Source: Rubellimicrobium arenae (GTDB lineage: Bacteria; Pseudomonadota; Alphaproteobacteria; Rhodobacterales; Rhodobacteraceae). From it: DNA of 64,000 nt. The notes beneath the pieces were generated by a model. It saw only the letters and a program-made list of their open reading frames with translations. It made no database searches and had not been told where the DNA came from. Shown here piece by piece: positions 1 through 64,000 of this stretch. The DNA lies in NCBI RefSeq assembly GCF_017916275.1, contig NZ_JAFMST010000013.1, positions 1 through 64,000 of the forward strand, given 5' to 3'. How positions within the stretch are numbered: position 1 is the first letter of the stretch; every line of letters begins with the position of its first letter. The translations under genes were made by a program, and so were the position numbers.

Positions 1-89
1 GGCCGGGACATGGGACCGCAGTCGAAGGGGACACCGTTCGCATCACCCTGCCACCCCACTCCTGGCAGATGCTGAGGGTCAGCGTCTGA
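1..89 (+). CDS. Alpha-L-arabinofuranosidase (GH51-type), C-terminal fragment
   Basis: The frame beginning at base 3 reads through to a TGA at 87-89 and gives a 28-residue tail containing VRITLPPHSWQMLRV. An edge strand followed by LPPHSW and a short hydrophobic end is the usual C-terminus of GH51 alpha-L-arabinofuranosidases, where it closes the beta-sandwich domain next to the catalytic barrel. The family removes arabinose side chains from plant polysaccharides. Only the tail is in the window, so the catalytic residues cannot be checked; another glycosidase with the same beta-sandwich end is possible. Confidence 0.55.
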   Translation, partial: PGHGTAVEGDTVRITLPPHSWQMLRVSV

Positions 90-1163
90 GGGACAGGCCG
101 TGTCAGAGCAATCTGACGTGACCGGAGCAGGGGGGTCTCTGGCCACATCAGATGACCCGACGCAGTTCCTCTGACACCCGCACCCGCCCCGATACCATCC
201 GCTTGGCTATAAGGTCCATGCGGAGTGTCAGGCAACTTGGCGCGGCCGTGCCGTTGCGCTGGTGATCGATGGATTCCGCTCGTAAGGCGCCGCCCCGAAA
301 GAGTCTTGTGCCGAGGATCGGCAGGCCACCGGCCGCTTGGGGAACATCGCGCCCACAACTCGCACCAGCCGTTCCGCAGGCGAAAGCGGGCGACGCTCAG
401 CTTCCAGCCCACGTGAGGTCTCCGGGAGTTCGCAGCCGTTGCGGTCTGCGTCCGACGTTTCTTCGACGCCGCTGAAGCGTTTCAAGCCGCCCAGTCCACA
501 AGTGGACGCATGTCGTCGCTCTCGCCGAAGGATGGGATACCTGTTCGATTTCAGGCCCCGGTCGCCAACGCGCTCCATCCCGAAGCGGAGGGGAGCATGA
601 GGTCGAGCGAGCATCATCGGTCGGACAGCAGGCTGCTTTTCGTCTTTTGAGTGCGGCCCGTTGAGCTTCAGAATGGACATTCCGGGTGTGCCTCCGCCGA
701 AAATAGCGCGGGTCGATGTTCGAAGCAGGGACGGCACGCCAACCCGCCCGGACGATCGCCGAATTACCTCCAAGAAGCAAAATATCGATGAAACGGCTCT
801 TGGCCTCGTTGCCTGCGGCATTGAGGCGGGGCCCCGACTGTCGAGGGACGGCTTGGACATGGTTGGGGCCTGCGGGGTCGCTGAAATGTGCCGTCGAGGC
901 TTCCGATGGCGAGAAGGGCCGATGCCCCGGTCCCGGCGCATTCGAAAGTTGCACCTGTTCGCCGAAGATCATGCCTTAGTGGGCGACCACTTCAATTTAG
1001 ACCGTTGCCTTCCGATCATCCTGGTCAAAGGCGGGCCCGTCCCAATCTCATACCGAATGCCCGGCGCCGTGCGCGGACCGGGGTCGGCTATGCCAGCGAG
1101 TCTGAGACGAGGTCGCCCCCGTCGACAACACTCACCAACGCTGCGCCAAGCAGCTTGGGGTCG
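90..1163. other. 1.07 kb stretch with no convincing gene
   Basis: Open frames exist on both strands, as expected at this GC content, but none shows a recognisable domain, a signal peptide or a consistent ribosome binding site. Their residue composition (rich in R, P, S, G) is that of shadow frames. It lies between the 3' end of a glycosidase gene and the 3' end of the HdeA-like gene, so it needs no promoter for either neighbour. Confidence 0.5.
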
Positions 1164-1682
1164 TCAGCCGCCGCTGTCACTGCCCTGGGTTGCGCCTGCG
1201 CCGCCCTCGGTGGCGCTCGGGCGACCAGGTTGGCCCGTGTCGCCCGCCTGAATCTGCATCATGGCATCCGTCACTCGCATGTCGGGAACGCTCGAGCAGG
1301 TATCCAAGAGCGCCGCCGTCAGGTCTCCGCCACCAGGCGCGGTGTCGCCAGCCACGACCGCGTTCGACTCCCCGGTGTCACCAGAAGAGGGGGTGGCCGC
1401 CTCGGCGGTGGAGGATGGGGCGCCAACGCGATCAGTGCCGGTGGTGGCTGCGGCTGCCGGGGCGTCATCAGCTGCAGGGTCGGCGCCTGTGCCTTCATCG
1501 ATCGAGGCTGCGGCCGCCGCCGCGGCAACTTCGATCGACGCCATCGCACGGGTTTGACCCGCAGTATCCAGGACGACGAACTCAGCGCAGGTCATCGTGC
1601 TCGGGTCGGTGCCTCCCTCCTGCGCAAATACGGGGAGGCTGACGGCCGTTGACGTGATAACCATTCCCATCAAGAGCTTCAT
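1164..1682 (-). CDS. HdeA/HdeB-like periplasmic protein with Ala/Gly-rich insert
   Basis: The 172-residue product starts with a signal peptide (MKLLMGMV...VFAQ, about residues 1-21). It then has the motif TMTCAEF (Cys32) and, near the C-terminus, a second cysteine in LLDTCSSVPDM (Cys129). Paired cysteines in T-C-x-x-F and C-x-x-x-P contexts are the signature of HdeA-type acid-stress chaperones, which are held by one disulfide in the periplasm. Between them lies a low-complexity tract of Ala, Gly, Asp and Thr (about residues 51-120), so the protein is much longer than the roughly 90-residue mature family. The start is set by GGAG eight bases upstream of ATG 1682. A chaperone role is inferred, not shown. 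Confidence 0.6.
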   Translation of the reverse strand: MKLLMGMVITSTAVSLPVFAQEGGTDPSTMTCAEFVVLDTAGQTRAMASIEVAAAAAAASIDEGTGADPAADDAPAAAATTGTDRVGAPSSTAEAATPSSGDTGESNAVVAGDTAPGGGDLTAALLDTCSSVPDMRVTDAMMQIQAGDTGQPGRPSATEGGAGATQGSDSGG

Positions 1683-2024
1683 GCTGGTTCTCCGGCGATT
1701 ACACCTGCCGCGGCAAACCTCCAACGGAAGACTCTGGGATTTGTTCTGGCATAACGTCGGCATGAGCCAAGTTCCGCCTGCACGAGCAACCCGGGTCGGG
1801 CATCAGTCAGATTGGCTCGACTTCTAAGTCGTAGACGCCGTTCGCAGAACCCTCCAAGGAACCGGAACAGTGAAATGGCCGGCTTCCGAACTGACCGCGC
1901 TGGGCACGTTGCGCGACTCCGAGGCCTCCGTCACTGGTCGAGCCGGAGCCCGTCGCACTCCTTGTGGGGCACGATCGCGGCCATGGGCTCGGACTGGTGC
2001 GGGGACCGATGCGCGGCTGGACGG
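1683..2024. other. 342-base gap between soxA and the HdeA-like gene
   Basis: No supported gene is visible. Both neighbours are on the minus strand, so this stretch holds the 3' end of the sox operon transcript and presumably the promoter of the HdeA-like gene. I saw no clear rho-independent terminator. Confidence 0.45.
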
Positions 2025-2780
2025 TCAGGGCCGAACGGCGGGCGCCTCCATCTCGAGTCCCGCAGCGCGGGACATGAGGAACAGTTCCAGGGCGATGTAC
2101 TCGGGCGAGCCCGATGCGAAGGGCTCGGCCCGGACGCCTGCCATGCAGTTGCCGAACCGTCGGTGGAGACCGCCCATCTCCTCCCATTGCAGCCGGTACT
2201 GTGGGTAGCCGGTGGGGTGGGCCTCGGGAATCGTGGCGGCGGCCAGATGCCCTCCGGCATGGTCGTCGTGGCAGTTCGCGCAGGCGAGGTTCAGCTGGCC
2301 CATGCGCGTTTCGAACAGCACCCGGCCGGTGTCGCGCCAAGGATCGAGGCGCGGGTCGCTGTCGGGCGTGATCGGCACGCCTTTCGACTGCCGTGAGACA
2401 AAGGCGGCAAGGGCCAGAAGGGGACGGCTCTCGCGGTCCCACGCCCCGGCGTTCTGGTGCCGCGTCCGGCAGAGCCCGATCCGGCCCGCAAGGTCCACCG
2501 GCGCGCCGCTGTCCTCGTCCCATGCGGGATAGCGTGCGGCGACACCGGCCATGCTTTGCTCCGCCCCACCGTGGCAGTCCGCGCAGGACAGGCCGGCCTC
2601 GCCCTCGGGCGTATCCCAAAGGGCGGCGCCCTCGGCCACCCAGAGCATCCCGGGATTCGACATCTCGTCATCCTGCATCGCACGAAGGTCGGGCGACATC
2701 ATCTCATAGCCCGTCCGCCGCTCCTCGGCCGTGGCGACCGTGGCCAGGGCGCCGGTCAGGAGCGCGGCGCGCAGCATCAT
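2025..2780 (-). CDS. soxA: SoxA, diheme c-type cytochrome of the SoxAX complex
   Basis: SoxAX joins sulfur compounds oxidatively to the SoxY carrier cysteine in the periplasm. The 251-residue product has a short signal peptide (about 1-18) and two CxxCH heme sites, CADCH at 66-70 and CANCH at 167-171. Cys104 (GLCRTRHQN) fits the axial ligand of heme 1. Cys212 (RFGNCMAGVRAEP) fits the active-site cysteine ligand of heme 2, which carries a persulfide in characterised SoxA proteins. It is the last gene of the operon, and its ATG overlaps the soxZ stop (ATGA, 2777-2780). All expected heme ligands are present, so it looks functional. Confidence 0.93.
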   Translation of the reverse strand: MMLRAALLTGALATVATAEERRTGYEMMSPDLRAMQDDEMSNPGMLWVAEGAALWDTPEGEAGLSCADCHGGAEQSMAGVAARYPAWDEDSGAPVDLAGRIGLCRTRHQNAGAWDRESRPLLALAAFVSRQSKGVPITPDSDPRLDPWRDTGRVLFETRMGQLNLACANCHDDHAGGHLAAATIPEAHPTGYPQYRLQWEEMGGLHRRFGNCMAGVRAEPFASGSPEYIALELFLMSRAAGLEMEAPAVRP

Positions 2781-3094
2781 CCCACGGTCAGCGTGCGACG
2801 CTCGCTGTGCTCTTCTCCGGTCTCGTCGGTCCAGAGCAACTCCACCTCGGCGGTTTCGACGGCACGAAGGAAGAAACCCAGGAAGGGGTTGGCCGCGATG
2901 GCCGGGAAGATCTCGGCGCGGAACACCTCCGTGCCGCCATAGAGGCAGCGAAAGTCGTGGATGATGTTGCGCGGCACGAGTTTGCCGTCCGCGCCGGTGC
3001 GGAAGCCGGTCTCCATCGGGTGAGAGATCAGGATCTTGACCTCGACGATTTCGCCGGGCGCGGCCGTTTCGGGGATGTTGACCATCGCTACCAT
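2777..3094 (-). CDS. soxZ: SoxZ, sulfur carrier complex subunit
   Basis: The 105-residue protein has no signal peptide, which is normal because SoxZ is exported in complex with SoxY. It carries family landmarks such as ISHPMETGFRTGADGKLVPRN near residues 23-43 and a C-terminal immunoglobulin-like strand region ending in ERRTLTVG. SoxYZ is the heterodimer that shuttles covalently bound sulfur between enzymes of the Sox pathway. The gene starts one base after the soxY stop and overlaps soxA by four bases, so translation is probably coupled. Confidence 0.93.
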   Translation of the reverse strand: MVAMVNIPETAAPGEIVEVKILISHPMETGFRTGADGKLVPRNIIHDFRCLYGGTEVFRAEIFPAIAANPFLGFFLRAVETAEVELLWTDETGEEHSERRTLTVG

Positions 3095-3095
3095 G

Positions 3096-3548
3096 TCAGG
3101 TCTCCGCGCAGGCCGGAGCCGTGACGATGACGTCCGTCACGGCGGACCACAGAGAACCGTCGCTCATCCGCGCGATGGCATGGACGTTCTGCGAGCCATT
3201 GAGGCGGATACGCGTCTCGGCTGCGGCCCGTCCCGAGGCGGGCGTGAAGCGGAAGCGGATGACGTCGGGCAGGGGATTCAGCTCGTTGAAGATGGCTACC
3301 TCCTCGACGAACTCGTCCTCGGTCATCGGGCTCTCGACCGACACCTTCAAGGGGACCGCGTTGCCGTTCTCGACCAGCAGCGGCACGTTGAGGGTCACGC
3401 GCCCTTCGGTCACGGCAGCGCCGCCGGTGAAGGCGTCGAGCGCGGCCCGCATCGTGTCGGGCGTGGCGGACGCCGGTGAGAGGCGGAGCGCAAGGGGCCC
3501 GGCAAGGACCAGGGCCATCGCGGTCCGTCGGGTCGGACGTGGAGTCAT
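3096..3548 (-). CDS. soxY: SoxY sulfur carrier with non-canonical C-terminal arm
   Basis: This 150-residue protein has a Tat-like N-terminus (PTRRTAMALVLAGPLAL) and the SoxY body, including LVENGNAVPL and ESPMTEDEFVEEVAIF. In the Sox pathway the substrate is bound to a cysteine in a flexible C-terminal GGCGG arm. Here the tail reads VTAPACAET, so a single cysteine (Cys147) lies four residues from the end but all flanking glycines are missing. I read the stop (TGA, 3096-3098) directly on the strand and found no frameshift. Its ATG overlaps the soxX stop. It is either a diverged carrier matched to different partners or one with a less mobile arm. Confidence 0.88.
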   Translation of the reverse strand: MTPRPTRRTAMALVLAGPLALRLSPASATPDTMRAALDAFTGGAAVTEGRVTLNVPLLVENGNAVPLKVSVESPMTEDEFVEEVAIFNELNPLPDVIRFRFTPASGRAAAETRIRLNGSQNVHAIARMSDGSLWSAVTDVIVTAPACAET

Positions 3549-3964
3549 TCCGAACCTCCTTTCAGGCTGGCGAGGTAGGCCACGACGTCCTCGACCTCCT
3601 GCGCAGTGAGAATCGTAGTGCCCTGCCAGCGGGCGCCCACCCGGGCGAGCCCGTCGAGGCTGTGGAACGGCGGCATGATCGTGTCGGGATTGACCGAACG
3701 GCTATCCACCACGCGCAGGCGCAGTTCGGGCAGGCTCAGCCGATCACCCACGCCGGTGAGGTCGGGGCCAAGGTCTCCCTGGAAGGGGACCTCGGCGAAG
3801 GGGCCGGCATGGCAGAGAACGCAAAGGCTCTTCTGCTGATCGAGCACGATGGCATGGCCCCGCGAAGGGTCACCCGGCACATCGGTGAGCGGATCAGGCA
3901 GGCCCTGGGCGCCCAAGGGGCCCGCGATGGCGATGGCAGCCGCACAGGACAGGGCGCGGCCCAT
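3545..3964 (-). CDS. soxX: SoxX, monoheme c-type cytochrome of SoxAX
   Basis: The 139-residue protein has a signal peptide (about 1-19) and one heme site, CVLCH at 48-52. GDLGPDLTGVG follows, and then IMPPF, in which Met97 is the likely axial ligand. The C-terminal ILTAQEVEDVVAYLASL is characteristic of SoxX. It passes electrons from SoxA to the respiratory chain during sulfur conjugation to SoxY. The gene starts one base beyond the FCSD stop and overlaps the soxY start (ATGA). The start at 3964 is chosen because it gives a clean signal peptide immediately after the upstream stop. Confidence 0.92.
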   Translation of the reverse strand: MGRALSCAAAIAIAGPLGAQGLPDPLTDVPGDPSRGHAIVLDQQKSLCVLCHAGPFAEVPFQGDLGPDLTGVGDRLSLPELRLRVVDSRSVNPDTIMPPFHSLDGLARVGARWQGTTILTAQEVEDVVAYLASLKGGSE

Positions 3965-3965
3965 G

Positions 3966-5225
3966 TCAGCCGAAGACGCTGCCCGTGATCGTCGCGTACC
4001 AGGCCCGGGCATAGTCGGCCTCGGTCGCGCGGACGTCGGGCGGCGCGCCGACGGGACTGGTGCCGCCCGCGCTTTCCACCTCGGCGAGCGCCCCCTCGAC
4101 GGGCTGATAGACCCCGGCCACGGTGAAGGCATAGTCCGGCGCGGCGAGGCTGTAGCAGGTGTTGATGAGCTTCGGGGCGCCGGGCGTCTCGCCGCGCAGG
4201 AGCATGTCGATGGCCTGGGCGGCAACCAAGGCCTGGGCATTGGCCGAAAAGGCGGACTTGGGCATGGCCCCGGCCAGGCAGGCGTCGCCGATGACGTGGA
4301 TGCCGGGCACCAAGGCGGATTCGAAGGTCTCGGGGCTGACCGGGCACCAGCCGGTCGCGTCGGCCACCCCGGACGCATCGGCGATGCCGCCCGCGCGCTG
4401 GGGCGGAATGACATTGGCCACGGCGACCTGATGCTCGGCAAAGTCGGTCATCAGCGTCAGGGTGGCCGGGTCGACGCCCACGACCTTGCCGCCCATCGAC
4501 ACGGGCACCCATTCGACCAGGCCGGGATAGAGCGCGGCCCAGGCTTCCTCGAAAAGGGGGCGCTTGGAGAAGGCGTCCTTGGCATCGAGGATCAGCACCT
4601 TGGACCGGGGCTTGGTCGACTTCAGATAATGGGCGATGAGGCTCGCCCTTTCATAGGGACCGGGCGGGCAGCGGAAGGGGTTCTCGGGAACGGCAATGGC
4701 GACCACGCCCCCGTCCTCCATGGCTTCGAGCTGGCGCCGCAGGAGCTCGGTCTGCGCCCCGGCCTTCCAGGCGTGGGGCATGACCTCGGACGCCGCTTCG
4801 TCGTAGCCGGGCAGCGCGTCATAGCGCAGATCGATGCCCGGCGCGAGGATCAGCCGGTCATAGGGTAGGGAACCGTCGGAGAGCCGGACCTGGCTCGCGT
4901 CGGTGTCGATGCCCTGGGCCTCGCCCCGGACCACCGTCACGCCCGCGGCGCTCAGGCCGTCGTAGCCGAAGGCGATGGACTCGATGGGGTTGAGCCCCGC
5001 CAGCACGGTGTTGCTGAAGGGGCAGGTCCAGTAGGTGGGCTGGCGCTCGACCAGTGTCACCTCGTGGCCCAGGGAGGCAAGGGCGCGCGCCGCCGTGGCG
5101 CCGCCGAACCCGCCCCCGACCACGACGACCCGTCCCCTTCCTTGTGCGTGCGCCGCGCGGTTCAGGAAGGGGAGGGCGAGCGCGGTGCCGCCCGTGGCCA
5201 CAAGGGTCCGCCGCGTCAACCTCAT
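3966..5225 (-). CDS. Flavocytochrome c sulfide dehydrogenase flavoprotein (FccB/SoxF type)
   Basis: This 419-residue, twin-arginine-signalled flavoprotein (RLTRRTLVATGG...AHAQG) has the FAD dinucleotide fold VVVVGGGFGG at about 33-42. Cys68 in TYWTCPFSN corresponds to the cysteine that binds FAD covalently in FccB. Cys186 (NPFRCPPGP) and Cys357 (INTCYSL) match the redox-active disulfide that attacks sulfide. VIGDACLAGAMPKSAFSAN is the C-terminal FAD-binding segment. The family oxidises sulfide to sulfur or polysulfide in the periplasm and passes electrons to a cytochrome c. The monoheme cytochrome gene directly upstream, four bases away, is its likely partner. Confidence 0.9.
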   Translation of the reverse strand: MRLTRRTLVATGGTALALPFLNRAAHAQGRGRVVVVGGGFGGATAARALASLGHEVTLVERQPTYWTCPFSNTVLAGLNPIESIAFGYDGLSAAGVTVVRGEAQGIDTDASQVRLSDGSLPYDRLILAPGIDLRYDALPGYDEAASEVMPHAWKAGAQTELLRRQLEAMEDGGVVAIAVPENPFRCPPGPYERASLIAHYLKSTKPRSKVLILDAKDAFSKRPLFEEAWAALYPGLVEWVPVSMGGKVVGVDPATLTLMTDFAEHQVAVANVIPPQRAGGIADASGVADATGWCPVSPETFESALVPGIHVIGDACLAGAMPKSAFSANAQALVAAQAIDMLLRGETPGAPKLINTCYSLAAPDYAFTVAGVYQPVEGALAEVESAGGTSPVGAPPDVRATEADYARAWYATITGSVFG

Positions 5226-5229
5226 GGGC

Positions 5230-5508
5230 TCACTCCTTGTCCGCATGATCGGCGATCCATTCGGCGATGGCTTGGGACTCCTCCGGCGTGAAACCGCGCG
5301 CGATGCGGTCCATGATCGTCGCGTCACGTCGGCCGTCCCGGTAATCCGCAAGGGCGGCAGAGATCTCCTCGGCCGAAAAAGCGCCCAGCGGCATGGTGGC
5401 CTCGGCATCGAGGGCATGGCAGCCGGTGCAGGAGAGAGCGCCAGGCGGCGCGCCCTGGGCCGACGCCGATGTGGCCAAGCCGGCGAGGACGATGACGAGT
5501 GCTCGCAT
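5230..5508 (-). CDS. Small monoheme cytochrome c, likely FCSD partner
   Basis: The 92-residue product has a signal peptide (about 1-18), the heme site CTGCH at 27-31 and, near residue 65, TIMDRI, whose Met is a plausible axial ligand. It is a minimal class I cytochrome c resembling the FccA/SoxE heme subunit. ATG 5508 is preferred over the longer frame because it has GGAG upstream and begins the signal peptide. It sits between the molybdenum hydroxylase and the FCSD flavoprotein, so it may accept electrons from either enzyme; sequence alone cannot decide. Confidence 0.82.
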   Translation of the reverse strand: MRALVIVLAGLATSASAQGAPPGALSCTGCHALDAEATMPLGAFSAEEISAALADYRDGRRDATIMDRIARGFTPEESQAIAEWIADHADKE

Positions 5509-5563
5509 CCGGGTCCGCTCCTTGGAAGGAGGGCTGGCGGCCGGAGCTGCCAGCCGCACGGCC

Positions 5564-7726
5564 TCAGCTCCTGAGGCTGTTGCTGTCCAGCGGTAGCTGG
5601 CGGATCCGCTTGCCCGTCGCGGCGAAGACCGCGTTGAGGACCGCAGGCGCCGCCACGAAGATCGTGGGCTCGCCCACGCCGCCCCAGAAGCCCCCCGAGG
5701 GTCGGATCAGGCTCTCGACGGCCGGCATCTCCCACATGGTGATGACGGGGTAGGTGTCGTAGTTCTCCTGCTGGATCCGCCCGCCCTCCACGGTGATCTC
5801 TCCGTGGAGCGCAGCGCTCAGGCCCATGGCGAAGGACCCCTCGATCTGTGCCTCGATCTGCTGCGGGTTGACGACATTGCCGGGATCGGTGGCCGCGACG
5901 ATGCGATGGATGGTGAGCTGCCCTCGATCATCCACCGACACCTCGGCGGCCGCGGCGACGTAGCTGCCGTAGCCCATGTGCTGGCAGAGCCCCCGGAACA
6001 CCCCGTCGGGCGGCGGCGTGTCCCAGCCGATCCCCTCGGCCGCCGCCTCGAGCACCGCAAGGTGGCGCGGGTGGTTCGCCATGTGCGCCCGGCGGAATTC
6101 GAGCGGATCGCGCCCGGCGGCATGGGCCAGCTCGTCCATGAAGGTTTCGAGGTAGAAGGCGTTCTGGTTGTTGTTCACGCCCCGCCAGAAACCCGGCCGG
6201 ACCGGCGGGTTCCGCATGGCGTGGTCGATGAGCAGGTTCGGCACGGTGTAGCCGAACTGCCCTTCCTCGCCGTCCGGGTTCAGGCCCTGGAAGGTGAAGG
6301 GGTCCTTGCCCTCCTCCAGCATGAAGGGCATCAGGTTCGCCAGGATCGACTGGCCCGAGATCCGCATGTGCAGGCCGGTCAGGTTTCCCTGGTCGTCGAG
6401 CGCCCCCACCATCCGCGCCTTGGTGATCGGATGGAAGGTGCCGTGGATCATGTCCTCCTCGCGGCTCCAGATGAGCTTGACCGGCGTGCCGGGCATCTCC
6501 TTGGCGATGAGCACCGCCTGCCGCGTGTATTCATGCGAGCTGGCCCGGCGGCCGAAGCCGCCGCCAAGGTGAACCCGGTAGACCTCGCATTGCGGGATCT
6601 CCAGGCCCGAGGCTTCGGAAGCGACGGCCAGCTCGGCCTCGGCATCCTGGGTGGCGACCCAGACCTCGCAGCGGTCCGCCGTGACCAGGGCCGTCGCGTT
6701 CATCGGCTCCATGGTCGCGTGGTGCTGCCAGGGGAAGTAGTACTCGGCTTCCACGACGTTCGCCGCGTTCTGGACGGCGGCCGACACGTCTCCGGCCTGC
6801 GTGCCGACGAAGGCGTCCTCGGATCGCAGCCCCTCGTCCAGCATGGCATGGATGTCGGCCATGGAAAGGTTGGCGTGCTCGCTCTCGGTCCATTCGATCT
6901 GGAGGGCGTCAAGGGCGGTCTTGGCGCGCCACCACGTATCGGCGACCACCGCCACGGCGTCGTTGTCGATCTGAAGCACCTTCTGAACGCCCGGCATGCC
7001 CATGACGGCCTCGGCGTCGAAACTCGCCACCGTGGACCCCATGACGGGCGCCTGCCGGATCGCCGCGCTCACCATGCCGGGAAGCTTCATGTCGATGGCA
7101 TAGATCTGGCTGCCGTCGAGCTTGCCCATGGTGTCGAGCCGCTTCACCGGCTGCCCGGCGATCGTCCAGGTGGACGGGTCCTTGAGCTGGATCTCGGCCG
7201 GAACCGCGACCTGCGCGGCCTCTGCGGCAAGCTCGCCATAGCGCAGGGTCTGGCCATCCGGCCCCGAGATGACGCCCTTGGACACGGTGAGCGTGGCAGG
7301 ATCGACCCCCCAGCGATTCGCGGCGGCCTGGAGCAGCATGGCGCGGGCGGCGGCGCCTCCTTCCCGGACATACTGCTGCGAGGCGCGGATGCCCTGGCTG
7401 CCGTAGGTGCCGAAGGCCCCCCAGACCCGGTCGCGCGCGACGTTCTGGCCCGGCGTCGGGTACTCCCAGGTGACCTTCTCCCAATCCGCGTCGAGCTCCT
7501 CGGCCACGAGCTGCGCGAGGCCGGTCAGGGTCCCCTGGCCCATCTCGATCCGAGCGACGCGGATCACCACGGTGTCGTCGGGATGGATCACGACCCAGGC
7601 ATTCAGCTCAGTGGTGGCGGTTGCCGCGTCCTGCGCGGCGGCGGGGATACGGAAACCCAGTGCAAAGCCGCCAGCGGCGACGCTCGCGAGGAAGCCGCGG
7701 CGTGTCAGCGAAAAGTGTCGTGTCAT
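5564..7726 (-). CDS. Periplasmic molybdenum hydroxylase, Mo-binding subunit (IorB-like)
   Basis: This 720-residue subunit belongs to the xanthine dehydrogenase/aldehyde oxidoreductase superfamily in its isoquinoline 1-oxidoreductase-like branch. A Tat signal (LTRRGFLASVAAGGFALG) opens the protein. MGQGTLTGLAQLVAEEL, HLGGGFGRRASS and MNPPVRPGFWRGV-type segments contact the cofactor. GGVGEPTIF near residue 685 carries the Glu expected to activate the Mo-bound water. Such enzymes hydroxylate aldehydes or N-heterocycles and pass electrons through 2Fe-2S clusters. The substrate here is unknown. Linkage to sox genes suggests a sulfur-containing substrate, which is inference only. Confidence 0.88.
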   Translation of the reverse strand: MTRHFSLTRRGFLASVAAGGFALGFRIPAAAQDAATATTELNAWVVIHPDDTVVIRVARIEMGQGTLTGLAQLVAEELDADWEKVTWEYPTPGQNVARDRVWGAFGTYGSQGIRASQQYVREGGAAARAMLLQAAANRWGVDPATLTVSKGVISGPDGQTLRYGELAAEAAQVAVPAEIQLKDPSTWTIAGQPVKRLDTMGKLDGSQIYAIDMKLPGMVSAAIRQAPVMGSTVASFDAEAVMGMPGVQKVLQIDNDAVAVVADTWWRAKTALDALQIEWTESEHANLSMADIHAMLDEGLRSEDAFVGTQAGDVSAAVQNAANVVEAEYYFPWQHHATMEPMNATALVTADRCEVWVATQDAEAELAVASEASGLEIPQCEVYRVHLGGGFGRRASSHEYTRQAVLIAKEMPGTPVKLIWSREEDMIHGTFHPITKARMVGALDDQGNLTGLHMRISGQSILANLMPFMLEEGKDPFTFQGLNPDGEEGQFGYTVPNLLIDHAMRNPPVRPGFWRGVNNNQNAFYLETFMDELAHAAGRDPLEFRRAHMANHPRHLAVLEAAAEGIGWDTPPPDGVFRGLCQHMGYGSYVAAAAEVSVDDRGQLTIHRIVAATDPGNVVNPQQIEAQIEGSFAMGLSAALHGEITVEGGRIQQENYDTYPVITMWEMPAVESLIRPSGGFWGGVGEPTIFVAAPAVLNAVFAATGKRIRQLPLDSNSLRS

Positions 7727-7738
7727 GCTTCGCCTCCC

Positions 7739-8191
7739 TCACAGCAATTCGGAGGCGCGCTTGATGCCCGCGCGGATCCGGTTGTACGTGCCACAGCGGC
7801 AGATGTTGGTCATCTCGGCCGCGATGTCCTCGTCCGTCGGGTTCGGGTTGTTCGCGAGAAGCGCCGCCGCCGCCATGATCTGGCCTGACTGGCAGTAGCC
7901 GCATTGGGGCACGTCGACCTCGAGCCAGGCCTGCTGGACCGGATGCGTCCGGTCGGGCGATAAGCCCTCGATGGTCGTGATCTCGTCCTCGGGCGTGATG
8001 TCCTGAAGCTGGACCTGGCAGGAGCGGGTCGCCATGCCCCCGATATGCACGGTGCAGGCGCCGCAGACGGCGATGCCGCAGCCGTATTTCGTGCCGGTCA
8101 GGCCGATCTGTTCCCGCAGCACCCAAAGAAGCGGCGTCTCTGGTTCCGCATCCACGTCATGTACGGTGCCATTCACAGTGATCCGTGGCAT
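7739..8191 (-). CDS. 2Fe-2S subunit of the molybdenum hydroxylase (IorA/CoxS-like)
   Basis: The 150-residue protein has the two cluster-binding sets of this family: Cys38, 43, 46 and 58 (plant-ferredoxin fold) and Cys97, 100, 131 and 133 (four-helix domain, CGYC and CRC motifs). It lacks its own signal peptide, as usual for subunits carried through the Tat system by the large subunit. The start is set at ATG 8191, with GGAGG just upstream; the frame stays open further upstream without family similarity. It is the first gene of the eight-gene operon, twelve bases before the Mo subunit. Confidence 0.9.
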
Positions 8192-8496
8192 TGGCGTCCT
8201 CCCTGCGTGCTTCGTTTTGCCGCAGCCTACGACGATTGTCGTCGCTGACGAAGCAAATTCACAAGTTTCGACCTTATTGTCCCGGCAGCAGCATCCGGGC
8301 CCGCGGGCAGTTGGCATCAGCCAAGTCGATTTGATTGAGCGGGTCAGAACCTTTGTTGTGTCGACGTCAGGCCCTCTGCCTAAGCGATTGATCTCCTGTG
8401 CCGCCGTTGGGCTTGGGGTCGGGACCTCGATCAGCGGTTCCGACGGAACCCAACGCCCCCAAGTCCGATCACGGAGGAGCAGGTCACGAGAGCCGG
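8192..8496 (-). promoter_or_regulatory. Leader/promoter region of the Mo-hydroxylase-sox operon
   Basis: This 305-base gene-free stretch lies between the XdhC gene and the first operon gene and is more AT-rich than its surroundings, especially at 8255-8285. It must hold the operon promoter unless transcription reads through from the XdhC gene. It contains the palindrome annotated at 8230-8244. I could not assign -35/-10 boxes with confidence. Confidence 0.5.
8230..8244. promoter_or_regulatory. Palindrome CGACGA-TTG-TCGTCG, candidate operator
   Basis: This is a perfect inverted repeat with 6-base arms and a 3-base spacer, 39 bases upstream of the first operon start codon. Its size and position fit a dimeric regulator site (for example an ArsR/SoxR-type repressor), but no regulator gene is adjacent and no second copy was noticed. 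The assignment is inference from symmetry and position only. Confidence 0.35.
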
Positions 8497-9462
8497 TCAG
8501 CCCGAAGCGCCGACCGTGGCGGTTCCGCTTTTCGTCCATGCGACCGGCGAGGGGCGGCGCTCGATGATCTCGGCCACCACCGCCGCGGCGATCTCGCGCG
8601 GGCTCCGGGCCATGATGGGCAGGCCGATAGGCGCCCGGAGCCGCGCAAGGTCTGACGGCTGCAGCCCTGCCTCCAGCAGCCGGGCGCGGCGAGCCTCCAG
8701 CCTGCGGCGCGACCCCAGGACACCCACATACCCGGCCGAGGACGACAGGGCCGCCAGCAGGGCCGCCTGGTCGAGATCCGCATCGTGGGTTGCAATGGCC
8801 ACGGCAGTCCAGGGATCCGGCTCTAGCCGACGAAGGGCCACGTCAGGAGGATCGGTCCTGTAGTCGAGCGGAAGCGGCGCGGGGCCGGGCGGGCCGTTGG
8901 GCCTGACCAGGGTCACCTGCCATCCTTGCAAGAGGCCCCCGGCCGCGATGGCCAGCGCAAAGGGGTCGCTGCCCACGACAACGAGCCTTTGTGCCGGCTC
9001 GTGCAGGCGATTGACGATCCAGTTGCCCTCGACAGGCGCGTCCGGCAACTGGACCTGCCGCTGGTCGCCGCGGCTCAGGTATCGCAGGACTCGTCGGTCG
9101 CGGGCGGCCTCGACCAGGGCCAGCATCGCCGGGTCATCGGGCCGCACGGGTTCGAGCAGCAGGTCGATCCGGCCGCCGCAGGGCAGGCGTATATCGAAGA
9201 ACGGGCTGCCATGGCCGTAAGCGATCCGGCGGGGCTCCCAGGTCCTGAGGATGTCGCGCGCGTGCCGTGCGACATCGCTCTCCACGCAGCCGCCCGAAAG
9301 GAAGCCCCAGGCGCTTCCGTCGGTGACCACCATCTGCGAACCGACCGCCCGGGGGCCGCCATCGGCCGCGACGATCGTCACCAACGCGAATGGGCTGGCC
9401 GAATCCACGAGGGACGAGATGATGGGCAGGACGTCATCGACGTCGTCGAGCGGCCAATCCAT
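8497..9462 (-). CDS. XdhC/CoxI family molybdenum-hydroxylase maturation factor
   Basis: The 321-residue protein has the two parts of the family. The N-terminal domain has [22 protein letters not shown] and the cysteine motif [10 protein letters not shown]. The C-terminal Rossmann domain has [26 protein letters not shown] and [11 protein letters not shown]. XdhC-type proteins bind the molybdenum cofactor and insert its sulfurated form into xanthine-dehydrogenase-like enzymes. Its position upstream of the Mo-hydroxylase genes on the same strand supports that role. The start at ATG 9462 (MDWPLDDV) is preferred because upstream residues resemble no family member. Confidence 0.85.
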
Positions 9463-10113
9463 GCGCGTCCCCGCGTTCGGTGTGAAACCTCGGTCCGAAG
9501 TGAGTAGAGCGTCCGGAGCCGGACGCGAGTTCCGGCCCTGAGCATGGAGCTTCGTGGATGAAAGCGTCAAGTGGGCACCGTCGGACAGCTTTTTCCGGAC
9601 CAGGAGGGCAGCGCTGCCGGAGAAATGCCGCCTCCGCCTGACAGGGGTCGTGCCTTAGCTTGCTGCATGACCCAGCGCAGCTGGTCTGCTGGTTCGGAAC
9701 CTCGCCTGGGGCGATCCCTCTGATGGTGAGACGCTGCGTCCGGTTCTGGGCGCGGCTGCGGAACATGGAGGCCCCGCTCCATAAGGTGGCCCAATGGCAG
9801 CCATGGGATGGTCCGACTCGGGTAGCTGCGGCGTGGCGGACATCTGCGGCCGAAATCCTGCCCTGACCTCGCAGGGCTGCTGACTGCAGCCGCGCTCGTC
9901 GGGGTGGTGCCGGGGGGGTGGGGAGACACAGTCCCGCAGTCATCGACTGGGGAGGGCCGATGCCAGCGGACGAGCTTGTACCGGCTTGCCGGCATGGCGG
10001 CTGCCTGCCCATCCCTGCCGCAAACATACGATGAAGCGTCGTTCCCGTTTGAAGTCCCGCTGCAATGCAGCTAGGAGCTCCATCCAGGAGAAGTGAGGCA
10101 GGGACACCGGCGC
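9463..10113. other. 651-base gap between divergent transcription units
   Basis: The gap separates the leftward XdhC gene from the rightward psd gene, so it should contain promoters for both. No supported coding sequence, tRNA or obvious repeat was seen. Confidence 0.45.
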
Positions 10114-10806
10114 ATGACGATGTGGGGCACGTTCCTCAAACCCATGCACCCGGAAGGATACCGCTTCCTGCCGTTCTTCGGCTTGGGCGCGCTGATCCTG
10201 TTCCTGATCTGGGAGCCCCTGGGCTGGTTGGGCGTCGGCCTCACGATCTGGTGCTACTACTTCTTCCGCGACCCGCGCCGTTCGGTGCCCCAGGCCGAAG
10301 GGTTGGTGGTGAGCCCGGCGGATGGCGTGGTCTCCCTCATCGGGCCTGCCGTGCCCCCTCCGGAGCTCGGGATGTCGCCCGAGCCGCTCACGCGCGTGAG
10401 CGTCTTCATGTCGGTGTTCAACTGCCATGTGAACCGCACGCCGGTGGCTGGCCGTGTCGCGGCCGTCGCTTACCGGCCGGGCAAGTTCCTGAACGCCTCG
10501 CTCGACAAAGCGAGCGAAGACAACGAGCGGAACGCGCTCTGCCTCGAACTCGCCGATGGGCGCCAGCTCGCGGTCGTGCAGATCGCCGGGCTGGTGGCGC
10601 GGCGCATCCTCTGCTGGGCGAAGGTGGGGCAGGGGCTCCGGACCGGGGAGCGTTTCGGCCTCATCCGCTTCGGCTCTCGGCTCGACGTCTATCTCCCGCC
10701 CGGTGTGACGCCCCTGGTCGCGCTGGGTCAGACCATGGTGGCGGGCGAGACGGTGATCGCGGATCTGTCGCGCACCGGCCCAGCCCGTCCAGCGCAGGAG
10801 GACTGA
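10114..10806 (+). CDS. psd: Phosphatidylserine decarboxylase proenzyme (short type)
   Basis: The enzyme converts phosphatidylserine to phosphatidylethanolamine in the inner membrane. The 230-residue proenzyme has [12 protein letters not shown] at the N-terminus, membrane segments at about 18-50, and VSPADGVV and [14 protein letters not shown] motifs. The self-cleavage site [10 protein letters not shown] lies near the C-terminus, with Gly187-Ser188, where the serine becomes the pyruvoyl group. Start ATG 10114 is preferred over an upstream GTG (10093) because the family begins at this segment. It is the first gene of a phospholipid operon, three bases before pssA. Confidence 0.93.
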
Positions 10807-10809
10807 GGA

Positions 10810-11565
10810 ATGGAGGCGCCCCCGGATCCCCGGCCCCGGCTCTCGGTCGCGCAACTTCTTCCCAATGCCATAACCCTGGCCGCGCTCTGCGCCGGGCTCA
10901 CGGCCATCCGCTTCGCCTTCGAGGGCGCGTTCGACATCGCCGCCGGGCTGATCCTTCTGGCCGCGGTGCTCGACGGACTCGACGGGCGGCTGGCGCGGCG
11001 GCTCCGCAGCGAGAGCGCCATGGGAGCCGAGCTCGACTCGCTGTGCGACTTCGTGGACTTCGGGGTGGCGCCGGCGCTGGTGATCCATATCTGGGCCACG
11101 GGGGGCGAAAGCGATGGTCTCAGCTGGATCGCGGCACTGGTTTATGCCGTGGCCTGCGCCTTGCGGCTGGCTCGGTTCAACATCGGCAGCCGCGTGCCCT
11201 CGCTCGGTGGGCAATCCGCAAAAACCTTCACGGGGGTCCCGTCGCCCGCCGGGGCCATGCTGGCGCTGCTCCCGCTCTTTGTCGCCAACCTGGCGCCCAC
11301 CGTCGTCCTGCACCCGGCGCTGACGGCCCTATGGCTGATGCTGGTCGCGGGCCTGATGGTGAGCCGCCTGCCCACCCCGGCCTTCCGTCCGGTCCGCATC
11401 CGTCCCGAGCAGGCCCGGATGCTGCTCCTCGGAGCGGTGGCGCTGGGCGCGGCGCTCCTGACCTATCCCTGGCTGACCCTTGTGCTGCTGGACCTTGGCT
11501 ACCTCCTGCTGCTGTTGTCGGGCTGGGCCCGGCTTGGGCGGCACTTTCCACGAAAGGACAGGTGA
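10810..11565 (+). CDS. pssA: CDP-diacylglycerol--serine O-phosphatidyltransferase
   Basis: This 251-residue integral membrane enzyme makes phosphatidylserine from CDP-diacylglycerol and serine. It carries the CDP-alcohol phosphatidyltransferase signature: D55 and D58-G59 (DGLDGR), A62-R63, G72, D76 and D80, which bind the metal and CDP moiety. Several hydrophobic segments follow to about residue 245. It lies between psd and pmtA, with three-base and zero-base spacing respectively, so the three steps from CDP-diacylglycerol to phosphatidylcholine are encoded together. Confidence 0.93.
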   Translation: MEAPPDPRPRLSVAQLLPNAITLAALCAGLTAIRFAFEGAFDIAAGLILLAAVLDGLDGRLARRLRSESAMGAELDSLCDFVDFGVAPALVIHIWATGGESDGLSWIAALVYAVACALRLARFNIGSRVPSLGGQSAKTFTGVPSPAGAMLALLPLFVANLAPTVVLHPALTALWLMLVAGLMVSRLPTPAFRPVRIRPEQARMLLLGAVALGAALLTYPWLTLVLLDLGYLLLLLSGWARLGRHFPRKDR

Positions 11566-12183
11566 ATGGAGCTGCAAGCGGTCGAGAAGTCCTATGCCCG
11601 CTGGGCGCCGGTCTATGACCGGACCTTTGGGGCAGTCACCGACGTGGGGCGGAGGCGGGCCACGTCGCTCCTGAGCGAACTCGGAGGATCGGTGCTGGAG
11701 GTGGGCGTGGGCACCGGGCTCGCGCTGCGCCATTACGGCCCGCGCGTCGCCGTGACGGGGGTGGACTACAGCGAGGAGATGCTCGCCAAGGCCCGTGCCA
11801 AGGTGGCCGAGGATGGACTCACGAACGTCGTTTCCCTGCGCCGGATGGATGCGCGGGAACTCGACTTTTCCGACGAGAGCTTCGACCATGTGGCCTGCAT
11901 GCATGTCGTCTCGGTGGTGCCCGAGCCTGAACGCGTGATGGCCGAGATCGCCCGCGTGGTGCGGCCTGGGGGAACGGTGGTGGTCGTGAACCATTTCCAG
12001 CGCGCCCGGGGCGCGCTCGCAGTGGCCGAGCGGATGGCGGCGCCGCTTGCAGACCTCCTGGGCTGGCATTCGGACTTCGACAGGAGGCGCGTGCTGGGCG
12101 AGGCGCGGCTCCGGCTCGTCGAGGAGCGCACGCTGCCGCCCTTGGGCATGATGACCCTGATGCGGCTTGTGAAGGCCGGGTGA
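11566..12183 (+). CDS. pmtA: Phosphatidylethanolamine N-methyltransferase (Rhodobacter-type PmtA)
   Basis: This 205-residue SAM-dependent methyltransferase opens with YARWAPVYDRTFG, typical of Rhodobacter-type PmtA. It has the SAM-binding motif I VLEVGVGTGLAL at about 44-55 and the acidic post-motif VTGVDYSEEM. HVVSVVPEPERVMAEI is a conserved signature. The enzyme methylates phosphatidylethanolamine to phosphatidylcholine, which fits the two preceding genes. It begins immediately after the pssA stop. A UbiE-like methyltransferase is the alternative, but context favours PmtA. Confidence 0.88.
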   Translation: MELQAVEKSYARWAPVYDRTFGAVTDVGRRRATSLLSELGGSVLEVGVGTGLALRHYGPRVAVTGVDYSEEMLAKARAKVAEDGLTNVVSLRRMDARELDFSDESFDHVACMHVVSVVPEPERVMAEIARVVRPGGTVVVVNHFQRARGALAVAERMAAPLADLLGWHSDFDRRRVLGEARLRLVEERTLPPLGMMTLMRLVKAG

Positions 12184-12730
12184 CGGGGCCACCTCGCCGA
12201 AGGTTCTCGATCGATCAACCTGCGGCCACGCGAGGGGAGAGAACGTGACCGAACCCTGGGCTCGCGGGGCGGACCTTTGCCCCAGCCTCGGCTGGCGCCC
12301 CGGCGAACCTTCGGTCCAGTCGGCGGGGGGCGCCCCTCGCGGCAGGGCCGGAAGGCAGCCTTGGACGCGCCGGGCCTGGCGCGCATCGGGAGGCCCGTCG
12401 CCCTCCGGGGGTCCTTGGGCCCGTGACGCGTCACCGAGGCGATCTCCATCATGTTCGTGTCCCCGTCCTCGTCAGGGCCGGACGGGTCAGGGGGAAGGCG
12501 GGCCAGGGCGATCTGGCGCGACCAGGGCAGGACGCGGTCGTCAAACGGCTCGTTTGATGCCTGCGGACCGTCGGCGTACCCTGCCACCTCAGTCCGTGGC
12601 GCAGAGCGGACATGATCCGCTGGACGATGGCCTGACCGTCGATCTCGGACGTGCCCCGGCACTTGCCGCCTTTGAGCAAAGTAGAAGGAACCTGCCCGGA
12701 CTGGCTCCGTTGCGCTGCAGGAGGTGGCGC
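12184..12730. other. 547-base gap with no supported gene
   Basis: The rightward frame that runs into the next gene is open across this stretch, but its translation is Arg/Gly/Pro-rich with no domain and lacks a plausible start. I therefore place the next gene start at 12731. No clear terminator was seen after pmtA. Confidence 0.45.
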
Positions 12731-13579
12731 ATGCGCGAGGATGCTCTGGCGTGGACAGTGCCCGTGATGCGGGCGGGATATGCGGGTCGGGGGCTGACTT
12801 ACCTCGTCATCGCGGGCTTCTCTCTTTGGGCGATCTGGCGAGGTGGCCAGGCACAAGGGCCGTCCTCGGCGCTCGCGAGCCTCGAGGGCACCACAGGCGG
12901 TGGCATTGTCCTCGTCCTGATATTTCTGGGCCTTATCGCCTATGCGGCTTGGCAGGTGCTTGCGGCCGCAATGGACCTCGAGGCCCACGGACAGGACGCG
13001 AAGGGCGTTGCCGGGCGACTGGGGATGGCGATCTCCGGTCTCGTCTATCTCAGCCTTGCTTTCGCGGCGCTGACGCTTCTCCTTTCCTCGGCCGGACCCG
13101 AAGGCGAGTCGCGGCTCCGTGAGTGGATCGGAACGGTGATGGGCTGGCCCGGTGGCAGATGGCTCGTGGGACTGGCCGGACTGGTCATCATGGGCGCGGG
13201 CGCGAAATATGTCATGGAGGGCTGGACGGCCAGTTACGAGAGGTACTTGGCAGCCAATTCCTCGACCGCCCGATGGCGGACCCCGCTCCGGGTCGGGGTT
13301 GCGGCGCACGGCGTCGCCCTTGGTGTGATCGGGCTCCTGTTCCTGACCGCAGCCTGGCGGGCCGATCCGTCGGAGGCGGGCGGCTTGGCCAGCGCCTTCG
13401 ACTGGCTGGGAGAGCAAGCCTATGGCCGTGCCTTGGTCGCCGCGCTTTGCCTGGGGCTCCTTGGCTTCGCGCTCTTCTGCTTCGTGAACGCCCGCTGGCG
13501 CATCGTGCCGCGCGTGGCCGGCGACAAGACCGAAACCCTGGCGCGCGCCGCGCAGCGACTGGCCGCCAAAGTGGCCTGA
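12731..13579 (+). CDS. DUF1206 family membrane protein
   Basis: The 282-residue protein contains three tandem copies of a two-helix unit, each beginning with a segment like RAGYAGRGLTYLVIAGF, LGMAISGLVYLSLAFA or VGVAAHGVALGVIGL. This is the DUF1206 architecture of six transmembrane helices. No function is established for the family. The start ATG 12731 has GGAGGTGG five bases upstream. It appears to be a single-gene unit. Confidence 0.85.
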   Translation: MREDALAWTVPVMRAGYAGRGLTYLVIAGFSLWAIWRGGQAQGPSSALASLEGTTGGGIVLVLIFLGLIAYAAWQVLAAAMDLEAHGQDAKGVAGRLGMAISGLVYLSLAFAALTLLLSSAGPEGESRLREWIGTVMGWPGGRWLVGLAGLVIMGAGAKYVMEGWTASYERYLAANSSTARWRTPLRVGVAAHGVALGVIGLLFLTAAWRADPSEAGGLASAFDWLGEQAYGRALVAALCLGLLGFALFCFVNARWRIVPRVAGDKTETLARAAQRLAAKVA

Positions 13580-13858
13580 GCCTCCCGCTCACTTATGCTG
13601 GACGGCAGGGTTGCAGCCCAACACGGGATCGGAGTTGCCGGCGCAACGCCTCAAGATCGATGCACCGACCGGGAAAGCGGCGTTGGACCTGCTTGCTGAT
13701 GCTCCTGGGCGTCATGTCCCACGACTGGAGGCGGGACTTGGCGTCATGCCGTCTGGCGATCTGGTGCATGCTGGCCGTCAGCGGCATAAGTGGGGCAGGT
13801 CGCGATCGTGCCGAGGGCGGTACGAGGCGGACGACCGCAGACCGAAGTCAGTTATATC

Positions 13859-14614
13859 ATGCCCTTGGCCGACCTGATGCTTCTCATTCTGTCCGGATTC
13901 CTTGCCGGAGTGGTGAACGCCATCGCAGGGGGCGGCACATTCCTGACCTTCGGCGCGCTGACACTGGTCGGCCTGCCGCCCATCGCCGCGAATGCCACCT
14001 CCTCCATCACGCAGTTCCCGGGCTACATCACCTCGACCCTCGCATACTGGGGCGATCTCAAGCGGATGTGGCGGAGCGCCGTTCTGCTGGGACTGGTGTC
14101 CGCGTTGGGATCGGGGGCAGGTGCGCTGATCCTGCTGGCGCTGTCGAACCCTTCCTTCCGGGCCATGGTGCCATGGCTGCTTCTGGCCGCGACCGCTCTT
14201 TTCGCCGCTGGACCCTGGCTCAAGCCAAAGAGCAGGGCCGGGACGAACGAGGATGAGAAGGCGTCTTTCGTCGCTCTCGTCCTCCAGTTCCTCACATCCA
14301 TCTATGGCGGGTTCTTCGGCGCAGGCATGGGCGTGATGATGCTGGCGACCCTCGGCCTGACTCAACGTGGCGACTACCATCGCCTGAACGCCTTGAAGAA
14401 CTTGTTTGCGGCCATCATCGCCGCCGTGGCCATCGTGGTCTTCGTCGGCGGCGGAGTCGTGGCCTGGCCGGAGGCGATCGTGATGATCCCGGCCGTGGCG
14501 CTGGGGGGCTATGCGGGAGTCTGGACAGCCCGGCGGGTACCGCAAACGATCGTGCGCCTGGTCGTCATCGCGGTCGGACTGCTTCTCGCATTCTACTACT
14601 TCGCGCAGGGCTAG
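13859..14614 (+). CDS. TauE/SafE family sulfite/organosulfonate exporter-like protein
   Basis: The 251-residue protein has about eight hydrophobic helices and the family hallmarks: GFLAGVVNAIAGGGTFLTFGAL near the N-terminus and its inverted repeat QFLTSIYGGFFGAGMGVMMLA in the middle. Members move sulfite, sulfoacetate or other small anions across the inner membrane. A link with the sox operon 6 kb away is possible but not shown by adjacency. The start ATG 13859 is chosen from family length; no strong ribosome binding site precedes it. Confidence 0.85.
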   Translation: MPLADLMLLILSGFLAGVVNAIAGGGTFLTFGALTLVGLPPIAANATSSITQFPGYITSTLAYWGDLKRMWRSAVLLGLVSALGSGAGALILLALSNPSFRAMVPWLLLAATALFAAGPWLKPKSRAGTNEDEKASFVALVLQFLTSIYGGFFGAGMGVMMLATLGLTQRGDYHRLNALKNLFAAIIAAVAIVVFVGGGVVAWPEAIVMIPAVALGGYAGVWTARRVPQTIVRLVVIAVGLLLAFYYFAQG

Positions 14615-15398
14615 GCAGGCTCCTTGGAGGGTGATGTCGGGGCAATGAGACGCGCGCAGGCGAAGGGCAGCCACCCTCTGCGCCATGTCTTAGCTCATCC
14701 CGGATCCGACGAGCATGGGGTCGAGATCGGCTACCAGTTCGTGCGCTTCTGGACTCTGGCGCTCGGCGCACCATCAGGGCGGGGCGTGGAGGTATTCGTC
14801 TCGAACACCCGGGGGAATAGGGCCACTTTGACGTTCCTCAGAGCACACTAAGGACGCACGGCCAAGTCCACCAATTCGTGGCCGCTGAACTGGGTTCAGC
14901 AGCGCGTCCCTTGAGGAGGTCGGAGCCGACGATCGGCAGGAGACACGGCGGTAGGACGCGCAAGCGGCTCGGGTCCGCCCATCAGTCGTTCCGACGACGC
15001 TAGCCTGAGATGCGTCGCTTCCAGAGCCTGCAACATACGCAGGAACCTGCTTCGGGCCGTTCTTCGATCCACAGCCTCTTCACCTCACGGCTCAGTTCCT
15101 TCAGCCGCACGTCGAGAACCTGAACCGCGCGGCGGTTGCCGAGGAGCGGACCCCGAGTGCTGCCTCAACATCCGCACCCCGGCCAGGACCGACACAGGAT
15201 CATGTTCGGCCGACAGCGCCCATCTACCGGATACAGGACCTCTTCGGTTGACGCAGATCCATGACCGCGCCTCCTCCTGCATTCGGTCTTGTCCGGGGCA
15301 GGGTCAGGATTTCCGTCCTTGAGCCGCAGGCCGCGATCTCCGATCACGAGGGCATTCCACAGTCCTTTACGACAATCTGCATTTCCAGGGAGGCGATC
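14615..15398. other. 784-base gap; contains a short perfect hairpin
   Basis: No supported gene is visible. A perfect 7-base-pair inverted repeat, GCTGAAC-TGG-GTTCAGC, lies at 14884-14900; it is not followed by a T run, so it is only a weak terminator candidate. The right end must hold the promoter of the protease gene. Confidence 0.45.
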
Positions 15399-16649
15399 AT
15401 GACGCTTTGCCGCTTCGCCAGCCACAAGGTCCAAGTGCTGAGCCGACCTATGCTTCTGTCGGTATCGGTCCTGGCTGCGACGTGGGCTTTGCCGGTTCTG
15501 GCGCAGGGCTACCTCGACTTTGGCGCAAACGCGAGCCGCTGGGCCTATGACGGCGAATGCGACGATCCGCGCTTTGCAGGGCCGGGCGCGGCGGACGTGC
15601 TGGTCCAAGAGGATCTCATGGCCGATGCCGCCGACTGCGAAGCGGCCTTCCGCATGGGATCGGTCTGGCTGCAAACCGGCGGCGCGCCCAGCAAGATGCC
15701 TTCTGCACCGCAGCCCGTGGCCCCGCGGCCGGGAGTCATCGATTTCGGCTTCAACACGAGCCGGTGGGCCTATGACGGCGAATGCGACGATCCACGCTTT
15801 GCGGGGCCGGGCGCGGCGGACGTGCTGGTGCCCGAGGACTACATGGCCGACGCCGCCGACTGCGAAGCGGCGTTCCGCATGGGATCGGTCTGGTTGCAAG
15901 AGGGGGTGCCAGGGCCAATTGGCATGCCGATCGCGCCAAAATTGCCGCCGTCTGGTCCCGGGATGACGCCGCAGGGTCCCGAAGCCGAGCCGCCCCCTCA
16001 GGAACCTGCCGAGCCGCCCGTGGTCAGCATGGATTGGCCCGCTTGGGCGCCCGCCACAACAGATCGGAACGAGGCCGAAAGCGCGATTGCGATGGAGCCG
16101 CAGGAGGTCTTTGCGGCGACGGAGGGCTCCATCTATCTTCTGTTGGCGGCGGCAACGCCGGAGGAGCTTGCGGCGGGCGAGGGCTCGCTGGGATCGGCTG
16201 TCGCCATCTCCAAGCATTTGGCCCTGACCAACTGCCACGTTGTCGAAGGTGCCCCCTCCATGACGCTGGTCGACGAGACGAGCGACGAAGAGATCGCGGT
16301 CGAGCTGCTGTCCGCAGACCCGGAGACGGATCGCTGCATCCTGCGAACCGACGCTTGGCTGCGGCCCATCAAGGCGATCCGGCCCGCCGATTCCCTCACC
16401 GTGGGCGAGCGGGTCTACTCGATCGGCAACCCGTCAGGCCTCAGCAAGACGTTCGCCGAGGGCCTGATCTCGGGGGTCCGCGAGGATGGCGGCATAACGC
16501 TGGTCCAGACTTCCGCACCGATCTCACCCGGATCGAGCGGCGGTGCGCTGGTGGACGCGTCGGGCGCCCTTGTCGGGATCACGACCTTCCTGCTGCGCGA
16601 CACCCAGAACCTCAATTTCGCGATTTCGGCCAGCGCCTTTTGGGAGTGA
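15399..16649 (+). CDS. Exported trypsin-like serine protease with two N-terminal tandem modules
   Basis: The 416-residue protein has a signal peptide (about 1-36, ending LAQG). Two nearly identical 53-residue modules follow, starting DFGxNxSRWAYDGECDDPRF and ending GSVWLQ. A Pro-rich linker leads to an S1C-type protease domain. The triad is visible as His280 (LTNCHVVEG), Asp311 (ETDRCIL) and Ser380 (PGSSGGALV), with HtrA-like spacing. There is no PDZ domain. The start has AGGGAGG seven bases upstream. The modules have four acidic residues around one cysteine, which could bind calcium or a ligand (inference). It probably degrades or senses proteins in the periplasm or outside the cell. Confidence 0.85.
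   Translation: MTLCRFASHKVQVLSRPMLLSVSVLAATWALPVLAQGYLDFGANASRWAYDGECDDPRFAGPGAADVLVQEDLMADAADCEAAFRMGSVWLQTGGAPSKMPSAPQPVAPRPGVIDFGFNTSRWAYDGECDDPRFAGPGAADVLVPEDYMADAADCEAAFRMGSVWLQEGVPGPIGMPIAPKLPPSGPGMTPQGPEAEPPPQEPAEPPVVSMDWPAWAPATTDRNEAESAIAMEPQEVFAATEGSIYLLLAAATPEELAAGEGSLGSAVAISKHLALTNCHVVEGAPSMTLVDETSDEEIAVELLSADPETDRCILRTDAWLRPIKAIRPADSLTVGERVYSIGNPSGLSKTFAEGLISGVREDGGITLVQTSAPISPGSSGGALVDASGALVGITTFLLRDTQNLNFAISASAFWE
15516..15674 (+). repeat. Tandem module copy 1 of the serine protease
   Basis: This 159-base unit encodes 53 residues and is nearly identical to the unit at 15741-15899. The high DNA similarity, and not only protein similarity, points to a recent intragenic duplication. 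Confidence 0.85.
15741..15899 (+). repeat. Tandem module copy 2 of the serine protease
   Basis: This is the second 159-base copy, separated from the first by a 66-base Pro/Ala-coding spacer. Differences include FGA to FGF at the start and QEDL to PEDY in the middle of the module. Confidence 0.85.
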
Positions 16650-17806
16650 GCCAGGGACCGGGTTCGCCGTGAGAACTGGTTCCGCAGGAGGCCTTCGGCC
16701 GTCATCCATGGCGGCTCAGAACGCTTTGCAGCTGAGGCGGGAGCGGAAACGCTCTCCGTTAGGGGCACCAGTTTGGATGCCGCCCAAGACGTCCGTGCGG
16801 GTCGACGTAGGGGCTGACGATTCACGCCTTACCGGTAATTTAGCACGCTAATCGTCGCACTTGGCGGCCCTCGCCGTCCAGGCGGCGAAGGTTGCCTGCG
16901 TAGTTGAAGACGCAGCTTGGCAGGGCTACTAGGCTGCCGACCCGGGAGTGTGCCTCCGCCCCTGAGAGCGTGCTCCTTCCTGCAGCCTTGAGCGACCGCT
17001 ATGGACGCCGACGCCAGCCCGGGGTGATCATCTTTCCAAGTGGTACTTGGCCTATAGCGCCAGCGGGGCCACTGTCGCCCAGAGCGGAAGAGTGTCCGCC
17101 AGCATGGGCGGATCGACGTCACCAGAGTGGCGTCGTTCTCCTGGATGATCCGGAGCACGTGCAGCAAATGCCGGGCCGGATGACCGTGAGCTCACGACTG
17201 CCCCGCGCAGTCCGGCTCGGGGAACATGAGCATCGACCAAGGCCTGCGACGCCGACGGCCCTTTCGTAGGAAGATCCGTCTCGCAAGGCTCGTTACAAGC
17301 TGGCGAGACAGGAACGGTGCGCCGGCAGACAGCTCTGCGCTGCATGGGTGGACCGGTTCCCAACTGTCGTGGCTGACAGGCTACTTCCCGGCGAGTGGCG
17401 TGACGATCCAGCTGGCCGTGTTAGGGCATGGCCGGTCCGGCTGTCGGCCCGGGATGTCGATGAATTGCTGACGACCACGACATCCAAGGTGGGCCACCGA
17501 AAGAACATGGTCGGAACCCCTCTGCCCCATATGAAGGACTGGAGGACAGCCCTGCCGTTCCCGAGTGGCGCGCCGCCTTGGGACGACCGCCTTTCGACAG
17601 GCAGAGACCAGTTGCATCTGTTCGATGGCGCGATCGAAACCGTGTCGATGCAGGGCCGTGCAGCTCTGGTGGGCCTACGATCCGCCCCATGTCGAGGCGA
17701 GACTTCCGTTGCGCCGCTCCACAATCTGCACGACAGGATGTGCTTGGGACTGAACGCCAGCAGGTCGGCGCCTGCACTTCGGGAAGATGCCTTGAGGCGG
17801 AGTGTC
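16650..17806. other. 1.16 kb stretch with no convincing gene
   Basis: Open frames occur on both strands but none has a recognisable domain or a signal peptide. I looked for transposase remnants in 17300-17800 and could not support one. It may be degraded sequence. Confidence 0.45.
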
Positions 17807-18415
17807 TCAGTCCGCCTTTAGGCTGCAGGCTTCTTCGGCGCCGCCGAGCCATTGGAGCCACGCATCGTCAGCGTCCACCAGAAACACGCTGCCCAGATCT
17901 GACGTATAGCGGGTATGTTCCTCCCCGGGCTCTCCGACTGCCACATCGGTCTCGGGGCCGCGTTCGATGCGAACCGAAGGATGCTCGGTGTCGAAATAGC
18001 TCACCCGAATCTCGGCCGTGCTTCCGCAGCGGTACGTCGTGACCCAGGACGGTGCTTCGAGCGACCAGCCAGCGACCAGCTGGGCTTCCCTGTGCAGGTA
18101 GTTGGCCCTGACACACTCATTGGGGTAAAGTCCCTTCCAGCAGTCATCGCGACCCTTGATCCAGCCGCGCTGCGTGGCGCGCAGGTCGAGCAGGGCTGCT
18201 GGTGTCTGCGCCTGGGCTGCCGCCAGGGCCGCTTCGAAGCGGGCCTGCAGGTTGCGGTCGAGCCTGGCAAGTTCCGGATCCGAGCAGACCAACCTTTCAC
18301 CCCAGGTCGAAGCTTTCGCGCAATCGAAGGACGGACCGTCCTGGGCAAGGGCAGGGCCGGCGCCGGCCGCGAGAAGGGCCAGACTGCCGACGGCAAGCAG
18401 AGAGGGACACGACAT
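17807..18415 (-). CDS. Periplasmic LprI-like protein with MliC-like C-terminal domain
   Basis: The 202-residue product has a signal peptide (about 1-24, ending ALAQ). A LprI-type domain follows: FDCAKASTWGERLVCSDPELARLDRNL...RGWIKGRDDCW...CVRANYLHR, with conserved cysteines at both ends. The C-terminal half begins TTYRCGSTAEIRVSYF, the pattern of MliC-type lysozyme inhibitors (YxC followed by a beta sheet). Both folds occur in inhibitors of C-type lysozyme, so a role in protecting peptidoglycan is reasonable but inferred. A short inverted repeat (AGGCGGA...TCCGCCT, 17795-17817) overlaps its 3' end and may act as a terminator. Confidence 0.75.
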   Translation of the reverse strand: MSCPSLLAVGSLALLAAGAGPALAQDGPSFDCAKASTWGERLVCSDPELARLDRNLQARFEAALAAAQAQTPAALLDLRATQRGWIKGRDDCWKGLYPNECVRANYLHREAQLVAGWSLEAPSWVTTYRCGSTAEIRVSYFDTEHPSVRIERGPETDVAVGEPGEEHTRYTSDLGSVFLVDADDAWLQWLGGAEEACSLKAD

Positions 18416-18834
18416 GAGGCAACTCCATCAACTGGAGGCGTCATGCCCGACACCGCGCTGGGCCACCACGCAGGAATCCTGCCCTTGACGGGCCCGGAGG
18501 GCCACCATGTGCCGCGCCCGAGCATCCAACACAGCGCAGTGTCGGTCCATGGTATGGCTCCGGAGATCATCTCGTCTCCGCCGTCCCGCCCGGAATCAGG
18601 GGGTTGAGCAGGTCTTTGGACTCGATGAGAGCGTCGTCGTGCCTCATTCTCAATGCGCCTTCTCGGCTGCCCATCAGGCCTTGGACCCTGCCTTCGGAAC
18701 TCGCGAGCCCGCAGCCGCACAGAAACGGCGGGACCTGGGATCCGAGGCCAACTCCCGAGCGGTCGAGGTCAGGACAACCCGCCTTGAGCTGTGGGGGGCA
18801 CCTGTTAGCCAGTCATCATTTCCAGGAGGGATTG
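18416..18834. other. 419-base divergent promoter region
   Basis: The region separates the leftward LprI-like gene from the rightward secreted repeat protein. The rightward frame is open across much of it but has no family-like residues before the signal peptide at 18835. Confidence 0.45.
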
Positions 18835-20262
18835 ATGCTGACCTTTATTCAACTCCGCCGCCATGACCTGGCGCTCGCGCTGGCCTTCGCCTCGATCGTC
18901 TCGGGCGCCCAAGCGCAGGTGAACGAGCGCGTGGGCCTGTTTGCCGAGTCCGAGCGGTCCACCGCCAGCGCCGATGCCGCTCTCGACGGTGCGGGCGGGC
19001 TGCACATGGCTTATGTCCACTGGGAGCCCGAGGTCGAGGGTGCCGAGGCCGTGTACGCCACCTGTCCCGGAGGCCCGGCCGCCTGCGCCAGCTTCGACGC
19101 GTGGTCCACGGTGGAGATCATTCCGGCGGCGCGCCGGGTCCAAGTCGATGTGACCGCCGACGGGCGCCCACGCCTGCTCATCGTGAGCACCTCCCAGACC
19201 CAGAGCGGCGGACTCGACTACTCCTACGCCGAATGCGACGCGGGTTGCACCGACCGGGCCAACTGGACCGTGACCCCCATCGCGATGAGTTGGGACAACT
19301 CGATGTCGGCGATCATGGCCGACCGGACGCCACAGCGGACCTTTCTCCTGGACCCGGCGGGCCGCCCGCAGTTCCTCTATTCCGATCGCAACTATTTCGT
19401 GGAGCCCGATCATTACGGCACCTTCTGGATGACCTGCAAAGCGGACTGCACGGATCGGGCCAACTGGACCGAAACCGACATCGCACGTCACTCCGAGTAC
19501 GACACCGAGATCTTCGACGCTCCCGCCCTGGCGCTCTCGCCGGATGGGAAGCCCCGCATCGTAAGCCGGATCTTCGCGCTCGGGGAAAACGGCGAGGACG
19601 CCCCCGAGGGGCTTTATTACCTTGCCTGTGATGCGGTCTGCACGCAGGGAGCGAGTTGGCGCCGGGTCCTGCTCAGCGACGCCGGTTCAGGATCCTACCC
19701 CTCTCCCGGATGGGATCTTGAGGTCGATCCGCAGGGCCGCCCCCGCATCGCCTTCTTCGCCGGCGACGGCATGGAGCAGGCGGACCTGTCCCACACGCTC
19801 ATTTACCTGTGGTGCGACGGACCGGATTGCCTGACCTCGGACGAGGCCTGGATGGGCACCGTCGTAGTGGGCGAGGGGCATGGAGAGATGGTGGACCTCG
19901 AACTGACTCCCGACGGGCGGCCGCGCATGGCGTTCCGCGCCAATGGGGGCGAACTCGCCTTTTCCGCCTGCGACACGGGCTGCGAGACACAGGACCAGGC
20001 CGTCTGGGTCTCGAACCTGATCGAAGGGCAGGGTGAACTCGCGACCGAGCGGCCCACCGCGCTGCCCTTCACCTGCGACGGCGAGGTCTGGGAAGGCCTT
20101 GGGCCGCAACTCCTCCTCCCGGCCGATGGCCGGCCGCTCGTGGCCTACGACATCTCGGTCGAAGGGCGCTGCCTTTACGAGGACAGGGAGCAGCCCGCGG
20201 AGGTCTACTACGACTTCCACGGGCTCTGGCGCGGCGCCCGGATGGTGACCTTCGCGCCATGA
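18835..20262 (+). CDS. Secreted repeat protein with Cys-x3-Cys...Trp units, function unknown
   Basis: The 475-residue protein has a signal peptide (about 1-26, ending AQAQ). I count about six irregular repeats of some 60-70 residues. Each has a strand signature such as DGRPRLLIV, DPAGRPQFLY, SPDGKPRIV, DPQGRPRIAFF or TPDGRPRMAF. Each is paired with a cysteine motif such as CDAGCTDRANW, CKADCTDRANW, CDAVCTQGASW or CDGPDCLTSDEAW. The arrangement suggests a six-bladed beta-propeller stabilised by one disulfide per blade. I do not recognise a named family. The start ATG has CAGGAGGG seven bases upstream, and no partner gene adjoins it. Confidence 0.75.
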   Translation: MLTFIQLRRHDLALALAFASIVSGAQAQVNERVGLFAESERSTASADAALDGAGGLHMAYVHWEPEVEGAEAVYATCPGGPAACASFDAWSTVEIIPAARRVQVDVTADGRPRLLIVSTSQTQSGGLDYSYAECDAGCTDRANWTVTPIAMSWDNSMSAIMADRTPQRTFLLDPAGRPQFLYSDRNYFVEPDHYGTFWMTCKADCTDRANWTETDIARHSEYDTEIFDAPALALSPDGKPRIVSRIFALGENGEDAPEGLYYLACDAVCTQGASWRRVLLSDAGSGSYPSPGWDLEVDPQGRPRIAFFAGDGMEQADLSHTLIYLWCDGPDCLTSDEAWMGTVVVGEGHGEMVDLELTPDGRPRMAFRANGGELAFSACDTGCETQDQAVWVSNLIEGQGELATERPTALPFTCDGEVWEGLGPQLLLPADGRPLVAYDISVEGRCLYEDREQPAEVYYDFHGLWRGARMVTFAP

Positions 20263-20604
20263 CCCCTCCCGCGCGGTCGCCCTCGCGTTCGTCTCCAGCT
20301 TTCCCAACTCAGGCGGGAGCGCCTCCGGCCACACCCTTTGCAGGCCCGTAGGGCCGCGCTCGATACGTGAATGGCGCTTTGCCTCACGGGTGATCCGGCG
20401 AGCCCGCCCGAACAGAACCTGCTCCGCGGAGATCTGACGGCAATCTCATCAGCAACGGATGCCGAGAGGGCGAAGGGCTGGAACGATGCCGGAATCCCGA
20501 AGCTGTGGAAAAGTACAAAGATGTTGACGGACCTCGCCCGCTCGTGATCGGACTTAGGCGTCACGCCGGTTCGGGGGGGACCGGTCGCGATCGGAGGAGG
20601 GCCC
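20263..20604. other. 342-base region upstream of the ABC transporter operon
   Basis: No supported gene is visible. The promoter of the four-gene transporter operon should lie here. The start at 20605 is preceded by CGGAGGAGGGCCC. Confidence 0.45.
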
Positions 20605-22110
20605 ATGATCCCATTGCGGGTCACGGACGTGTCAAAGTCTTACGGAGGTGTCCAGGCGCTGAAGCCGACCTCGTTCGATGTGCGGGCTGGCGAGATCCAT
20701 GCGTTGCTGGGGGAAAACGGTGCCGGGAAATCGACCCTGATCCGCATCATGTCGGGCCTCATCGCACCCGACAGCGGCGCAATCGAGATCGACGGGGAGA
20801 TCGTACATTTCCGCTCTCCGCGTGATGCCACGCGACATGGCGTGGTGACGGTTCACCAGGAGCTTCTGCTGTTCCCGGACCTGAGCATCGCCGAGAACAT
20901 CTGCATGGCCGATGACGCGGGTCCGTTCGGCCACATCGATCGCGATGCCCAGGTCAGGAAGGCGCGCCAGCTTCTGGCGGAGCTCGACTCGGCCGATCTC
21001 GATCCCGAGATGCCGGTGCGCCACCTGTCCGTCGCACAGCGCCAGCGCGTCGAGATCGCCCGTGCCCTTGGACGGCAGGCCAAGGTGCTGATCATGGACG
21101 AGCCGACCGCCTCGCTGGCCGACGCCGACGTGGCGCGCCTTGTCGCCATCGTCCAGCGCCTGCGCGGGCGCGGCGTGGGTATCGTCTATGTCAGCCACAA
21201 GTTGTCCGAGGTGCGACTGCTGGCCGATCGCGTGACCGTCCTCCGGGACGGCCGCTTCGTCGATACCCGCGAGGCCAAGGGCATGACCGAGGCCGACATG
21301 ATCGCCCTGATGGTCGGCCGCAGCATCTCCGAACTGTATCCCAAGGGCGAATCGCGGATCGGGGCCGAAGTGCTCCGGGTCGATGGTCTGACCCTCGCGC
21401 CGCGTGTGCGGAACATCTCCTTCACCTTGCGCGCGGGCGAGATCCTTGGCTTGGCGGGCCTTGTCGGGGCTGGTCGAACCGAAGTGGCCCGCCTTCTGTT
21501 CGGGCTGGACCGGCCCAGCAGCGGCCGGATCTTCCTGGACGGACGAGAGGTGAGCGTGTCCTCTCCGGAGGCCGCGGTGGCGCTGGGGATCGCCTACGTC
21601 CCCGAGGATCGTGGGGCTCAGGGCCTGGTCAAGACGATGCCGGTGTCCGCCAACGTGACCATGGCCTCCTTGGGTCAACTCCTTCGGGGTCCGTTCCTGT
21701 CGCGAAGCACCGAATATGCCGCGGGCGCGGAGGCCATACGCCGGCTTGGCATCCGTGCGCCGCGCGGGCCCCAGCACCTTGCGGGCAAGCTGTCGGGAGG
21801 GAACCAGCAGAAGGTGGTCATCGCCAAATGGCTTCGCACGGCGCCTCGCGTCCTTATCCTCGACGAACCCACGCGGGGGGTCGACGTCGGCGCCAAGGCC
21901 GAGATCCATGCCCTCATGGGTGACCTGACGCGACAAGGCCTGGCGATCCTGATGATCTCGAGCGAGCTTCCCGAAGTCCTGGGCATGAGCGACCGCGTCC
22001 TCGTGGTGAGCCAGGGCCGCATGACCGGCCTGTTCGAGCGCGCGGACGCCACGCCCGAACGGGTCGGCGCGGCCATGGTCGCCGAGATGCAGGAGGCGAC
22101 TGCGTCATGA
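20605..22110 (+). CDS. Sugar/autoinducer ABC transporter ATP-binding protein (RbsA/LsrA/RhaT-like)
   Basis: The 501-residue protein holds two fused ABC domains. The first has Walker A GENGAGKST (about 37-45), the signature region LSVAQRQRVEIARAL and Walker B LIMDEPTASL. The second has a degenerate Walker A (GLVGAGRTE) with intact LSGGNQQKVVIAKWL and LILDEPTRGVDVG. A catalytic N-half and a weaker C-half are typical of carbohydrate CUT2 importers. It overlaps the next gene by four bases. It energises import through the two permeases encoded downstream. Confidence 0.93.
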   Translation: MIPLRVTDVSKSYGGVQALKPTSFDVRAGEIHALLGENGAGKSTLIRIMSGLIAPDSGAIEIDGEIVHFRSPRDATRHGVVTVHQELLLFPDLSIAENICMADDAGPFGHIDRDAQVRKARQLLAELDSADLDPEMPVRHLSVAQRQRVEIARALGRQAKVLIMDEPTASLADADVARLVAIVQRLRGRGVGIVYVSHKLSEVRLLADRVTVLRDGRFVDTREAKGMTEADMIALMVGRSISELYPKGESRIGAEVLRVDGLTLAPRVRNISFTLRAGEILGLAGLVGAGRTEVARLLFGLDRPSSGRIFLDGREVSVSSPEAAVALGIAYVPEDRGAQGLVKTMPVSANVTMASLGQLLRGPFLSRSTEYAAGAEAIRRLGIRAPRGPQHLAGKLSGGNQQKVVIAKWLRTAPRVLILDEPTRGVDVGAKAEIHALMGDLTRQGLAILMISSELPEVLGMSDRVLVVSQGRMTGLFERADATPERVGAAMVAEMQEATAS

Positions 22111-23081
22111 CAGCCATACCCCATCGATCGTCGCAGGGGCGCATTGGTCGGGCGCTGGTCGGGCACGGCCAGGTTCTGGTCGTGCTGGGCGCCATCATCG
22201 CCCTGTTCATCGGCGTGAGCTTCGTGAACGCGCGGTTCCTCAGTCCCGCCAACCTGACGACGATCTTCTCGGGCAACGCCTATATCGCTGTTGCGGCCAT
22301 CGGGATGACGATGGTCATCATCACCGGCCACATCGATGTCTCCGTCGGCGCGCTGATCGGGGTCCTGGCCACGGTGGCCGGCACGCTTGCCGTTGCGGGC
22401 TGGCCGATGTGGCTCGTCTGGTTGGCTCCCCTCGTGATCGGGGTGGCGGTGAACGCCGCGGCGGGCTGGCTGGTCGCCTATGCCCACATCCCATCCATCG
22501 TGCTGACGCTGGGCCTTCTTTCCATTCTGAAAGGCGGCCTGATCGTGGTGACCGGGGGCGAGTGGATCACCGACCTGCCGCCCGGGTTCTTCCTGGCGCA
22601 AAGGGACGTGTTCGGGCTGCCGCTGCCCCTTGTGGTCATGACGGTACTGACGCTCGCCGCTGCATGGTGGATGGCGCATTTCCGCTTCGGCCGCACGATC
22701 TACGCCGTTGGAAGCAATCTCGAGGCCGCTCGGGCCATCGGCATCTCCGTGGAACGAACCACCGTGGGTGTGTTCGCCTTGCATGGGCTGTTCGCGGGCA
22801 TCTCGGCCGTGCTGTTCGCCACGCAGCTGACCACGATCCAGTCCACCGTGCCCCCGAACCTCGAACTGGTCATCATCACCGCCTGCGTGATCGGTGGCGT
22901 CTCGATCCTGGGCGGGGTCGGGACGGTGATCGGTGCGGCGCTGGCCACCATCTTCTTCGCCACGATCACCTCGGCGATGATCTTCACCAACGTATCGGCC
23001 TACTGGCTGAGGGCGGTGATCGGGGGGCTGATCCTGATCACCGTGCTGGCCGACGTCGCGCGCCGAAGGGGGCAAGCATGA
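22107..23081 (+). CDS. CUT2 ABC transporter permease 1 (LsrC/RhaP-like)
   Basis: The 324-residue inner-membrane protein has about ten helices and the CUT2 permease signature ITGHIDVSVGALIGVLATVAG near the middle. The late motifs IGGVSILGGVGTVIGA contact the ATPase. Its start overlaps the ATPase stop and its stop overlaps the next permease start (ATGA at 23078-23081). Two different permeases in one operon point to the Lsr/Rha branch rather than the single-permease Rbs branch. Confidence 0.9.
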   Translation: MTAIPHRSSQGRIGRALVGHGQVLVVLGAIIALFIGVSFVNARFLSPANLTTIFSGNAYIAVAAIGMTMVIITGHIDVSVGALIGVLATVAGTLAVAGWPMWLVWLAPLVIGVAVNAAAGWLVAYAHIPSIVLTLGLLSILKGGLIVVTGGEWITDLPPGFFLAQRDVFGLPLPLVVMTVLTLAAAWWMAHFRFGRTIYAVGSNLEAARAIGISVERTTVGVFALHGLFAGISAVLFATQLTTIQSTVPPNLELVIITACVIGGVSILGGVGTVIGAALATIFFATITSAMIFTNVSAYWLRAVIGGLILITVLADVARRRGQA

Positions 23082-24037
23082 GTCCGACGTCCGGGCGCCT
23101 TAATCTTCTCCTCAGCCACGAGGCGATGCTGGCCATCCTGCTGGCCGTCACGCTCCTGATCCTGTCGCTCCTGTCGGACAGCTTCTTCAGCACGGCCAAC
23201 CTGCTGAACCAGGTGCGCCTGACGGCAGAGATCGGACTGATCACACTCGCGATGACCCTGGTCATCATCACGGGTGGAATCGATCTGTCCGTCGGTTCGA
23301 TCGCCGGGCTGTCGGCGATCATGCTGGGCCTCCTGTGGCAGAAGGCAGGGCTGCCCCTCCCACTGGCCGCGGTGACCTCGCTGGGCATCGCGGTGCTGGC
23401 GGGCCTGGGCAACGGCGTGATTATCACGCGCTTCCGCGTACCGCCCCTGATCGCGACTCTGGCCACCATGGCCTTCTACCGCGGCCTGGCCGAAGGCTTC
23501 AGCCAGAGCCGATCCGTCCGGGGCTACCCGGAGGGATTCTACATCCTTGGCCAAGGCGAGGTCCTCGGCTTGCCCACGCAGGTCTGGATCCTCATCGTGG
23601 CGGCGGTCCTGGTCGGCACGGCGCTGTCGGCAACCGCCTTCGGCCGGACGGTCTTCGCAATCGGCGCCAATGAAACGGCCGCCCGCTTCTCGAGCCTGCC
23701 GGTCGACCGCGTGAAGCTGATCGTCTACGGGCTGTCCGGTTTCATGTCAGGCCTGTCCGGTCTCCTGCTTGTGTCGCGGGTGACCACCACGCGGTCCGAC
23801 ATGGGGATGGGGTGGGAGCTGGACGCGATCACCGCCGTCGTCCTGGGCGGCGCCAGCATCTTCGGCGGCCGGGGAACGGTGCTGGGCAGCGTGCTGGCCC
23901 TGGCGCTGATCCAGTGCCTCAAGAGCGGCCTGTCCCTGGCCGGGGTCAAGGCGGACGGGACCATCGTGCTGATCGGCCTGTTCCTGATCGGCGCCGTCCT
24001 GCTCGGAAATCTGATGGACCGCATCGCGGCCCGTTGA
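23078..24037 (+). CDS. CUT2 ABC transporter permease 2 (LsrD/RhaQ-like)
   Basis: This is a 319-residue multi-helix protein with IITGGIDLSVGSIAGLSAIMLG and VLGGASIFGGRGTVLGSVLALALIQ, the counterparts of the motifs in the first permease. It should pair with that protein to form a heterodimeric channel. The start overlaps the preceding stop by four bases. The binding-protein gene follows after 61 bases with its own strong ribosome binding site. Confidence 0.9.
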   Translation: MSPTSGRLNLLLSHEAMLAILLAVTLLILSLLSDSFFSTANLLNQVRLTAEIGLITLAMTLVIITGGIDLSVGSIAGLSAIMLGLLWQKAGLPLPLAAVTSLGIAVLAGLGNGVIITRFRVPPLIATLATMAFYRGLAEGFSQSRSVRGYPEGFYILGQGEVLGLPTQVWILIVAAVLVGTALSATAFGRTVFAIGANETAARFSSLPVDRVKLIVYGLSGFMSGLSGLLLVSRVTTTRSDMGMGWELDAITAVVLGGASIFGGRGTVLGSVLALALIQCLKSGLSLAGVKADGTIVLIGLFLIGAVLLGNLMDRIAAR

Positions 24038-24098
24038 ACCCGTCTCGCGCAAGCCGGCGACAGACCGGGAAGCGCGGATCAACAGAGGAGGAGACTGA

Positions 24099-25205
24099 AT
24101 GAAACCCGTGTTCCACATGGCGGTCCTGGCCGGCCTGATGTCGGCCAGCAGCGCCCTTGCTCAATCCGCCTGGACGGGCGGTGACGACCTGCCGACCAAC
24201 CCCTTGCCCTGCGACGGAAGCCCCGCCGCTCCGGCGGCGCTGCCCTACGACGGAGCCACGCCCGCGAACGCCCCGGACCGCGCGGGCCAGCCGATCACGG
24301 TGGTGGACGTGCCCAAGCTGGTGGGGATCGGCTATTTCAACGCGACCTCCAAGGGCATCGCCGAGGCGGCGGCCGAACTCGGCAACATGACCGTCACGAC
24401 CGACGGACCGACCGAGGCCAACATCGACGACCAGATCACGATCCTCGACAACTACATCACCCAGGGCGTGGACGGCATCCTGTTCGCCGCGAACGACCCG
24501 GTTGCCATCGCTCCGGTCCTCAGGAAGGCCCTGGAGGCGGGGATCAACGTCGTGGGCTACGACGCCAACGCCGAGCCCGACGCGCGTCAGTGGTTCGTGA
24601 ACCAGGCCGAGTTCAATGGCGTCGCCAAGTCGCTGATCGACAGCCTCGTGGCCGAGACCGGCCCCGAAGGCAAGTTCGCCATCGTGACCTCCACATTCAC
24701 CACGCCGAACCAGGCCCGCTGGATCGCCGAGATGTCCGCCTACGCGGCCCAGTGCTATCCGCAACTCGAGTGGCTGGAAACGGTCGAGGCGCAGGAGGAC
24801 AACATCCTGTCCTTCAACCAGGCCAACACGCTCCTCACCAAGTACGGCGAGGACATGAACGGCATCATCGGCATGACCTCGGTCGCCACGCCCGCCGCCG
24901 CCGACGCCGTCACGCAGTCCGGCAACTGCGGCAAGGTCGCCGTTGTCGGCTTGGCCACGCCGAACGCGATGAAGCCCTATCTCGCGTCCGGCTGCGTCAA
25001 GTCGGCCGTCCTGTGGAATCCCGTCGATCTGGGCTATGCAGCGGCGCAGGTGCTTCGGGCGGCGGCGGACGGGACCCTGACGCCGGGGGACACGTCGGTC
25101 CAGGCGGGCCGCTTGGGCGAACTTCAGGTGATCAACGGCTCCGAGATCCTGCTGGGTTCCCCGTTCGTCTTCACGCAGGAGAATGCCGGCGAGTTCGACT
25201 TCTGA
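24099..25205 (+). CDS. CUT2 ABC transporter substrate-binding protein (LsrB/RhaS-like)
   Basis: The 368-residue periplasmic protein has a signal peptide (about 1-22, ending ALAQ). The type I binding fold starts at KLVGIGYFNATSKGIAEAA, followed by DGPTEANIDDQITILDNYITQGVDGILFAAND and later VVGYDANAEPDARQWFVNQ. These segments resemble the AI-2-binding LsrB and rhamnose-binding RhaS proteins. There is an unusual 60-residue Pro/Ala-rich stretch before the fold. AGGAGGAG lies seven bases before the ATG, consistent with higher expression than the permeases. The ligand cannot be fixed from sequence because no sugar kinase or lsrK/lsrR gene is nearby. Confidence 0.88.
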   Translation: MKPVFHMAVLAGLMSASSALAQSAWTGGDDLPTNPLPCDGSPAAPAALPYDGATPANAPDRAGQPITVVDVPKLVGIGYFNATSKGIAEAAAELGNMTVTTDGPTEANIDDQITILDNYITQGVDGILFAANDPVAIAPVLRKALEAGINVVGYDANAEPDARQWFVNQAEFNGVAKSLIDSLVAETGPEGKFAIVTSTFTTPNQARWIAEMSAYAAQCYPQLEWLETVEAQEDNILSFNQANTLLTKYGEDMNGIIGMTSVATPAAADAVTQSGNCGKVAVVGLATPNAMKPYLASGCVKSAVLWNPVDLGYAAAQVLRAAADGTLTPGDTSVQAGRLGELQVINGSEILLGSPFVFTQENAGEFDF

Positions 25206-25217
25206 ACCGTATCTGCG

Positions 25218-25246
25218 CCGGCCGCGGGGGCTTCCCTCGCGGCCGG
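25218..25246 (+). terminator. Hairpin terminator of the ABC transporter operon
   Basis: An inverted repeat with 12-base arms and one mismatch (CCGGCCGCGGGG / CCTCGCGGCCGG, loop GCTTC) lies 12 bases after the binding-protein stop. The stem is very GC-rich; no long T run follows, which is common in high-GC genomes. Confidence 0.7.
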
Positions 25247-25706
25247 TCAACCAGATCCGCCTGAGGGCGTCCCCGTGGCGCACACCCTCTGGCCGCCCGG
25301 TCCGCAGGCCGAACCGGGCTGCCGCTCCGGTCGGGCGGCGGGCGCCCCGCGCTGCCTGACAACTGGCGCATCCGCTCGGATGGAAACCGCTTCACATCTG
25401 TCTTGAGGGCGCCCCGGGCGTCCTGCGCTTCGACGCCGGGGTGCATGCGAAGAAGCCACGTATCGTCTGCGGGCCACGCGTGGCCCAGGACCGAAACAGG
25501 TCATCCGTGCGACGGCTCGAAGGTAGGTGGGGCGCAAACACGTATGATTTTCACGCAAGTGTCACGCTGGTGATGACGAACGCAGGACGCGTGGGCTCCA
25601 TAAGCGGCCCACCGGATCGCGAGGTCGTGCGGGCTCATGCAGTTGGGTGCAGCCGCACGCCTCCGACCCGGCACCGACGTTTGTGACCTGTTTCAAGGAA
25701 ATGATC
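25247..25706. other. 460-base gap upstream of the DUF1127 gene
   Basis: No supported gene is visible. A locally AT-richer patch at about 25535-25565 (ACGTATGATTTTCACG) is a plausible promoter area for the small DUF1127 gene. Confidence 0.45.
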
Positions 25707-25955
25707 ATGACCAGTCACATTGTTCCCGGCTCTGGCCGTCCGTCTTGGCTTCGCCTGTCCGACGCCCTCCGGGCTGCTGGCCAAGCCCTGGGCGCCGCTC
25801 GCACCAGGCGGGCCAAGCGGAGGAAGCTCGATGCCCTGAGCGATCATCTCCTGCGCGACATGGGTGTGCGCCGGGATGAGATCGCCGACGGCGTCACGGC
25901 TGCCAGCAGCCGGCTTGGCCCCGAGATCAGGCTGCACACGACACTTTTCGTCTGA
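25707..25955 (+). CDS. DUF1127 family small protein
   Basis: The 82-residue basic protein has the C-terminal DUF1127 signature LDALSDHLLRDMGVRRDEI. Such small, Arg-rich proteins are abundant in alphaproteobacteria; some members affect phosphate metabolism and RNA turnover. ATG 25707 is preferred over the ATG at 25701 because AAGGA then has a normal spacing. It stands alone between the transporter operon and the RTX gene. Confidence 0.85.
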   Translation: MTSHIVPGSGRPSWLRLSDALRAAGQALGAARTRRAKRRKLDALSDHLLRDMGVRRDEIADGVTAASSRLGPEIRLHTTLFV

Positions 25956-26244
25956 TCGGTTTCACGGGCACCGGGAGAGCAACCCGGCGCGGGATGCCTC
26001 TCCCCAGGAGTAGCCGGCAGCCAGCCTCTTGAGGTGGCGCGCCGAGCCACGCGTCCCGGCTGTCCACTCTGTTCGAGATCCACCCGCCTGCGGCCGCACG
26101 GAACTCCGCCGTGTCGGCGGGAGGCCGTGCGCGTCAGTGGCGCGTGCGGTGGGCCGCATTCGCAAAAGGCCGGGTTCATCCGGGCTTTCTTCCCACGCGC
26201 CAATTCCAATCCGGCGCATTCATCAATCCAAGGACATACTGAAC

Positions 26245-27312
26245 ATGGCACGATTTGACGGCACCAACCTTGCGGACATTCTGAACGGCACCGATCTGGC
26301 CGACCTGATGTTCGGGAACGGCGGCAACGACTGGATCCGGGGCAATGGCGGCAACGACACCATTCGCGGCGGCTCGGGCTCGGACATTCTGGAGGGCAAT
26401 GCTGGCGACGATATCATCTTCGCCGACTCCACCTCCAGCACCGGTGGCGAGGACGTCCTCTTTGGCGGCGCTGACTCCGACATCCTCGTGAGCGGCACCG
26501 GCAAGGACCACTTCAATGGCGGCTCGGGCATCGACGCCGCCAGCTGGCAGGAGTCGAACTTTGCCGTAGCGGCAGACATCGACACCGGACGCGCGACCAA
26601 CGGCGGCATCGAGGATACCTTCACCCTCATCGAGAACCTGATCGGCAGCCGCTTCGGTGACACCCTGAAGGGCGATGAGGGCAGCAATGGCCTCTTCGGC
26701 GGCGACGGCGCCGACATGCTGTTCGGGCGGGCTGGAAACGATCACCTTTCGGGCGGCGCGGGGAACGACACGCTCGACGGCGGCTCGGGATTCAACACCC
26801 TGAAGGGCGGGGCGGGCTTCGACACGGCGGACTACACGGCCGCGGTCGGGGGGGTCAGCGTGGATCTGAACAGTGGCCAGGCGATCACCGACGATCGCGT
26901 GGACTCCCTGACCGAGGTCGAAGGCGTTCGCGGCACGAACCTGGCGGATCGCATCGTCGGCAACGTCTTCGGCAACCTGCTTTCTGGCAACGGCGGCAAC
27001 GACACGATCAACGGTGGCCAGGGGAACGACATCCTCGTCGGCGGCACCGGGGCGGACACCTTTGCCTTCCGGGCGGTCACGCCGAAGTTCGGCTCGGAGG
27101 TGGACTCGGGAGTCGACCGCATCTCCGATTTCAGCCGGAGCCAGCGCGATCGTATCGACCTTTCCGACCACGAGGATGCCGTGGACTTCGCCACGTTGCG
27201 CTCCCAGGCGAGCCAGTTCGGGACCGATACGCATCTGCTGCTCGGGGACGACACCATCGTGATCGAGGACGTCGCGCTGAGCCAGCTGAGCGCTGACATG
27301 TTCGTTTTCTGA
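26245..27312 (+). CDS. RTX-type calcium-binding secreted protein
   Basis: The 355-residue acidic protein has no N-terminal signal peptide. It contains many GGxGxDxhx nonapeptides (such as FGNGGNDWIRGNGGNDTIRGGSG at about 25-47, and again at about 145-185 and 245-270), which form calcium-filled parallel beta rolls. The C-terminus (GADTFAFRAV...VDRISDFSRSQRDRIDLSDHE) matches the serralysin-type C-terminal module that carries the type I secretion signal. No catalytic domain is present. The ABC/MFP secretion genes are not in this window. A matching hairpin terminator follows. Confidence 0.88.
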   Translation: MARFDGTNLADILNGTDLADLMFGNGGNDWIRGNGGNDTIRGGSGSDILEGNAGDDIIFADSTSSTGGEDVLFGGADSDILVSGTGKDHFNGGSGIDAASWQESNFAVAADIDTGRATNGGIEDTFTLIENLIGSRFGDTLKGDEGSNGLFGGDGADMLFGRAGNDHLSGGAGNDTLDGGSGFNTLKGGAGFDTADYTAAVGGVSVDLNSGQAITDDRVDSLTEVEGVRGTNLADRIVGNVFGNLLSGNGGNDTINGGQGNDILVGGTGADTFAFRAVTPKFGSEVDSGVDRISDFSRSQRDRIDLSDHEDAVDFATLRSQASQFGTDTHLLLGDDTIVIEDVALSQLSADMFVF

Positions 27313-27320
27313 CCAAGTCT

Positions 27321-27346
27321 GGCCCGGCGCTGCGAGGCGCCGGGCC
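27321..27346 (+). terminator. Terminator hairpin after the RTX gene
   Basis: This is a perfect 10-base-pair stem, GGCCCGGCGC / GCGCCGGGCC, with the loop TGCGAG, eight bases after the stop codon and followed by TCCTCT. Confidence 0.75.
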
Positions 27347-27566
27347 TCCTCTGGGACTCTGGCCAGTCCGGCGAGCCGCCGCCGGCGCCCTATCGGCAGC
27401 GTCCCATCTGAACGGTCACGGACACCGGCGTTCCACGCAGGCCTGACCGGACCGCAGCCTTCGGCACCCCTTGGCGTTCCACGGGGCCGGCACGCCTGGC
27501 GTGGCGTCCTTGGCGCCTGCTCACGTCGAACGAATCGATTCCGCTGATCTCTGGAAGGATTTTTCC

Positions 27567-28514
27567 ATGACACGTCTTGAGCGATTCCTTTCCACCGACC
27601 GCCCTTACCTGACGGACGGCGGCCTGGAGACGTCCCTGATCTATGACGACGGTCTCGACCTTCCGTCCTTCGCAGCCTTTCCCCTGTATGAGTCAGAGGC
27701 CGGACGTGCAGCGCTCGAGCGTTACTTCGAGGGCTATATCCGGCTCGCGCGGAGCAGCGCGACGGGCTTCGTGCTCGATACGGCCACTTGGCGCGCCGGC
27801 ACGCGATGGGGCGGAACCCTGGGGTATGACGAGGCCGCCATCCGCGCGATCAACGCGACGGCTGTGCGCTTGGCCGATGACCTGCGGGATCGGCACGAGA
27901 CGGCGGTCACGCCCATCCTCGTGAACGGCGTCGTAGGGCCGTTGGGGGACGGATACGTCATCGGCACCGAACTTTCCCCCGAAGCCGCCGAGGCGCTGCA
28001 TCGCGCGCAGGTCGAGGCCCTGGCCGAAGCGGGAGCGGACATGGTCACGGCCGTCACCATGACGCATTCGGGCGAGGCCATCGGCGTGGCGCGTGCGGCC
28101 GTCGCGGCGGGCCTGCCGGTGGCCATCTCGTTCACCGTGGAAACGGACGCCTGCCTGCCTTCGGGCGAAACGGTGGCCGAGGCCATCGGCGCCGTGGTGG
28201 ACGCGACGAACGACGCGCCGGTCCACTACATGATCAACTGCGCCCATCCCACGCACTTCACCGGCATCCTGCGCGGAAGCTGGGTGCGGCGGATCGGGGG
28301 CGTGCGGGCCAACGCCTCGCGACTGAGCCATGCCGAGCTCGACGTCGCCGAAACGCTCGACATCGGTGACCCTCACGAATTCGGGCGGCTCAACGCATCA
28401 TTCCGCGACCTGCTGCCGGGCCTCCGGGTGCTGGGCGGCTGCTGCGGCACCGATCGCCGGCACATCGGCTGCGTGGCCCGGGCGGTCCACGGGACAGCGG
28501 AAGAGTGCGCCTGA
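27567..28514 (+). CDS. Homocysteine S-methyltransferase family protein
   Basis: The 315-residue cytosolic enzyme has the TIM-barrel family start LTDGGLETSLIYDDG. Its three zinc-binding cysteines are Cys225 (MINCAHPTHF), Cys292 and Cys293 (GGCCGTDRRHI). These bind zinc and activate homocysteine for methylation by betaine, S-methylmethionine or methylated corrinoid. The methyl donor is not evident. AAGGA lies nine bases upstream of ATG 27567. It lies alone between the RTX and TPR genes; a role in methionine supply is inferred from the family. Confidence 0.88.
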   Translation: MTRLERFLSTDRPYLTDGGLETSLIYDDGLDLPSFAAFPLYESEAGRAALERYFEGYIRLARSSATGFVLDTATWRAGTRWGGTLGYDEAAIRAINATAVRLADDLRDRHETAVTPILVNGVVGPLGDGYVIGTELSPEAAEALHRAQVEALAEAGADMVTAVTMTHSGEAIGVARAAVAAGLPVAISFTVETDACLPSGETVAEAIGAVVDATNDAPVHYMINCAHPTHFTGILRGSWVRRIGGVRANASRLSHAELDVAETLDIGDPHEFGRLNASFRDLLPGLRVLGGCCGTDRRHIGCVARAVHGTAEECA

Positions 28515-28627
28515 CATCAGCAGATCGCTCCGTCCAAGCCATGCTGGCCGCCTCGAGGCATCCAAGGCGGATGGCTTGGGCGCGCGTCACCACCTCTCAA
28601 CCAACCTTATTTCAGGAGAATCCATTC

Positions 28628-30346
28628 ATGTTCCCGATAACCCTTCGCGCCGCGCTCCTGTGTTCGGCGATCGCTGCCGCCCCTGCGCTGGCCCATGACG
28701 GCGAGCGGCACGGAGAAGCGCCTCGTCGGACCGAGCTTTTCGCGCCTGGAGTTCAGCACGCCGATGGGGACGCTGCCGTGCCGCGGGGCGAGCCCATGCT
28801 CGTGTCCGGCTTGGGCGACTATGGCTTCGCGATCGCAACATCCCGCCCCGAGGCGCAGGCCTGGTTCGACCAGGGTCTCGGACACCTGTGGGGCTTCAAC
28901 CATGCCGAGGCGGTGCGCGCCTTCCGCATGGCCCAGGCGCAGGACCCGTCCTGTGCCATGTGCTTCTGGGGCGAGGCCCATGCGCTCGGGCCCAACATCA
29001 ATGACATCATGCACGCCGAGGCCGAGCCCCGCGCCTGGGAGGCGGCGACTCGCGCGGTCGAACTGGCACGCACGCCGCTTGAACGCGGGTTGGCCGGGGC
29101 TCTGCTGGCCCGTTACGCGGAGCCCGGAACCGGGGATCGCACGGCCCTGAACCAAGCCTTCGCCGAAGCGATGGCCCGTGTCGCCGGGGACTTCCCAGCA
29201 GATGCCAATGTCCAGGCCTTCGCGGCCGAGGCGGCCATGAACCTCCGCCCCTGGGACTACTGGGAGCCGGGCGGGACTACCCCCAACGAGGTCGGGGCCG
29301 AGGTGCTCACCCGGCTTGAGGCGGCCCTGGCCCTTGCCCCCGACCATCCCGGTGCGCTGCACCTTTACATCCATGCAGTCGAGGCTTCGGCCAACCCGGC
29401 GCGGGGCGAGGCGGCTGCGGATCGGCTCGCGGCGCTGGACCTCGCCGCCGGGCATCTCGCCCACATGCCTTCCCACATCTACAACCGCATCGGCCGCTAC
29501 GCCGACGCGATCAAGGCCAACCGCGCCGCCATCGCTGCGGACGAGGCGTTCCTGGCGCGGGCGGGCGAGGCGACGAGCACGCTTTACCGCTTTGGCTACG
29601 TGCCCCACAACGTTCACTTCTTGCTCGTCGCCGCCCAGTCCGCCGGGCTGCGGACCGAAGCCGTCGGAGCCGCCGAGCGTCTTGCCGCGATCACCTCGGA
29701 CGAGGTCTCGGCCCAGCTTGCCTGGGTTCAGGCGATCCGCACCGCGCCGTTCACGGTCCACGCGCAGATGAGCGATGCCGAAACGATCCTTGCCTTGCCA
29801 GAGCCCGGTGCCGAGTTCCCGCTCCTGCGGGGCTTCCGCCACTACGCGCGGGGCCTGGCCCTTGTCCGTGAAGGCGACCTCGCCCGTGCAAAGGGCGAGC
29901 GTGAGGCTCTCGACAAGCTGGTGACGGAAGGCGACTTCTCGGCCGTGGAGGCGCAGTACTACCCGGCGCGGACTCTTCTTGGGCTCGCGGGCCGGATCGT
30001 CGCCGCTCGCATTGCCGAGGCCGAAGGGGACGGCGACGCGGCGGTCGCGCTCCTCGGTGAGGCTGTGACGATGGAGGAGGGCATTCCCTACATGGAGCCG
30101 CCCTACTGGTACGCCCCCGTCAACCGCACCCTTGGCGCGGTTCTGCTGGAGCAAGGCCGGCCCGTGGAGGCGAAGGCCGCCTTCGAGGCGGCTCTGGCCA
30201 AGGCGCCCCGCGACGCTTGGGCCCTCTGGGGGCTGTGGCAGGCCGAAACGCTGATCGGGGACCGATCCCGCGCCGATGCGGCCCGGCAGGCGTTCGAGGA
30301 CGCCTGGCTCGGCGGCCCGGAGCGGCCCTCAGCCGACAGGCTCTGA
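28628..30346 (+). CDS. Exported TPR-repeat protein
   Basis: The 572-residue product has a signal peptide (about 1-22, ending ALAHD). Tetratricopeptide-like helix pairs follow throughout, beginning ARPEAQAWFDQGLGHLWGFNHAEAVRAFRMAQAQDPSCAMCFWGEA and ending with KAAFEAALAKAPRDAWALWGL. The CAMCFWGEA segment and HMPSHIYNRIGRY are characteristic of a periplasmic TPR family of unknown function. AGGAGA lies nine bases before the start. The last 18 bases overlap the 3' end of the convergent regulator gene. Confidence 0.8.
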   Translation: MFPITLRAALLCSAIAAAPALAHDGERHGEAPRRTELFAPGVQHADGDAAVPRGEPMLVSGLGDYGFAIATSRPEAQAWFDQGLGHLWGFNHAEAVRAFRMAQAQDPSCAMCFWGEAHALGPNINDIMHAEAEPRAWEAATRAVELARTPLERGLAGALLARYAEPGTGDRTALNQAFAEAMARVAGDFPADANVQAFAAEAAMNLRPWDYWEPGGTTPNEVGAEVLTRLEAALALAPDHPGALHLYIHAVEASANPARGEAAADRLAALDLAAGHLAHMPSHIYNRIGRYADAIKANRAAIAADEAFLARAGEATSTLYRFGYVPHNVHFLLVAAQSAGLRTEAVGAAERLAAITSDEVSAQLAWVQAIRTAPFTVHAQMSDAETILALPEPGAEFPLLRGFRHYARGLALVREGDLARAKGEREALDKLVTEGDFSAVEAQYYPARTLLGLAGRIVAARIAEAEGDGDAAVALLGEAVTMEEGIPYMEPPYWYAPVNRTLGAVLLEQGRPVEAKAAFEAALAKAPRDAWALWGLWQAETLIGDRSRADAARQAFEDAWLGGPERPSADRL

Positions 30347-33300
30347 TCGGCCTTCCCAGGCCGGCAGCCTGAGCGATTGCCGGACGGCCGCCGCCCGTGT
30401 GCCCAGGGCGGCGGCCTCGTCGTGGCGGCCCAGATCACGCAGGACCGCCGTCTGGACCTCCAGGCTCTTGGCCAAGCCGAGCGTGAGCCCGCTCGCCTCG
30501 GCGACGGCGACCGCTTGATCGAGCAGTCGCAGGGCATGGGTCGGATCCTGGGAAACGATGGCCATGGCGGACCGGCGTAGCGCCATCTGCTCGAGCTGTC
30601 GGTGGCGCGCGCTGCGCGCATAGTCGAGGACCTGCCCAAGGACCGCCTTGGCCGCCTCGGTCCGTCCTGCCAGCACCAGCGCCTTTCCAAGAGCGACGCG
30701 GGCGAGCGCCAGGAACTGCGGGACCACCCGCTGGGCTGGTCGCGCGCACGCGGCCTCCAGAAGCGACAGGGCCCTCCGGTTGTCGCCAAGCGCGAGCAGG
30801 GCCTCACCCAGCTCGACCAGGATCCAGTCTTCGAAGAACGGCAGCTCCGTCATGCGCGCCACATCCAGGGCGGCTTCGAAGAGCGGAATGCTCTCGGCCA
30901 CGCGTCCTTCCAGTTCGGTGACGATGCCATCGTGGAGAAATGCGAACTGAAGATCCACGGGCCGCCCCGTCTCGTCAGCGATGGCTCGGGCCGCCGAGAT
31001 GACCTCGCGCGCCTCGTTGCGGCGTCCCAGGTAGGCGTAGCAGGTGGCGAGATGACCACGGGCAAACACCGACCGCGTCCCGATGTTGATGCCGCGGTGA
31101 AGTTTGTTGGCGCCGCTCCAGACGTCGAGGTGCTCCTCCAGCGCGAGGATCGCGCCGGCATAGTCCCCACGGCGTCGCAGGAGTTCCCCCCGCGCAAGCG
31201 TTGCCTCGGCCAGAAGGATGGGCTCGCCCAGCCGCCGCGCGCCATCGATCGCCAGGAGGGACGCCGCGAGCCCTTGGTCGAAGCTGCCATCGGTTGCGCG
31301 GAAGAAGGCGATGTGAGTCCGGATCTCGACCAGCCGTCGCAGGTCCCGCAGGGCCTCCGCCTCCCTCTCGGCGGCGTCCAAGGTTTCCAGGACCCGGCCG
31401 TAATCGCCGACCAGCATGAGCACGGGCCTGAGCCGGATGCGAAGGTCCACGGCCATGCGCCGTGTGTCATCGTCCTGGGGCAGCCTGCCGATGGCCTCGA
31501 GAGAGCGCTCGAAGTGCCGGCGCGCGGCCGGATGAGCCGATCGTGCCATGGCCCGCTCGCCCGCCCGGGTTCCGTACCGCGCCGCCTTGTCCCAGACAGC
31601 CCCGAAATGCGCATGTCGGGCGAGATCCTCGACCGGGGCCTCGGTCTGGCCGTCCTCCAGCAGCCGCAAGAGCCGTCGGTGCAACTCCTGGCGGCGAGAG
31701 CGAAGCAGGGACTGGTAGGCCGCCTCTTGGGTGAGCGCATGCTTGAAGGCGAACTCGCGCTCGGGATGGCTGCGGACCCGGTACAGGAGTTCGGCCGAGG
31801 CGAGTCCGTCCAACGCTTCTTCCATCGCCTCGGACGGGATATCGGCAAGGCCCCGGAGCAGCGTTTCGGAGACGATCGGGCCGATGATCGAGGCGGCCTG
31901 AAGGAGATGGCGCTGCCCGGCGGGAAGCCGGTCTATGCGGGACCCGAGAAGGCCCCGGAGGGAAGCCGGGATCTGCGCGTCCTCGGCAAGAGTGTCGCCT
32001 GCCAGCCTCTCGGGGGGCCGTCGCAGATCGTGCATCACCTCCTCGACGAAGAGGGGGACCCCACCCGTGCGGCCATGGAGTTGCGCGGCGAAGTGCGTGG
32101 TCGGCTTTCTCTCCGGGGAGATGCCTTCGAGAAGGCGCGCCGTGTCCTCCGGGCCGAGCCCTTCCAGGCGGAGGACACGGGCGAAGCTGAGCTGCGACCA
32201 GCTGGGCCGGTAATCCGGCCGGGCGCTCACCAACATGAGGACACCGGCTGCCCTGCACCCCATGAGCAGGTCATCGAGAACCGGAGCCGATTCAGCATCG
32301 AGCCAATGAGCGTCCTCAACGACGAGGACGACGGGCCGGGCCTGCGTCTCAAGCTCCAGGAGCGTGCCGAGGGCCTGGACGACGCGCCTTCGCTTCTGCC
32401 CCCCGGCGAGGCTTGACCAGACATCATCCCGGACAGGCAGGTCGAGCAGCATGCGCAGAGGCGGATCAAGGGCGGCCGGGGCGCCCAGGTCGGTCAGCCG
32501 GGACCGAAGCGCGGCCCAGGCCAGATCGGGCGCAGCGGCCGGGTCGAGGCCTGTCCAGCACCTCAGGAGCGTTCCCAGAGCGGAGTGGCCTGCGTCGGTC
32601 TGGAACGCTGCGGCACCTGTCTCCAGCACCCGGTGTCCGAGTACCTCTGGGCCGGACAGGAACTCATGGATGAGCCGCGACTTCCCGACGCCGGCCTCGC
32701 CCGAGAGGAGAACAGCAGTGGCTCCGGCCTCGCTGCGCCCGAGAGCCTGTCGAAGGGTGTCGAGTTCGGCCCCACGCCCGACGAACGGTGAAAGGCCCCG
32801 GCAGGCTCGCGCCTGCCAGCTGTTGCGAGCGCCCGTGGCCCCGGTCGCGTGCCATGTGGGCACCGGGCGCGCGGCACCCGGCAGCATCAGAGATGGGCCC
32901 GACTCCAGGAGTAGGTAGCCGTCGCATTCGGCGCGCGCGTTCTCGCAGAGGAGGACAGCGCCGGACCCGGTCTCGGCCAGCCGTCGCGCGATCAGGCCGA
33001 GAAGGCTCATCTCGTCACTGCCGCCAGCGAGCGACGCACCCGCATGCACACCTGCCCAGGCCCCCGTCGCTGCGCTGGCCTCAAGGGCCGCGCGCGTCGC
33101 TGACAGGGCCGGGCGCTCTTCAAGAGCGAAGCAGGCCGTGAGTTCACCCGTCGAGGTCTTGAGGCTGCATGGCTTGTGGCGCCGAACGATCTTCTCCAGA
33201 TGCCGCACGACAGCCGCGGCGGCCAGCGTGGCTTCCTCAGGGTCGAGCCCGGTGAGGTGGGCGCCAACGCCGGGAGCACTCAAGTGAAGCACCGCGAGAC

Positions 33301-34144
33301 GGCGCTGCTCGACGGGGGATGTCGAGGCGTGTGGCTCGGCGGGCGTTGCCGGGGTCGTTCCCCCGGGTGGCTTCGCCTGGCCCGAGACCGCTTCGCTCGG
33401 GCTATGTTCTGCGGGAGCCATCCTCCCGGCCTTGATGTCCCGCCACAGGGCCACCGTCGCCTCTTCGGGAGCAGCCGACAGTTCATCGCGCAGTCGGTCG
33501 GCATGGGCCCGAAAGGCAGCCAGGGCAGCATTGCGCCGGCCTTGGTGGGCGGCAGCCGACATTAGGCGCTGCAAGGCGGCTTCGTCGAAGGGGTCGAGAG
33601 CGAGCTGTCGCCGCGCAAGGGCCTCGACTTCGTCGAAGCGCCTCGCCTCCGTCAGCAGCGTAGCCAACTGGCTGAACCGCTCCGCCAGGAGGCGCCGGAC
33701 TCGGGCACGCTCGGTCAGCAGCCAGGTGTCGAGTTCGGGGCTTGTGCCCTCGAAACCTTCCAGAAGGTCGCCACCGGCCTGCCGAACCACTTCGGCCAGG
33801 GCCTGACCGTCCCGAGGGTTGACCGCCTCGATCGCGGCGAGATCGGACTGAAGTGCGGCGCTGTTCAGCAGGATGGTACGCGAACCGGCCTGGATGGGCT
33901 GCGGATCGGCGCCATCCAATGCGGCCCTCAGACGGTACAAGGCCTGCCTGAGCGAGGTCCGGGCCTGCTCGTCGCTTCGGTCGGGCCAGAAAAGGCCTGC
34001 CACTCGGTCCCGTGGATGGGCGCGGTCAGGAGAGAGCGCCAGCCACGCGAGCAGAAACGCCGAATGCCGGGTCGGAAAGGTGATCGGGCGATCGTCGAGC
34101 CTTGCCTCGAACGTGCCCAGAAGCCGAAGTCTCAGACCGGCCAT
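30329..34144 (-). CDS. SARP-like regulator with BTAD, degenerate cyclase-like, AAA ATPase and TPR domains
   Basis: This is a 1271-residue multidomain regulator. Residues 1-95 form an OmpR-type winged helix (LRLLGTFEARLDDRPI...). Residues 100-240 are a bacterial transcriptional activation domain (DEVEALARRQLALDPFDEAALQRLM). Residues 278-415 look like a class III nucleotide cyclase fold (RRLAVLHLSAPG...AGVHAGASL), but both metal-binding Asp positions are replaced (Ser289 and TGE near 332-334), so catalysis is unlikely. Residues 445-700 are an AAA ATPase with Walker A GEAGVGKS (482-489) and Walker B VVLVVEDAHWLD (604-615). TPR-like repeats fill about 790-1250. It probably binds DNA and uses ATP-driven switching; the target is unknown. 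Confidence 0.85.
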   Translation of the reverse strand: MAGLRLRLLGTFEARLDDRPITFPTRHSAFLLAWLALSPDRAHPRDRVAGLFWPDRSDEQARTSLRQALYRLRAALDGADPQPIQAGSRTILLNSAALQSDLAAIEAVNPRDGQALAEVVRQAGGDLLEGFEGTSPELDTWLLTERARVRRLLAERFSQLATLLTEARRFDEVEALARRQLALDPFDEAALQRLMSAAAHQGRRNAALAAFRAHADRLRDELSAAPEEATVALWRDIKAGRMAPAEHSPSEAVSGQAKPPGGTTPATPAEPHASTSPVEQRRLAVLHLSAPGVGAHLTGLDPEEATLAAAAVVRHLEKIVRRHKPCSLKTSTGELTACFALEERPALSATRAALEASAATGAWAGVHAGASLAGGSDEMSLLGLIARRLAETGSGAVLLCENARAECDGYLLLESGPSLMLPGAARPVPTWHATGATGARNSWQARACRGLSPFVGRGAELDTLRQALGRSEAGATAVLLSGEAGVGKSRLIHEFLSGPEVLGHRVLETGAAAFQTDAGHSALGTLLRCWTGLDPAAAPDLAWAALRSRLTDLGAPAALDPPLRMLLDLPVRDDVWSSLAGGQKRRRVVQALGTLLELETQARPVVLVVEDAHWLDAESAPVLDDLLMGCRAAGVLMLVSARPDYRPSWSQLSFARVLRLEGLGPEDTARLLEGISPERKPTTHFAAQLHGRTGGVPLFVEEVMHDLRRPPERLAGDTLAEDAQIPASLRGLLGSRIDRLPAGQRHLLQAASIIGPIVSETLLRGLADIPSEAMEEALDGLASAELLYRVRSHPEREFAFKHALTQEAAYQSLLRSRRQELHRRLLRLLEDGQTEAPVEDLARHAHFGAVWDKAARYGTRAGERAMARSAHPAARRHFERSLEAIGRLPQDDDTRRMAVDLRIRLRPVLMLVGDYGRVLETLDAAEREAEALRDLRRLVEIRTHIAFFRATDGSFDQGLAASLLAIDGARRLGEPILLAEATLARGELLRRRGDYAGAILALEEHLDVWSGANKLHRGINIGTRSVFARGHLATCYAYLGRRNEAREVISAARAIADETGRPVDLQFAFLHDGIVTELEGRVAESIPLFEAALDVARMTELPFFEDWILVELGEALLALGDNRRALSLLEAACARPAQRVVPQFLALARVALGKALVLAGRTEAAKAVLGQVLDYARSARHRQLEQMALRRSAMAIVSQDPTHALRLLDQAVAVAEASGLTLGLAKSLEVQTAVLRDLGRHDEAAALGTRAAAVRQSLRLPAWEGRSEPVG

Positions 34145-34935
34145 CGTTCGACCTCGCGCTCTTCCAGCACCTCTGGGGCGGCGTCCTCGGCCAAAGAGGA
34201 TAACATGGAAATGTCATCTCCTGTCATGCAACCTCAGGTCCCGGCGGCGAAGAACTGCTGTTCGCGACCATGGGAACTGGCTAACTCGCGAGTGCCCCGC
34301 GAGAGCCTCGACTGTCGGTCGAACGAGCATCGCCATGGCGCTTGCCGTTCCCAGGCGCGCCGAGATCCTCGTCTGGCAAGCCTGCGCACGACGTCCGAGT
34401 GACTCCTGGGCCTGTCACCCGACCGATGTTGTTCTCATGGCTATCCCGCGGCAGCGGTCCAGGTCTCCGCCGGCTGCTCGTTGCTCTGGAAGGTTGCAGG
34501 AGCGGCACCATCGGTCGAACTGGCCCGGATATGTCCCATTTCAGGTCGCAGGCCCCGAGGACTCTTTTGGTCGGGTGAAGACGAACCGTGGCCGCGCCGC
34601 CATTCGCGCGGACCCCGCCGGTTGCGCCGGGGGCTGAGCAGACATCGGCGATCCTGTGCGCGCTTCGAGGCACCCAGAATGATTCCCTCGATCAGGGCGC
34701 CATCGGACCCGGTCTCAGGAGCCTTTGATCACCCGTAAGGCAAATTGATCACGCTCGGCGAGTTGGCACAATGCAGAGTTGATCTGACCCTTGGTTAAGC
34801 GCAGGATCGAGATGCGGATCATGGAGCCAGCCTGACCAGACGGAGGAATGCCTGATCCGCAGATTCTCGGACCCGCTCCGGCAAGGGGGTTCGTTCCCAT
34901 GCACTGCACGCCCAAACTGGAGGGGCCCTCAGCCG
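34145..34935. other. 791-base divergent region
   Basis: The region lies between the leftward regulator and the rightward NCS1 permease. No supported gene was found. An AT-richer stretch at 34735-34800 probably belongs to the permease promoter; I tested a TGGCAC motif there as a sigma-54 site and rejected it. Confidence 0.45.
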
Positions 34936-36384
34936 ATGAGACTCGTTAACCCGTCGCCCTCGTTGCACAATGAAGATCTTGCCCCCGCCCAGGAGCGCAA
35001 GTGGGGTGCATTCTCGATCTTCAATGTTTGGACCTCGGACGTGCATAGCCTTTGGGGCTATTATCTGGCCGCGAGCCTGTTCCTGCTGTGCGGCAGCTTC
35101 CTGAACTTCGTGATCGCGATCGGGTTCGGGTCGCTGGTGATCTTCATCCTCATGTCGATGGTCGGCATTGCAGGCGTGCGGACCGGCGTGCCGTTCCCGG
35201 TGCTGGCGCGTGCCTCGTTCGGCACCTTCGGGGCGAACATGCCGGCGCTGGTGCGCGCTGTGGTGGCCTGCTTCTGGTATGGAGCTCAGACGGCCGCCGC
35301 TTCGGGTGCGATCGTTGCCCTTCTGATACGCAGTCCGGGCATGCTCGAGTTCCACCAGTCGAGCCATCTGCTGGGCCACTCCACGCTCGAGGTGATCTGC
35401 TATGTCGTGGTCTGGGCGGCGCAGCTTCTCATCATCCAACGTGGAATGGAGACCGTCCGCAAGTTCCAGGACTGGGCGGGCCCCGCTGTCTGGATCATGA
35501 TGCTGATCTTGGCCGTCTATCTGGTCGCAAAGTCCGGCACGTTCTCGTTCGGCGCACAGATCCCACAGGATGTGCTGCTCCAGGCCACCTCTGCCGCGGG
35601 CGTTCCCGGCACGCCGGGTTCATTCGCCGCCCTGGCCGCCGTCGCGGCGACCTGGATCACCTATTTTGCGGCGCTCTACCTCAACTTCTGCGACTTCTCG
35701 CGCTACGCCACCTCCGAAAAGGCGCTCCGGACTGGCAACCTTTGGGGGCTGCCCATCAATCTGCTGGCCTTCTGCCTCGTGGCAGGGGTGACGACGGTCG
35801 CCGCCTACGAGGTCTATGGCGAGGTGCTTCTGCACCCCGAACAGATCTCAGCCAAGTTCGACTCGTGGTTCCTGGCGCTGCTGGCCGCGCTGACCTTCGC
35901 GGTCGCCACGCTCGGCATCAACGTCGTGGCGAACTTCGTCTCGCCCGCCTTCGACTTCGCGAACGTCTTTCCGCGCCAGATCGACTTCAAGCGCGGCGGC
36001 TACATCGCGGCTCTGATCGCGCTGGTGCTCTATCCCTGGGCGCCGTGGGAGACGGGGGCGGCCAGCTTCGTCAACTTCATCGGCTCCACCATGGGACCGA
36101 TCTTCGGGATCATGATGGTGGACTATTACCTCATCCGCCGTGGCAAACTCGACGTGAACGCGCTCTATCAGGAGAACGGCGAGTTCCGCTTCGATGGCGG
36201 CTGGCACAGGACCGCCCTGATCGCGTTCGGCGTGGGGATGGTCTTCTCCTCGATCCTGCCGACCTTCACCTCGATCCTGCCCTCGTGGTGGGGCATTTAC
36301 GGCTGGTTCTTTGGCGTAGCGATCGGGGGGGCCGTCTATTACGTGCTGCGCGCCGGCTCCGCAGCCCGGCCCCAGGTCGCCTGA
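34936..36384 (+). CDS. NCS1 family nucleobase:cation symporter
   Basis: The 482-residue inner-membrane transporter has about twelve helices. It opens with the NCS1 pattern NEDLAPAQERKWGAFSIFNVWTSDVHSLWGYYLAASLF and continues with GVRTGVPFPVLARASFGTFGANMPALVRAVVACFWYG. Both segments line the substrate site in this family, which imports cytosine, uracil, allantoin, hydantoins or thiamine with Na+ or H+. A nucleobase-related ligand is likely, but no catabolic gene adjoins it to identify which. GGAGGGG lies upstream of ATG 34936, and a strong hairpin follows the gene. Confidence 0.9.
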   Translation: MRLVNPSPSLHNEDLAPAQERKWGAFSIFNVWTSDVHSLWGYYLAASLFLLCGSFLNFVIAIGFGSLVIFILMSMVGIAGVRTGVPFPVLARASFGTFGANMPALVRAVVACFWYGAQTAAASGAIVALLIRSPGMLEFHQSSHLLGHSTLEVICYVVVWAAQLLIIQRGMETVRKFQDWAGPAVWIMMLILAVYLVAKSGTFSFGAQIPQDVLLQATSAAGVPGTPGSFAALAAVAATWITYFAALYLNFCDFSRYATSEKALRTGNLWGLPINLLAFCLVAGVTTVAAYEVYGEVLLHPEQISAKFDSWFLALLAALTFAVATLGINVVANFVSPAFDFANVFPRQIDFKRGGYIAALIALVLYPWAPWETGAASFVNFIGSTMGPIFGIMMVDYYLIRRGKLDVNALYQENGEFRFDGGWHRTALIAFGVGMVFSSILPTFTSILPSWWGIYGWFFGVAIGGAVYYVLRAGSAARPQVA

Positions 36385-36418
36385 GGCCCGGATCAGGCGA
36401 TTGAGCCGAAAACATCTC

Positions 36419-36447
36419 GACCCACCGCTCCCGCCGAGCGGTGGGTC
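36419..36447 (+). terminator. Terminator hairpin after the NCS1 permease
   Basis: This is a perfect 12-base-pair stem, GACCCACCGCTC / GAGCGGTGGGTC, with the loop CCGCC, about 35 bases after the stop codon. It could serve transcripts from both directions, since the convergent DMT gene ends at 36724. Confidence 0.75.
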
Positions 36448-36723
36448 CTCTGCGCCTCGACGGCGAAGCCCTGTGCCACCGTCAGGTCGGCAACATGGAC
36501 CTGGGATGATCGCAGCCGGTCATGCCTGACCCGCAGGTCGGGTGCATCTCTTGATCCTTGTCGTGGTAGTGCCGGCCCGGCGCCTGCTCGTCGCCATCGT
36601 CAGCGTTGGACCAGCGACGCCGACCGAGCCTCAGCAAGCCCTTGGAGCGGACTCGGGAGCATGATCTGGACGTCCCATGATGGGGGGCCATAACAGGGCG
36701 TCCCTTGCCGCACCGCAGAGCCC

Positions 36724-37641
36724 CTAACCCTCTTCGAAGGAGGGGTGAACGGGACCGGGGTCCGCCGTGGCATCCTGGCGCCGGCGCTTCTGGTCGAGCA
36801 GAACGGTGGCGGCGCCGCTTCCTGCAATGAGGGCGATCCCCGTCAGGGCTAAGGCATTGGGCAGCGTGCCCCAGACCACTAGGCCGGCCACGACGCCCCA
36901 TAGTGCAAAGCTGTAATAGAACGGAGCCACCGAAGCCGTCCGGCCGAGCCGATATGCCAGGAGAAGCCCGGTGTGCCCGAAGGTGACAAGCAGGGCGGCG
37001 ACGCCCAGGTAAGTCATGTGGCCGCCGCTCGGCGGCGTCCAGACCTCGACCGCAAGCGACATGATCCCCGCCGCAACGGTCATCAGGAGCATCGTCGCAA
37101 GGTTCACCACCGTGACCGGGATTCGGGTCGGCACGCTGCGTCCGGCGAGATCGCGCCCGGCCCCGAGCAGCGCCGCGCCAAAGGCCAGCAGAACGACGGG
37201 AGAAACCCCGGCGGCGCTGGGCTGCGCCACCATGAGGGCGCCGACGAACCCCACCAGCGCGAGGCCGAGGCGCGCCGCGCCCGTCCGTTCGCCCAGAAGC
37301 GCCGCTCCGACAACGACCAGAAGAGGTGTCGTCTGAAGGATGGCGATCACGTCGGCGATCGGCATGTGAGCCAGGGCCACGACGTAGCAGAGCGTACAGA
37401 GCGTCTCTCCGACAGCCCTCAACACGGCGCGGGGATCGAGAACACCGGGAAGGGTAGGCCACTCGCCCCGCAGCGTGACGAGGGCAGCACAGACGAGGCT
37501 GGCGACAATGCCGCGCAGAAAGAGCACCTCGAGGGGAGGCAGGTCCTCGGTGACGAGTTTCATGAAGCTGTCACCCACCACAAAGAAGGCGGTCGCAGCA
37601 AGCATGGCGGCCACGCCGCTCAGATCGGAGGTTCGGGACAT
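36724..37641 (-). CDS. DMT superfamily (EamA) transporter
   Basis: The 305-residue protein has ten predicted helices arranged as two EamA repeats: ATAFFVVGDSFMKLVTEDLPPLEVLFLRGIVA at the start and YLGVAALLVTFGHTGLLLAYRLGRTASVAPFYYS in the second half. Relatives export metabolites such as amino acids or S-adenosylmethionine. The substrate cannot be named. The gene is isolated, with long non-coding flanks on both sides. Confidence 0.87.
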   Translation of the reverse strand: MSRTSDLSGVAAMLAATAFFVVGDSFMKLVTEDLPPLEVLFLRGIVASLVCAALVTLRGEWPTLPGVLDPRAVLRAVGETLCTLCYVVALAHMPIADVIAILQTTPLLVVVGAALLGERTGAARLGLALVGFVGALMVAQPSAAGVSPVVLLAFGAALLGAGRDLAGRSVPTRIPVTVVNLATMLLMTVAAGIMSLAVEVWTPPSGGHMTYLGVAALLVTFGHTGLLLAYRLGRTASVAPFYYSFALWGVVAGLVVWGTLPNALALTGIALIAGSGAATVLLDQKRRRQDATADPGPVHPSFEEG

Positions 37642-37677
37642 GAAGGCCGTTTAGCCCAAGCTGGATCCTGTTACCAC

Positions 37678-37695
37678 GAGCCCCTTCGGGGGCTC
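37678..37695. repeat. GAGCCCC-TTCG-GGGGCTC hairpin
   Basis: This is a perfect 7-base-pair stem capped by a TTCG tetraloop, 37 bases upstream of the DMT transporter start. It could be a 5' leader hairpin of that gene or a rightward transcription stop. Confidence 0.5.
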
Positions 37696-37748
37696 CGGCC
37701 TGTCCCGGATCCGATCGTCACATCCCATTGGTCCGCCGATCTGGTGAC

Positions 37749-37784
37749 GAAGGCTGCCGGGGGCGTTGGCCCCTGGCAGCCTTC
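37749..37784. terminator. Orphan 16-base-pair hairpin
   Basis: The arms GAAGGCTGCCGGGGGC and GCCCCTGGCAGCCTTC pair with one mismatch around a GTTG loop. It is the strongest hairpin in this gap, yet no gene ends next to it on either strand. It may be a terminator left from a lost gene or part of an unrecognised RNA. Confidence 0.5.
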
Positions 37785-38797
37785 AGGGATCCTGTGTGTG
37801 CAGCAGGGGTCCGATGCGACCGTGGCACAGGCCTGTGGCATGGGGAACTGATCAGAGGGCGTAGTCGGGTCCGCTTGACGACGAAGCGAGCAGTTGTCCG
37901 CTCATCGCGATCGGCCAAGGCTGATGACCGGCGGCAGTGCCATGACAAGCCTGGACCGGGCAGGTTCCGTGATTCGGCGGGAGGAGGTTCCAAGGTCCGG
38001 CCCATGATCAACCCGAGCCTGCGGCTCGACTCTCCCACCAACGAGTTTCGCCGCCCTGAAAGCCTGACTCGGGATGGGGCGATCGCCTTGCGGCAGTCGG
38101 AACGCTCTTGGGAGCTGGCAATCGGCGCGCTCGCTGTTCTCGGCGAGCAGGACTCGATCAAAGGCCCCGAGCATTCCCTCAAGCAGTGCCGCTTTCGCAT
38201 TTGCAGCGGGGCCACCCGCAGGAGCAGCGAAAGGGGAGGGAACGGGTCTGTGCTTGGCCTGCAACCCTCGGGGAGACGTTGGACGTCCGGGCCCCTTATC
38301 GACGAGGGCGATGTGAACGCAGCGGGAGCTCCGGCGGCACATGCCGCGTCTGACGTGGTTTGCCTCTGTGCGGCATTCCTGCCTGGCGTGGAAGTGGACC
38401 GGAGCGAAGGACGAGAATGTTGGACCAGCCGATGATCGGCCGGCGCCGAGTGTGTCATCGGCCGACTACGGCTAACTGTCGGCCCTTGCGACCGAACCTC
38501 GCGCGGTCTCGGCGCGCTTCGCCCATGGAACGTGGCGATAATATGGCGCAGGCGCTGAGATCGAATGCCGCTGCCGAGCCTGTCTTGTTAACCTTTGGCG
38601 CCGATCCGATCCACCTCGGCCTGATCCTGCAAGGAGTGCTCGGCCATTCCACGCCTGAGCACATAAATACATGTGCGGGAATTACCTTGATTGCGCCGCA
38701 AAGCCGCCACCCGCGCCCTTCATGGCCCGCCTCGCTGAACCGTTCCAGCAACGGAAACGAGCGGATCAAAGAAAATAACAATCAAGGAAGGGACAAG

Positions 38798-39376
38798 ATG
38801 CTGAAAGGACTTTGCGCAGTGAGCCTGGCGGCCGCTCTGGCGTTTCTGCCGCTCATGGCCTCGGCCGTGACGCTAAGCGATACCAACTCGATCGTGGTCG
38901 GCCAGTCGGTCGACCTCCGCCAGGACAGCGCCTGGCACTGGGACGCAAACTTCTCGCCCAAGGAGGCGGGGGCAACCTACACGTTCTTCTTCCACAACTC
39001 GGGCCGAAGGACGCGAACGCTGGACTTCGTGGCCAACGTCCGCCAACTCAGCGCCTACTTCAAGAACGGCGTGACCATCGCGTTCGATACCTACAAACTC
39101 TCGGCCAAGTCCACGGACCGCCAGAAGGGCCTCAGCACCGACGAGATGAACTACCTGACCTTCGCGGCCAACGAGACCAAGACGCTCACGATCACGTTCG
39201 GCTCCGTGGTCCGCTACTCTGGAACGACGGCCACCAACGCCATGGCCAACATCAACTTCGATGCCATCACGCCTTCGGCTTTCGCGCCCGACCCCGTGCC
39301 GCTGCCGGCCAGCAGCGGCCTGCTCGGCCTGGGGCTCATCGGCTTGATCGGGCTGCGCGGGCGTAGGCGGGCCTAA
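38798..39376 (+). CDS. VPLPA-CTERM sorted surface protein
   Basis: The 192-residue product has a signal peptide (about 1-24, ending ASAVT). A beta-rich domain with several Thr/Asn/Ser runs follows. The tail VPLPASSGLLGLGLIGLIGLRGRRRA is a textbook VPLPA-CTERM signal: motif, membrane helix, basic end. Proteins with this tail are thought to be cleaved and anchored or released by an exosortase-type enzyme, usually in bacteria making extracellular polysaccharide. AAGGAAGGG lies upstream of the ATG. The exosortase itself is not in the window. Confidence 0.85.
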   Translation: MLKGLCAVSLAAALAFLPLMASAVTLSDTNSIVVGQSVDLRQDSAWHWDANFSPKEAGATYTFFFHNSGRRTRTLDFVANVRQLSAYFKNGVTIAFDTYKLSAKSTDRQKGLSTDEMNYLTFAANETKTLTITFGSVVRYSGTTATNAMANINFDAITPSAFAPDPVPLPASSGLLGLGLIGLIGLRGRRRA

Positions 39377-39918
39377 GCCGGCCGGCGGAACCGGGACGTT
39401 CAGCTCCCATGGGGCGGGCTTCCTGCCTGGGAAGTCAAAACGGGTCCTGCCGCCCCCGACAGCCATCGAGCGCCGCACCCGCCGCCGTGCGGCGCCGTTC
39501 ATCATGGGCTCACGGACTGCGGCAAGGCTGTCGTGACCGCGTGCCCGGAACTGCGAGAGTTCTTGGCGACTGGTGCGACGTCGTTCCCCGAGGTCGCGTT
39601 TGACCGGTGTGGCCTCGCCGGTCAAAGCTTGCGGGCAGATGCGGGAACGACCGCGCCGACAACTCCAGATCGATCCCGGTCAGGCAAAGGCCGAAGAGGA
39701 TCGGCACTCGACGCATGAAACCGCCCAGATGCAGCGCCGTGCCATATAAGCCGATGCTGGGATCGCTGATTTCTGATACGATCTGCCCACGAACATAGCC
39801 AACTGCGAACAACCTTTGCCGGGCCTGTGGAGGAGCAGGCCTGCCCGAGGATACATGTCCATCTTCTCTCAAGGGGGTGGGTGGGGGCTCCTCCGTGTTC
39901 CGAGGGAGGATCGTTAGC
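39377..39918. other. 542-base gap with no supported gene
   Basis: No domain, signal peptide or clear terminator was seen. Its right end carries GGGAGG nine bases before the GTG start of the next gene. Confidence 0.45.
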
Positions 39919-40653
39919 GTGTCGACTGATGACCAAGGAGCCGGAGCCGGGGGCTTTCCCGGCCTGAGTTTGACCACGGGTCGGCTGCCTGTCGGGCCCG
40001 TGGTCGTTGTCCCGTTCCAGTCCCGCTTTCTACGGGCCGTCGCGGCCCGCATGTCGGGGCCCGGGGGCTACTACAACCTCGGCAATGCTGTCGGACTCGC
40101 GGGTGGGCTCGCGCTCGCGACCTGGAACGCCACCGGGGTCACCGGCGCGGCCACGGCGGCGGCGGGCTACGTCGCGGGAAGCGGCAGCGCCCTGGCGCTC
40201 ACGGGGGCCACGCTCGTCTTCTTCTGGAGCGGCGAGGTCTACCACCGTGCGTGGGCCGATCCATCTCGGCCGGATGCGGACCTGAATCGGCAGGGCGACC
40301 TCCTGTCCGCTGTCGGCGCCGTGGCCTTGGGCATCTCGCTCGCGCTCCTGGGCTTGCCGCTTCTGGCCGTCACGGCGGGCCTTCTTCATGCGTTGGGCAA
40401 GCTCGGCAGCGCACTGCACGGTCCTGGAACTTCGGCCTTCGGCTGGCCCAGTCGCTGGCCCGATCCATTCCGCAGTCTGGTTCTCTTGAGTCGAGGGCCG
40501 GCCACGCTCGTGGCAGCCTTGGCTTTGGCCACTGGTCTATCGGGCTCGGCATCCGGAGCGATGATGTCGGCGCTCCTTGGTCCGGGGGTTCTGCTTCTTT
40601 GCAACCTTCTCTGGGCCAAGGCCGACCTTCTGCTCTTCCGGCCTGCGGGCTGA
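39919..40653 (+). CDS. Putative membrane protein, family not recognised
   Basis: The 244-residue protein is rich in Gly, Ala and Leu and has about five hydrophobic segments (near 65-95, 98-115, 135-165, 185-205 and 210-235). One segment, GGYYNLGNAVGLAGGLAL, begins just after a basic loop. I do not recognise the family. GTG 39919 is chosen as start because GGGAGG lies nine bases upstream; the longer ATG frame has no binding site. The gene has no close neighbours on its strand. Confidence 0.55.
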   Translation: MSTDDQGAGAGGFPGLSLTTGRLPVGPVVVVPFQSRFLRAVAARMSGPGGYYNLGNAVGLAGGLALATWNATGVTGAATAAAGYVAGSGSALALTGATLVFFWSGEVYHRAWADPSRPDADLNRQGDLLSAVGAVALGISLALLGLPLLAVTAGLLHALGKLGSALHGPGTSAFGWPSRWPDPFRSLVLLSRGPATLVAALALATGLSGSASGAMMSALLGPGVLLLCNLLWAKADLLLFRPAG

Positions 40654-41373
40654 CTGAGGCAGGAGCCGGAACGATCCGGGTCAGGTCCGTGAGTGGCGCT
40701 CCGCTGGGTTGGAGCGGAAGATACGTCGGGATGCCCCTGTCGATGACGACGGGCCAGGGTGACCGCCATACGTTTGCCGGGCCAGAAGCTGGATGGACCG
40801 GCCCCCCGTTCCGTCCCGTACTCGCGAATGCGCGCCACCCTCGGCCCGCCTCGGTTGGTCCGTTACCCGGTCAAGATGCTGTGCAGATGAACTGTCATGG
40901 CTCCGGGATGGCCGATGTCGGGAAGGCCTGCCTTTTCCGGATAGCCTGAATCCCCTGTGGGGAGAAGCTTTGGGGGCCGTCCCGCTGACGCGAAGGATAT
41001 CGATGCCCATTGCGAGTGTCGCCGAGTTCCCTTGGCACTTCGGGCCCCTGCACCCTGATATGCTGGGCCAACCCGGCGGCCTTCCCGCGTGACGGGGCTC
41101 CTCCTCTCGGCAGCCGTCTTCATGGATCGGGCCGGGCCGCAGCGTCGCCACGCGTGCAATGAATGGAGGAACCCTCTCACGGGCCGGCGTCGTCTGCTCT
41201 GCACAGGGACCGTAAGACAGGTACTCTTGGCGCATCATTGCAGGAGCAGAGACCCATCGGGGAGCAGTCCTGCCATTAACTCAGAGTTTTGCTTCCCGGA
41301 TAACCCGGCTGAGTGCAGTCGGTCGCTGCACATATCTGCAGAAGGAAAGAGCCGTATCCGCGGTCAAGGGAGG
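40654..41373. other. 720-base gap preceding the pseudogene cluster
   Basis: No supported gene is visible. The stretch borders a region of decayed genes and may itself be degraded coding sequence beyond recognition. Confidence 0.4.
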
Positions 41374-42691
41374 ATGGATGCAGGTGTGGTAGCGGGCCTT
41401 GCCCGGTAAGGGCGCGGCACTCGCGCTTGACGCGGCCTTTCTGGGGCTGGCGCCGATGGCGGGGATGGCGCAGGATTGGACCGTCAAGGGCGTCCTGGGG
41501 AGCGTCCAGACGCCCGTCCTGACCGAAGAAGATGCCGACGCGGACGCCGACGATCCGGCCCGTAGCTTTTCGTCGCCGGCGTGAAGAACGGCGGAGTCCG
41601 TGTCTTCGGGCTCGACGGAACTCTCAGGCAGACGCTCTTGCCGGTCGAGGATTCCCGTATCAACAACGTGGATCTTGTCTATGACGTGCCGATGACGGAC
41701 GGCTCCGTGGCCGACCTGGTGATTGGAGCCGACCGCGGGCTCGACATCATCCGCTTCTACCGGATCGACCCCGCGGTCACCGAGCCCCTGACCGAGATCA
41801 CGGATCTGGCTGCGACCCCGGAGGTTTCCGAGGCGGCAGGGCGATGACGGCGGGGCAGACCTGGACAACCCCGTCGAGGACCAGTCCACGGTCTACGGGC
41901 TTGCAGCTTGGCATGACCGGGCTACGGATGCCGTCTGGATCGTCGGCAGTCAGCGCCACGAATCCCGACTGCGGTTCTTCAAGCTGGTCGCTGGACCTGA
42001 CGGCGTCACGGCCGTTCTCGACCATGCGTTCCAGGCTCCCGTGGAGCACAAGGGCCAGAACTTGCGTCAGGAGGACGACGACATCGTCGAAGCCGACTGG
42101 AGCCCACAGTTCGAGGGCATCGTGATCGACCGCGCCACAGGCACCGTATATGCCGGGCAGGAGGATGTGGGGATCTGGTCCGGCCCCGTCGCCGGCGGCG
42201 ATCTCCAACTCGCCTACGAGACACGCGGCTCGCGCATGAGCTATGTCTGGAACCCCGAGAGCGTCATCACGCGCGATGTCGAGGGGCTGACCATCTACTA
42301 CGCCGCGGACGGGACGCGCTATCTTCTCGCCTCCAGCCAGGGCAGCGCCCATGGCGAGGTGCCCGCCTTCCAGACTCCGCCCTACGGCGACAGCTTTGTC
42401 GTCTTCGAGGTCGGCGGGGGCGGCCTGGACCTCAAGGGCGCCTTCCGTGTCGAGACCTCGGGCGACATGGACGCCGTGCAGGAGAGCGATGGCGCCGACG
42501 TGATCTCCGTGGCGCTGCCCGGGTTCCCGAGTGGGGTCTTCATCACCCAGGACGGCTATGCGGGCGACCTCGACGACCTCAGTGGTGAGACCGCCTCGAC
42601 GGGCTTCAAGTACGTGGACTGGTCCGCCATCGCGCAAAGCTTCGACCCGCCCTTGAAGGTCACGCCGGAAGGCTGGGACCCCCGGAGCTGA
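41374..42691 (+). pseudogene. Beta-propeller 3-phytase, disrupted by frameshifts
   Basis: Joining three frames gives a phytase-like protein. A signal-like N-terminus and DADADDPARSF (calcium-site DDPA motif) come first. FVAGVKNGGVRVFGLDGTLRQ...NNVDLVYDVP...DLVIGADRG follows in a second frame. DDGGADLDNPVEDQSTVYGLAAWHD through FEGIVIDRATGTVYAGQED to FKYVDWSAIAQSF is in the original frame. The first break is near a T4 run (41567-41570) and the second near a T3 run (41825-41827). The 5' end may hold another break, since the ATG at 41374 with AGGGAGG upstream meets a stop after 11 codons. The intact enzyme would release phosphate from phytate outside the cytoplasm. Homopolymer sequencing errors could explain the breaks. 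Confidence 0.8.
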
Positions 42692-42761
42692 GGCGGAGGC
42701 GCCGCCCGGCCACCCATTCAGGGCCGGACGGCATCCCATCGAGCGGAGAGGAGGCCGCAAC

Positions 42762-44305
42762 ATGGAAGCAGCGAGCGATCTACGTCTGACGCCGGGCGGG
42801 GTGGACCGCATCCCTTGGCACATGCGCCTGCGCTACCGGATGCGCGTCGCAAGCCGCGAGCCCACGACCCTCATCGGGCTTCTGCTGGCCGCGCTCTTTG
42901 CCGTCCTCATCGTGGTTCCCATCGTTTCGATCCTGCTCGACGCCGTCCAGACGCAGTTCGGAGACGAGAGACGCACGGCCACGGACGTGGGCGGCTGGAC
43001 CGGCTACTACCTGCACCGGACCTTTGCCGCGCCCGTGGCGCGGGATCTGTTCTGGGAGCCGCTCCTCAACACGATCACGGTCGCTCTGGGCGCCATCGCG
43101 GTGGCCGTCGTCCTGGGCACGAGCCTCGCCTGGCTGGTCACCCGAACCGACATGTGGGGCCGGCGCTGGTTCGCCACCGCCCTGATCGTTCCCTACATGC
43201 TGCCCGCCTGGACCTTCGCGCTGGCCTGGACGACGATCTTCAAGAACCGCACCGTGGGCGGCGGGCAGGGGTGGCTCGAGGCGCTGGGCGTCTCGCCGCC
43301 GGACTGGCTTGCCTATGGCCGTGTGCCGATCGTCATCATCCTGGCGCTGCACTACACGCCCTTCGTCGTCCTCCTGTTCGGGAGCGCGCTCCGCCGCTTC
43401 GACAGCCAGCTCGAGGACTCCGCCCGCATCCTCGGGGCCGGGAGCGGACGCATCGCCTGGGCCATCATCCTGCCGCTCATGCGCCCCGCGCTCCTTTCGA
43501 GCACCATCCTGATCTTTGCCAAGTGCCTGGGCGAGTTCGGCGTGCCGTATGTCCTCGGCCTGCCGGTCAACTTCGACCTGCTGTCGACATCGCTCTACCA
43601 GAGCATCGCGTCGCGGCAGACCGGCGTGGCCGGGGTCCTGGCGGCGGTCATCATGGCCATTGGCATCCTGTCCTTGCTGGTGGACGCCCTCCTCGTCCGC
43701 GAGGCCAGGCGCTTCGTCACCGTGGGCTCCAAGGGCTCCATGAACAGGTTGAGCCGGCTCGGGCGGATGCGGCCGGTGGCGACCGGGTTCTGCGGCCTGG
43801 TGTTCCTCGTCAGCGTCGGCCTGCCGGTGCTGACGCTGGCCCTGTCCACGGTCATGCGGGTGCCCGGACGTTTCGCCTGGAGCAACTTCACGCTCGACTA
43901 CTGGGTCGGCACGGACCTCGAGACACTCGCGCTGCGGCGCGGGATCCTGCTCACGCCCGACCTCTGGGAGGCGGCCTGGAACACGCTCCGCATCGTGGGC
44001 CTCGGCGTCTCTGACCTCTGGGCTCCTGGGGCGCCTCGTGGGCGATGTGGTCGTGCGGACGCCGCTCCGGCCCCTGTCAATCTTCCTCCGGCAGGTGACG
44101 TTCTTCCCTTGCCTGGTACCCGGCATCGCCTTTGCCGCGGCCGACTTCGCGCTCTTCACCGTCCCGCACGGGCCGCTCCCGGCGCTGTATGGGACGGTCG
44201 CCATCCTGATCCTCGCCTTGATCGCCGATCAGATGCCGTATGCCTCCCGGGCGGGCATCTCGGCCATGATGCAGCTCGGCAAAGAACCCGACGAGGAGGC
44301 GCCGT
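42762..44305 (+). pseudogene. FbpB-type ABC transporter permease, frameshifted and 3'-truncated
   Basis: ATG 42762 has AGAGGAGG upstream and opens a two-domain permease of the ferric iron/thiamine/phosphonate class. The first transmembrane domain ends with the EAA-like ILGAGSGRIAWAIILPLMRPALLSS (about residues 225-250), followed by ALRRGILLTPDLWEAAWNTLRIVGL. At about 44001-44005 one extra base shifts the frame, and the match continues in the next frame as ASLTSGLLGRLVGDVVVRTPLRP...IADQMPYASRAGISAMMQLGKEPDEEA. It then stops abruptly near 44305, just where a second EAA loop should follow, and is replaced by unrelated sequence. It cannot make a full transporter. Confidence 0.82.
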
Positions 44306-45085
44306 CGACTGCACTGCCGAACGGTTCATGCCAAATCCGCGACCGGGCGGCTCCGCTGCCTCCCTCTGGACGAGGCCACGCTCGCTACGCCCGCCCTTCC
44401 GCAGGCCGGGCCCGCGCGCAATGCGCTCCGGATCGGCGACACGGTTGCGGCGATGCTGGAAAGCCATCTCGCCGCGCTCCAGGCCGACAGCCCCGAAGCG
44501 CGGCGAGCGATCTTGGCGCTCGATGATCAGGCGGACGCGATGCTCGGAGGGGTGAAGCTCTACCTCGCCCGCCTCAATGCCGGACCGTTGAGCGAGGTCG
44601 AGCGTCGGCGCAGCGACGAGATCATGTCCTACTCCATCAACCTCGAGCATGTGGGGGACATCCTCGTTCGCGACCTGGCCGGCATGGCTGAGAAGAAGAC
44701 GGTTCGCCAGATCCGCTTCTCCGAGGCCGGCGAAGGCGAGATCGTCGAATTCTACCGCAAGACCATCGCCAACCTGGAGCTGGCGCAGTCCGTGTTCCTG
44801 AGCCGTGATGTCGGATTGGCGCGTCGGCTTGCCGAGGTCAAGATCGAGGTGCGCCGCATCGAGGAGCGGTCGCAGCGGCCGCACCTCGAGCGGTTGCAAG
44901 CCGGGCAGCCCGGAATCTTGGTCTCGAGCTCGCTTCACCTTGATATCCTCCGTGACCTCAAGCGGGTGAATGCGCACATCGCCTCCGCTGCCAACCCGAT
45001 CCTCTGGAAGACGGGTGAACTCGGCGAAAGCCGGGTCACGTCCGTCCGCGAAGGCCGCTCTGACCAGATCGACGCGGGCCGATGA
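44306..45085 (+). pseudogene. Na+/phosphate cotransporter C-terminal (PhoU-like) fragment, 5'-truncated
   Basis: The open frame contains LDEATLATPALPQAGPARNALRIGDTVAAML followed by a helical PhoU-like region with NLEHVGDILVRDLAGMAEKK, IVEFYRKTIANLELAQSVF and LVSSSLHLDILRDLKRVNAHIASAANPIL. This is the cytoplasmic tail of Na/Pi cotransporter family proteins. All of the membrane domain that should precede it is missing, and the frame joins directly to the truncated ABC permease. An internal start near 44453 could yield a soluble PhoU-like protein, but expression seems unlikely. Confidence 0.8.
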
Positions 45086-45422
45086 TGGAATGCAACGGCG
45101 TGTCGGCCGATCGCTAGGCGGCTTGGCCGTGGAGGGCCGGCTCAGGATGGGCCTTCGATCAGCTGACCCGTTTCCACGGCCCGGGTCAGGTCCCCTCCCA
45201 GCAGGTGGGTTCGCCCCGGGCTGGATTCCGCGTCCTGAGTGCGGCGCGGAACTGGATTGCAGTGGCACGGGTCGGCAGCCGGACATTCTTCTTCGGCGAT
45301 AGCGGCCAGCATCGGGCGGACTGATGGACGCTCCTGCGTGATCGGCGGCCCTCAGGCCGTCGACCTTGGGCCGCTACCGCGGTCCCAGAACCCCTGCGGT
45401 CCGCCATGTGCTTCGTGGGCGG
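45086..45422. other. 337-base gap at the edge of the pseudogene cluster
   Basis: No supported gene is visible. It separates the rightward Na/Pi fragment from the 3' end of the leftward methyltransferase gene. No terminator hairpin was evident. Confidence 0.4.
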
Positions 45423-46103
45423 TCAGGATCTGGTGCAGACCCATCCCTTGAACGTGAAGGCCGCGTAGAACAGCTCGATATCCGAAAAGCCTGCGCCCCG
45501 CAGAAGGGCCACGTCTTCATCGGGCGACAGGACGGGCAGGCGTTCCTTCATGGCGGCCGTGTTCGTCGCAGGCCCGCCCGACGCATCGGCGAACGCGGCA
45601 AAGCGCGCAAGCCACCGGTCCATGTCCGCACCTGCATGGGGAAAGCTGTGATGCGCGACCACCAGGGGAGCCCCGGGCGCAAGCCGCCGGTGGATTTCCA
45701 TAAGGGTTCGGAGCCTTTCGGGCGCAGGCAGGAAGTGCAGGGTGAGAAGGCAAGTCGCCCCATCGAACGGCCCGATGGGGGCGTCCTGAATGTAGCCCTG
45801 ATGCAGGTTCACGCGGGCACCCAGGGGGCCCAGCGCAGTTCGCGCCCGGGCCAGCATCTCGGGCGAAGGGTCGACGCCGTCAAAGCGCCAGCGGGGCTGC
45901 ATCTCGGCCATGGCCTTCAGTTCGAGTCCCCCTCCCGCACCGAGGACAAGGACATGCCCATCGGCCGGAACCCGTTCCGCCAAGAGCAGTCCGGCCATCC
46001 GGTGCATGTGCGCCAGGCCGGGCACCAGGCGTGCCGACGTCTCTGCATAGGATCGCACGGCGTGCGGGTCCGCGAAGGGCAATGAAGCCGGCCCGGCCGT
46101 CAT
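45423..46103 (-). CDS. SAM-dependent class I methyltransferase
   Basis: The 226-residue protein has the SAM motif HVLVLGAGGGLELKAMAE at about 49-66, the acidic loop FDGVDPSPEMLARAR, and LLTLHFLPAPERLRTLMEI as motif III. It resembles small-molecule methyltransferases that adjoin Rrf2/thioredoxin-reductase-like pairs. Its ATG overlaps the stop of the upstream oxidoreductase (ATGA at 46100-46103), so the two are translated together. The methyl acceptor is unknown. Confidence 0.83.
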   Translation of the reverse strand: MTAGPASLPFADPHAVRSYAETSARLVPGLAHMHRMAGLLLAERVPADGHVLVLGAGGGLELKAMAEMQPRWRFDGVDPSPEMLARARTALGPLGARVNLHQGYIQDAPIGPFDGATCLLTLHFLPAPERLRTLMEIHRRLAPGAPLVVAHHSFPHAGADMDRWLARFAAFADASGGPATNTAAMKERLPVLSPDEDVALLRGAGFSDIELFYAAFTFKGWVCTRS

Positions 46104-46990
46104 GACCCTGGCCAGACAAGCGAGCGGTGAATCTGGATGCCAGCCAGGGCGCCGTGACCCACGGCAAGCGACACCGAGTGCGGGACCGACGCGACGTCTC
46201 CGCAGGCGAAAACGCCGGGCACCGAGGTTTCCTGGGCCGCGCTGGTCCGAATCTGGAGACCCATGGGCGTCTCGTCCAGACGGCATCCCATCTCGGCGGG
46301 CAAGGGACTGGAGGGGGCGCACCGGGGGGCGGTGAACAGGCCGGCGAAGGACCGGCGCAGCCCACCGGAGAGAAGAACAACCGCTTCGCCGTCGATCCGG
46401 TCGATGGCGCTCTCATCGATCTCGACGCCCTTGTCCTGCAACGCCTGGCGCCCCGCCGGATCCAGATCCAGAACGCTATTGGTCAGGAAGGTGACGTCGC
46501 CCCATTCGGTCAGCAACTCGGCCTGATGCACGGACATCGGTCCTGTCGCGATCACGCCGATGCGGCCCCCGTTCAGCTCATAGCCATGGCAGTAAGGACA
46601 GTGGAACACTGTCCGGCCCCATCGTTCTGCGAGGCCCGGGATCTCGGGCAACTGATCCGACACCCCCGTCGCCAGAAGGATGCGACGGCCCTCGTGCACC
46701 TGTCCGTCGTCCGTGCTGACGGTGAACTCGTCGCGCCGTCCCGAGGCTGCCACGGCCCGTCCCTCGACCCAGGTCAGGGTCTGGTAGGCCTCGAGCTGCC
46801 GGCGCGCGGTCCGTGCAATCCCGGCCGGATCTGCCCCATCCTGCCCCAGGAAGCCGTGCGAGTGCCGGGCAAAACGATTGCGCTGCTGGCCTGCGTCGAT
46901 CACCAGCACGGACCGGCGGGCCCGGAGGAGCTGGAGCGAAGCCGCCATCCCGGCATAGCTGCCCCCGATCGCGATCACGTCAAACGGCAT
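46100..46990 (-). CDS. Thioredoxin-reductase-like FAD/NAD(P)-dependent oxidoreductase
   Basis: The 296-residue flavoprotein has the FAD motif VIAIGGSYAGMAASLQL (about 5-21), the redox-active CPYC at 131-134 (FHCPYCHGYEL) and the C-terminal FACGDVASVPHSVSLAVGHG. It lacks an extra N-terminal domain, like TrxB-type enzymes that reduce small thiols or partner proteins. It lies between an Rrf2 regulator (11-base overlap) and a methyltransferase (4-base overlap), suggesting regulated detoxification of an electrophile or thiol-reactive compound (inference). Confidence 0.87.
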   Translation of the reverse strand: MPFDVIAIGGSYAGMAASLQLLRARRSVLVIDAGQQRNRFARHSHGFLGQDGADPAGIARTARRQLEAYQTLTWVEGRAVAASGRRDEFTVSTDDGQVHEGRRILLATGVSDQLPEIPGLAERWGRTVFHCPYCHGYELNGGRIGVIATGPMSVHQAELLTEWGDVTFLTNSVLDLDPAGRQALQDKGVEIDESAIDRIDGEAVVLLSGGLRRSFAGLFTAPRCAPSSPLPAEMGCRLDETPMGLQIRTSAAQETSVPGVFACGDVASVPHSVSLAVGHGALAGIQIHRSLVWPGS

Positions 46991-47435
46991 GGCCGGTCCT
47001 CGTGGCTCGCCGGTCCGCATGCCGGCGTGCAAAGTCGACTGCCAGATCGGCGAGGGTGATGGCCCCGAAACGCCCAAGCAGGAGGGCTTCAGCCTCTGCG
47101 AATGAGCTGTCGAGGGCCGCGTTCACCGTCTGCTCGACCAGGCAGGTTGGCATCTCGTTGCGGTGCCCCAGAGCAAAGATCGCAGGTTCGCCCAGAACCT
47201 CGTGCAACTGGCGCAAGGTGACGGTGGACAGGTCCGTCGCGAGGCGCCAACCGCCGCCATGGCCGCGATCCGCCGCCACAAGACCCGCATTCCGCAAGAG
47301 GCCCATCGTGCGCCGGACGACGACGGGATTGGTGCCAAGGCACTTCGCGAGGGCATCGGACGTCATGGGGCCATCGTGCTCGGCCATGTGGAGGAGCACG
47401 TGGAGGACGGAGGAGAGGCGGCTATCTCGGTTCAT
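46980..47435 (-). CDS. Rrf2 family transcriptional regulator
   Basis: The 151-residue protein starts MNRDSRLSSVLHVLLHMAEHDGP and has a winged helix with VVRRTMGLLRNAGLVAADRGHGGGWRLATDL, typical of the Rrf2 family (YwnA-like branch). The three clustered cysteines used by IscR for an iron-sulfur cluster are absent; only two separated cysteines remain (KCLGT, TCLVEQ), which could sense thiol-reactive agents. It is first in its operon and probably autoregulates it. The start 47435 is chosen at the conserved MNRDSRLS; upstream residues look non-coding. Confidence 0.85.
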   Translation of the reverse strand: MNRDSRLSSVLHVLLHMAEHDGPMTSDALAKCLGTNPVVVRRTMGLLRNAGLVAADRGHGGGWRLATDLSTVTLRQLHEVLGEPAIFALGHRNEMPTCLVEQTVNAALDSSFAEAEALLLGRFGAITLADLAVDFARRHADRRATRTGHAV

Positions 47436-47541
47436 GTAACTGTTGATGATACGAAATAGGGCGGGGGTCAAGGCCAAGCTGTCGTCTCGCGCTCGACCGC
47501 CCGGGCGCCGCTCCACTTTCGGCCAGCGCCTTCAGCATCAG

Positions 47542-47560
47542 CCCGCCGCCGGGCGGCGGG
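47542..47560. terminator. GC-rich hairpin between the Rrf2 operon and the hydrolase gene
   Basis: CCCGCCG-CCGGG-CGGCGGG forms a perfect 7-base-pair stem about 90 bases beyond the hydrolase stop codon in the direction of transcription. It is a plausible terminator of the tct-hydrolase operon. Confidence 0.55.
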
Positions 47561-47647
47561 GGTTACAGCGTGGATCGGGCCGCCATGGTGTCGGTGCCGC
47601 GTCTTCGTTGCCGATCCGCCGCTCCTGACCATGAGGCTGCTGGACGA

Positions 47648-48553
47648 CTAGGCCTGGTCTGACGAGGCGAAGAAGTCGGCAAATGCGGCTGCCACGTCGT
47701 CGGGGCACTCCTCGGCCAGGTAGTGACCCGCGGGCACCGGGCGGCCGCGGACGTCCTCGGCCCGTTCACGCCAGAGCGCCAGCACGTCGAAACAACGCTC
47801 GACCACGCCGAACTCGCCCCAGAGAGCCAAAAGCGGCTGAGTGACCTTTCGCCCGCCATCCTCGTCGTCATGCCGCAGGTCGATGGTGGCCGCCGCGCGA
47901 TAGTCCTCGCAGGACGCCGCAATGACGGCTGGGTCCCGGAACGCTTCGAGATAGGCATCAAGAGCCCGCGAGTCGAAGATGTCGAGGCCACGCTCCCCGC
48001 ACTTCGTGCGCCAGAACCCATCCGGGTCCGCGGCGATCATCGTTTCGGGCAGGGGGGCGGGCTGGATCAGGAAGAACCAGTGCCAGTAGGCGCGGGCGAA
48101 GGCTTCGGTGGTGTGCCGGTACATCTCGCGCGTGGGGGCGATGTCGAGCAGGGCGAACCGGATCACCCGGTCCCCGTGGTCGAGCGCCATACGATGCGCC
48201 ACCCGGGCGCCGCGATCGTGGGCGCCCACCATCCATCGTTCGTAGCCCAAGCGGCGCATCGCCTCCACCAGTGCAGTGGCCATCGCACGCTTCGAGTGCC
48301 CTTCGTGGTCCGGCGTCACCGGCGGCCGATAGCTCGCGCCGTAGCCGGGCAGGTCGGCGCAGACCAGCGTGAACCTCTCGACCAGGCGGTTTGCCACCTT
48401 GTGCCAGAGGTGATGTGTCTGCGGATAGCCGTGCAGGAGGAGGAGGGGCGGACCCTCGCCTCCGACACGGGCGCGGATCGATCCCGAGGTCGTCGGCACG
48501 TCCGCGAGCCGGAAGCCGGGAAAGAGATCGTCCGTGGGCTCCAGCTCCCGCAT
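47648..48553 (-). CDS. Alpha/beta hydrolase of the fluoroacetate/haloacetate dehalogenase type
   Basis: The 301-residue enzyme has LLLLHGYPQTHHLWHKVA, then DLPGYGAS. The nucleophile motif AHDRGARVAHR gives Asp113 as nucleophile, with Arg114 and Arg117 as carboxylate binders. YWHWFFLIQPAPLPE (His158-Trp159) corresponds to the halide-binding pair of fluoroacetate dehalogenase, and GHYLAEECPD supplies the late histidine. The family hydrolyses haloacetates to glycolate; epoxide hydrolases are related but use other pocket residues. It follows tctA by one base, so the cognate transporter may import a halo- or carboxylic acid. The substrate is inferred from motifs. Confidence 0.8.
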   Translation of the reverse strand: MRELEPTDDLFPGFRLADVPTTSGSIRARVGGEGPPLLLLHGYPQTHHLWHKVANRLVERFTLVCADLPGYGASYRPPVTPDHEGHSKRAMATALVEAMRRLGYERWMVGAHDRGARVAHRMALDHGDRVIRFALLDIAPTREMYRHTTEAFARAYWHWFFLIQPAPLPETMIAADPDGFWRTKCGERGLDIFDSRALDAYLEAFRDPAVIAASCEDYRAAATIDLRHDDEDGGRKVTQPLLALWGEFGVVERCFDVLALWRERAEDVRGRPVPAGHYLAEECPDDVAAAFADFFASSDQA

Positions 48554-48554
48554 C

Positions 48555-50063
48555 TCAGTCCCCCTCGACGAAGACCTCCTCGCGCTTTCGTCGGACACGG
48601 GGGAGGAGCATGACCGCAATGACCATGACTGTCAGGACGAGAAGGCTGGCGCTGATGGGCCGTGTGAGGAAGACGGACGGATCGCCACGCCCCAGGATCA
48701 TGGCACGGCGCAGGTTCTCCTCCAGCAGCGGGCCGAGGACGAACCCCAGCAGGAGCGGCGCGGGTTCGCAGCGAAGTTTGAGAAAGGCGTAGCCCAGCAG
48801 CCCGAAGAAGGCGACTGTGAAAAGGTCGAAGACGTTTCCCTTGACCGAATAGACCCCGATCGAGCTGAAGGCGATGATGATCGGAAAGAGCAGATGATAC
48901 GGCACCTTGAGCAGCTTCACCCAGATCCCGATCAGCGGGAGGTTCAGCACGATCAGCATGAGGTTGCCGATCCACATGGAGGTGATGATGCCCCAGAACA
49001 GATCGGGCTGCTCGGTCGCCACGTTGGGGCCCGGCACGATGCCCTGGATGATCATGGCACCGACCATCAGCGCCATGACCGGGTTCGCCGGGATGCCCAG
49101 CGTCAGGAGCGGGATGAACGAGGTCTGGGCGCCCGCGTTGTTGGCCGACTCCGGTCCTGCCACGCCGGCGACGGCGCCGCGCCCGAACTCCTCGGGCGTC
49201 TTGGAAAGGCGCTTCTCGATCGTGTAGGAGCCGAAGGAGGCCAGCACCGCTCCGCCCCCTGGCAGGATCCCCAGCGCCGAGCCCAGGATGGTCCCGCGCA
49301 GCATCGGCGCGACCATACGTTTGAGGTCCTCGCGCGACGGCCAGAGTCCGCCCAGCGACTGCCCGAGGACGGTGCGGTCCGCCTCTCCGCCTTCGAGGTT
49401 CCGCAGGATCTCGGCGATGCCGAAGACGCCCACGGCGAGGCCCACGAAGCTGAGCCCGTCCGCCAGTTCGGGCCGGCCCAAGGTGAACCGTGGATCGCCC
49501 GTGTAGATGTCGGTGCCCACGAGCCCGAGAAGCAGCCCGAGTACCACCATGGCCAGCGCCTTGAGGAAGCTCCCATGCGCCAGGGCCACGGCGCTCACCA
49601 GCCCGAGCACCATGAGCGAAAAGTACTCCGCCGCCCCGAACTCGAGCGCGATGGCGGTCAGCGGCGGGGCGAACAGGGCCACGAGCACCGTCGCGACCGT
49701 CCCCGCGAAGAACGACCCGAGCGCCGCGACTGCGAGCGCCGTGCCCGCCTTGCCCCGCCGCGCCATCTGGTAGCCGTCGATGGCCGTGACGGCCGAGGAG
49801 GACTCGCCCGGCATGTTGATGAGGATTGCGGTGGTCGAGCCGCCGTACTGTGCGCCGTAGTAGATCCCCGCCAGCATGATGAGCGAGGAGACGGGCTCCA
49901 GCTCGAAGGTGATGGGCAGGAGCATGGCGATGGTCGCGGTGGCCCCGATCCCAGGAAGGACGCCGATCAGCGTCCCCAGGATCACCCCGATCAGGCAGAA
50001 CAGGAGGTTCTCGGGCGAGGCCGCGGTGGCGAAGCCGAGGCCAAGGTTCGACAGGAGGTCCAC
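48555..50063 (-). CDS. tctA: Tripartite tricarboxylate transporter large permease TctA
   Basis: The 502-residue inner-membrane protein has about twelve helices and the TctA signature GVLPGIGATATIAMLLPITFELEPVSSLIMLAGIYYGAQYGGSTTAILINMPGE near the N-terminus. Its repeat ILPGGGAVLASFGSYTIEK and NNAGAQTSFIPLLTLGIP follow in the second half. It forms the channel that takes up carboxylates delivered by TctC. A GTG start at 50063 is chosen, with GAGG eight bases upstream, because it gives the normal family length. Confidence 0.93.
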   Translation of the reverse strand: MDLLSNLGLGFATAASPENLLFCLIGVILGTLIGVLPGIGATATIAMLLPITFELEPVSSLIMLAGIYYGAQYGGSTTAILINMPGESSSAVTAIDGYQMARRGKAGTALAVAALGSFFAGTVATVLVALFAPPLTAIALEFGAAEYFSLMVLGLVSAVALAHGSFLKALAMVVLGLLLGLVGTDIYTGDPRFTLGRPELADGLSFVGLAVGVFGIAEILRNLEGGEADRTVLGQSLGGLWPSREDLKRMVAPMLRGTILGSALGILPGGGAVLASFGSYTIEKRLSKTPEEFGRGAVAGVAGPESANNAGAQTSFIPLLTLGIPANPVMALMVGAMIIQGIVPGPNVATEQPDLFWGIITSMWIGNLMLIVLNLPLIGIWVKLLKVPYHLLFPIIIAFSSIGVYSVKGNVFDLFTVAFFGLLGYAFLKLRCEPAPLLLGFVLGPLLEENLRRAMILGRGDPSVFLTRPISASLLVLTVMVIAVMLLPRVRRKREEVFVEGD

Positions 50064-50073
50064 GATGCGCGCC

Positions 50074-50535
50074 TCAGACGGGGAGCCAGGGGCCAAATCG
50101 CCGGAACGGCAGGCCCAGGGCGTAGGAGAACACGAGGGTGGAGAACACCGTGACGGCAAGGGCCAGCACCACTGCCTGCCAGGGCCGCATCCTTGGCGAT
50201 GCGAACGCGGCCAGCAGCGTGGCCAGGAAGATCGCAGGAACGAAGCCCAGCCCGCGCACGGTCAGCCCGAAGAGGATCGGAGCGGGCAGCAGGAACAGCA
50301 TTCCCCGCCACGCCAGCGCCGTCACCGGCTCGGGCGCCGTGCGCAGCGCCGAGAGGAGGATCAGCACGCCAAGGAGCAGGAGCACGGACGCCAGCACCAG
50401 CGGCGCGTAGCCCGGCCCCATGCGGAAGGCGGTGCCGATGTCGAGGCGAAGCAGCGAGGACAGGCCGAAGAACAGGCCGAATGCGATGAACACAATGCCC
50501 GCGAGGGCGTCTGTCGGGTCGAAGCTCTTGCGCAT
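50074..50535 (-). CDS. tctB: Tripartite tricarboxylate transporter small permease TctB
   Basis: The 153-residue protein has four hydrophobic helices, starting DALAGIVFIAFGLFFGLSSLLRLDIGTAFRMGPGYAP, the usual TctB opening. The GPGYAP motif is conserved. TctB is the small membrane partner of TctA. The gene lies between tctC and tctA, ten bases before the tctA start. Confidence 0.9.
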   Translation of the reverse strand: MRKSFDPTDALAGIVFIAFGLFFGLSSLLRLDIGTAFRMGPGYAPLVLASVLLLLGVLILLSALRTAPEPVTALAWRGMLFLLPAPILFGLTVRGLGFVPAIFLATLLAAFASPRMRPWQAVVLALAVTVFSTLVFSYALGLPFRRFGPWLPV

Positions 50536-50596
50536 GACGTGGTTTCCGCCGGCTGGAAAAGGGACGGGCTCCGGATCGCTCCGAAGCCCGCAACGC

Positions 50597-51574
50597 TTAG
50601 TCGGCGTAGACGCCGGCCTCCTCGATCACCGGACGCCAGCGCTCGATCTCCCCGGACAGCTTCGCCTGGAGTGCGGTCGGGGTGGCATCCTCGGCGGGCG
50701 AGGGCGCGGTGCCGAGTTCCCCGAGTTGCGAGGCCACGTCAGGATCGGCCAGCGCCGTCTGCAGTGCCGTGGACAACCGGTCGATGGCCTCCTGCGGGGT
50801 GCCTGCGGGTGCGTAGATGCCGTGCCAGACCGAGACCTCCATGCCGGGCAGGCCCGCCTCGGCCACGGTGGGAAGGTCCGGGAGGATGTCGAGCCGCTCG
50901 GGCGTGGTCACGGCATAGGCCTTGATGGTGCCGCCCTTGATCTGCTCGGTCGTGTTGGTGGTCTGGTCGCACATGATGTCGATCTGCCCGCCCACGAGCT
51001 CGGTCATGGCGGGGCCGGTGCCCCTGTAGGGAACGGTCACGATCGGCGCATCCACGGCCTGCATGAAGAGCATCCCGCAGAGATGCGAGGCCGCCCCGAT
51101 CCCGGCGTTCGCCATGGTGACCGTGTCGGCGTTGTCCTTGACGTACTGGATGAACGAAGCCGCGTCCGCGGGCTCGAAGTCCGCCCGCGCCACGATCGTC
51201 ATCGGCACCTCGGTCACGAGGCCCACGGGCGCGAAGTCGGCGACCGGATCGAAGGCGAGGTTGCGGTAGAGCGTCGGCGCCGTGGCCATGCCGATATGAT
51301 GGAGCAGGATCGTATAGCCGTCGGCCTCGGCATCGGCGACCTGCTGCGCGCCCAGAGTTCCGCCCGCGCCCCCCACGTTCTCCACAAGGATCTGCTGGCC
51401 CAGGTCCTCGGACATCCTTTCGGCGATGAGGCGCCCCACGGTGTCGGTTGGTCCCCCCGCAGCGAACGGCACGACCATGGTGATCTGGCGCTCCGGGTAG
51501 CCCTGGGCCAACGCCGAGGTGGCCCACAGGACTGCGACGGCCGTAAGGCCCGCGGTGCGCTGAATGAGATGCAT
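50597..51574 (-). CDS. tctC: Tripartite tricarboxylate transporter binding protein TctC
   Basis: The 325-residue periplasmic receptor has a signal peptide (about 1-23, ending ALAQG). The family pattern follows: YPERQITMVVPFAAGGPTDTVGRLIAE, VENVGGAGGTLGAQQVA and GHIGMATAPTLY-like (LLHHIGMATAPTLY), then PYRGTGPAMTELVGGQIDIMCD. It captures carboxylate ligands for TctAB. It is the first gene of a tctCBA-hydrolase unit. Ligands of this family vary widely (citrate, aromatic acids, small carboxylates), so the substrate is open. Confidence 0.92.
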   Translation of the reverse strand: MHLIQRTAGLTAVAVLWATSALAQGYPERQITMVVPFAAGGPTDTVGRLIAERMSEDLGQQILVENVGGAGGTLGAQQVADAEADGYTILLHHIGMATAPTLYRNLAFDPVADFAPVGLVTEVPMTIVARADFEPADAASFIQYVKDNADTVTMANAGIGAASHLCGMLFMQAVDAPIVTVPYRGTGPAMTELVGGQIDIMCDQTTNTTEQIKGGTIKAYAVTTPERLDILPDLPTVAEAGLPGMEVSVWHGIYAPAGTPQEAIDRLSTALQTALADPDVASQLGELGTAPSPAEDATPTALQAKLSGEIERWRPVIEEAGVYAD

Positions 51575-52077
51575 TCCAGATCCCCTCCCTGTTTTGTTGG
51601 TGCACGAGGCGCCTCCTCCAAGGTCGCCGTCGCAGCTTCGCGCCATGCGGCAACGAATACGAGCCACGTAGGTTGAAGTCGCGATGGCGCCAGTGACGAG
51701 GCCTGGCGTCCCGTCCGCTCGTGGCCGGGAGGGCTTGGGCCGGTGTTCCCGCCAGGCCAGCAGGTTGCCGCGCAGGCGGCCCGTCGGACTCTGCGCGAGG
51801 GCTCGATCCTCATGCGCCGCCGCGGATCGGCATGGGGCCTGCCACGAAGGATCGCGCCGAGAGCTTCTCCTGCTGGCTGCATGGCGGTCGGACGTGATAG
51901 GCTCTGTTCACGCAAAGCGCTCCGGGTCCGAGCCTGTCGAACCCGAAGGCAGGGCATCGCCGGCCGCGAGGGATGTGCCGCGACGGCGTGCGCCGTGCCG
52001 CGGATCGGGGCCGGTGCCGTCCTGCGGCAACGGACGGAGCAGCGGGGCGCTGAGGTCGACACAGGGGAGCACAAGCC
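51575..52077. other. 503-base divergent region
   Basis: The region separates the leftward tct operon from the rightward VOC gene and must hold both promoters. No supported gene or regulator-binding palindrome was recognised. Confidence 0.45.
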
Positions 52078-52557
52078 ATGACGGCCGCCAAGAACACGAT
52101 CTGCCTTTGGTATGACAAGGACGCCGAGGCGGCAGCCACCTTCTACGCCCGGACCTTTCCCGACAGCGCGGTCGGCGCCGTCCATCGCGCGCCCAGCGAC
52201 TTTCCCGGTGGCAAGGCCGGCGACGTGCTCACGGTCGAGTTCACGGTGCTGGGCATCCCCTGCCTGGGGCTCAATGGCGGGCCGGCGTTCCACCACACCG
52301 AAGCCTTCTCGTTCCAGGTCGCAACGGACGATCAGGAGGAGACCGACCGTTACTGGGATGCCATCGTCGGCAACGGTGGCCAGGAAAGCGCGTGCGGTTG
52401 GTGCAAGGACCGCTGGGGCCTGAACTGGCAGATCACGCCGCGCGTGCTGACCGAAGCCCTGGCGGCTGGCGGCGACGAGGCGCGGCGCGCCTTCGAGGCC
52501 ATGATGGAGATGCGCAAGATCGACGTGGCGGCGATCGCGGCGGCGCGGCGCGGGTGA
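52078..52557 (+). CDS. VOC family protein (PhnB / 3-demethylubiquinone methyltransferase-like fold)
   Basis: The 159-residue protein begins KNTICLWYDKDAEAAATFYARTFPDSAVG, followed by VLGIPCLGLNGGPAFHHTEAFSFQV and CGWCKDRWGLNWQITPRVL. This is the PhnB-like branch of the vicinal oxygen chelate fold. Despite old naming as a ubiquinone methyltransferase, these proteins lack SAM motifs and have no settled role; some bind metals. AGGGGAGC lies upstream of the ATG. It is a single-gene unit. Confidence 0.82.
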   Translation: MTAAKNTICLWYDKDAEAAATFYARTFPDSAVGAVHRAPSDFPGGKAGDVLTVEFTVLGIPCLGLNGGPAFHHTEAFSFQVATDDQEETDRYWDAIVGNGGQESACGWCKDRWGLNWQITPRVLTEALAAGGDEARRAFEAMMEMRKIDVAAIAAARRG

Positions 52558-52808
52558 CCCTGCCGCCCGTTGATCGTCAGGAACGTTTCAGGATCGGAGG
52601 GCCTGGCAGCCGTGCTCCTGAAAGGACCCCTAGACGCGACATCCACGCCTGATTGGGACGACCTGGCCAGCCTGTCTGACGGCCGCAGCGCGTCGTCGGG
52701 ACAGAGCCTGCACATGGCTGGCGGCCGTTTCCGGGAGGCGCTCCGACGCTGCTAGAGCGATTGTTCCGGGTCGCATAGGCTGAGTGGCACGAGGGGGTGC
52801 CGCCTCCT

Positions 52809-53801
52809 TCACCCCGCGATGCCTCCGACAGACTTTTGCCGATACGTGCCTGGCGCCACGCCCGAGCTACGCCGGAAGGCCCGAGAGAACGCGCTCACGT
52901 CCGCATAGCCAAGGCTGGCCGCGATCTGCTGCAGGGGCATGGTTCCCGCCTCCAGAAGCTCGCGGGCACGTGCCAGCCGCACGGCGCGGCAGTACTCCAC
53001 CGGGGTCATCCCCGTTGCGGCCGCGAAGCGACGCAGAAGCGTGCGCCGCTCCAGCCCGGCGGCTGCGGCGACCAAGGCCAGATCGATGCCTTGCCCATCC
53101 CTGATGTGGATGAATTCCTGTGCCTTGATGACCGCGAGGTCGCCATGGGTAGTCCGGGGCGTGAATCCGGCAAAGTGCGGCTCTTCGCTGGCGAACGGGT
53201 CGAACCGGATGAACCGTGCCGTCTCCGTCCGAACCGCACCCCCCAGAAGTCTCTCGATCAGGATCAGCCCGACATCCACCCAGGCCATGAAGCCGCCGGC
53301 CGTCAGCAGGTCACCATGCTCGATCATCCGTGCTTCGGTGTCGACCGTGACCTTCGGATAGGTCTCGACCAGCGCCCGTGCGCAACGCCGATGCGTCGAA
53401 ACGATCCGCCCGTCCAGAAGACCCGTCCCGGCGATCAGGAAGACGCCGGAGCAGACGGCCACCAGCCGGACCCCCTGCGCGTGCTGGCGTTGCAGCCAAT
53501 CCGCGATCCGGGTGCAGGTGTCCGGGTCGGGCAGGCGCGACAAGGTCGGAGGAAGGATCAGGATCCCGGGCCGGGAGGTGGCCTGGGGCTCGCTGCGGTA
53601 CACGCACAGGATGTTGCGGTGCTGGTCAGGGCTCCAATGGGTAACCTGGAGAGGTGGTTCGTCCTCCTGCCGACCTTCTGAGGCAAGCCGGCTGGCGATG
53701 AGCAGGATGTCGGTGAGCCCGTGCACCGCCGCCATCTGCGCGCCGGGGTAGACGAGGATCCCGATCTCGCTGGCAGCTCCTCCGACCCTCATCATTGTCA
53801 C
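52809..53801 (-). CDS. GlxA-type AraC family transcriptional regulator
   Basis: The 330-residue regulator has a DJ-1/PfpI-like amidotransferase domain in its N-terminal two thirds (IGILVYPGAQMAAVHGLTDIL; LVAVCSGVFLIAGTGLLDG). An AraC helix-turn-helix pair follows (LERRTLLRRFAAATGMTPVEYCRAVRLARARELLE and QIAASLGYADVSAFSRAFRRSSGVAPGTYR). This is the GlxA arrangement. The DJ-1 domain serves as ligand sensor rather than enzyme in such proteins. Its target may be the divergent hydrolase gene at 53983, which begins 182 bases away. The second Met (53795) is an alternative start. Confidence 0.88.
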   Translation of the reverse strand: MTMMRVGGAASEIGILVYPGAQMAAVHGLTDILLIASRLASEGRQEDEPPLQVTHWSPDQHRNILCVYRSEPQATSRPGILILPPTLSRLPDPDTCTRIADWLQRQHAQGVRLVAVCSGVFLIAGTGLLDGRIVSTHRRCARALVETYPKVTVDTEARMIEHGDLLTAGGFMAWVDVGLILIERLLGGAVRTETARFIRFDPFASEEPHFAGFTPRTTHGDLAVIKAQEFIHIRDGQGIDLALVAAAAGLERRTLLRRFAAATGMTPVEYCRAVRLARARELLEAGTMPLQQIAASLGYADVSAFSRAFRRSSGVAPGTYRQKSVGGIAG

Positions 53802-53982
53802 TTCCGGTCATGACTTTGACGCTGCCCGTCATATCAGGAAAAAGATGCGGCCGCTATGACACCTGCATCATTCGCCGCGGCCCCAGGGCGGCAACCCGCC
53901 GCGGCGGCGGCATTCGGCCCGGTTGTCGCGCTGTGCGGCAGACTGGTGCGCTGCGCGACATCCACGGAAGGGAGCCAGATCC

Positions 53983-54849
53983 ATGCAGGAGGAAGACTTC
54001 ACCAGCCAGGGCGACATGCGGATCCACATGCGATCCTGGTTGCCCCAGGCGCGCCCGCGGGCCGTCGTCGTCATCTGCCACGGCGTGAACTCGCATGGCG
54101 GGCAGCACGCCTGGACGGCCGAGCAGCTCGTCTCGCATGGCTTCGCCGTCTTCGCCGTGGACCTGAGGGGCCGCGGCCAGTCCGAAGGGCCTCGGTTCTA
54201 CGTCGAAGATATCACCGAATACGTGGCCGATCTTCGCGGGCTCATCCTCATCGCCAAGGAGCGCCACCCCGGCCTGCCGGTCTACCTGCTCGGCCACAGC
54301 GCCGGTGGGGTCGTCGCCTGCACCTATGTCCTCGATCATCAGGATGAAATCGATAGCCTGATCTGTGAAAGCTTCGCCTTCCAGGTGCCGGCCCCCGGCT
54401 TCGTCCTGTCGGCGATCAAGGGGCTCAGCCATATCGCGCCCCGACTGGGCGTGCTCAGGCTGCAGATGAAGGACTTCACCCGCGACCCCGTGGCCCTCGC
54501 CGCGCTCGCGGCCGATCCCCTGACCAGCGACGAGGCGCAACCGGCCGCCACCGTGGCCGCGCTGGTTCGCGCCGATGAACGGCTCCATGACTCGTTCGGA
54601 CAGATCACCCTTCCGGTCCTCATCCTGCATGGAACCGAGGACAAGGCGACCGTGTGCCGGGGAAGCGAGTATTTTCACGAGCACGCAGGCTCCGCCGACA
54701 AGACGCTGAGGCTTTATGAGGGCCACGTCCACGATCTCCTGAACGATCTGGGCAAGGAGGAGGTCCTTGCCGACATCGTCAGCTGGATCGAGGCCCGGCT
54801 GCCGGCGTCAGCCGGTTTGCAGCACAGGGATGCCACCGCGGCCGAGTGA
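53983..54849 (+). CDS. Alpha/beta hydrolase (monoacylglycerol lipase-like)
   Basis: The 288-residue protein carries VVVICHGVNSHGGQHAW (oxyanion region), VDLRGRGQSEGPRFYVEDITEYVADL, the nucleophile elbow LLGHSAGGVVA (Ser near 109), LILHGTEDKATVC (acid) and YEGHVHDLLND (His). This is the serine aminopeptidase S33/monoacylglycerol lipase layout. It lacks a signal peptide, so it is cytosolic or peripheral. GGAAGGGAG lies nine bases before ATG 53983. It is divergent from the GlxA-type regulator, which may control it. Confidence 0.85.
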   Translation: MQEEDFTSQGDMRIHMRSWLPQARPRAVVVICHGVNSHGGQHAWTAEQLVSHGFAVFAVDLRGRGQSEGPRFYVEDITEYVADLRGLILIAKERHPGLPVYLLGHSAGGVVACTYVLDHQDEIDSLICESFAFQVPAPGFVLSAIKGLSHIAPRLGVLRLQMKDFTRDPVALAALAADPLTSDEAQPAATVAALVRADERLHDSFGQITLPVLILHGTEDKATVCRGSEYFHEHAGSADKTLRLYEGHVHDLLNDLGKEEVLADIVSWIEARLPASAGLQHRDATAAE

Positions 54850-55064
54850 CCGGGCAGGGATCGCGATCACTCCGACCGCCGGGGCTCTCGTGCGCTCGGG
54901 CGTGGTCGGCGTGCTCGAACAGGAGGCGGGCGTCAGGGTTGGCGGCCTGCGCCCGATCCTGCCTCGGGTCTGGACGGGACCCGTCGCAGGCCCGGAGTCG
55001 TTCAGAAGTGGACCGGCGCTGGCGGACGGTTGCAAGCTCCGGAGCGACAGCCGAGGTGACCGTC

Positions 55065-55271
55065 ATGCGCACCTTGCAGCGGCTCATCCTGCTCCTTTCG
55101 GCCGTGCTCGCCATGGCCTGTCCAAGCTCGGGGCAGGCGGCATGGCCAGGGCGGCTGCATCCTCCGCCCCGTGTGACAGCCGACCGCTCTGGAAGGTCAG
55201 TGTGGCCGGTGACGCGCAGGCCACCGTCCTGCCACGCGGAAAGGCTCCGGTGGATGCGCTATGTGAACTGA
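55065..55271 (+). CDS. Possible small exported protein, perhaps frameshifted
   Basis: ATG 55065 has GAGG eight bases upstream and begins a good signal peptide (MRTLQRLILLLSAVLAMACPSSGQA). The 68-residue remainder (Arg/Pro-rich) has no fold-like pattern. A different frame continues to 55408 with more protein-like sequence (WKVSVAGDAQATVLPRG...LCELRLVQAVAPGLSVLPDQKAM), so the original gene may have carried a longer mature domain now out of frame. No family was recognised. Confidence 0.35.
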   Translation: MRTLQRLILLLSAVLAMACPSSGQAAWPGRLHPPPRVTADRSGRSVWPVTRRPPSCHAERLRWMRYVN

Positions 55272-55513
55272 GACTGGTCCAGGCGGTCGCGCCGGGGCTG
55301 TCCGTTTTGCCGGACCAAAAGGCGATGCTGTTCGCAACTGTCCGGGTGCAAGGCGCGGGGCGCTCGCCCCCGGGGCTCGACCGCCCACCAAAGATGCTGG
55401 GAGCATGACCGCGCCTCGCACGGCCTGACGTCACTCACCCCCAAGTTCCCCAGGCCTGGCTGCAAGGCGCGCCGCGTACGTCGTGGCCTGCGCAGCGACG
55501 TGGACTATGGCCC

Positions 55514-55975
55514 TTGCTAGACACAATCAGGGCGAACACCACGTCTCGTGGCACCCCCATCATCCCCGCCCTTCACGGGCTTTACTCGCGGCTGGACCGG
55601 CCGGCGCGAACGCTCCTTCGGGTGGTCTGCGGCCTGACTCTCGTCACGCATGGCTTTCCCGCGATCATGAACCCCTTCGACGCCATCGGCATGGTCGAGC
55701 GGCTTGGCTTCTACCCGGGCGTCCTTTGGTCGCCGCTCCCTGCGGCCACCGAGTTCTTCGGAGGTCTGTTCCTGGCGGTCGACGTTCTGACCCTCCCGGC
55801 CGTGCTTGCGGCGACGGTGTTGCTGCTCGCCACGGTTTGACTCCACTGGGTCACCCAGGGCCAGGGCTATGCAGGGGCCGAGATGTCGATCCTGTGGGCC
55901 GCGGCGACGCTGTTCTTCGCCGTCCGCGGAGCCAGCGCCCTGTCGGTCGACGCACAGCTTGGCCGAATGCTCTAG
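55514..55975 (+). pseudogene. DoxX family membrane protein interrupted by an in-frame TGA
   Basis: The frame encodes a DoxX-like four-helix protein: RLDRPARTLLRVVCGLTLVTHGFPAIMNPF, ERLGFYPGVLWSPLPAATEFFGGLFLAVDVLTLPAVLAATVLLLATV, then TGA at 55838-55840. The same frame continues LHWVTQGQGYAGAEMSILWAAATLFFAVRGASALSVDAQLG to a TAG at 55973. The stop falls in the middle of the third/fourth helix region, where many relatives have an aromatic residue, so a TGG-to-TGA change is likely. There is no sign of a selenocysteine element. The start near 55514 (TTG) is uncertain. Confidence 0.75.
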
Positions 55976-56146
55976 GCAAACACCGGGGACATGAGAACTG
56001 CCGGGGACCACGCATGGTTGCCGGCAGCCCTGAGCCTGCGACTAGGTCCGGCCCGGGGCCCCGGGTTGCTCGCGTTCGGGGGCGGCGGCTCGGACCTGAA
56101 CCTGGGACGATCCAGTACGTTGAATCGCCAACGACGGAGGTGTGAC

Positions 56147-56383
56147 ATGGCGAAGCTGTCCGAAGCCGAACGCGATGCGCTGCCCGACAGCGCCTTTGCC
56201 TTCCCCAGGCAGCGCAAGGAGCCGATCCCTGACCGCGGTCACGTCCTTAGTGCGATCCGCCTGTTCAAGCAGGTGGAGGACGTGACCGACCCGGAGCGTG
56301 ACGAGGCTTGGAAGCGGATCAAGGCCGCGGCCAGGAAGTTCGGCGTCGAGGTCGAGCACGAGGACTGGCGCGAGATGACATAG
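56147..56383 (+). CDS. Small DUF6582-like protein
   Basis: The 78-residue protein reads AKLSEAERDALPDSAFAFPRQRKEPIPDRGHVLSAIRLFKQV..., a pattern (LPDSAFAFP...RKYPI.D..H...A) seen in small proteins of bacteria and phages annotated as DUF6582. No function is known. GGAGGTG lies just upstream of the ATG. It is convergent with the DUF808 gene. Confidence 0.65.
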   Translation: MAKLSEAERDALPDSAFAFPRQRKEPIPDRGHVLSAIRLFKQVEDVTDPERDEAWKRIKAAARKFGVEVEHEDWREMT

Positions 56384-56436
56384 CTGAAGCGTCGCGCGGA
56401 ACGCCCGGGGGCCGGTCTCGACCCTGGGCTCCGTTC

Positions 56437-57384
56437 CTAGTGGGCGTGGGACTTCCCTGGCCTGACAAGCGCCAGACCCCCAAGGATGACCGCGCCGACC
56501 ACGAAACCGATGACACCGCTGGCCAGGGCCGTGACCAGCCAGTTCAGCGCCGCCTCGACGGGAGGGATCAGCGAGGCCAGCGAATGGGCCAGGTCGTGGA
56601 CCAGATGTTCGGGCCCGTGCCAGCCGAACTCTGCCAGGCCGTGGACCAGGATTCCACCACCCACCCAGAGCATGGCGATGGTGCCGACGACGCTCAGAAG
56701 AGAAAGGAAGGCCGGCATGCCCCGGACAAGGCCGCGCCCGATGACGCGTGATACGCCGATCCGGCTGCGGGCCATGGCGGCCCCGACGTCGTCGGCCTTT
56801 ACGATGATCGCCACGGCGCCATAGACGACCGCCGTGATCGCGATCCCCACGATTGCCAGGGTGATGGCGCGGGTCAGGAGGTCAGGGGCTTCGATCGTCG
56901 CCAGTGCGATGGCCATGATCTCCGCGGACAGGATGACGTCGGTGCGGATCGCGCCTCGCACCTTCTCGTCCTCGAGGGCCTCGCTCGACAGGAGCTTCTC
57001 GACATGGGCTTCGGCCGTCTCATCGTGTGGCCGGATCAGGTGGACCAGCTTCTCGGCGCCCTCGTAGCAAAGATAGAGGCCGCCCAGCATCAAGAGGGGC
57101 GTGATCGCCCAAGGAAGAAACGCGCTGAGCAGCAGGGCCGCCGGCAGGAGGAACAGGAGCTTGTTGCGCAGGCTCCCCATGGCGATGCGCGCAATGATCG
57201 AAAGCTCGCGGTTCGCGGCAAAGCCGACGACATAGCGGGGCGTCACGGCCGCGTCGTCGACGACGATCCCGGCGGCCTTGCTCCCGGCCTTCACCGTCTG
57301 CGCCGCGACATCGTCCAGCGTGGCGGCTGCCACCTTGGCGATGGCTGCCACGTCGTCCAGCAGCGCGAATAAACCCGAGGCCAT
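56437..57384 (-). CDS. DUF808 family membrane protein
   Basis: The 315-residue protein starts MASGLFALLDDVAAIAKVAAATLDDVAAQTVKAGSKAAGIVVDDAAVTPRYV, the strongly conserved DUF808 (YedI-like) opening. PRELSIIARIAMGSLRNKLLFLLP and YEGAEKLVHLI follow. Several helices occupy the C-terminal half. The family has no established role. ATG 57384 is chosen at the conserved MASG; AAGGAAGAACAG lies upstream. Confidence 0.88.
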   Translation of the reverse strand: MASGLFALLDDVAAIAKVAAATLDDVAAQTVKAGSKAAGIVVDDAAVTPRYVVGFAANRELSIIARIAMGSLRNKLLFLLPAALLLSAFLPWAITPLLMLGGLYLCYEGAEKLVHLIRPHDETAEAHVEKLLSSEALEDEKVRGAIRTDVILSAEIMAIALATIEAPDLLTRAITLAIVGIAITAVVYGAVAIIVKADDVGAAMARSRIGVSRVIGRGLVRGMPAFLSLLSVVGTIAMLWVGGGILVHGLAEFGWHGPEHLVHDLAHSLASLIPPVEAALNWLVTALASGVIGFVVGAVILGGLALVRPGKSHAH

Positions 57385-57544
57385 CTGTTCTTCCTTCGTC
57401 GTGGTGTTCCAGAGCGAGCTATGATCGCCAGCCGCGTTGCGCCAGTCCCAGCGTGCGAGCGCCAAATCCCGACGGCGGAACTCATCGTCAGGGCGCCACA
57501 AGACACCCAGATCGTGCGAGCCCGCACGGCCTGCGGACAGGGAT

Positions 57545-57865
57545 TCAGATCGGTGTGGACACCTTCATCAGCACGAGTCCGGAAACGATCAGGCCCGCCG
57601 CGGCCAAGCGCGGCAGGTTGACCGTCTCGCCCAGCAGCATGGTTCCGACCAGGAACGACCCTACTGCGCCGATGCCGGTCCAGATCGTGTAGGCCGTCCC
57701 CAGCGGCAGCGTCCGCATTGCGACCGCCAGAAGGCTGAAGCTGCCCATCATGGTCGCAGCCATGATTGCCGTGGGAGCCAGACGCGTGAAACCGTGAGAC
57801 TGCTTCATCGCGAACGCCCAGACGACCTCGAGGAGGCCAGCGGCGATCAGATAAACCCAGGCCAT
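57545..57865 (-). CDS. SMR family exporter, guanidinium exporter (Gdx/SugE) type
   Basis: The 106-residue protein has four helices with the essential Glu13 in helix 1 (GLLEVVWAFAMKQSHGFTRL). GTAYTIWTGIGAVGSFLVGTMLLGE in helix 3 matches Gdx/SugE proteins, which export guanidinium and related cations in exchange for protons. The gene is transcribed leftward, opposite the EmrE-like gene, and shares the operator region at 57962-57987 with it. No guanidine riboswitch-like leader was recognised. Confidence 0.85.
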   Translation of the reverse strand: MAWVYLIAAGLLEVVWAFAMKQSHGFTRLAPTAIMAATMMGSFSLLAVAMRTLPLGTAYTIWTGIGAVGSFLVGTMLLGETVNLPRLAAAGLIVSGLVLMKVSTPI

Positions 57866-57961
57866 GTCACCCTCCTTCAGGGCCAGGCCGTCCTGGTCAT
57901 CAGTGCCCGCAACGGGAGAGGTCGTCCTCCATGTCTAAACTAATGACGTTTCCGGCGTTGT

Positions 57962-57987
57962 AAAGATACCTTTCGGTAGGTATCTTT
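57962..57987. promoter_or_regulatory. Operator palindrome AAAGATACC-N8-GGTATCTTT
   Basis: This perfect inverted repeat with 9-base arms lies in an unusually AT-rich stretch between the two divergent SMR genes (97 bases from the Gdx-type start, 33 from the EmrE-type start). It is the expected size for a TetR dimer, and the TetR gene is the third member of this cluster. It probably overlaps the core promoter of the rightward gene. Confidence 0.7.
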
Positions 57988-58019
57988 CAGGGACCCTGCT
58001 GCGGCGAAAGGATTTCCCT

Positions 58020-58364
58020 GTGAGCCCCACTCTTGCTGCTTACTGTGCGCTGGGTCTGGCCATCGTGTCCGAGGTGATTGGCTCGTCCTTCCTCCAGAAG
58101 TCCGAGCAGTTCACCAAGCTTCTTCCGTCCCTCGCGGTGCTGGTCTTCTACGCCGCCGCCTTCGTCCTGCTGTCGCAGGCGCTCAAGGCGCTGCCGCTCG
58201 GCGTGGCTTATGCCATCTGGGCCGGGGTGGGCATCGTGCTGACGGCCGGGATCGGCGTCGTGGTGTTCCGGCAGTCCCTCGATGGCGCAGCTCTGCTCGG
58301 GATCGCTCTCATTGTCGCGGGCGTGGTGGTCATGCAGGCTTTTTCCAGCACGGTGTCGCACTGA
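58020..58364 (+). CDS. SMR family multidrug exporter (EmrE/Qac type)
   Basis: The 114-residue protein has four helices, the key Glu18 in helix 1 (AIVSEVIGSSFLQKSEQFTKL) and GVAYAIWAGVGIVL in helix 3. These are nearer to EmrE than to Gdx. Such proteins expel quaternary amines and other lipophilic cations using the proton gradient. The start is GTG 58020. It overlaps the TetR gene by one base (TGATG), so pump and regulator are co-translated. Confidence 0.87.
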   Translation: MSPTLAAYCALGLAIVSEVIGSSFLQKSEQFTKLLPSLAVLVFYAAAFVLLSQALKALPLGVAYAIWAGVGIVLTAGIGVVVFRQSLDGAALLGIALIVAGVVVMQAFSSTVSH

Positions 58365-58930
58365 TGGCCAGCCCTGCCTATGCCCGCAAGAAGCAGCCGG
58401 AGGCGGTCCGGCGCGCGTTGCTCGATGCGGCGGCCCGGATCGCCGTGGAGCAGGGGGCGCCTGGGATCACCGTTCAAGCCGTGGCCGAGGCGGCCGGAGT
58501 GACCAAGGGTGGGCTGTTCCACCATTTCCCGAACAAGCAGGCCCTGATCGAGGCCATGTTCGCCGACGTGCTGGAGCAGCTCGACCGCGAGATCGACGCC
58601 CACATGGCGCAGGATCAGGACCCGCATGGGCCGTTCAGCCGGGCCTATGTGGAGACCCTGCTCGTGGGCGAGAGGTTCGGAGTCGGCTCTCCCTTCGACG
58701 CGCTCTCGGTCGCGGTGCTGGCCGAGCCGTCCCTCGGGGACCTCTGGGCGACGTGGCTTCGGGATCGGTTGGTCCGGCACCAGGACACGGACGCCGATCC
58801 GATGCTGGAGGTTGTCCGGCTTGCAACCGACGGGGCGTGGCTGAACCACGTGATCCAGCGGACGGAACGGCCCAGGCTGGAGGGCCTGCGAGAGCAGTTG
58901 CTGAACCTGACCCGTCAGGCAGCGCCCTGA
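58364..58930 (+). CDS. TetR family transcriptional regulator
   Basis: The 188-residue protein has the TetR helix-turn-helix RALLDAAARIAVEQGAPGITVQAVAEAAGVTKGGLFHHFPNKQALIEAMF at about 17-65. The ligand-binding half follows, with an acidic DPHGPFSRAYVETLL segment. It overlaps the EmrE-like gene and most likely represses it, and perhaps the divergent Gdx-type gene, through the palindrome at 57962-57987. Confidence 0.87.
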   Translation: MASPAYARKKQPEAVRRALLDAAARIAVEQGAPGITVQAVAEAAGVTKGGLFHHFPNKQALIEAMFADVLEQLDREIDAHMAQDQDPHGPFSRAYVETLLVGERFGVGSPFDALSVAVLAEPSLGDLWATWLRDRLVRHQDTDADPMLEVVRLATDGAWLNHVIQRTERPRLEGLREQLLNLTRQAAP

Positions 58931-59000
58931 GCTGAACGGTTGGCCGATCCTTCCAGCCCGGCTTCGGAATGTAGTGTGGTGGGGCTCGTTCCGGCGCAGT

Positions 59001-59660
59001 TCACCACGTGACCAATGGCGCCATGCGCAGCCAGGTGCCGGTGCTCAAATGATCCAGGATGAAGGCCGCGACGTCGGCGCGCGAGACGGTCCCGCCGTGA
59101 ACCCCGGAAAGGTCGGTCAGGGCGCGCACCGTGCCCCGGGCTGGCCTGTCGTTCAGGACGGTCGGTCGGACGATGGTCCAGTCGAGCCCGCTTTGCCGGA
59201 TGATGGCTTCTTGCCGGTCCTTGTCGGCGTAGACATGGCGGAGGAGCAGGGGAAAGATCAGGCGGTCGAACAGGACGCCGCCGTGCCCCCGGCTGTCCCC
59301 GGCGCCGATCCCGGTGATGACGACCAGCCGGTGCACCTGCTCGGCCTTCATGGCGCTCACCAGCTTGCGTGTCGCTGTCGACAGAAGGGTCACCTCCCGG
59401 AACGGGCTGGCCGGTGTGCCGAGGGCGCTGACCACCGCATCCTGCCCCCTGAGGGCGTTGCGCAAGGCCGCCTCATCTCGGGCATCGTCGATGACGAGCC
59501 GTGCCCCCGTCAGGTCACGGCCCTTTTCGAGGGAGCGCACCAGGGCGGTGACTTCATATCCCCGGGCGACTGCCTGGGCGACGATGAGGCGTCCAGTCCC
59601 TCCGGTGGCGCCGAGGACGAGGATCTTGGGCGAGGTCGTGCGAATGTCGTTGGTGTCCAT
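59001..59660 (-). CDS. NAD(P)-binding SDR/NmrA-like protein
   Basis: The 219-residue protein begins with the dinucleotide motif ILVLGATGGTGRLIVAQAVARGYEVTALVR (about 13-42). It contains VVSALGTPASPF, RLVVITGIGAGDS and LDWTIVRPTVLND, the usual atypical-SDR pattern of flavin-reductase/NmrA-like proteins. Lack of a clear catalytic Tyr-x3-Lys suggests a sensor or a reductase with altered chemistry. It follows the DUF1857-like gene by 70 bases on the same strand. Confidence 0.82.
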   Translation of the reverse strand: MDTNDIRTTSPKILVLGATGGTGRLIVAQAVARGYEVTALVRSLEKGRDLTGARLVIDDARDEAALRNALRGQDAVVSALGTPASPFREVTLLSTATRKLVSAMKAEQVHRLVVITGIGAGDSRGHGGVLFDRLIFPLLLRHVYADKDRQEAIIRQSGLDWTIVRPTVLNDRPARGTVRALTDLSGVHGGTVSRADVAAFILDHLSTGTWLRMAPLVTW

Positions 59661-59730
59661 GATTGTTTCCTTCGATCGAGGGGACCCCTCCCGTGGGGGA
59701 GGCTGTTCCGCCGGTGGCGTTGATGAAGGA

Positions 59731-60204
59731 TCAGAGCCGGCCTTGGGCCAGCAGCTCGCGGGTCCGTTTCAGGGTCGAGATCAGGGCGCTGCGGTACCCC
59801 TTGTCGCTGGACAGCAGCGCCTGCTCGGCCTGCTCCTCCGGTCCGTCGGGTTCTTGGCCGCGCAGGCCGAGGTAGCCGTAGAATCGAAGCTGGAGCGTGC
59901 CGGTGGCGTCCTCGACGAGTTCGTTGATGATGGCGCCTTCGCGCGGGCCGGTGGCCTGGAAGAACGTGACCTTGCGCCCGGGCTCGAAGGTGATGATCTC
60001 GCGCAGGTCCTGGCCACCGATCGTGGCGTCGCGCACGATGTGCGTCCCGCTGTCCTCCACCACGTCGCAGCGGGTGCAGAGGCCGGGCGGAAGGAAAAGG
60101 CGGGCATCGCGGGCCTTGAGGACCAGGCTTTGCCAAGCTTGTTCGCGGGTCAGCGGGGTCTCGCCTTCGGGGTTAACGGCAACGGTTGCGGTGGCGTAGA
60201 TCAT
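59731..60204 (-). CDS. DUF1857 / AtaL-like SRPBCC fold protein
   Basis: The 157-residue protein starts MIYATATVAVNPEGETPLTREQAWQSLVLKARDARLFLPPGLCTRCDVVED and contains IIFTFEP-like IITFEPGRKVTFF. This is the layout of DUF1857 proteins, a START/SRPBCC-like helix-grip fold that binds small hydrophobic ligands. The function is unknown. It is divergent from a LysR gene 149 bases away, which may regulate it together with the downstream SDR gene. Confidence 0.75.
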   Translation of the reverse strand: MIYATATVAVNPEGETPLTREQAWQSLVLKARDARLFLPPGLCTRCDVVEDSGTHIVRDATIGGQDLREIITFEPGRKVTFFQATGPREGAIINELVEDATGTLQLRFYGYLGLRGQEPDGPEEQAEQALLSSDKGYRSALISTLKRTRELLAQGRL

Positions 60205-60353
60205 GGCGATGTTCCTTGGGGTGGGATGGTCTTGAGGGGCTGGAGCGCGGGGAACCCGCTCCGGGTCTGGTCGAAGGACAAGACGGAAGATATCGACCCA
60301 TAGGCGCGCCAGTAGACCCGGAATCTGGACGCGACGTCTCAGAGGTGGAACAG

Positions 60354-61247
60354 ATGGATCTGCTGGCGCTCGCCGACTTCAACCTCGTTGCCCGGCATGG
60401 CGGCTTCGGGCGGGCTGCCCGCGCCGCGGGCCGTCCCAAGGCCACCCTGTCCCGCCGCGTGGCGGAGCTGGAAGGCAGCCTCGGCCTGCGCCTGTTCGAG
60501 CGGGGGACGCGTGCGTTGAAGCTGACCCAGGAAGGGCGGGCGCTCCACGAACGCACGGCTGCGCTGCTGACCGAGCTGGACGAAACCGCGGCGGCGATCG
60601 CGTCAGGCGGCGACAGGCCGCGCGGGCGGCTCCGGATCAGCGCGCCGCTGCTCTTTTCGCAGGTCGCCATGGGCAAGCTCGCCGCCGAGTTCGCGATGAA
60701 GCACCCCGAGGTTCGTCTGGAGGTCACGACCGAGGACCGCGCCGTCGACAGGGTGGAGGAGGGCTATGACCTCGTGATCCGGGTCAATCCCGATCCGGAC
60801 GAGAGCCTTGTCGGGCGCGTCTTCCTGCGCGACCGGCTGGTCGTGGTGGCAAATCCTCACCTGACCCGGCCGGCGGACGGCCAATCCATCCCGGCGGTCG
60901 TGCGGAGCGGCGGCACGCCGGTCGTGGCCTGGGACGTCAGCACCTCATCGGGGCGGACGCGCCTCGCCGCCGAGCCGGTCCTTGGTCTTTCGTCGCTCAT
61001 CATGGTGCGGGACGCGGTCCGGGTGGGGGCCGGGGCCGCTTGCCTGCCGGTGTCCCTCGTGGCCCAGGATCTCGCCGCCGGGCGGCTGGTCGTTTGGGGC
61101 AATGTCGAAGGCCCGGACATCACCCTCTGGACGCTCTTCCCGTCACGACGTCTGCTCAGCGCGAGGGTCGCGGCGTTCCTCGACCATCTCAAGCAGGCGT
61201 TCCCGCAAGGGACTCCCGACGAACTGGCCGCTTATGTCGGGGCTTGA
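60354..61247 (+). CDS. LysR family transcriptional regulator
   Basis: The 297-residue protein has the LysR helix-turn-helix at residues 1-60 (LLALADFNLVARHGGFGRAARAAGRPKATLSRRVAELEGSLGLRLFERGTR). The periplasmic-binding-protein-like effector domain follows. ATG 60354 is chosen at the conserved MDLLALADF. It is divergent from the DUF1857-SDR pair, the classic LysR arrangement. An inverted repeat GGAGCG-N9-CGCTCC at 60242-60262 lies between them and may be part of its site. Confidence 0.88.
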   Translation: MDLLALADFNLVARHGGFGRAARAAGRPKATLSRRVAELEGSLGLRLFERGTRALKLTQEGRALHERTAALLTELDETAAAIASGGDRPRGRLRISAPLLFSQVAMGKLAAEFAMKHPEVRLEVTTEDRAVDRVEEGYDLVIRVNPDPDESLVGRVFLRDRLVVVANPHLTRPADGQSIPAVVRSGGTPVVAWDVSTSSGRTRLAAEPVLGLSSLIMVRDAVRVGAGAACLPVSLVAQDLAAGRLVVWGNVEGPDITLWTLFPSRRLLSARVAAFLDHLKQAFPQGTPDELAAYVGA

Positions 61248-61395
61248 GGGGGCGTGTCGTGCCCCCCATCCACATTCCAATGCAGCAGCTGTCGCTGATG
61301 GCTGGGGCAGCCGCGCCGGCCCTATCGGTCCCTCAGTCCTAATAGGCAGTTCCAGGCATTGGAGCGCAGGCGGCAGGGACCTGCTGCCTGGCCAC

Positions 61396-62496
61396 TCAGC
61401 TGGCTGCCCAGGGGTCGACGGATTGCCCTCCGAAGATCACCTCCCGAGGCAACTGGAAGATGAAATAAGGATTGAGCGAGGGCGGCGCGCTGACTGCGTC
61501 CAGTCGGCCCAACTGGTCGGCGTTGAGCTCAAGCTGCAGGGCAGCCATGTTGTTCATCAGCTGGTCCCGCCGGCTCGCGCCGAGGAGAAGCGAGGTCATG
61601 GCGGGGCGGTTGAGCACCCAAGCCAGCGCCACTTGCGCCGGCGGGACGCCAATCTCGTCCGCGATCTCGCGGACCGCGTCGACGATGCCGAAGTTCCTCT
61701 CGGTGAACAGCATGCCGCCATAGGGGTTGTCGCCGCTCAGACGGTCGCGGGGCTGACCGTCGTCGGTCGTGGCGCGGTCGGGGAGGGCGCTTGCCCGACC
61801 GGCCTCGGCCAGCATCTCGCGCCCATATTTACCGGTCAGGAGGCCACCGGCGAGCGGACTCCAGGGCATGAGCCCGAGGCCGAACTCCTGGGCCATGGGA
61901 AGGAGATCCAGCTCCACACCGCGCTCGACCAGGGACCAGGCGTTCTGGAGTCCGATCGGCCCCGGCAGCCCATGCGCAGCGGCGAGCGTCGCCACCTTGG
62001 CCACGTACCAGGACGGCGTGTTCGAGAACCCGTAGTACAGGATCTCGCCCCGCGCCACGGCACCCGCGAGCGTCCGCAGCACCTCCTCGGCCGGGGTGGT
62101 GCGGTCCCAGACATGAACCCAGTAAAGGTCGATCCGGTCGGTGCCGAGCCGCCGCAGCGAGCCCTCGATGCCCCGCCGGATATTGAACGCGCCATTGCCA
62201 CCATGCATCGGGTGCCCTTGCGACCGCGGGAAGCCGGACTTGGTCGAGACCACGAGCCGGTCGCGCATTCCGCTATCCGCGAGGAAGCGGCCCAGCATCG
62301 CCTCGCTCTCGCCGCCACTGTAGACGTCGGCCGTGTCGAGGAGGTTGCCCCCGGCTTCCACATACGTGTCGAAGATCGCGCGCGCCTCCGGCTCGTCGCT
62401 GCCCCAACGGCCTGCGCCGAAGGTCATCGTGCCCAGGGCCAGGGGGCTGACGATCAGGCCCGAGCGGCCGAACGTGCGATAGTCCGTCATCTTCAT
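61396..62496 (-). CDS. Aldo/keto reductase
   Basis: The 366-residue enzyme has the AKR barrel with the catalytic tetrad visible: Asp and Tyr in LLDTADVYSGG, Lys in VVSTKSGFPRS and His in LYWVHVWDRT. FSNTPSWYVAKV and NPYGG follow, and PMTSLLLGASRRDQLMNN is the NADPH-binding end. It reduces aldehydes or ketones in the cytosol; the substrate is unknown. It is divergent from the LysR gene at 62610 with 113 bases between, so that regulator probably controls it. Confidence 0.9.
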   Translation of the reverse strand: MKMTDYRTFGRSGLIVSPLALGTMTFGAGRWGSDEPEARAIFDTYVEAGGNLLDTADVYSGGESEAMLGRFLADSGMRDRLVVSTKSGFPRSQGHPMHGGNGAFNIRRGIEGSLRRLGTDRIDLYWVHVWDRTTPAEEVLRTLAGAVARGEILYYGFSNTPSWYVAKVATLAAAHGLPGPIGLQNAWSLVERGVELDLLPMAQEFGLGLMPWSPLAGGLLTGKYGREMLAEAGRASALPDRATTDDGQPRDRLSGDNPYGGMLFTERNFGIVDAVREIADEIGVPPAQVALAWVLNRPAMTSLLLGASRRDQLMNNMAALQLELNADQLGRLDAVSAPPSLNPYFIFQLPREVIFGGQSVDPWAAS

Positions 62497-62593
62497 TGAA
62501 CGTCTCCGTCATCATCGCCACTCCGGTGGCTTGGGACGGAAGGGTAGGGGCGGTCAGGGGCGGCGATTAGCCGTTCCCAGCAGCATGAGCTTG

Positions 62594-62614
62594 TGAGACA
62601 TTCTCAAGAATGTC
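62594..62614. promoter_or_regulatory. Overlapping palindromes at the LysR start codon
   Basis: Two interlocked inverted repeats occur: TGAGA-CAT-TCTCA (62594-62606) and GACATTC-TCAA-GAATGTC (62597-62614). The second includes the ATG of the LysR gene at 62610. A dimeric repressor here would block both transcription and initiation. This fits autoregulation by the LysR protein or control by another factor. Confidence 0.5.
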
Positions 62615-63497
62615 CCGGCAGCCCTTCAACGATCTGGCGGCCTTCGCCGCGGTGGCGCGCGCGCGCAGCTTCACGGTCGCGGCGGCTCAACTTGGCCTGT
62701 CGCCCTCGGCCCTCAGCCACGCCATGCGGGCCCTGGAGGAGCGGCTCGGCGTGAGGCTTCTGGCCCGGACGACCCGATCGGTCGCTCCGACCGAAGCTGG
62801 AGCCGCCTTGCTGGAACGGCTTGGCCCGGCGCTCGATCAGATCGAGGACGGGCTGCTGGCCCTCACGGACTGGCGCGACGACCCCGCCGGTGTCGTCCGC
62901 CTGACGACATTCCACTGGATCGCTTCCACGCTCTTGGCCGAGCGGCTGCCTCTCTTCCTGGCCCGGCATCCGGAAATCCGGATCGAAGTCAACGTGGACG
63001 ACGGGCTCACGGACATCGTCGCCTCGGGCTTCGACGCCGGCATCCGGCTGGGCGAGACCATCGAGAAGGACATGATCGCCGTCCGGATCGGCCCGCCGCT
63101 GCGCGCCCTTGTCGTCGCCACGCCCGAATACTGGAAGCTGCACGGCAAGCCAGGTCATCCCCGTGACCTGCAACGATACCGCTGCATCGGCTATCGGCAC
63201 CTGTCGAGCGGGGCGCTCATGCCCTGGGATTTCGAGAAGGACGGACGGGCGCTTCGGCAGCAGGTGACGGGGCCGCTCGTGTGCAACTCGTCCGACCTCG
63301 CGCTGGCCAACGTGCGGGCCGGGCAAGGCGTCGGATGGCACATGGAGCAGGACGTGGCGGCCGACATCGCCGCGGGCCAACTCGAGCAGGTGCTCGACGA
63401 CTGGAGCCAGCCCTTTCCAGGGGCATTCCTCTACCATCCGAGCCGGCGACAGGTTCCGCCGCCGCTGCGCGCGCTAATCGACTTCCTCAGGGCCTGA
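62610..63497 (+). CDS. LysR family transcriptional regulator
   Basis: The 295-residue protein begins FNDLAAFAAVARARSFTVAAAQLGLSPSALSHAMRALEERLGVRLLARTTRSVAPTEAG, a LysR helix-turn-helix. The effector domain has DAGIRLGETIEKDMIAVRIGPPLRALVVATPEY, typical of the branch that regulates reductases and efflux genes. No clear Shine-Dalgarno is seen because the start lies inside a palindrome. It is divergent from the aldo/keto reductase. Confidence 0.88.
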   Translation: MSRQPFNDLAAFAAVARARSFTVAAAQLGLSPSALSHAMRALEERLGVRLLARTTRSVAPTEAGAALLERLGPALDQIEDGLLALTDWRDDPAGVVRLTTFHWIASTLLAERLPLFLARHPEIRIEVNVDDGLTDIVASGFDAGIRLGETIEKDMIAVRIGPPLRALVVATPEYWKLHGKPGHPRDLQRYRCIGYRHLSSGALMPWDFEKDGRALRQQVTGPLVCNSSDLALANVRAGQGVGWHMEQDVAADIAAGQLEQVLDDWSQPFPGAFLYHPSRRQVPPPLRALIDFLRA

Positions 63498-63705
63498 GGA
63501 GGCGGCGTCGCGGCGCGGGCCCGAGAGAAGCAAACGTGCAAGAGCGTCTCCCGGTCGCCGCATGGCGTCGGCGCGCCCTGTTCCAGCCAGACCGGCCCGA
63601 GACGGTCGCGGGCACGGCCGGGCCAGCGGGCTTGGCCGCCCGGGCGCGGACATATGGACCTGCGGGACCGGAGCCGGAGCCGCAGGCCCCCGGCCCGCAC
63701 TTGGG

Positions 63706-64000
63706 TCAGGCTCGGCCTGATCGCGATCGGGCCACGCGCCGCCAGCCGCCCAGGACCAGGAGCCCACCCGCCAGTAGCGGGAGTGACGCGGGCAGCGGGA
63801 TGGGCGCGAGTTCGATGACGCTTCCGTCCTCTGCCGAAAAGCCGTTGATGGCCACGTAGACCCTTCCGCGGTCGCCCACGGCCAAGCCCGTCGGGTTGGA
63901 AAGGTCGCCGAACAGCAGCTTCGACGTGCCATCCGCAGCGATGGAGTAAAGCGCCCCGGTGGTGCCCGGGTTGAGGAGGCTGTCGCTGTCCAGCTCCAGC
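63706..64000 (-). CDS. ScyD/ScyE-like beta-propeller protein with VPLPA-CTERM tail (5' end outside)
   Basis: Reading leftward from 63999 gives LNPGTTGALYSIAADGTSKLLFGDLSNPTGLAVGDRGRVYVAINGF, a propeller blade of the ScyD/ScyE (NHL-like) type. The terminal APIPLPASLPLLAGGLLVLGGWRRVARSRSGRA is a VPLPA-CTERM sorting signal, with TGA at 63706-63708. It should be exported and processed at the surface like the protein at 38798. Only the last 98 codons are inside the window. Confidence 0.8.
   Translation of the reverse strand, partial: LELDSDSLLNPGTTGALYSIAADGTSKLLFGDLSNPTGLAVGDRGRVYVAINGFSAEDGSVIELAPIPLPASLPLLAGGLLVLGGWRRVARSRSGRA

Follow-up and report, generated by a model that had tools for sequence, protein, structure and literature searches.

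The soxXYZA genes of Rubellimicrobium arenae stand in one cluster with genes for a molybdenum (Mo) hydroxylase bearing a twin-arginine signal, and since the same pairing recurs in many bacteria, it points to a periplasmic pathway. With confidence just short of even, we regard the cluster as a SoxB-less periplasmic Sox variant whose Mo hydroxylase, a member of the xanthine oxidase family, stands in place of SoxB and SoxCD and acts on a SoxY-bound adduct. The cluster was found in a stretch of 64,000 nucleotides (the window), and its eight genes run on the minus strand from position 8191 to 2025. They are listed below in the order of transcription, preceded by the upstream neighbour:

8497 to 9459, minus strand: XdhC/CoxI-type molybdenum-cofactor chaperone, upstream neighbour (PF13478, 1.7e-29; PF02625, 3.5e-17); the open frame could begin at 9570
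7739 to 8191, minus strand: [2Fe-2S] subunit of the Mo hydroxylase (PF01799, 1.5e-28; PF00111, 4.8e-08)
5564 to 7726, minus strand: Mo-binding subunit, 720 aa, with the twin-arginine signal SLTRRGFL (PF02738, PF20256)
5230 to 5508, minus strand: small mono-heme cytochrome c with a CTGCH motif, without Pfam match; ATG at 5508 after AAGGAG, while the open frame could begin at 5559
3966 to 5225, minus strand: predicted flavocytochrome c sulfide dehydrogenase (FCSD) flavoprotein with a twin-arginine signal (PF21706, 9.8e-48; PF09242, 5.1e-24; 5n1t_A, 1.9e-132)
3545 to 3964, minus strand: SoxX (TIGR04485, above cut-off)
3096 to 3548, minus strand: SoxY variant with a PACAET arm (AACIE type) and a twin-arginine signal (TIGR04487 above, TIGR04488 below cut-off)
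2777 to 3094, minus strand: SoxZ (TIGR04490, above cut-off)
2025 to 2780, minus strand: SoxA with two CxxCH motifs and a conserved Cys (TIGR04484, above cut-off; 1h31_A, 1.2e-53)

Re-examination of the sequence confirmed the eight-gene content given in an earlier note on this DNA, with all genes on a single strand and joined by short gaps or overlaps, including 4-base overlaps between SoxZ and SoxA (ATGA) and between SoxX and SoxY. This spacing suggests a single transcript. The word "fused" in that note's title holds in the sense of one operon, but no gene fusion is present. Absent from its gene list was the XdhC-type chaperone, which lies 305 bases upstream of the operon on the same strand. 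On the operon strand, scanning for promoters brought up no promoter-like site, and a terminator scan returned one terminator-like site in the region against 2.8 expected by chance.

The Sox proteins resemble those of the canonical system of Paracoccus pantotrophus (SoxXA, SoxYZ, SoxB and SoxCD), as SoxX, SoxA, SoxY and SoxZ are all encoded and retain the conserved residues (Cys, heme and Met). SoxX (82.7 bits against TIGR04485, NCBIfam cut-off 61), SoxZ (84.8 bits against TIGR04490, cut-off 76) and SoxA (221.3 bits against TIGR04484, cut-off 110) were readily recognized. With short or weak rows left out (e.g. SoxA below 200 aa or 100 bits) and rows from GGC-arm loci removed for SoxA, SoxX and SoxY, both CxxCH motifs and the extra Cys of SoxA were kept in 89 of 89 aligned rows, CxxCH and Met of SoxX in 95 of 95, the SoxY Cys in 95 of 97, and CxxCH of the small cytochrome c in 51 of 51. 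The hemes of SoxXA and the SoxA Cys are thus present in R. arenae; this Cys aligns with a Cys of 1h31 that is presumably a heme ligand in that structure. The SoxYZ carrier likewise has its C-terminal Cys, but the SoxY arm reads PACAET and not GGCGG as in the canonical protein. Accordingly, SoxY fell below the cut-off of the true-SoxY model TIGR04488 (100.4 bits, cut-off 125) and passed that of TIGR04487, "SoxY-related AACIE arm protein" (176.4 bits, cut-off 172), a family known here by its model name alone.

The search for soxB elsewhere in the genome that the earlier note had proposed found neither soxB nor soxC in R. arenae. In this 99.6%-complete genome, the top match in a profile search for SoxB reached 134.6 bits, where the cut-off is 550; it scored best against 5'-nucleotidase models, yet under the cut-off of every model. 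Three proteins of the sulfite oxidase fold (PF00174) were found, one MsrP above its cut-off and two short ones, and none came near the cut-off for SoxC or SorA; SoxCD of the canonical system, judged on SoxC alone, was therefore not detected. As the genome holds only one SoxY match, and the searches for SoxB, SoxC and SorA detected none of them, a duplicated canonical Sox system is rejected here.

In Pfam, the Mo subunit has hits to MoCoBD_1 and MoCoBD_2; these domains, the [2Fe-2S] subunit, the fold and a conserved Glu in a GVGEP motif assign the enzyme to the xanthine oxidase family. This Glu (Glu686), which we take to be the catalytic one, was kept in all 110 aligned rows. Scores against the named NCBIfam subfamilies (XDH, PaoC, CODH, 4-hydroxybenzoyl-CoA reductase and others) were all far under cut-off. 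The nearest fold was that of the membrane-bound aldehyde dehydrogenase of Gluconobacter oxydans (8gy3_C, TM 0.85, 27% identity), an enzyme made up, like the cluster, of FeS, Mo and cytochrome c components; unlike for the cluster, we know of no Sox partners for it. No signal peptide was visible by eye in the [2Fe-2S] subunit, which is presumably exported together with the Mo subunit. The FCSD protein carries both flavoprotein domains and the Cys pair (kept in 52 of 52 aligned rows, with rows from GGC-arm loci removed) and matches a solved FCSD (5n1t); we take its canonical Sox relative to be SoxF.

The closeness of the Mo subunit to an aldehyde dehydrogenase, and of FCSD to solved FCSDs, would also suit a different, rather unlikely explanation: a separate step frees an aldehyde together with sulfide or a thiol, the Mo enzyme oxidizes the free aldehyde in the manner of the Gluconobacter enzyme, and FCSD and SoxAX-SoxYZ clear the sulfur. 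The genes would then lie together because both products arise together, and the enzymes need not touch.

The recurrence of the pairing was judged from 590 confirmed stretches, of which the best 80 were kept; as the two peptide patterns used to find them came from close relatives, the sample leans to close kin. In the fetched flanks of these 80 named loci, SoxY lay near the Mo subunit in 69, SoxA in 63 and FCSD in 39; SoxB was near it in none, and XdhC in five, so that the latter is rarely linked. The co-occurrence of an IorB-like Mo gene with sox genes, for which the earlier note had suggested a search, is thus widespread. Neither of the two outcomes that the note had set against its own reading, soxB and soxCD linked elsewhere in this genome or a pairing confined to it, was found for soxB, soxC and the Mo-sox pair. 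The commonest gene order among these best 80 loci was FeS-Mo-SoxX-SoxY-SoxZ-SoxA (29 loci), followed by the same order with cytochrome c and FCSD inserted after Mo (17 loci), and gene order was common to three proteobacterial classes.

FCSD, present in just 39 of these 80 loci, was rejected as a core member. Among the same best 80 of 590, the complete core (FeS-Mo-SoxXYZA) was found in 61 loci; 29 of them had no FCSD on either strand, and 25 of these 29 had at least 6 kb of sequence after the Mo gene. The earlier note's view of FCSD as the obligate next step finds no support in these counts, which also weigh against oxidation of a free aldehyde with separate sulfur clearance, as the most direct sulfide enzyme would be dispensable. 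Clustering of the flanks of the best 80 loci found no neighbour gene shared as widely as the core and no further conserved gene that would name the substrate, such as a transporter or a releasing enzyme; the lack of a conserved gene for the releasing step speaks against the free-aldehyde explanation. The flanks also held a cytochrome-type protein common to 17 of these loci and an ABC-ATPase cluster (13 loci) that was a mixed bag. In addition, 52 minus-strand frames in 41 loci clustered together and were judged, from position only, to be antisense over core genes.

A genome check covering 50 of the best 80 of 590 loci, all sox-linked, found SoxB elsewhere in 22 of the cluster-bearing genomes, including the nearest relative (uncultured Paracoccus, L100), and absent at the threshold used in 28, including those of Ancylobacter aquaticus DSM 101, Roseateles depolymerans DSM 11813, Azorhizobium oxalatiphilum and Duganella radicis. 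The 22 genomes count against the proposed mechanism. The earlier note's claim that the Mo hydroxylase takes the place of SoxB and SoxCD is nevertheless a fair working reading, because Sox carrier and Mo hydroxylase form one conserved unit with no adjoining SoxB; its interpretation as a whole is partly supported. The same 22 genomes, together with seven of 33 class-sample genomes with an Ala-Cys arm that hold SoxB elsewhere, would agree with a degraded or truncated thiosulfate or sulfide operon beside an unrelated Mo hydroxylase, aided where needed by the distant SoxB, and SoxXYZA and FCSD are indeed recognisable as Sox parts. We consider this very improbable, given a gene order shared over three proteobacterial classes, the conserved catalytic residues and a SoxY arm specific to the partner.

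The arm was compared in 73 of 87 SoxY matches, excluding the window SoxY and 13 others that were weakest or had not been fetched (at 6e-15 or weaker). Gly-Cys arms adjoined SoxB in 26 of 34 frames and the Mo hydroxylase in none, whereas Ala-Cys arms adjoined the Mo hydroxylase in 26 of 33 and SoxB in none. L196, with a tail after its GAC arm, was moved by eye to the Ala-Cys group; the Fisher tests of arm against partner predate this move and ignore relatedness. The remaining frames were five without Cys near the end and L198, whose SGC arm adjoins a Mo hydroxylase. Mo hydroxylases of more remote kinship (33-49% identical) were likewise paired with Ala-Cys-type SoxY. Arm type follows the partner enzyme, and chance adjacency of Mo and sox genes was rejected on this correlation and the recurrence. 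The change of arm with the Mo partner is left unexplained if a free aldehyde is oxidized. The change could also mark common descent of one Sox lineage and not a fit to the Mo enzyme. In a SoxA tree (64 rows, quick method, root unsure), the SoxA proteins linked to GGCGG arms or to SoxB grouped together, with the exception of two very distant rows (L086 and L056).

Eleven of the 110 Mo subunits were labelled as lacking adjoining sox genes, and these were scattered across the tree, so that separate clades of sox-linked and sox-free Mo subunits were rejected. Seven loci are plainly sox-free (L051, L052, L054, L122, L137, L143 and L155), although for L051, L052 and L054, which are plasmid records, this status covers the plasmid and not the host genome; of the others, L136 and L099 are cut by a contig end, and in L098 and L173 the Ala-Cys sox genes lie on a separate contig. 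In the complete genome G066, FeS-Mo-SoxX-SoxA is kept and SoxYZ is absent, and Mo and Sox genes lie apart in G091 and G127. The sox-free Mo subunits of several genomes and G066 are evidence against direct coupling of Mo and Sox proteins, and the sox-free copies speak for oxidation of a free aldehyde.

They bear, too, on an improbable third explanation, whereby SoxAX-SoxYZ, with FCSD where present, carries periplasmic persulfide and restores the sulfido ligand once the exported Mo hydroxylase has lost it. Enzymes of the xanthine oxidase family require an equatorial sulfur ligand, which in Rhodobacter capsulatus is added by NifS4 on XdhC before insertion (PMC2997495). A cluster without SoxB and SoxCD would fit, as full sulfur oxidation would not be needed, and by a rough count XdhC lies beside the Mo gene in three of the seven plainly sox-free loci (L052, L054, L143) and beside five sox-linked ones (window, L076, L153, L171, L179). 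On the other hand, XdhC and Sox are both present in the R. arenae window, and related Mo enzymes exist without Sox. The same review states that bacteria insert only the sulfurated cofactor, without later regulation by sulfuration, into a deeply buried centre (PMC2997495), which argues against a later restoration.

Returning to the SoxB-less Sox variant, we read the Mo hydroxylase as working on, or next to, a SoxY-bound substrate, with FCSD optional. What follows is inferred, as regards the substrate, its binding to SoxY while the Mo enzyme acts, the path of the electrons and the sequence of events. SoxAX would couple the sulfur compound to SoxY at its only Cys. Rather than thiosulfate, this compound is most probably an organic thiol or thio-compound carrying an aldehyde-like or activated C-H. 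With Ala for Gly before the Cys, the changed arm would then offer the adduct to the Mo hydroxylase, which would hydroxylate or dehydrogenate its organic part. The [2Fe-2S] subunit may pass the electrons on, either to SoxX/SoxA or to the small cytochrome c, and FCSD, where present, would oxidize the released sulfane sulfur or sulfide. Against this mechanism, no member of the xanthine oxidase family is known to us to use a substrate that is bound to a protein. It is possible, though our doubts outweigh our confidence, that in a second class of Sox systems, marked by Ala-Cys, the arm delivers a covalently tethered organosulfur substrate into the Mo hydroxylase; no carrier-bound substrate would have been seen before in this enzyme family.

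SoxXYZA is commonly taken as a sign of thiosulfate oxidation. If the variant does something else, heterotrophs that carry it, among them Duganella, Roseateles, Henriciella, Methylobacterium, Bradyrhizobium and Roseomonas, may be miscounted among the thiosulfate oxidizers, and a periplasmic route for some other sulfur compound, widespread as it is, has been overlooked. If two classes do exist, they could be told apart easily in genome and metagenome data by the residue that precedes the arm Cys.

No report of the pairing of a Mo hydroxylase with Sox was found in the open-access literature searched, which misses many Sox papers. A comparable case is the quinoprotein-dehydrogenase-associated SoxYZ-like carrier (TIGR04557, PP_2677) with SoxH, in which a Sox carrier is likewise attached to a periplasmic dehydrogenase acting on carbon compounds (PMC12997753, PMC11237559). 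That carrier is a fusion of SoxY with SoxZ and has a PQQ enzyme as its partner, its named companions being a rhodanese and a SoxH-like protein (PMC12997753, PMC11237559), whereas the R. arenae cluster keeps SoxXA and has a Mo hydroxylase as partner. The SoxY variant itself is already named by NCBIfam (TIGR04487), and public records bear this name for such proteins.

The Sox-type gene cluster at 8191-2025 of the window contains a molybdenum (Mo) hydroxylase of the xanthine oxidase family. The order and the coordinates of its eight genes had been read correctly in the earlier note, and in the order of transcription they are:

8191-7739, minus strand, [2Fe-2S] subunit (FeS)
7726-5564, minus strand, Mo subunit, predicted to be Tat-exported
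5508-5230, minus strand, small cytochrome c
5225-3966, minus strand, flavoprotein of flavocytochrome c sulfide dehydrogenase (FCSD)
3964-3545, minus strand, SoxX
3548-3096, minus strand, SoxY
3094-2777, minus strand, SoxZ
2780-2025, minus strand, SoxA

An XdhC-type chaperone gene lies upstream. The window covers the beginning of a contig of 124,914 bases, in a genome of 4.55 Mb that is 99.6% complete. It also carries ABC transporter genes (ATPase, permease and periplasmic binding protein; 20605-25205), apparently with no relation to the cluster, and a large regulator-like protein with BTAD, AAA and TPR domains (30329-34144, minus strand).

The search for soxB elsewhere in the Rubellimicrobium arenae genome, proposed in the earlier note, returned none: the top match reached 134.6 bits, where the cut-off is 550, and 5'-nucleotidase models scored it highest, with no model's cut-off reached. 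No SoxC or SorA was found in this genome. Three of its proteins have the sulfite-oxidase fold, namely MsrP and two short ones that score far below both cut-offs. There is one SoxY match. It scores above the cut-off of the NCBIfam model TIGR04487 (‘SoxY-related AACIE arm protein’) but below that of the true-SoxY model, and its C-terminal arm, which bears the carrier cysteine, ends in PACAET. Public annotation gives the AACIE name to the same gene on plasmids of Neorhizobium galegae and Methylobacterium sp. NMS14P, which hold the same gene set as the cluster; of these, the N. galegae record has its Mo frame broken into two.

The pairing recurs widely. A SoxY-like match was present in 69 of 289 genomes in the class sample, 16 of which passed the TIGR04487 cut-off, and SoxB occurred in one of these 16 (G122). 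Counting the window's own, there were 22 near-full Mo subunits with 57% or more identity to it, and these were sorted by eye: SoxY was close on the same contig in 17, two were parted from it by contig ends, two were apart from it, and one (G066) had SoxX and SoxA only. An alignment of 27 Mo subunits then served to scan a collection of species genomes. Among 590 confirmed stretches, the best 80, which by record titles cover Alpha-, Beta- and Gammaproteobacteria, contained SoxX at 70 loci, SoxY at 69, SoxZ at 68, SoxA at 63, FCSD at 39, the small cytochrome at 31 and SoxB at none, so that the co-occurrence looked for in the earlier note extends well beyond this genome. The positive counts are lower bounds, since several loci run off a contig end; for four of these an Ala-Cys SoxY was found on a different contig of the same genome, three above the TIGR04487 cut-off. 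The 69 SoxY loci include one (L157) whose SoxYZ, 3.4 kb off, looks separate. Given these counts, and because no other flanking gene of the 80 loci was shared comparably, we regard FeS, Mo, SoxX, SoxY, SoxZ and SoxA as the core. FCSD was missing on both strands in 29 of 61 full-core loci; together with its cytochrome it is an optional extra. Three Methylobacterium loci (L130, L132, L140) have SoxX, SoxY and SoxZ in the cluster, and SoxA was not found within the fetched flank. Two contigs from metagenome-assembled genomes (MAGs) are titled Bordetella parapertussis (L146, L173), a label that looks doubtful.

The SoxY arm type tracks the partner enzyme. Excluding the window, 73 SoxY frames of the class sample were sorted by the residue before the last cysteine and by the genes within 6 kb. 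With glycine in this position (34 frames), SoxB was nearby in 26 and a Mo hydroxylase in none; with alanine (33 frames, one of them, L196, placed by eye), a Mo hydroxylase was nearby in 26 and SoxB in none (Fisher p ~3e-12 for arm type versus Mo, with L196 left out and kinship ignored). Among the seven Ala-Cys frames without a Mo hydroxylase, two (L013, L063) lie on contigs whose end falls within or beside FCSD, the Mo gene ending another contig. One frame (L198) has an SGC arm and an adjacent Mo hydroxylase, and five lack the terminal cysteine. The window's SoxY would count as one more Ala-Cys case with Mo. In the best 80 of 590 loci, 68 of 69 SoxY frames have the Ala-Cys arm, and the remaining one (L161) is cut by a contig end. 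Three further SoxXYZA loci (L201, L202, L203; genomes G191, G286, G075) have GACS arms; their fetched stretches contain no Mo hydroxylase, and their genomes gave no SoxB match at the threshold used. A divergent cytochrome-FCSD pair occurs at L202 and L203. The three may represent yet another type of Sox unit without SoxB.

At the level of genomes the separation from SoxB is looser. SoxB occurs anywhere in 7 of 33 genomes with the Ala-type arm (the window's included), and in 22 of 50 genomes of the best 80 loci, all sox-linked and some of them incomplete MAGs (21 above the cut-off and one split in two; no match in 28). The closest relative of the window's Mo subunit among these 80, from an uncultured Paracoccus (L100, 89% identity), has SoxB elsewhere in its genome, so SoxB absence is no rule even among near kin.

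Nor is the Mo enzyme always accompanied by sox genes, which speaks against tight coupling. By label, 11 of 110 Mo subunits have no sox neighbour, and since these are scattered over the tree, repeated losses are likely. Two of them (L136, L099) are cut at a contig end, and for two (L098, L173) Ala-Cys sox genes lie elsewhere in the genome, on a different contig; in the L173 genome that contig carries SoxXYZA with an SACVDG arm (L187). Seven cases are plain. Three are on plasmid-only records (Sinorhizobium meliloti LMB1, Methylosinus trichosporium OB3b and an Agrobacterium plasmid). In the genomes of the other four, the matches examined included no SoxY for L137, one with a DGC arm for L122 and ones with GGC arms for L143 and L155; the L155 sequence stops 0.8 kb past the Mo gene. 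In G066 (L090, 8759-12916) the order is FeS-Mo-SoxX-SoxA, with SoxY and SoxZ missing between the last two, and no SoxY match was obtained in the whole genome (one contig, rated 100% complete). Together with the sox-free cases, this indicates that the Mo enzyme can persist without the SoxYZ carrier. On the M. trichosporium plasmid the Mo relative (L052, 4251-12763) adjoins arylsulfatase, multiheme cytochrome, nucleotidyltransferase and XdhC-type genes, and a separate soxZ-soxB cluster is also present (L180).

Judged by their kept residues, the cluster proteins look active. In loci without GGC arms, SoxA retains both CxxCH motifs and the cysteine (89/89 rows), SoxX the CxxCH and methionine (95/95), SoxY the cysteine (95/97) and FCSD two cysteines (52/52); Glu686 of the Mo subunit is present in 110/110 rows, including sox-free ones. 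This conservation suggests that SoxAX is retained as an enzyme, beyond a role as electron carrier alone. In the canonical model, as outlined in PMC5336275, SoxY is loaded with thiosulfate by SoxAX, after which SoxB cleaves off the sulfonate and SoxCD oxidizes the sulfane; by that account, from 2017, none of these reactions had then been directly shown. With SoxB and SoxCD absent by the SoxB and SoxC searches, a Mo hydroxylase present and the arm altered, the simplest interpretation would have the Mo hydroxylase visit the loaded SoxY arm in their place. Mo hydroxylases of this family mostly hydroxylate carbon, so the SoxY adduct should bear an oxidizable carbon group, a need that argues for an organic sulfur compound as substrate. 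Alternatively, the two parts may work in parallel, with a free aldehyde oxidized on one side and sulfide on the other; the structure nearest to the Mo subunit model (mean pLDDT 81) is the membrane-bound aldehyde dehydrogenase of Gluconobacter oxydans (TM 0.85, 27% identity), the next solved structures lying at TM ~0.6. The Sox parts may also feed sulfur to the Mo centre, which needs a sulfido ligand according to PMC2997495, but the same source speaks against later re-sulfuration in bacteria.

Passages of PMC11237559 tie SoxY clades with altered arms to genes for PQQ dehydrogenases, DMSO reductase and tetrathionate reductase and propose that they act outside thiosulfate oxidation; ‘molyb’ occurs nowhere in its main text. 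PQQ alcohol dehydrogenases with SoxYZ-like carriers are described in part of PMC12997753. The window system fits this wider pattern, in which periplasmic dehydrogenases have recruited Sox carriers, yet it differs in retaining SoxXA and in having a Mo hydroxylase as partner. No description of a Sox carrier with a Mo hydroxylase was found in searches of open-access literature.

More distant Mo hydroxylases are also found with Ala-Cys SoxY proteins, and the link therefore extends past the close subfamily of the window. In G078 (L196, 2354-14546), two tandem FeS-Mo pairs, ~40% identical to the window's, adjoin SoxYZ, cytochrome, FCSD, SoxX and SoxA. SoxY-paired Mo hydroxylases 38% identical to the window's occur in G125 and, with an SGC-arm SoxY, in G229, and divergently transcribed ones (33-34% identical) in G082 and G197. 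The SoxY of L196 has a tail of ~30 residues behind its GAC arm.
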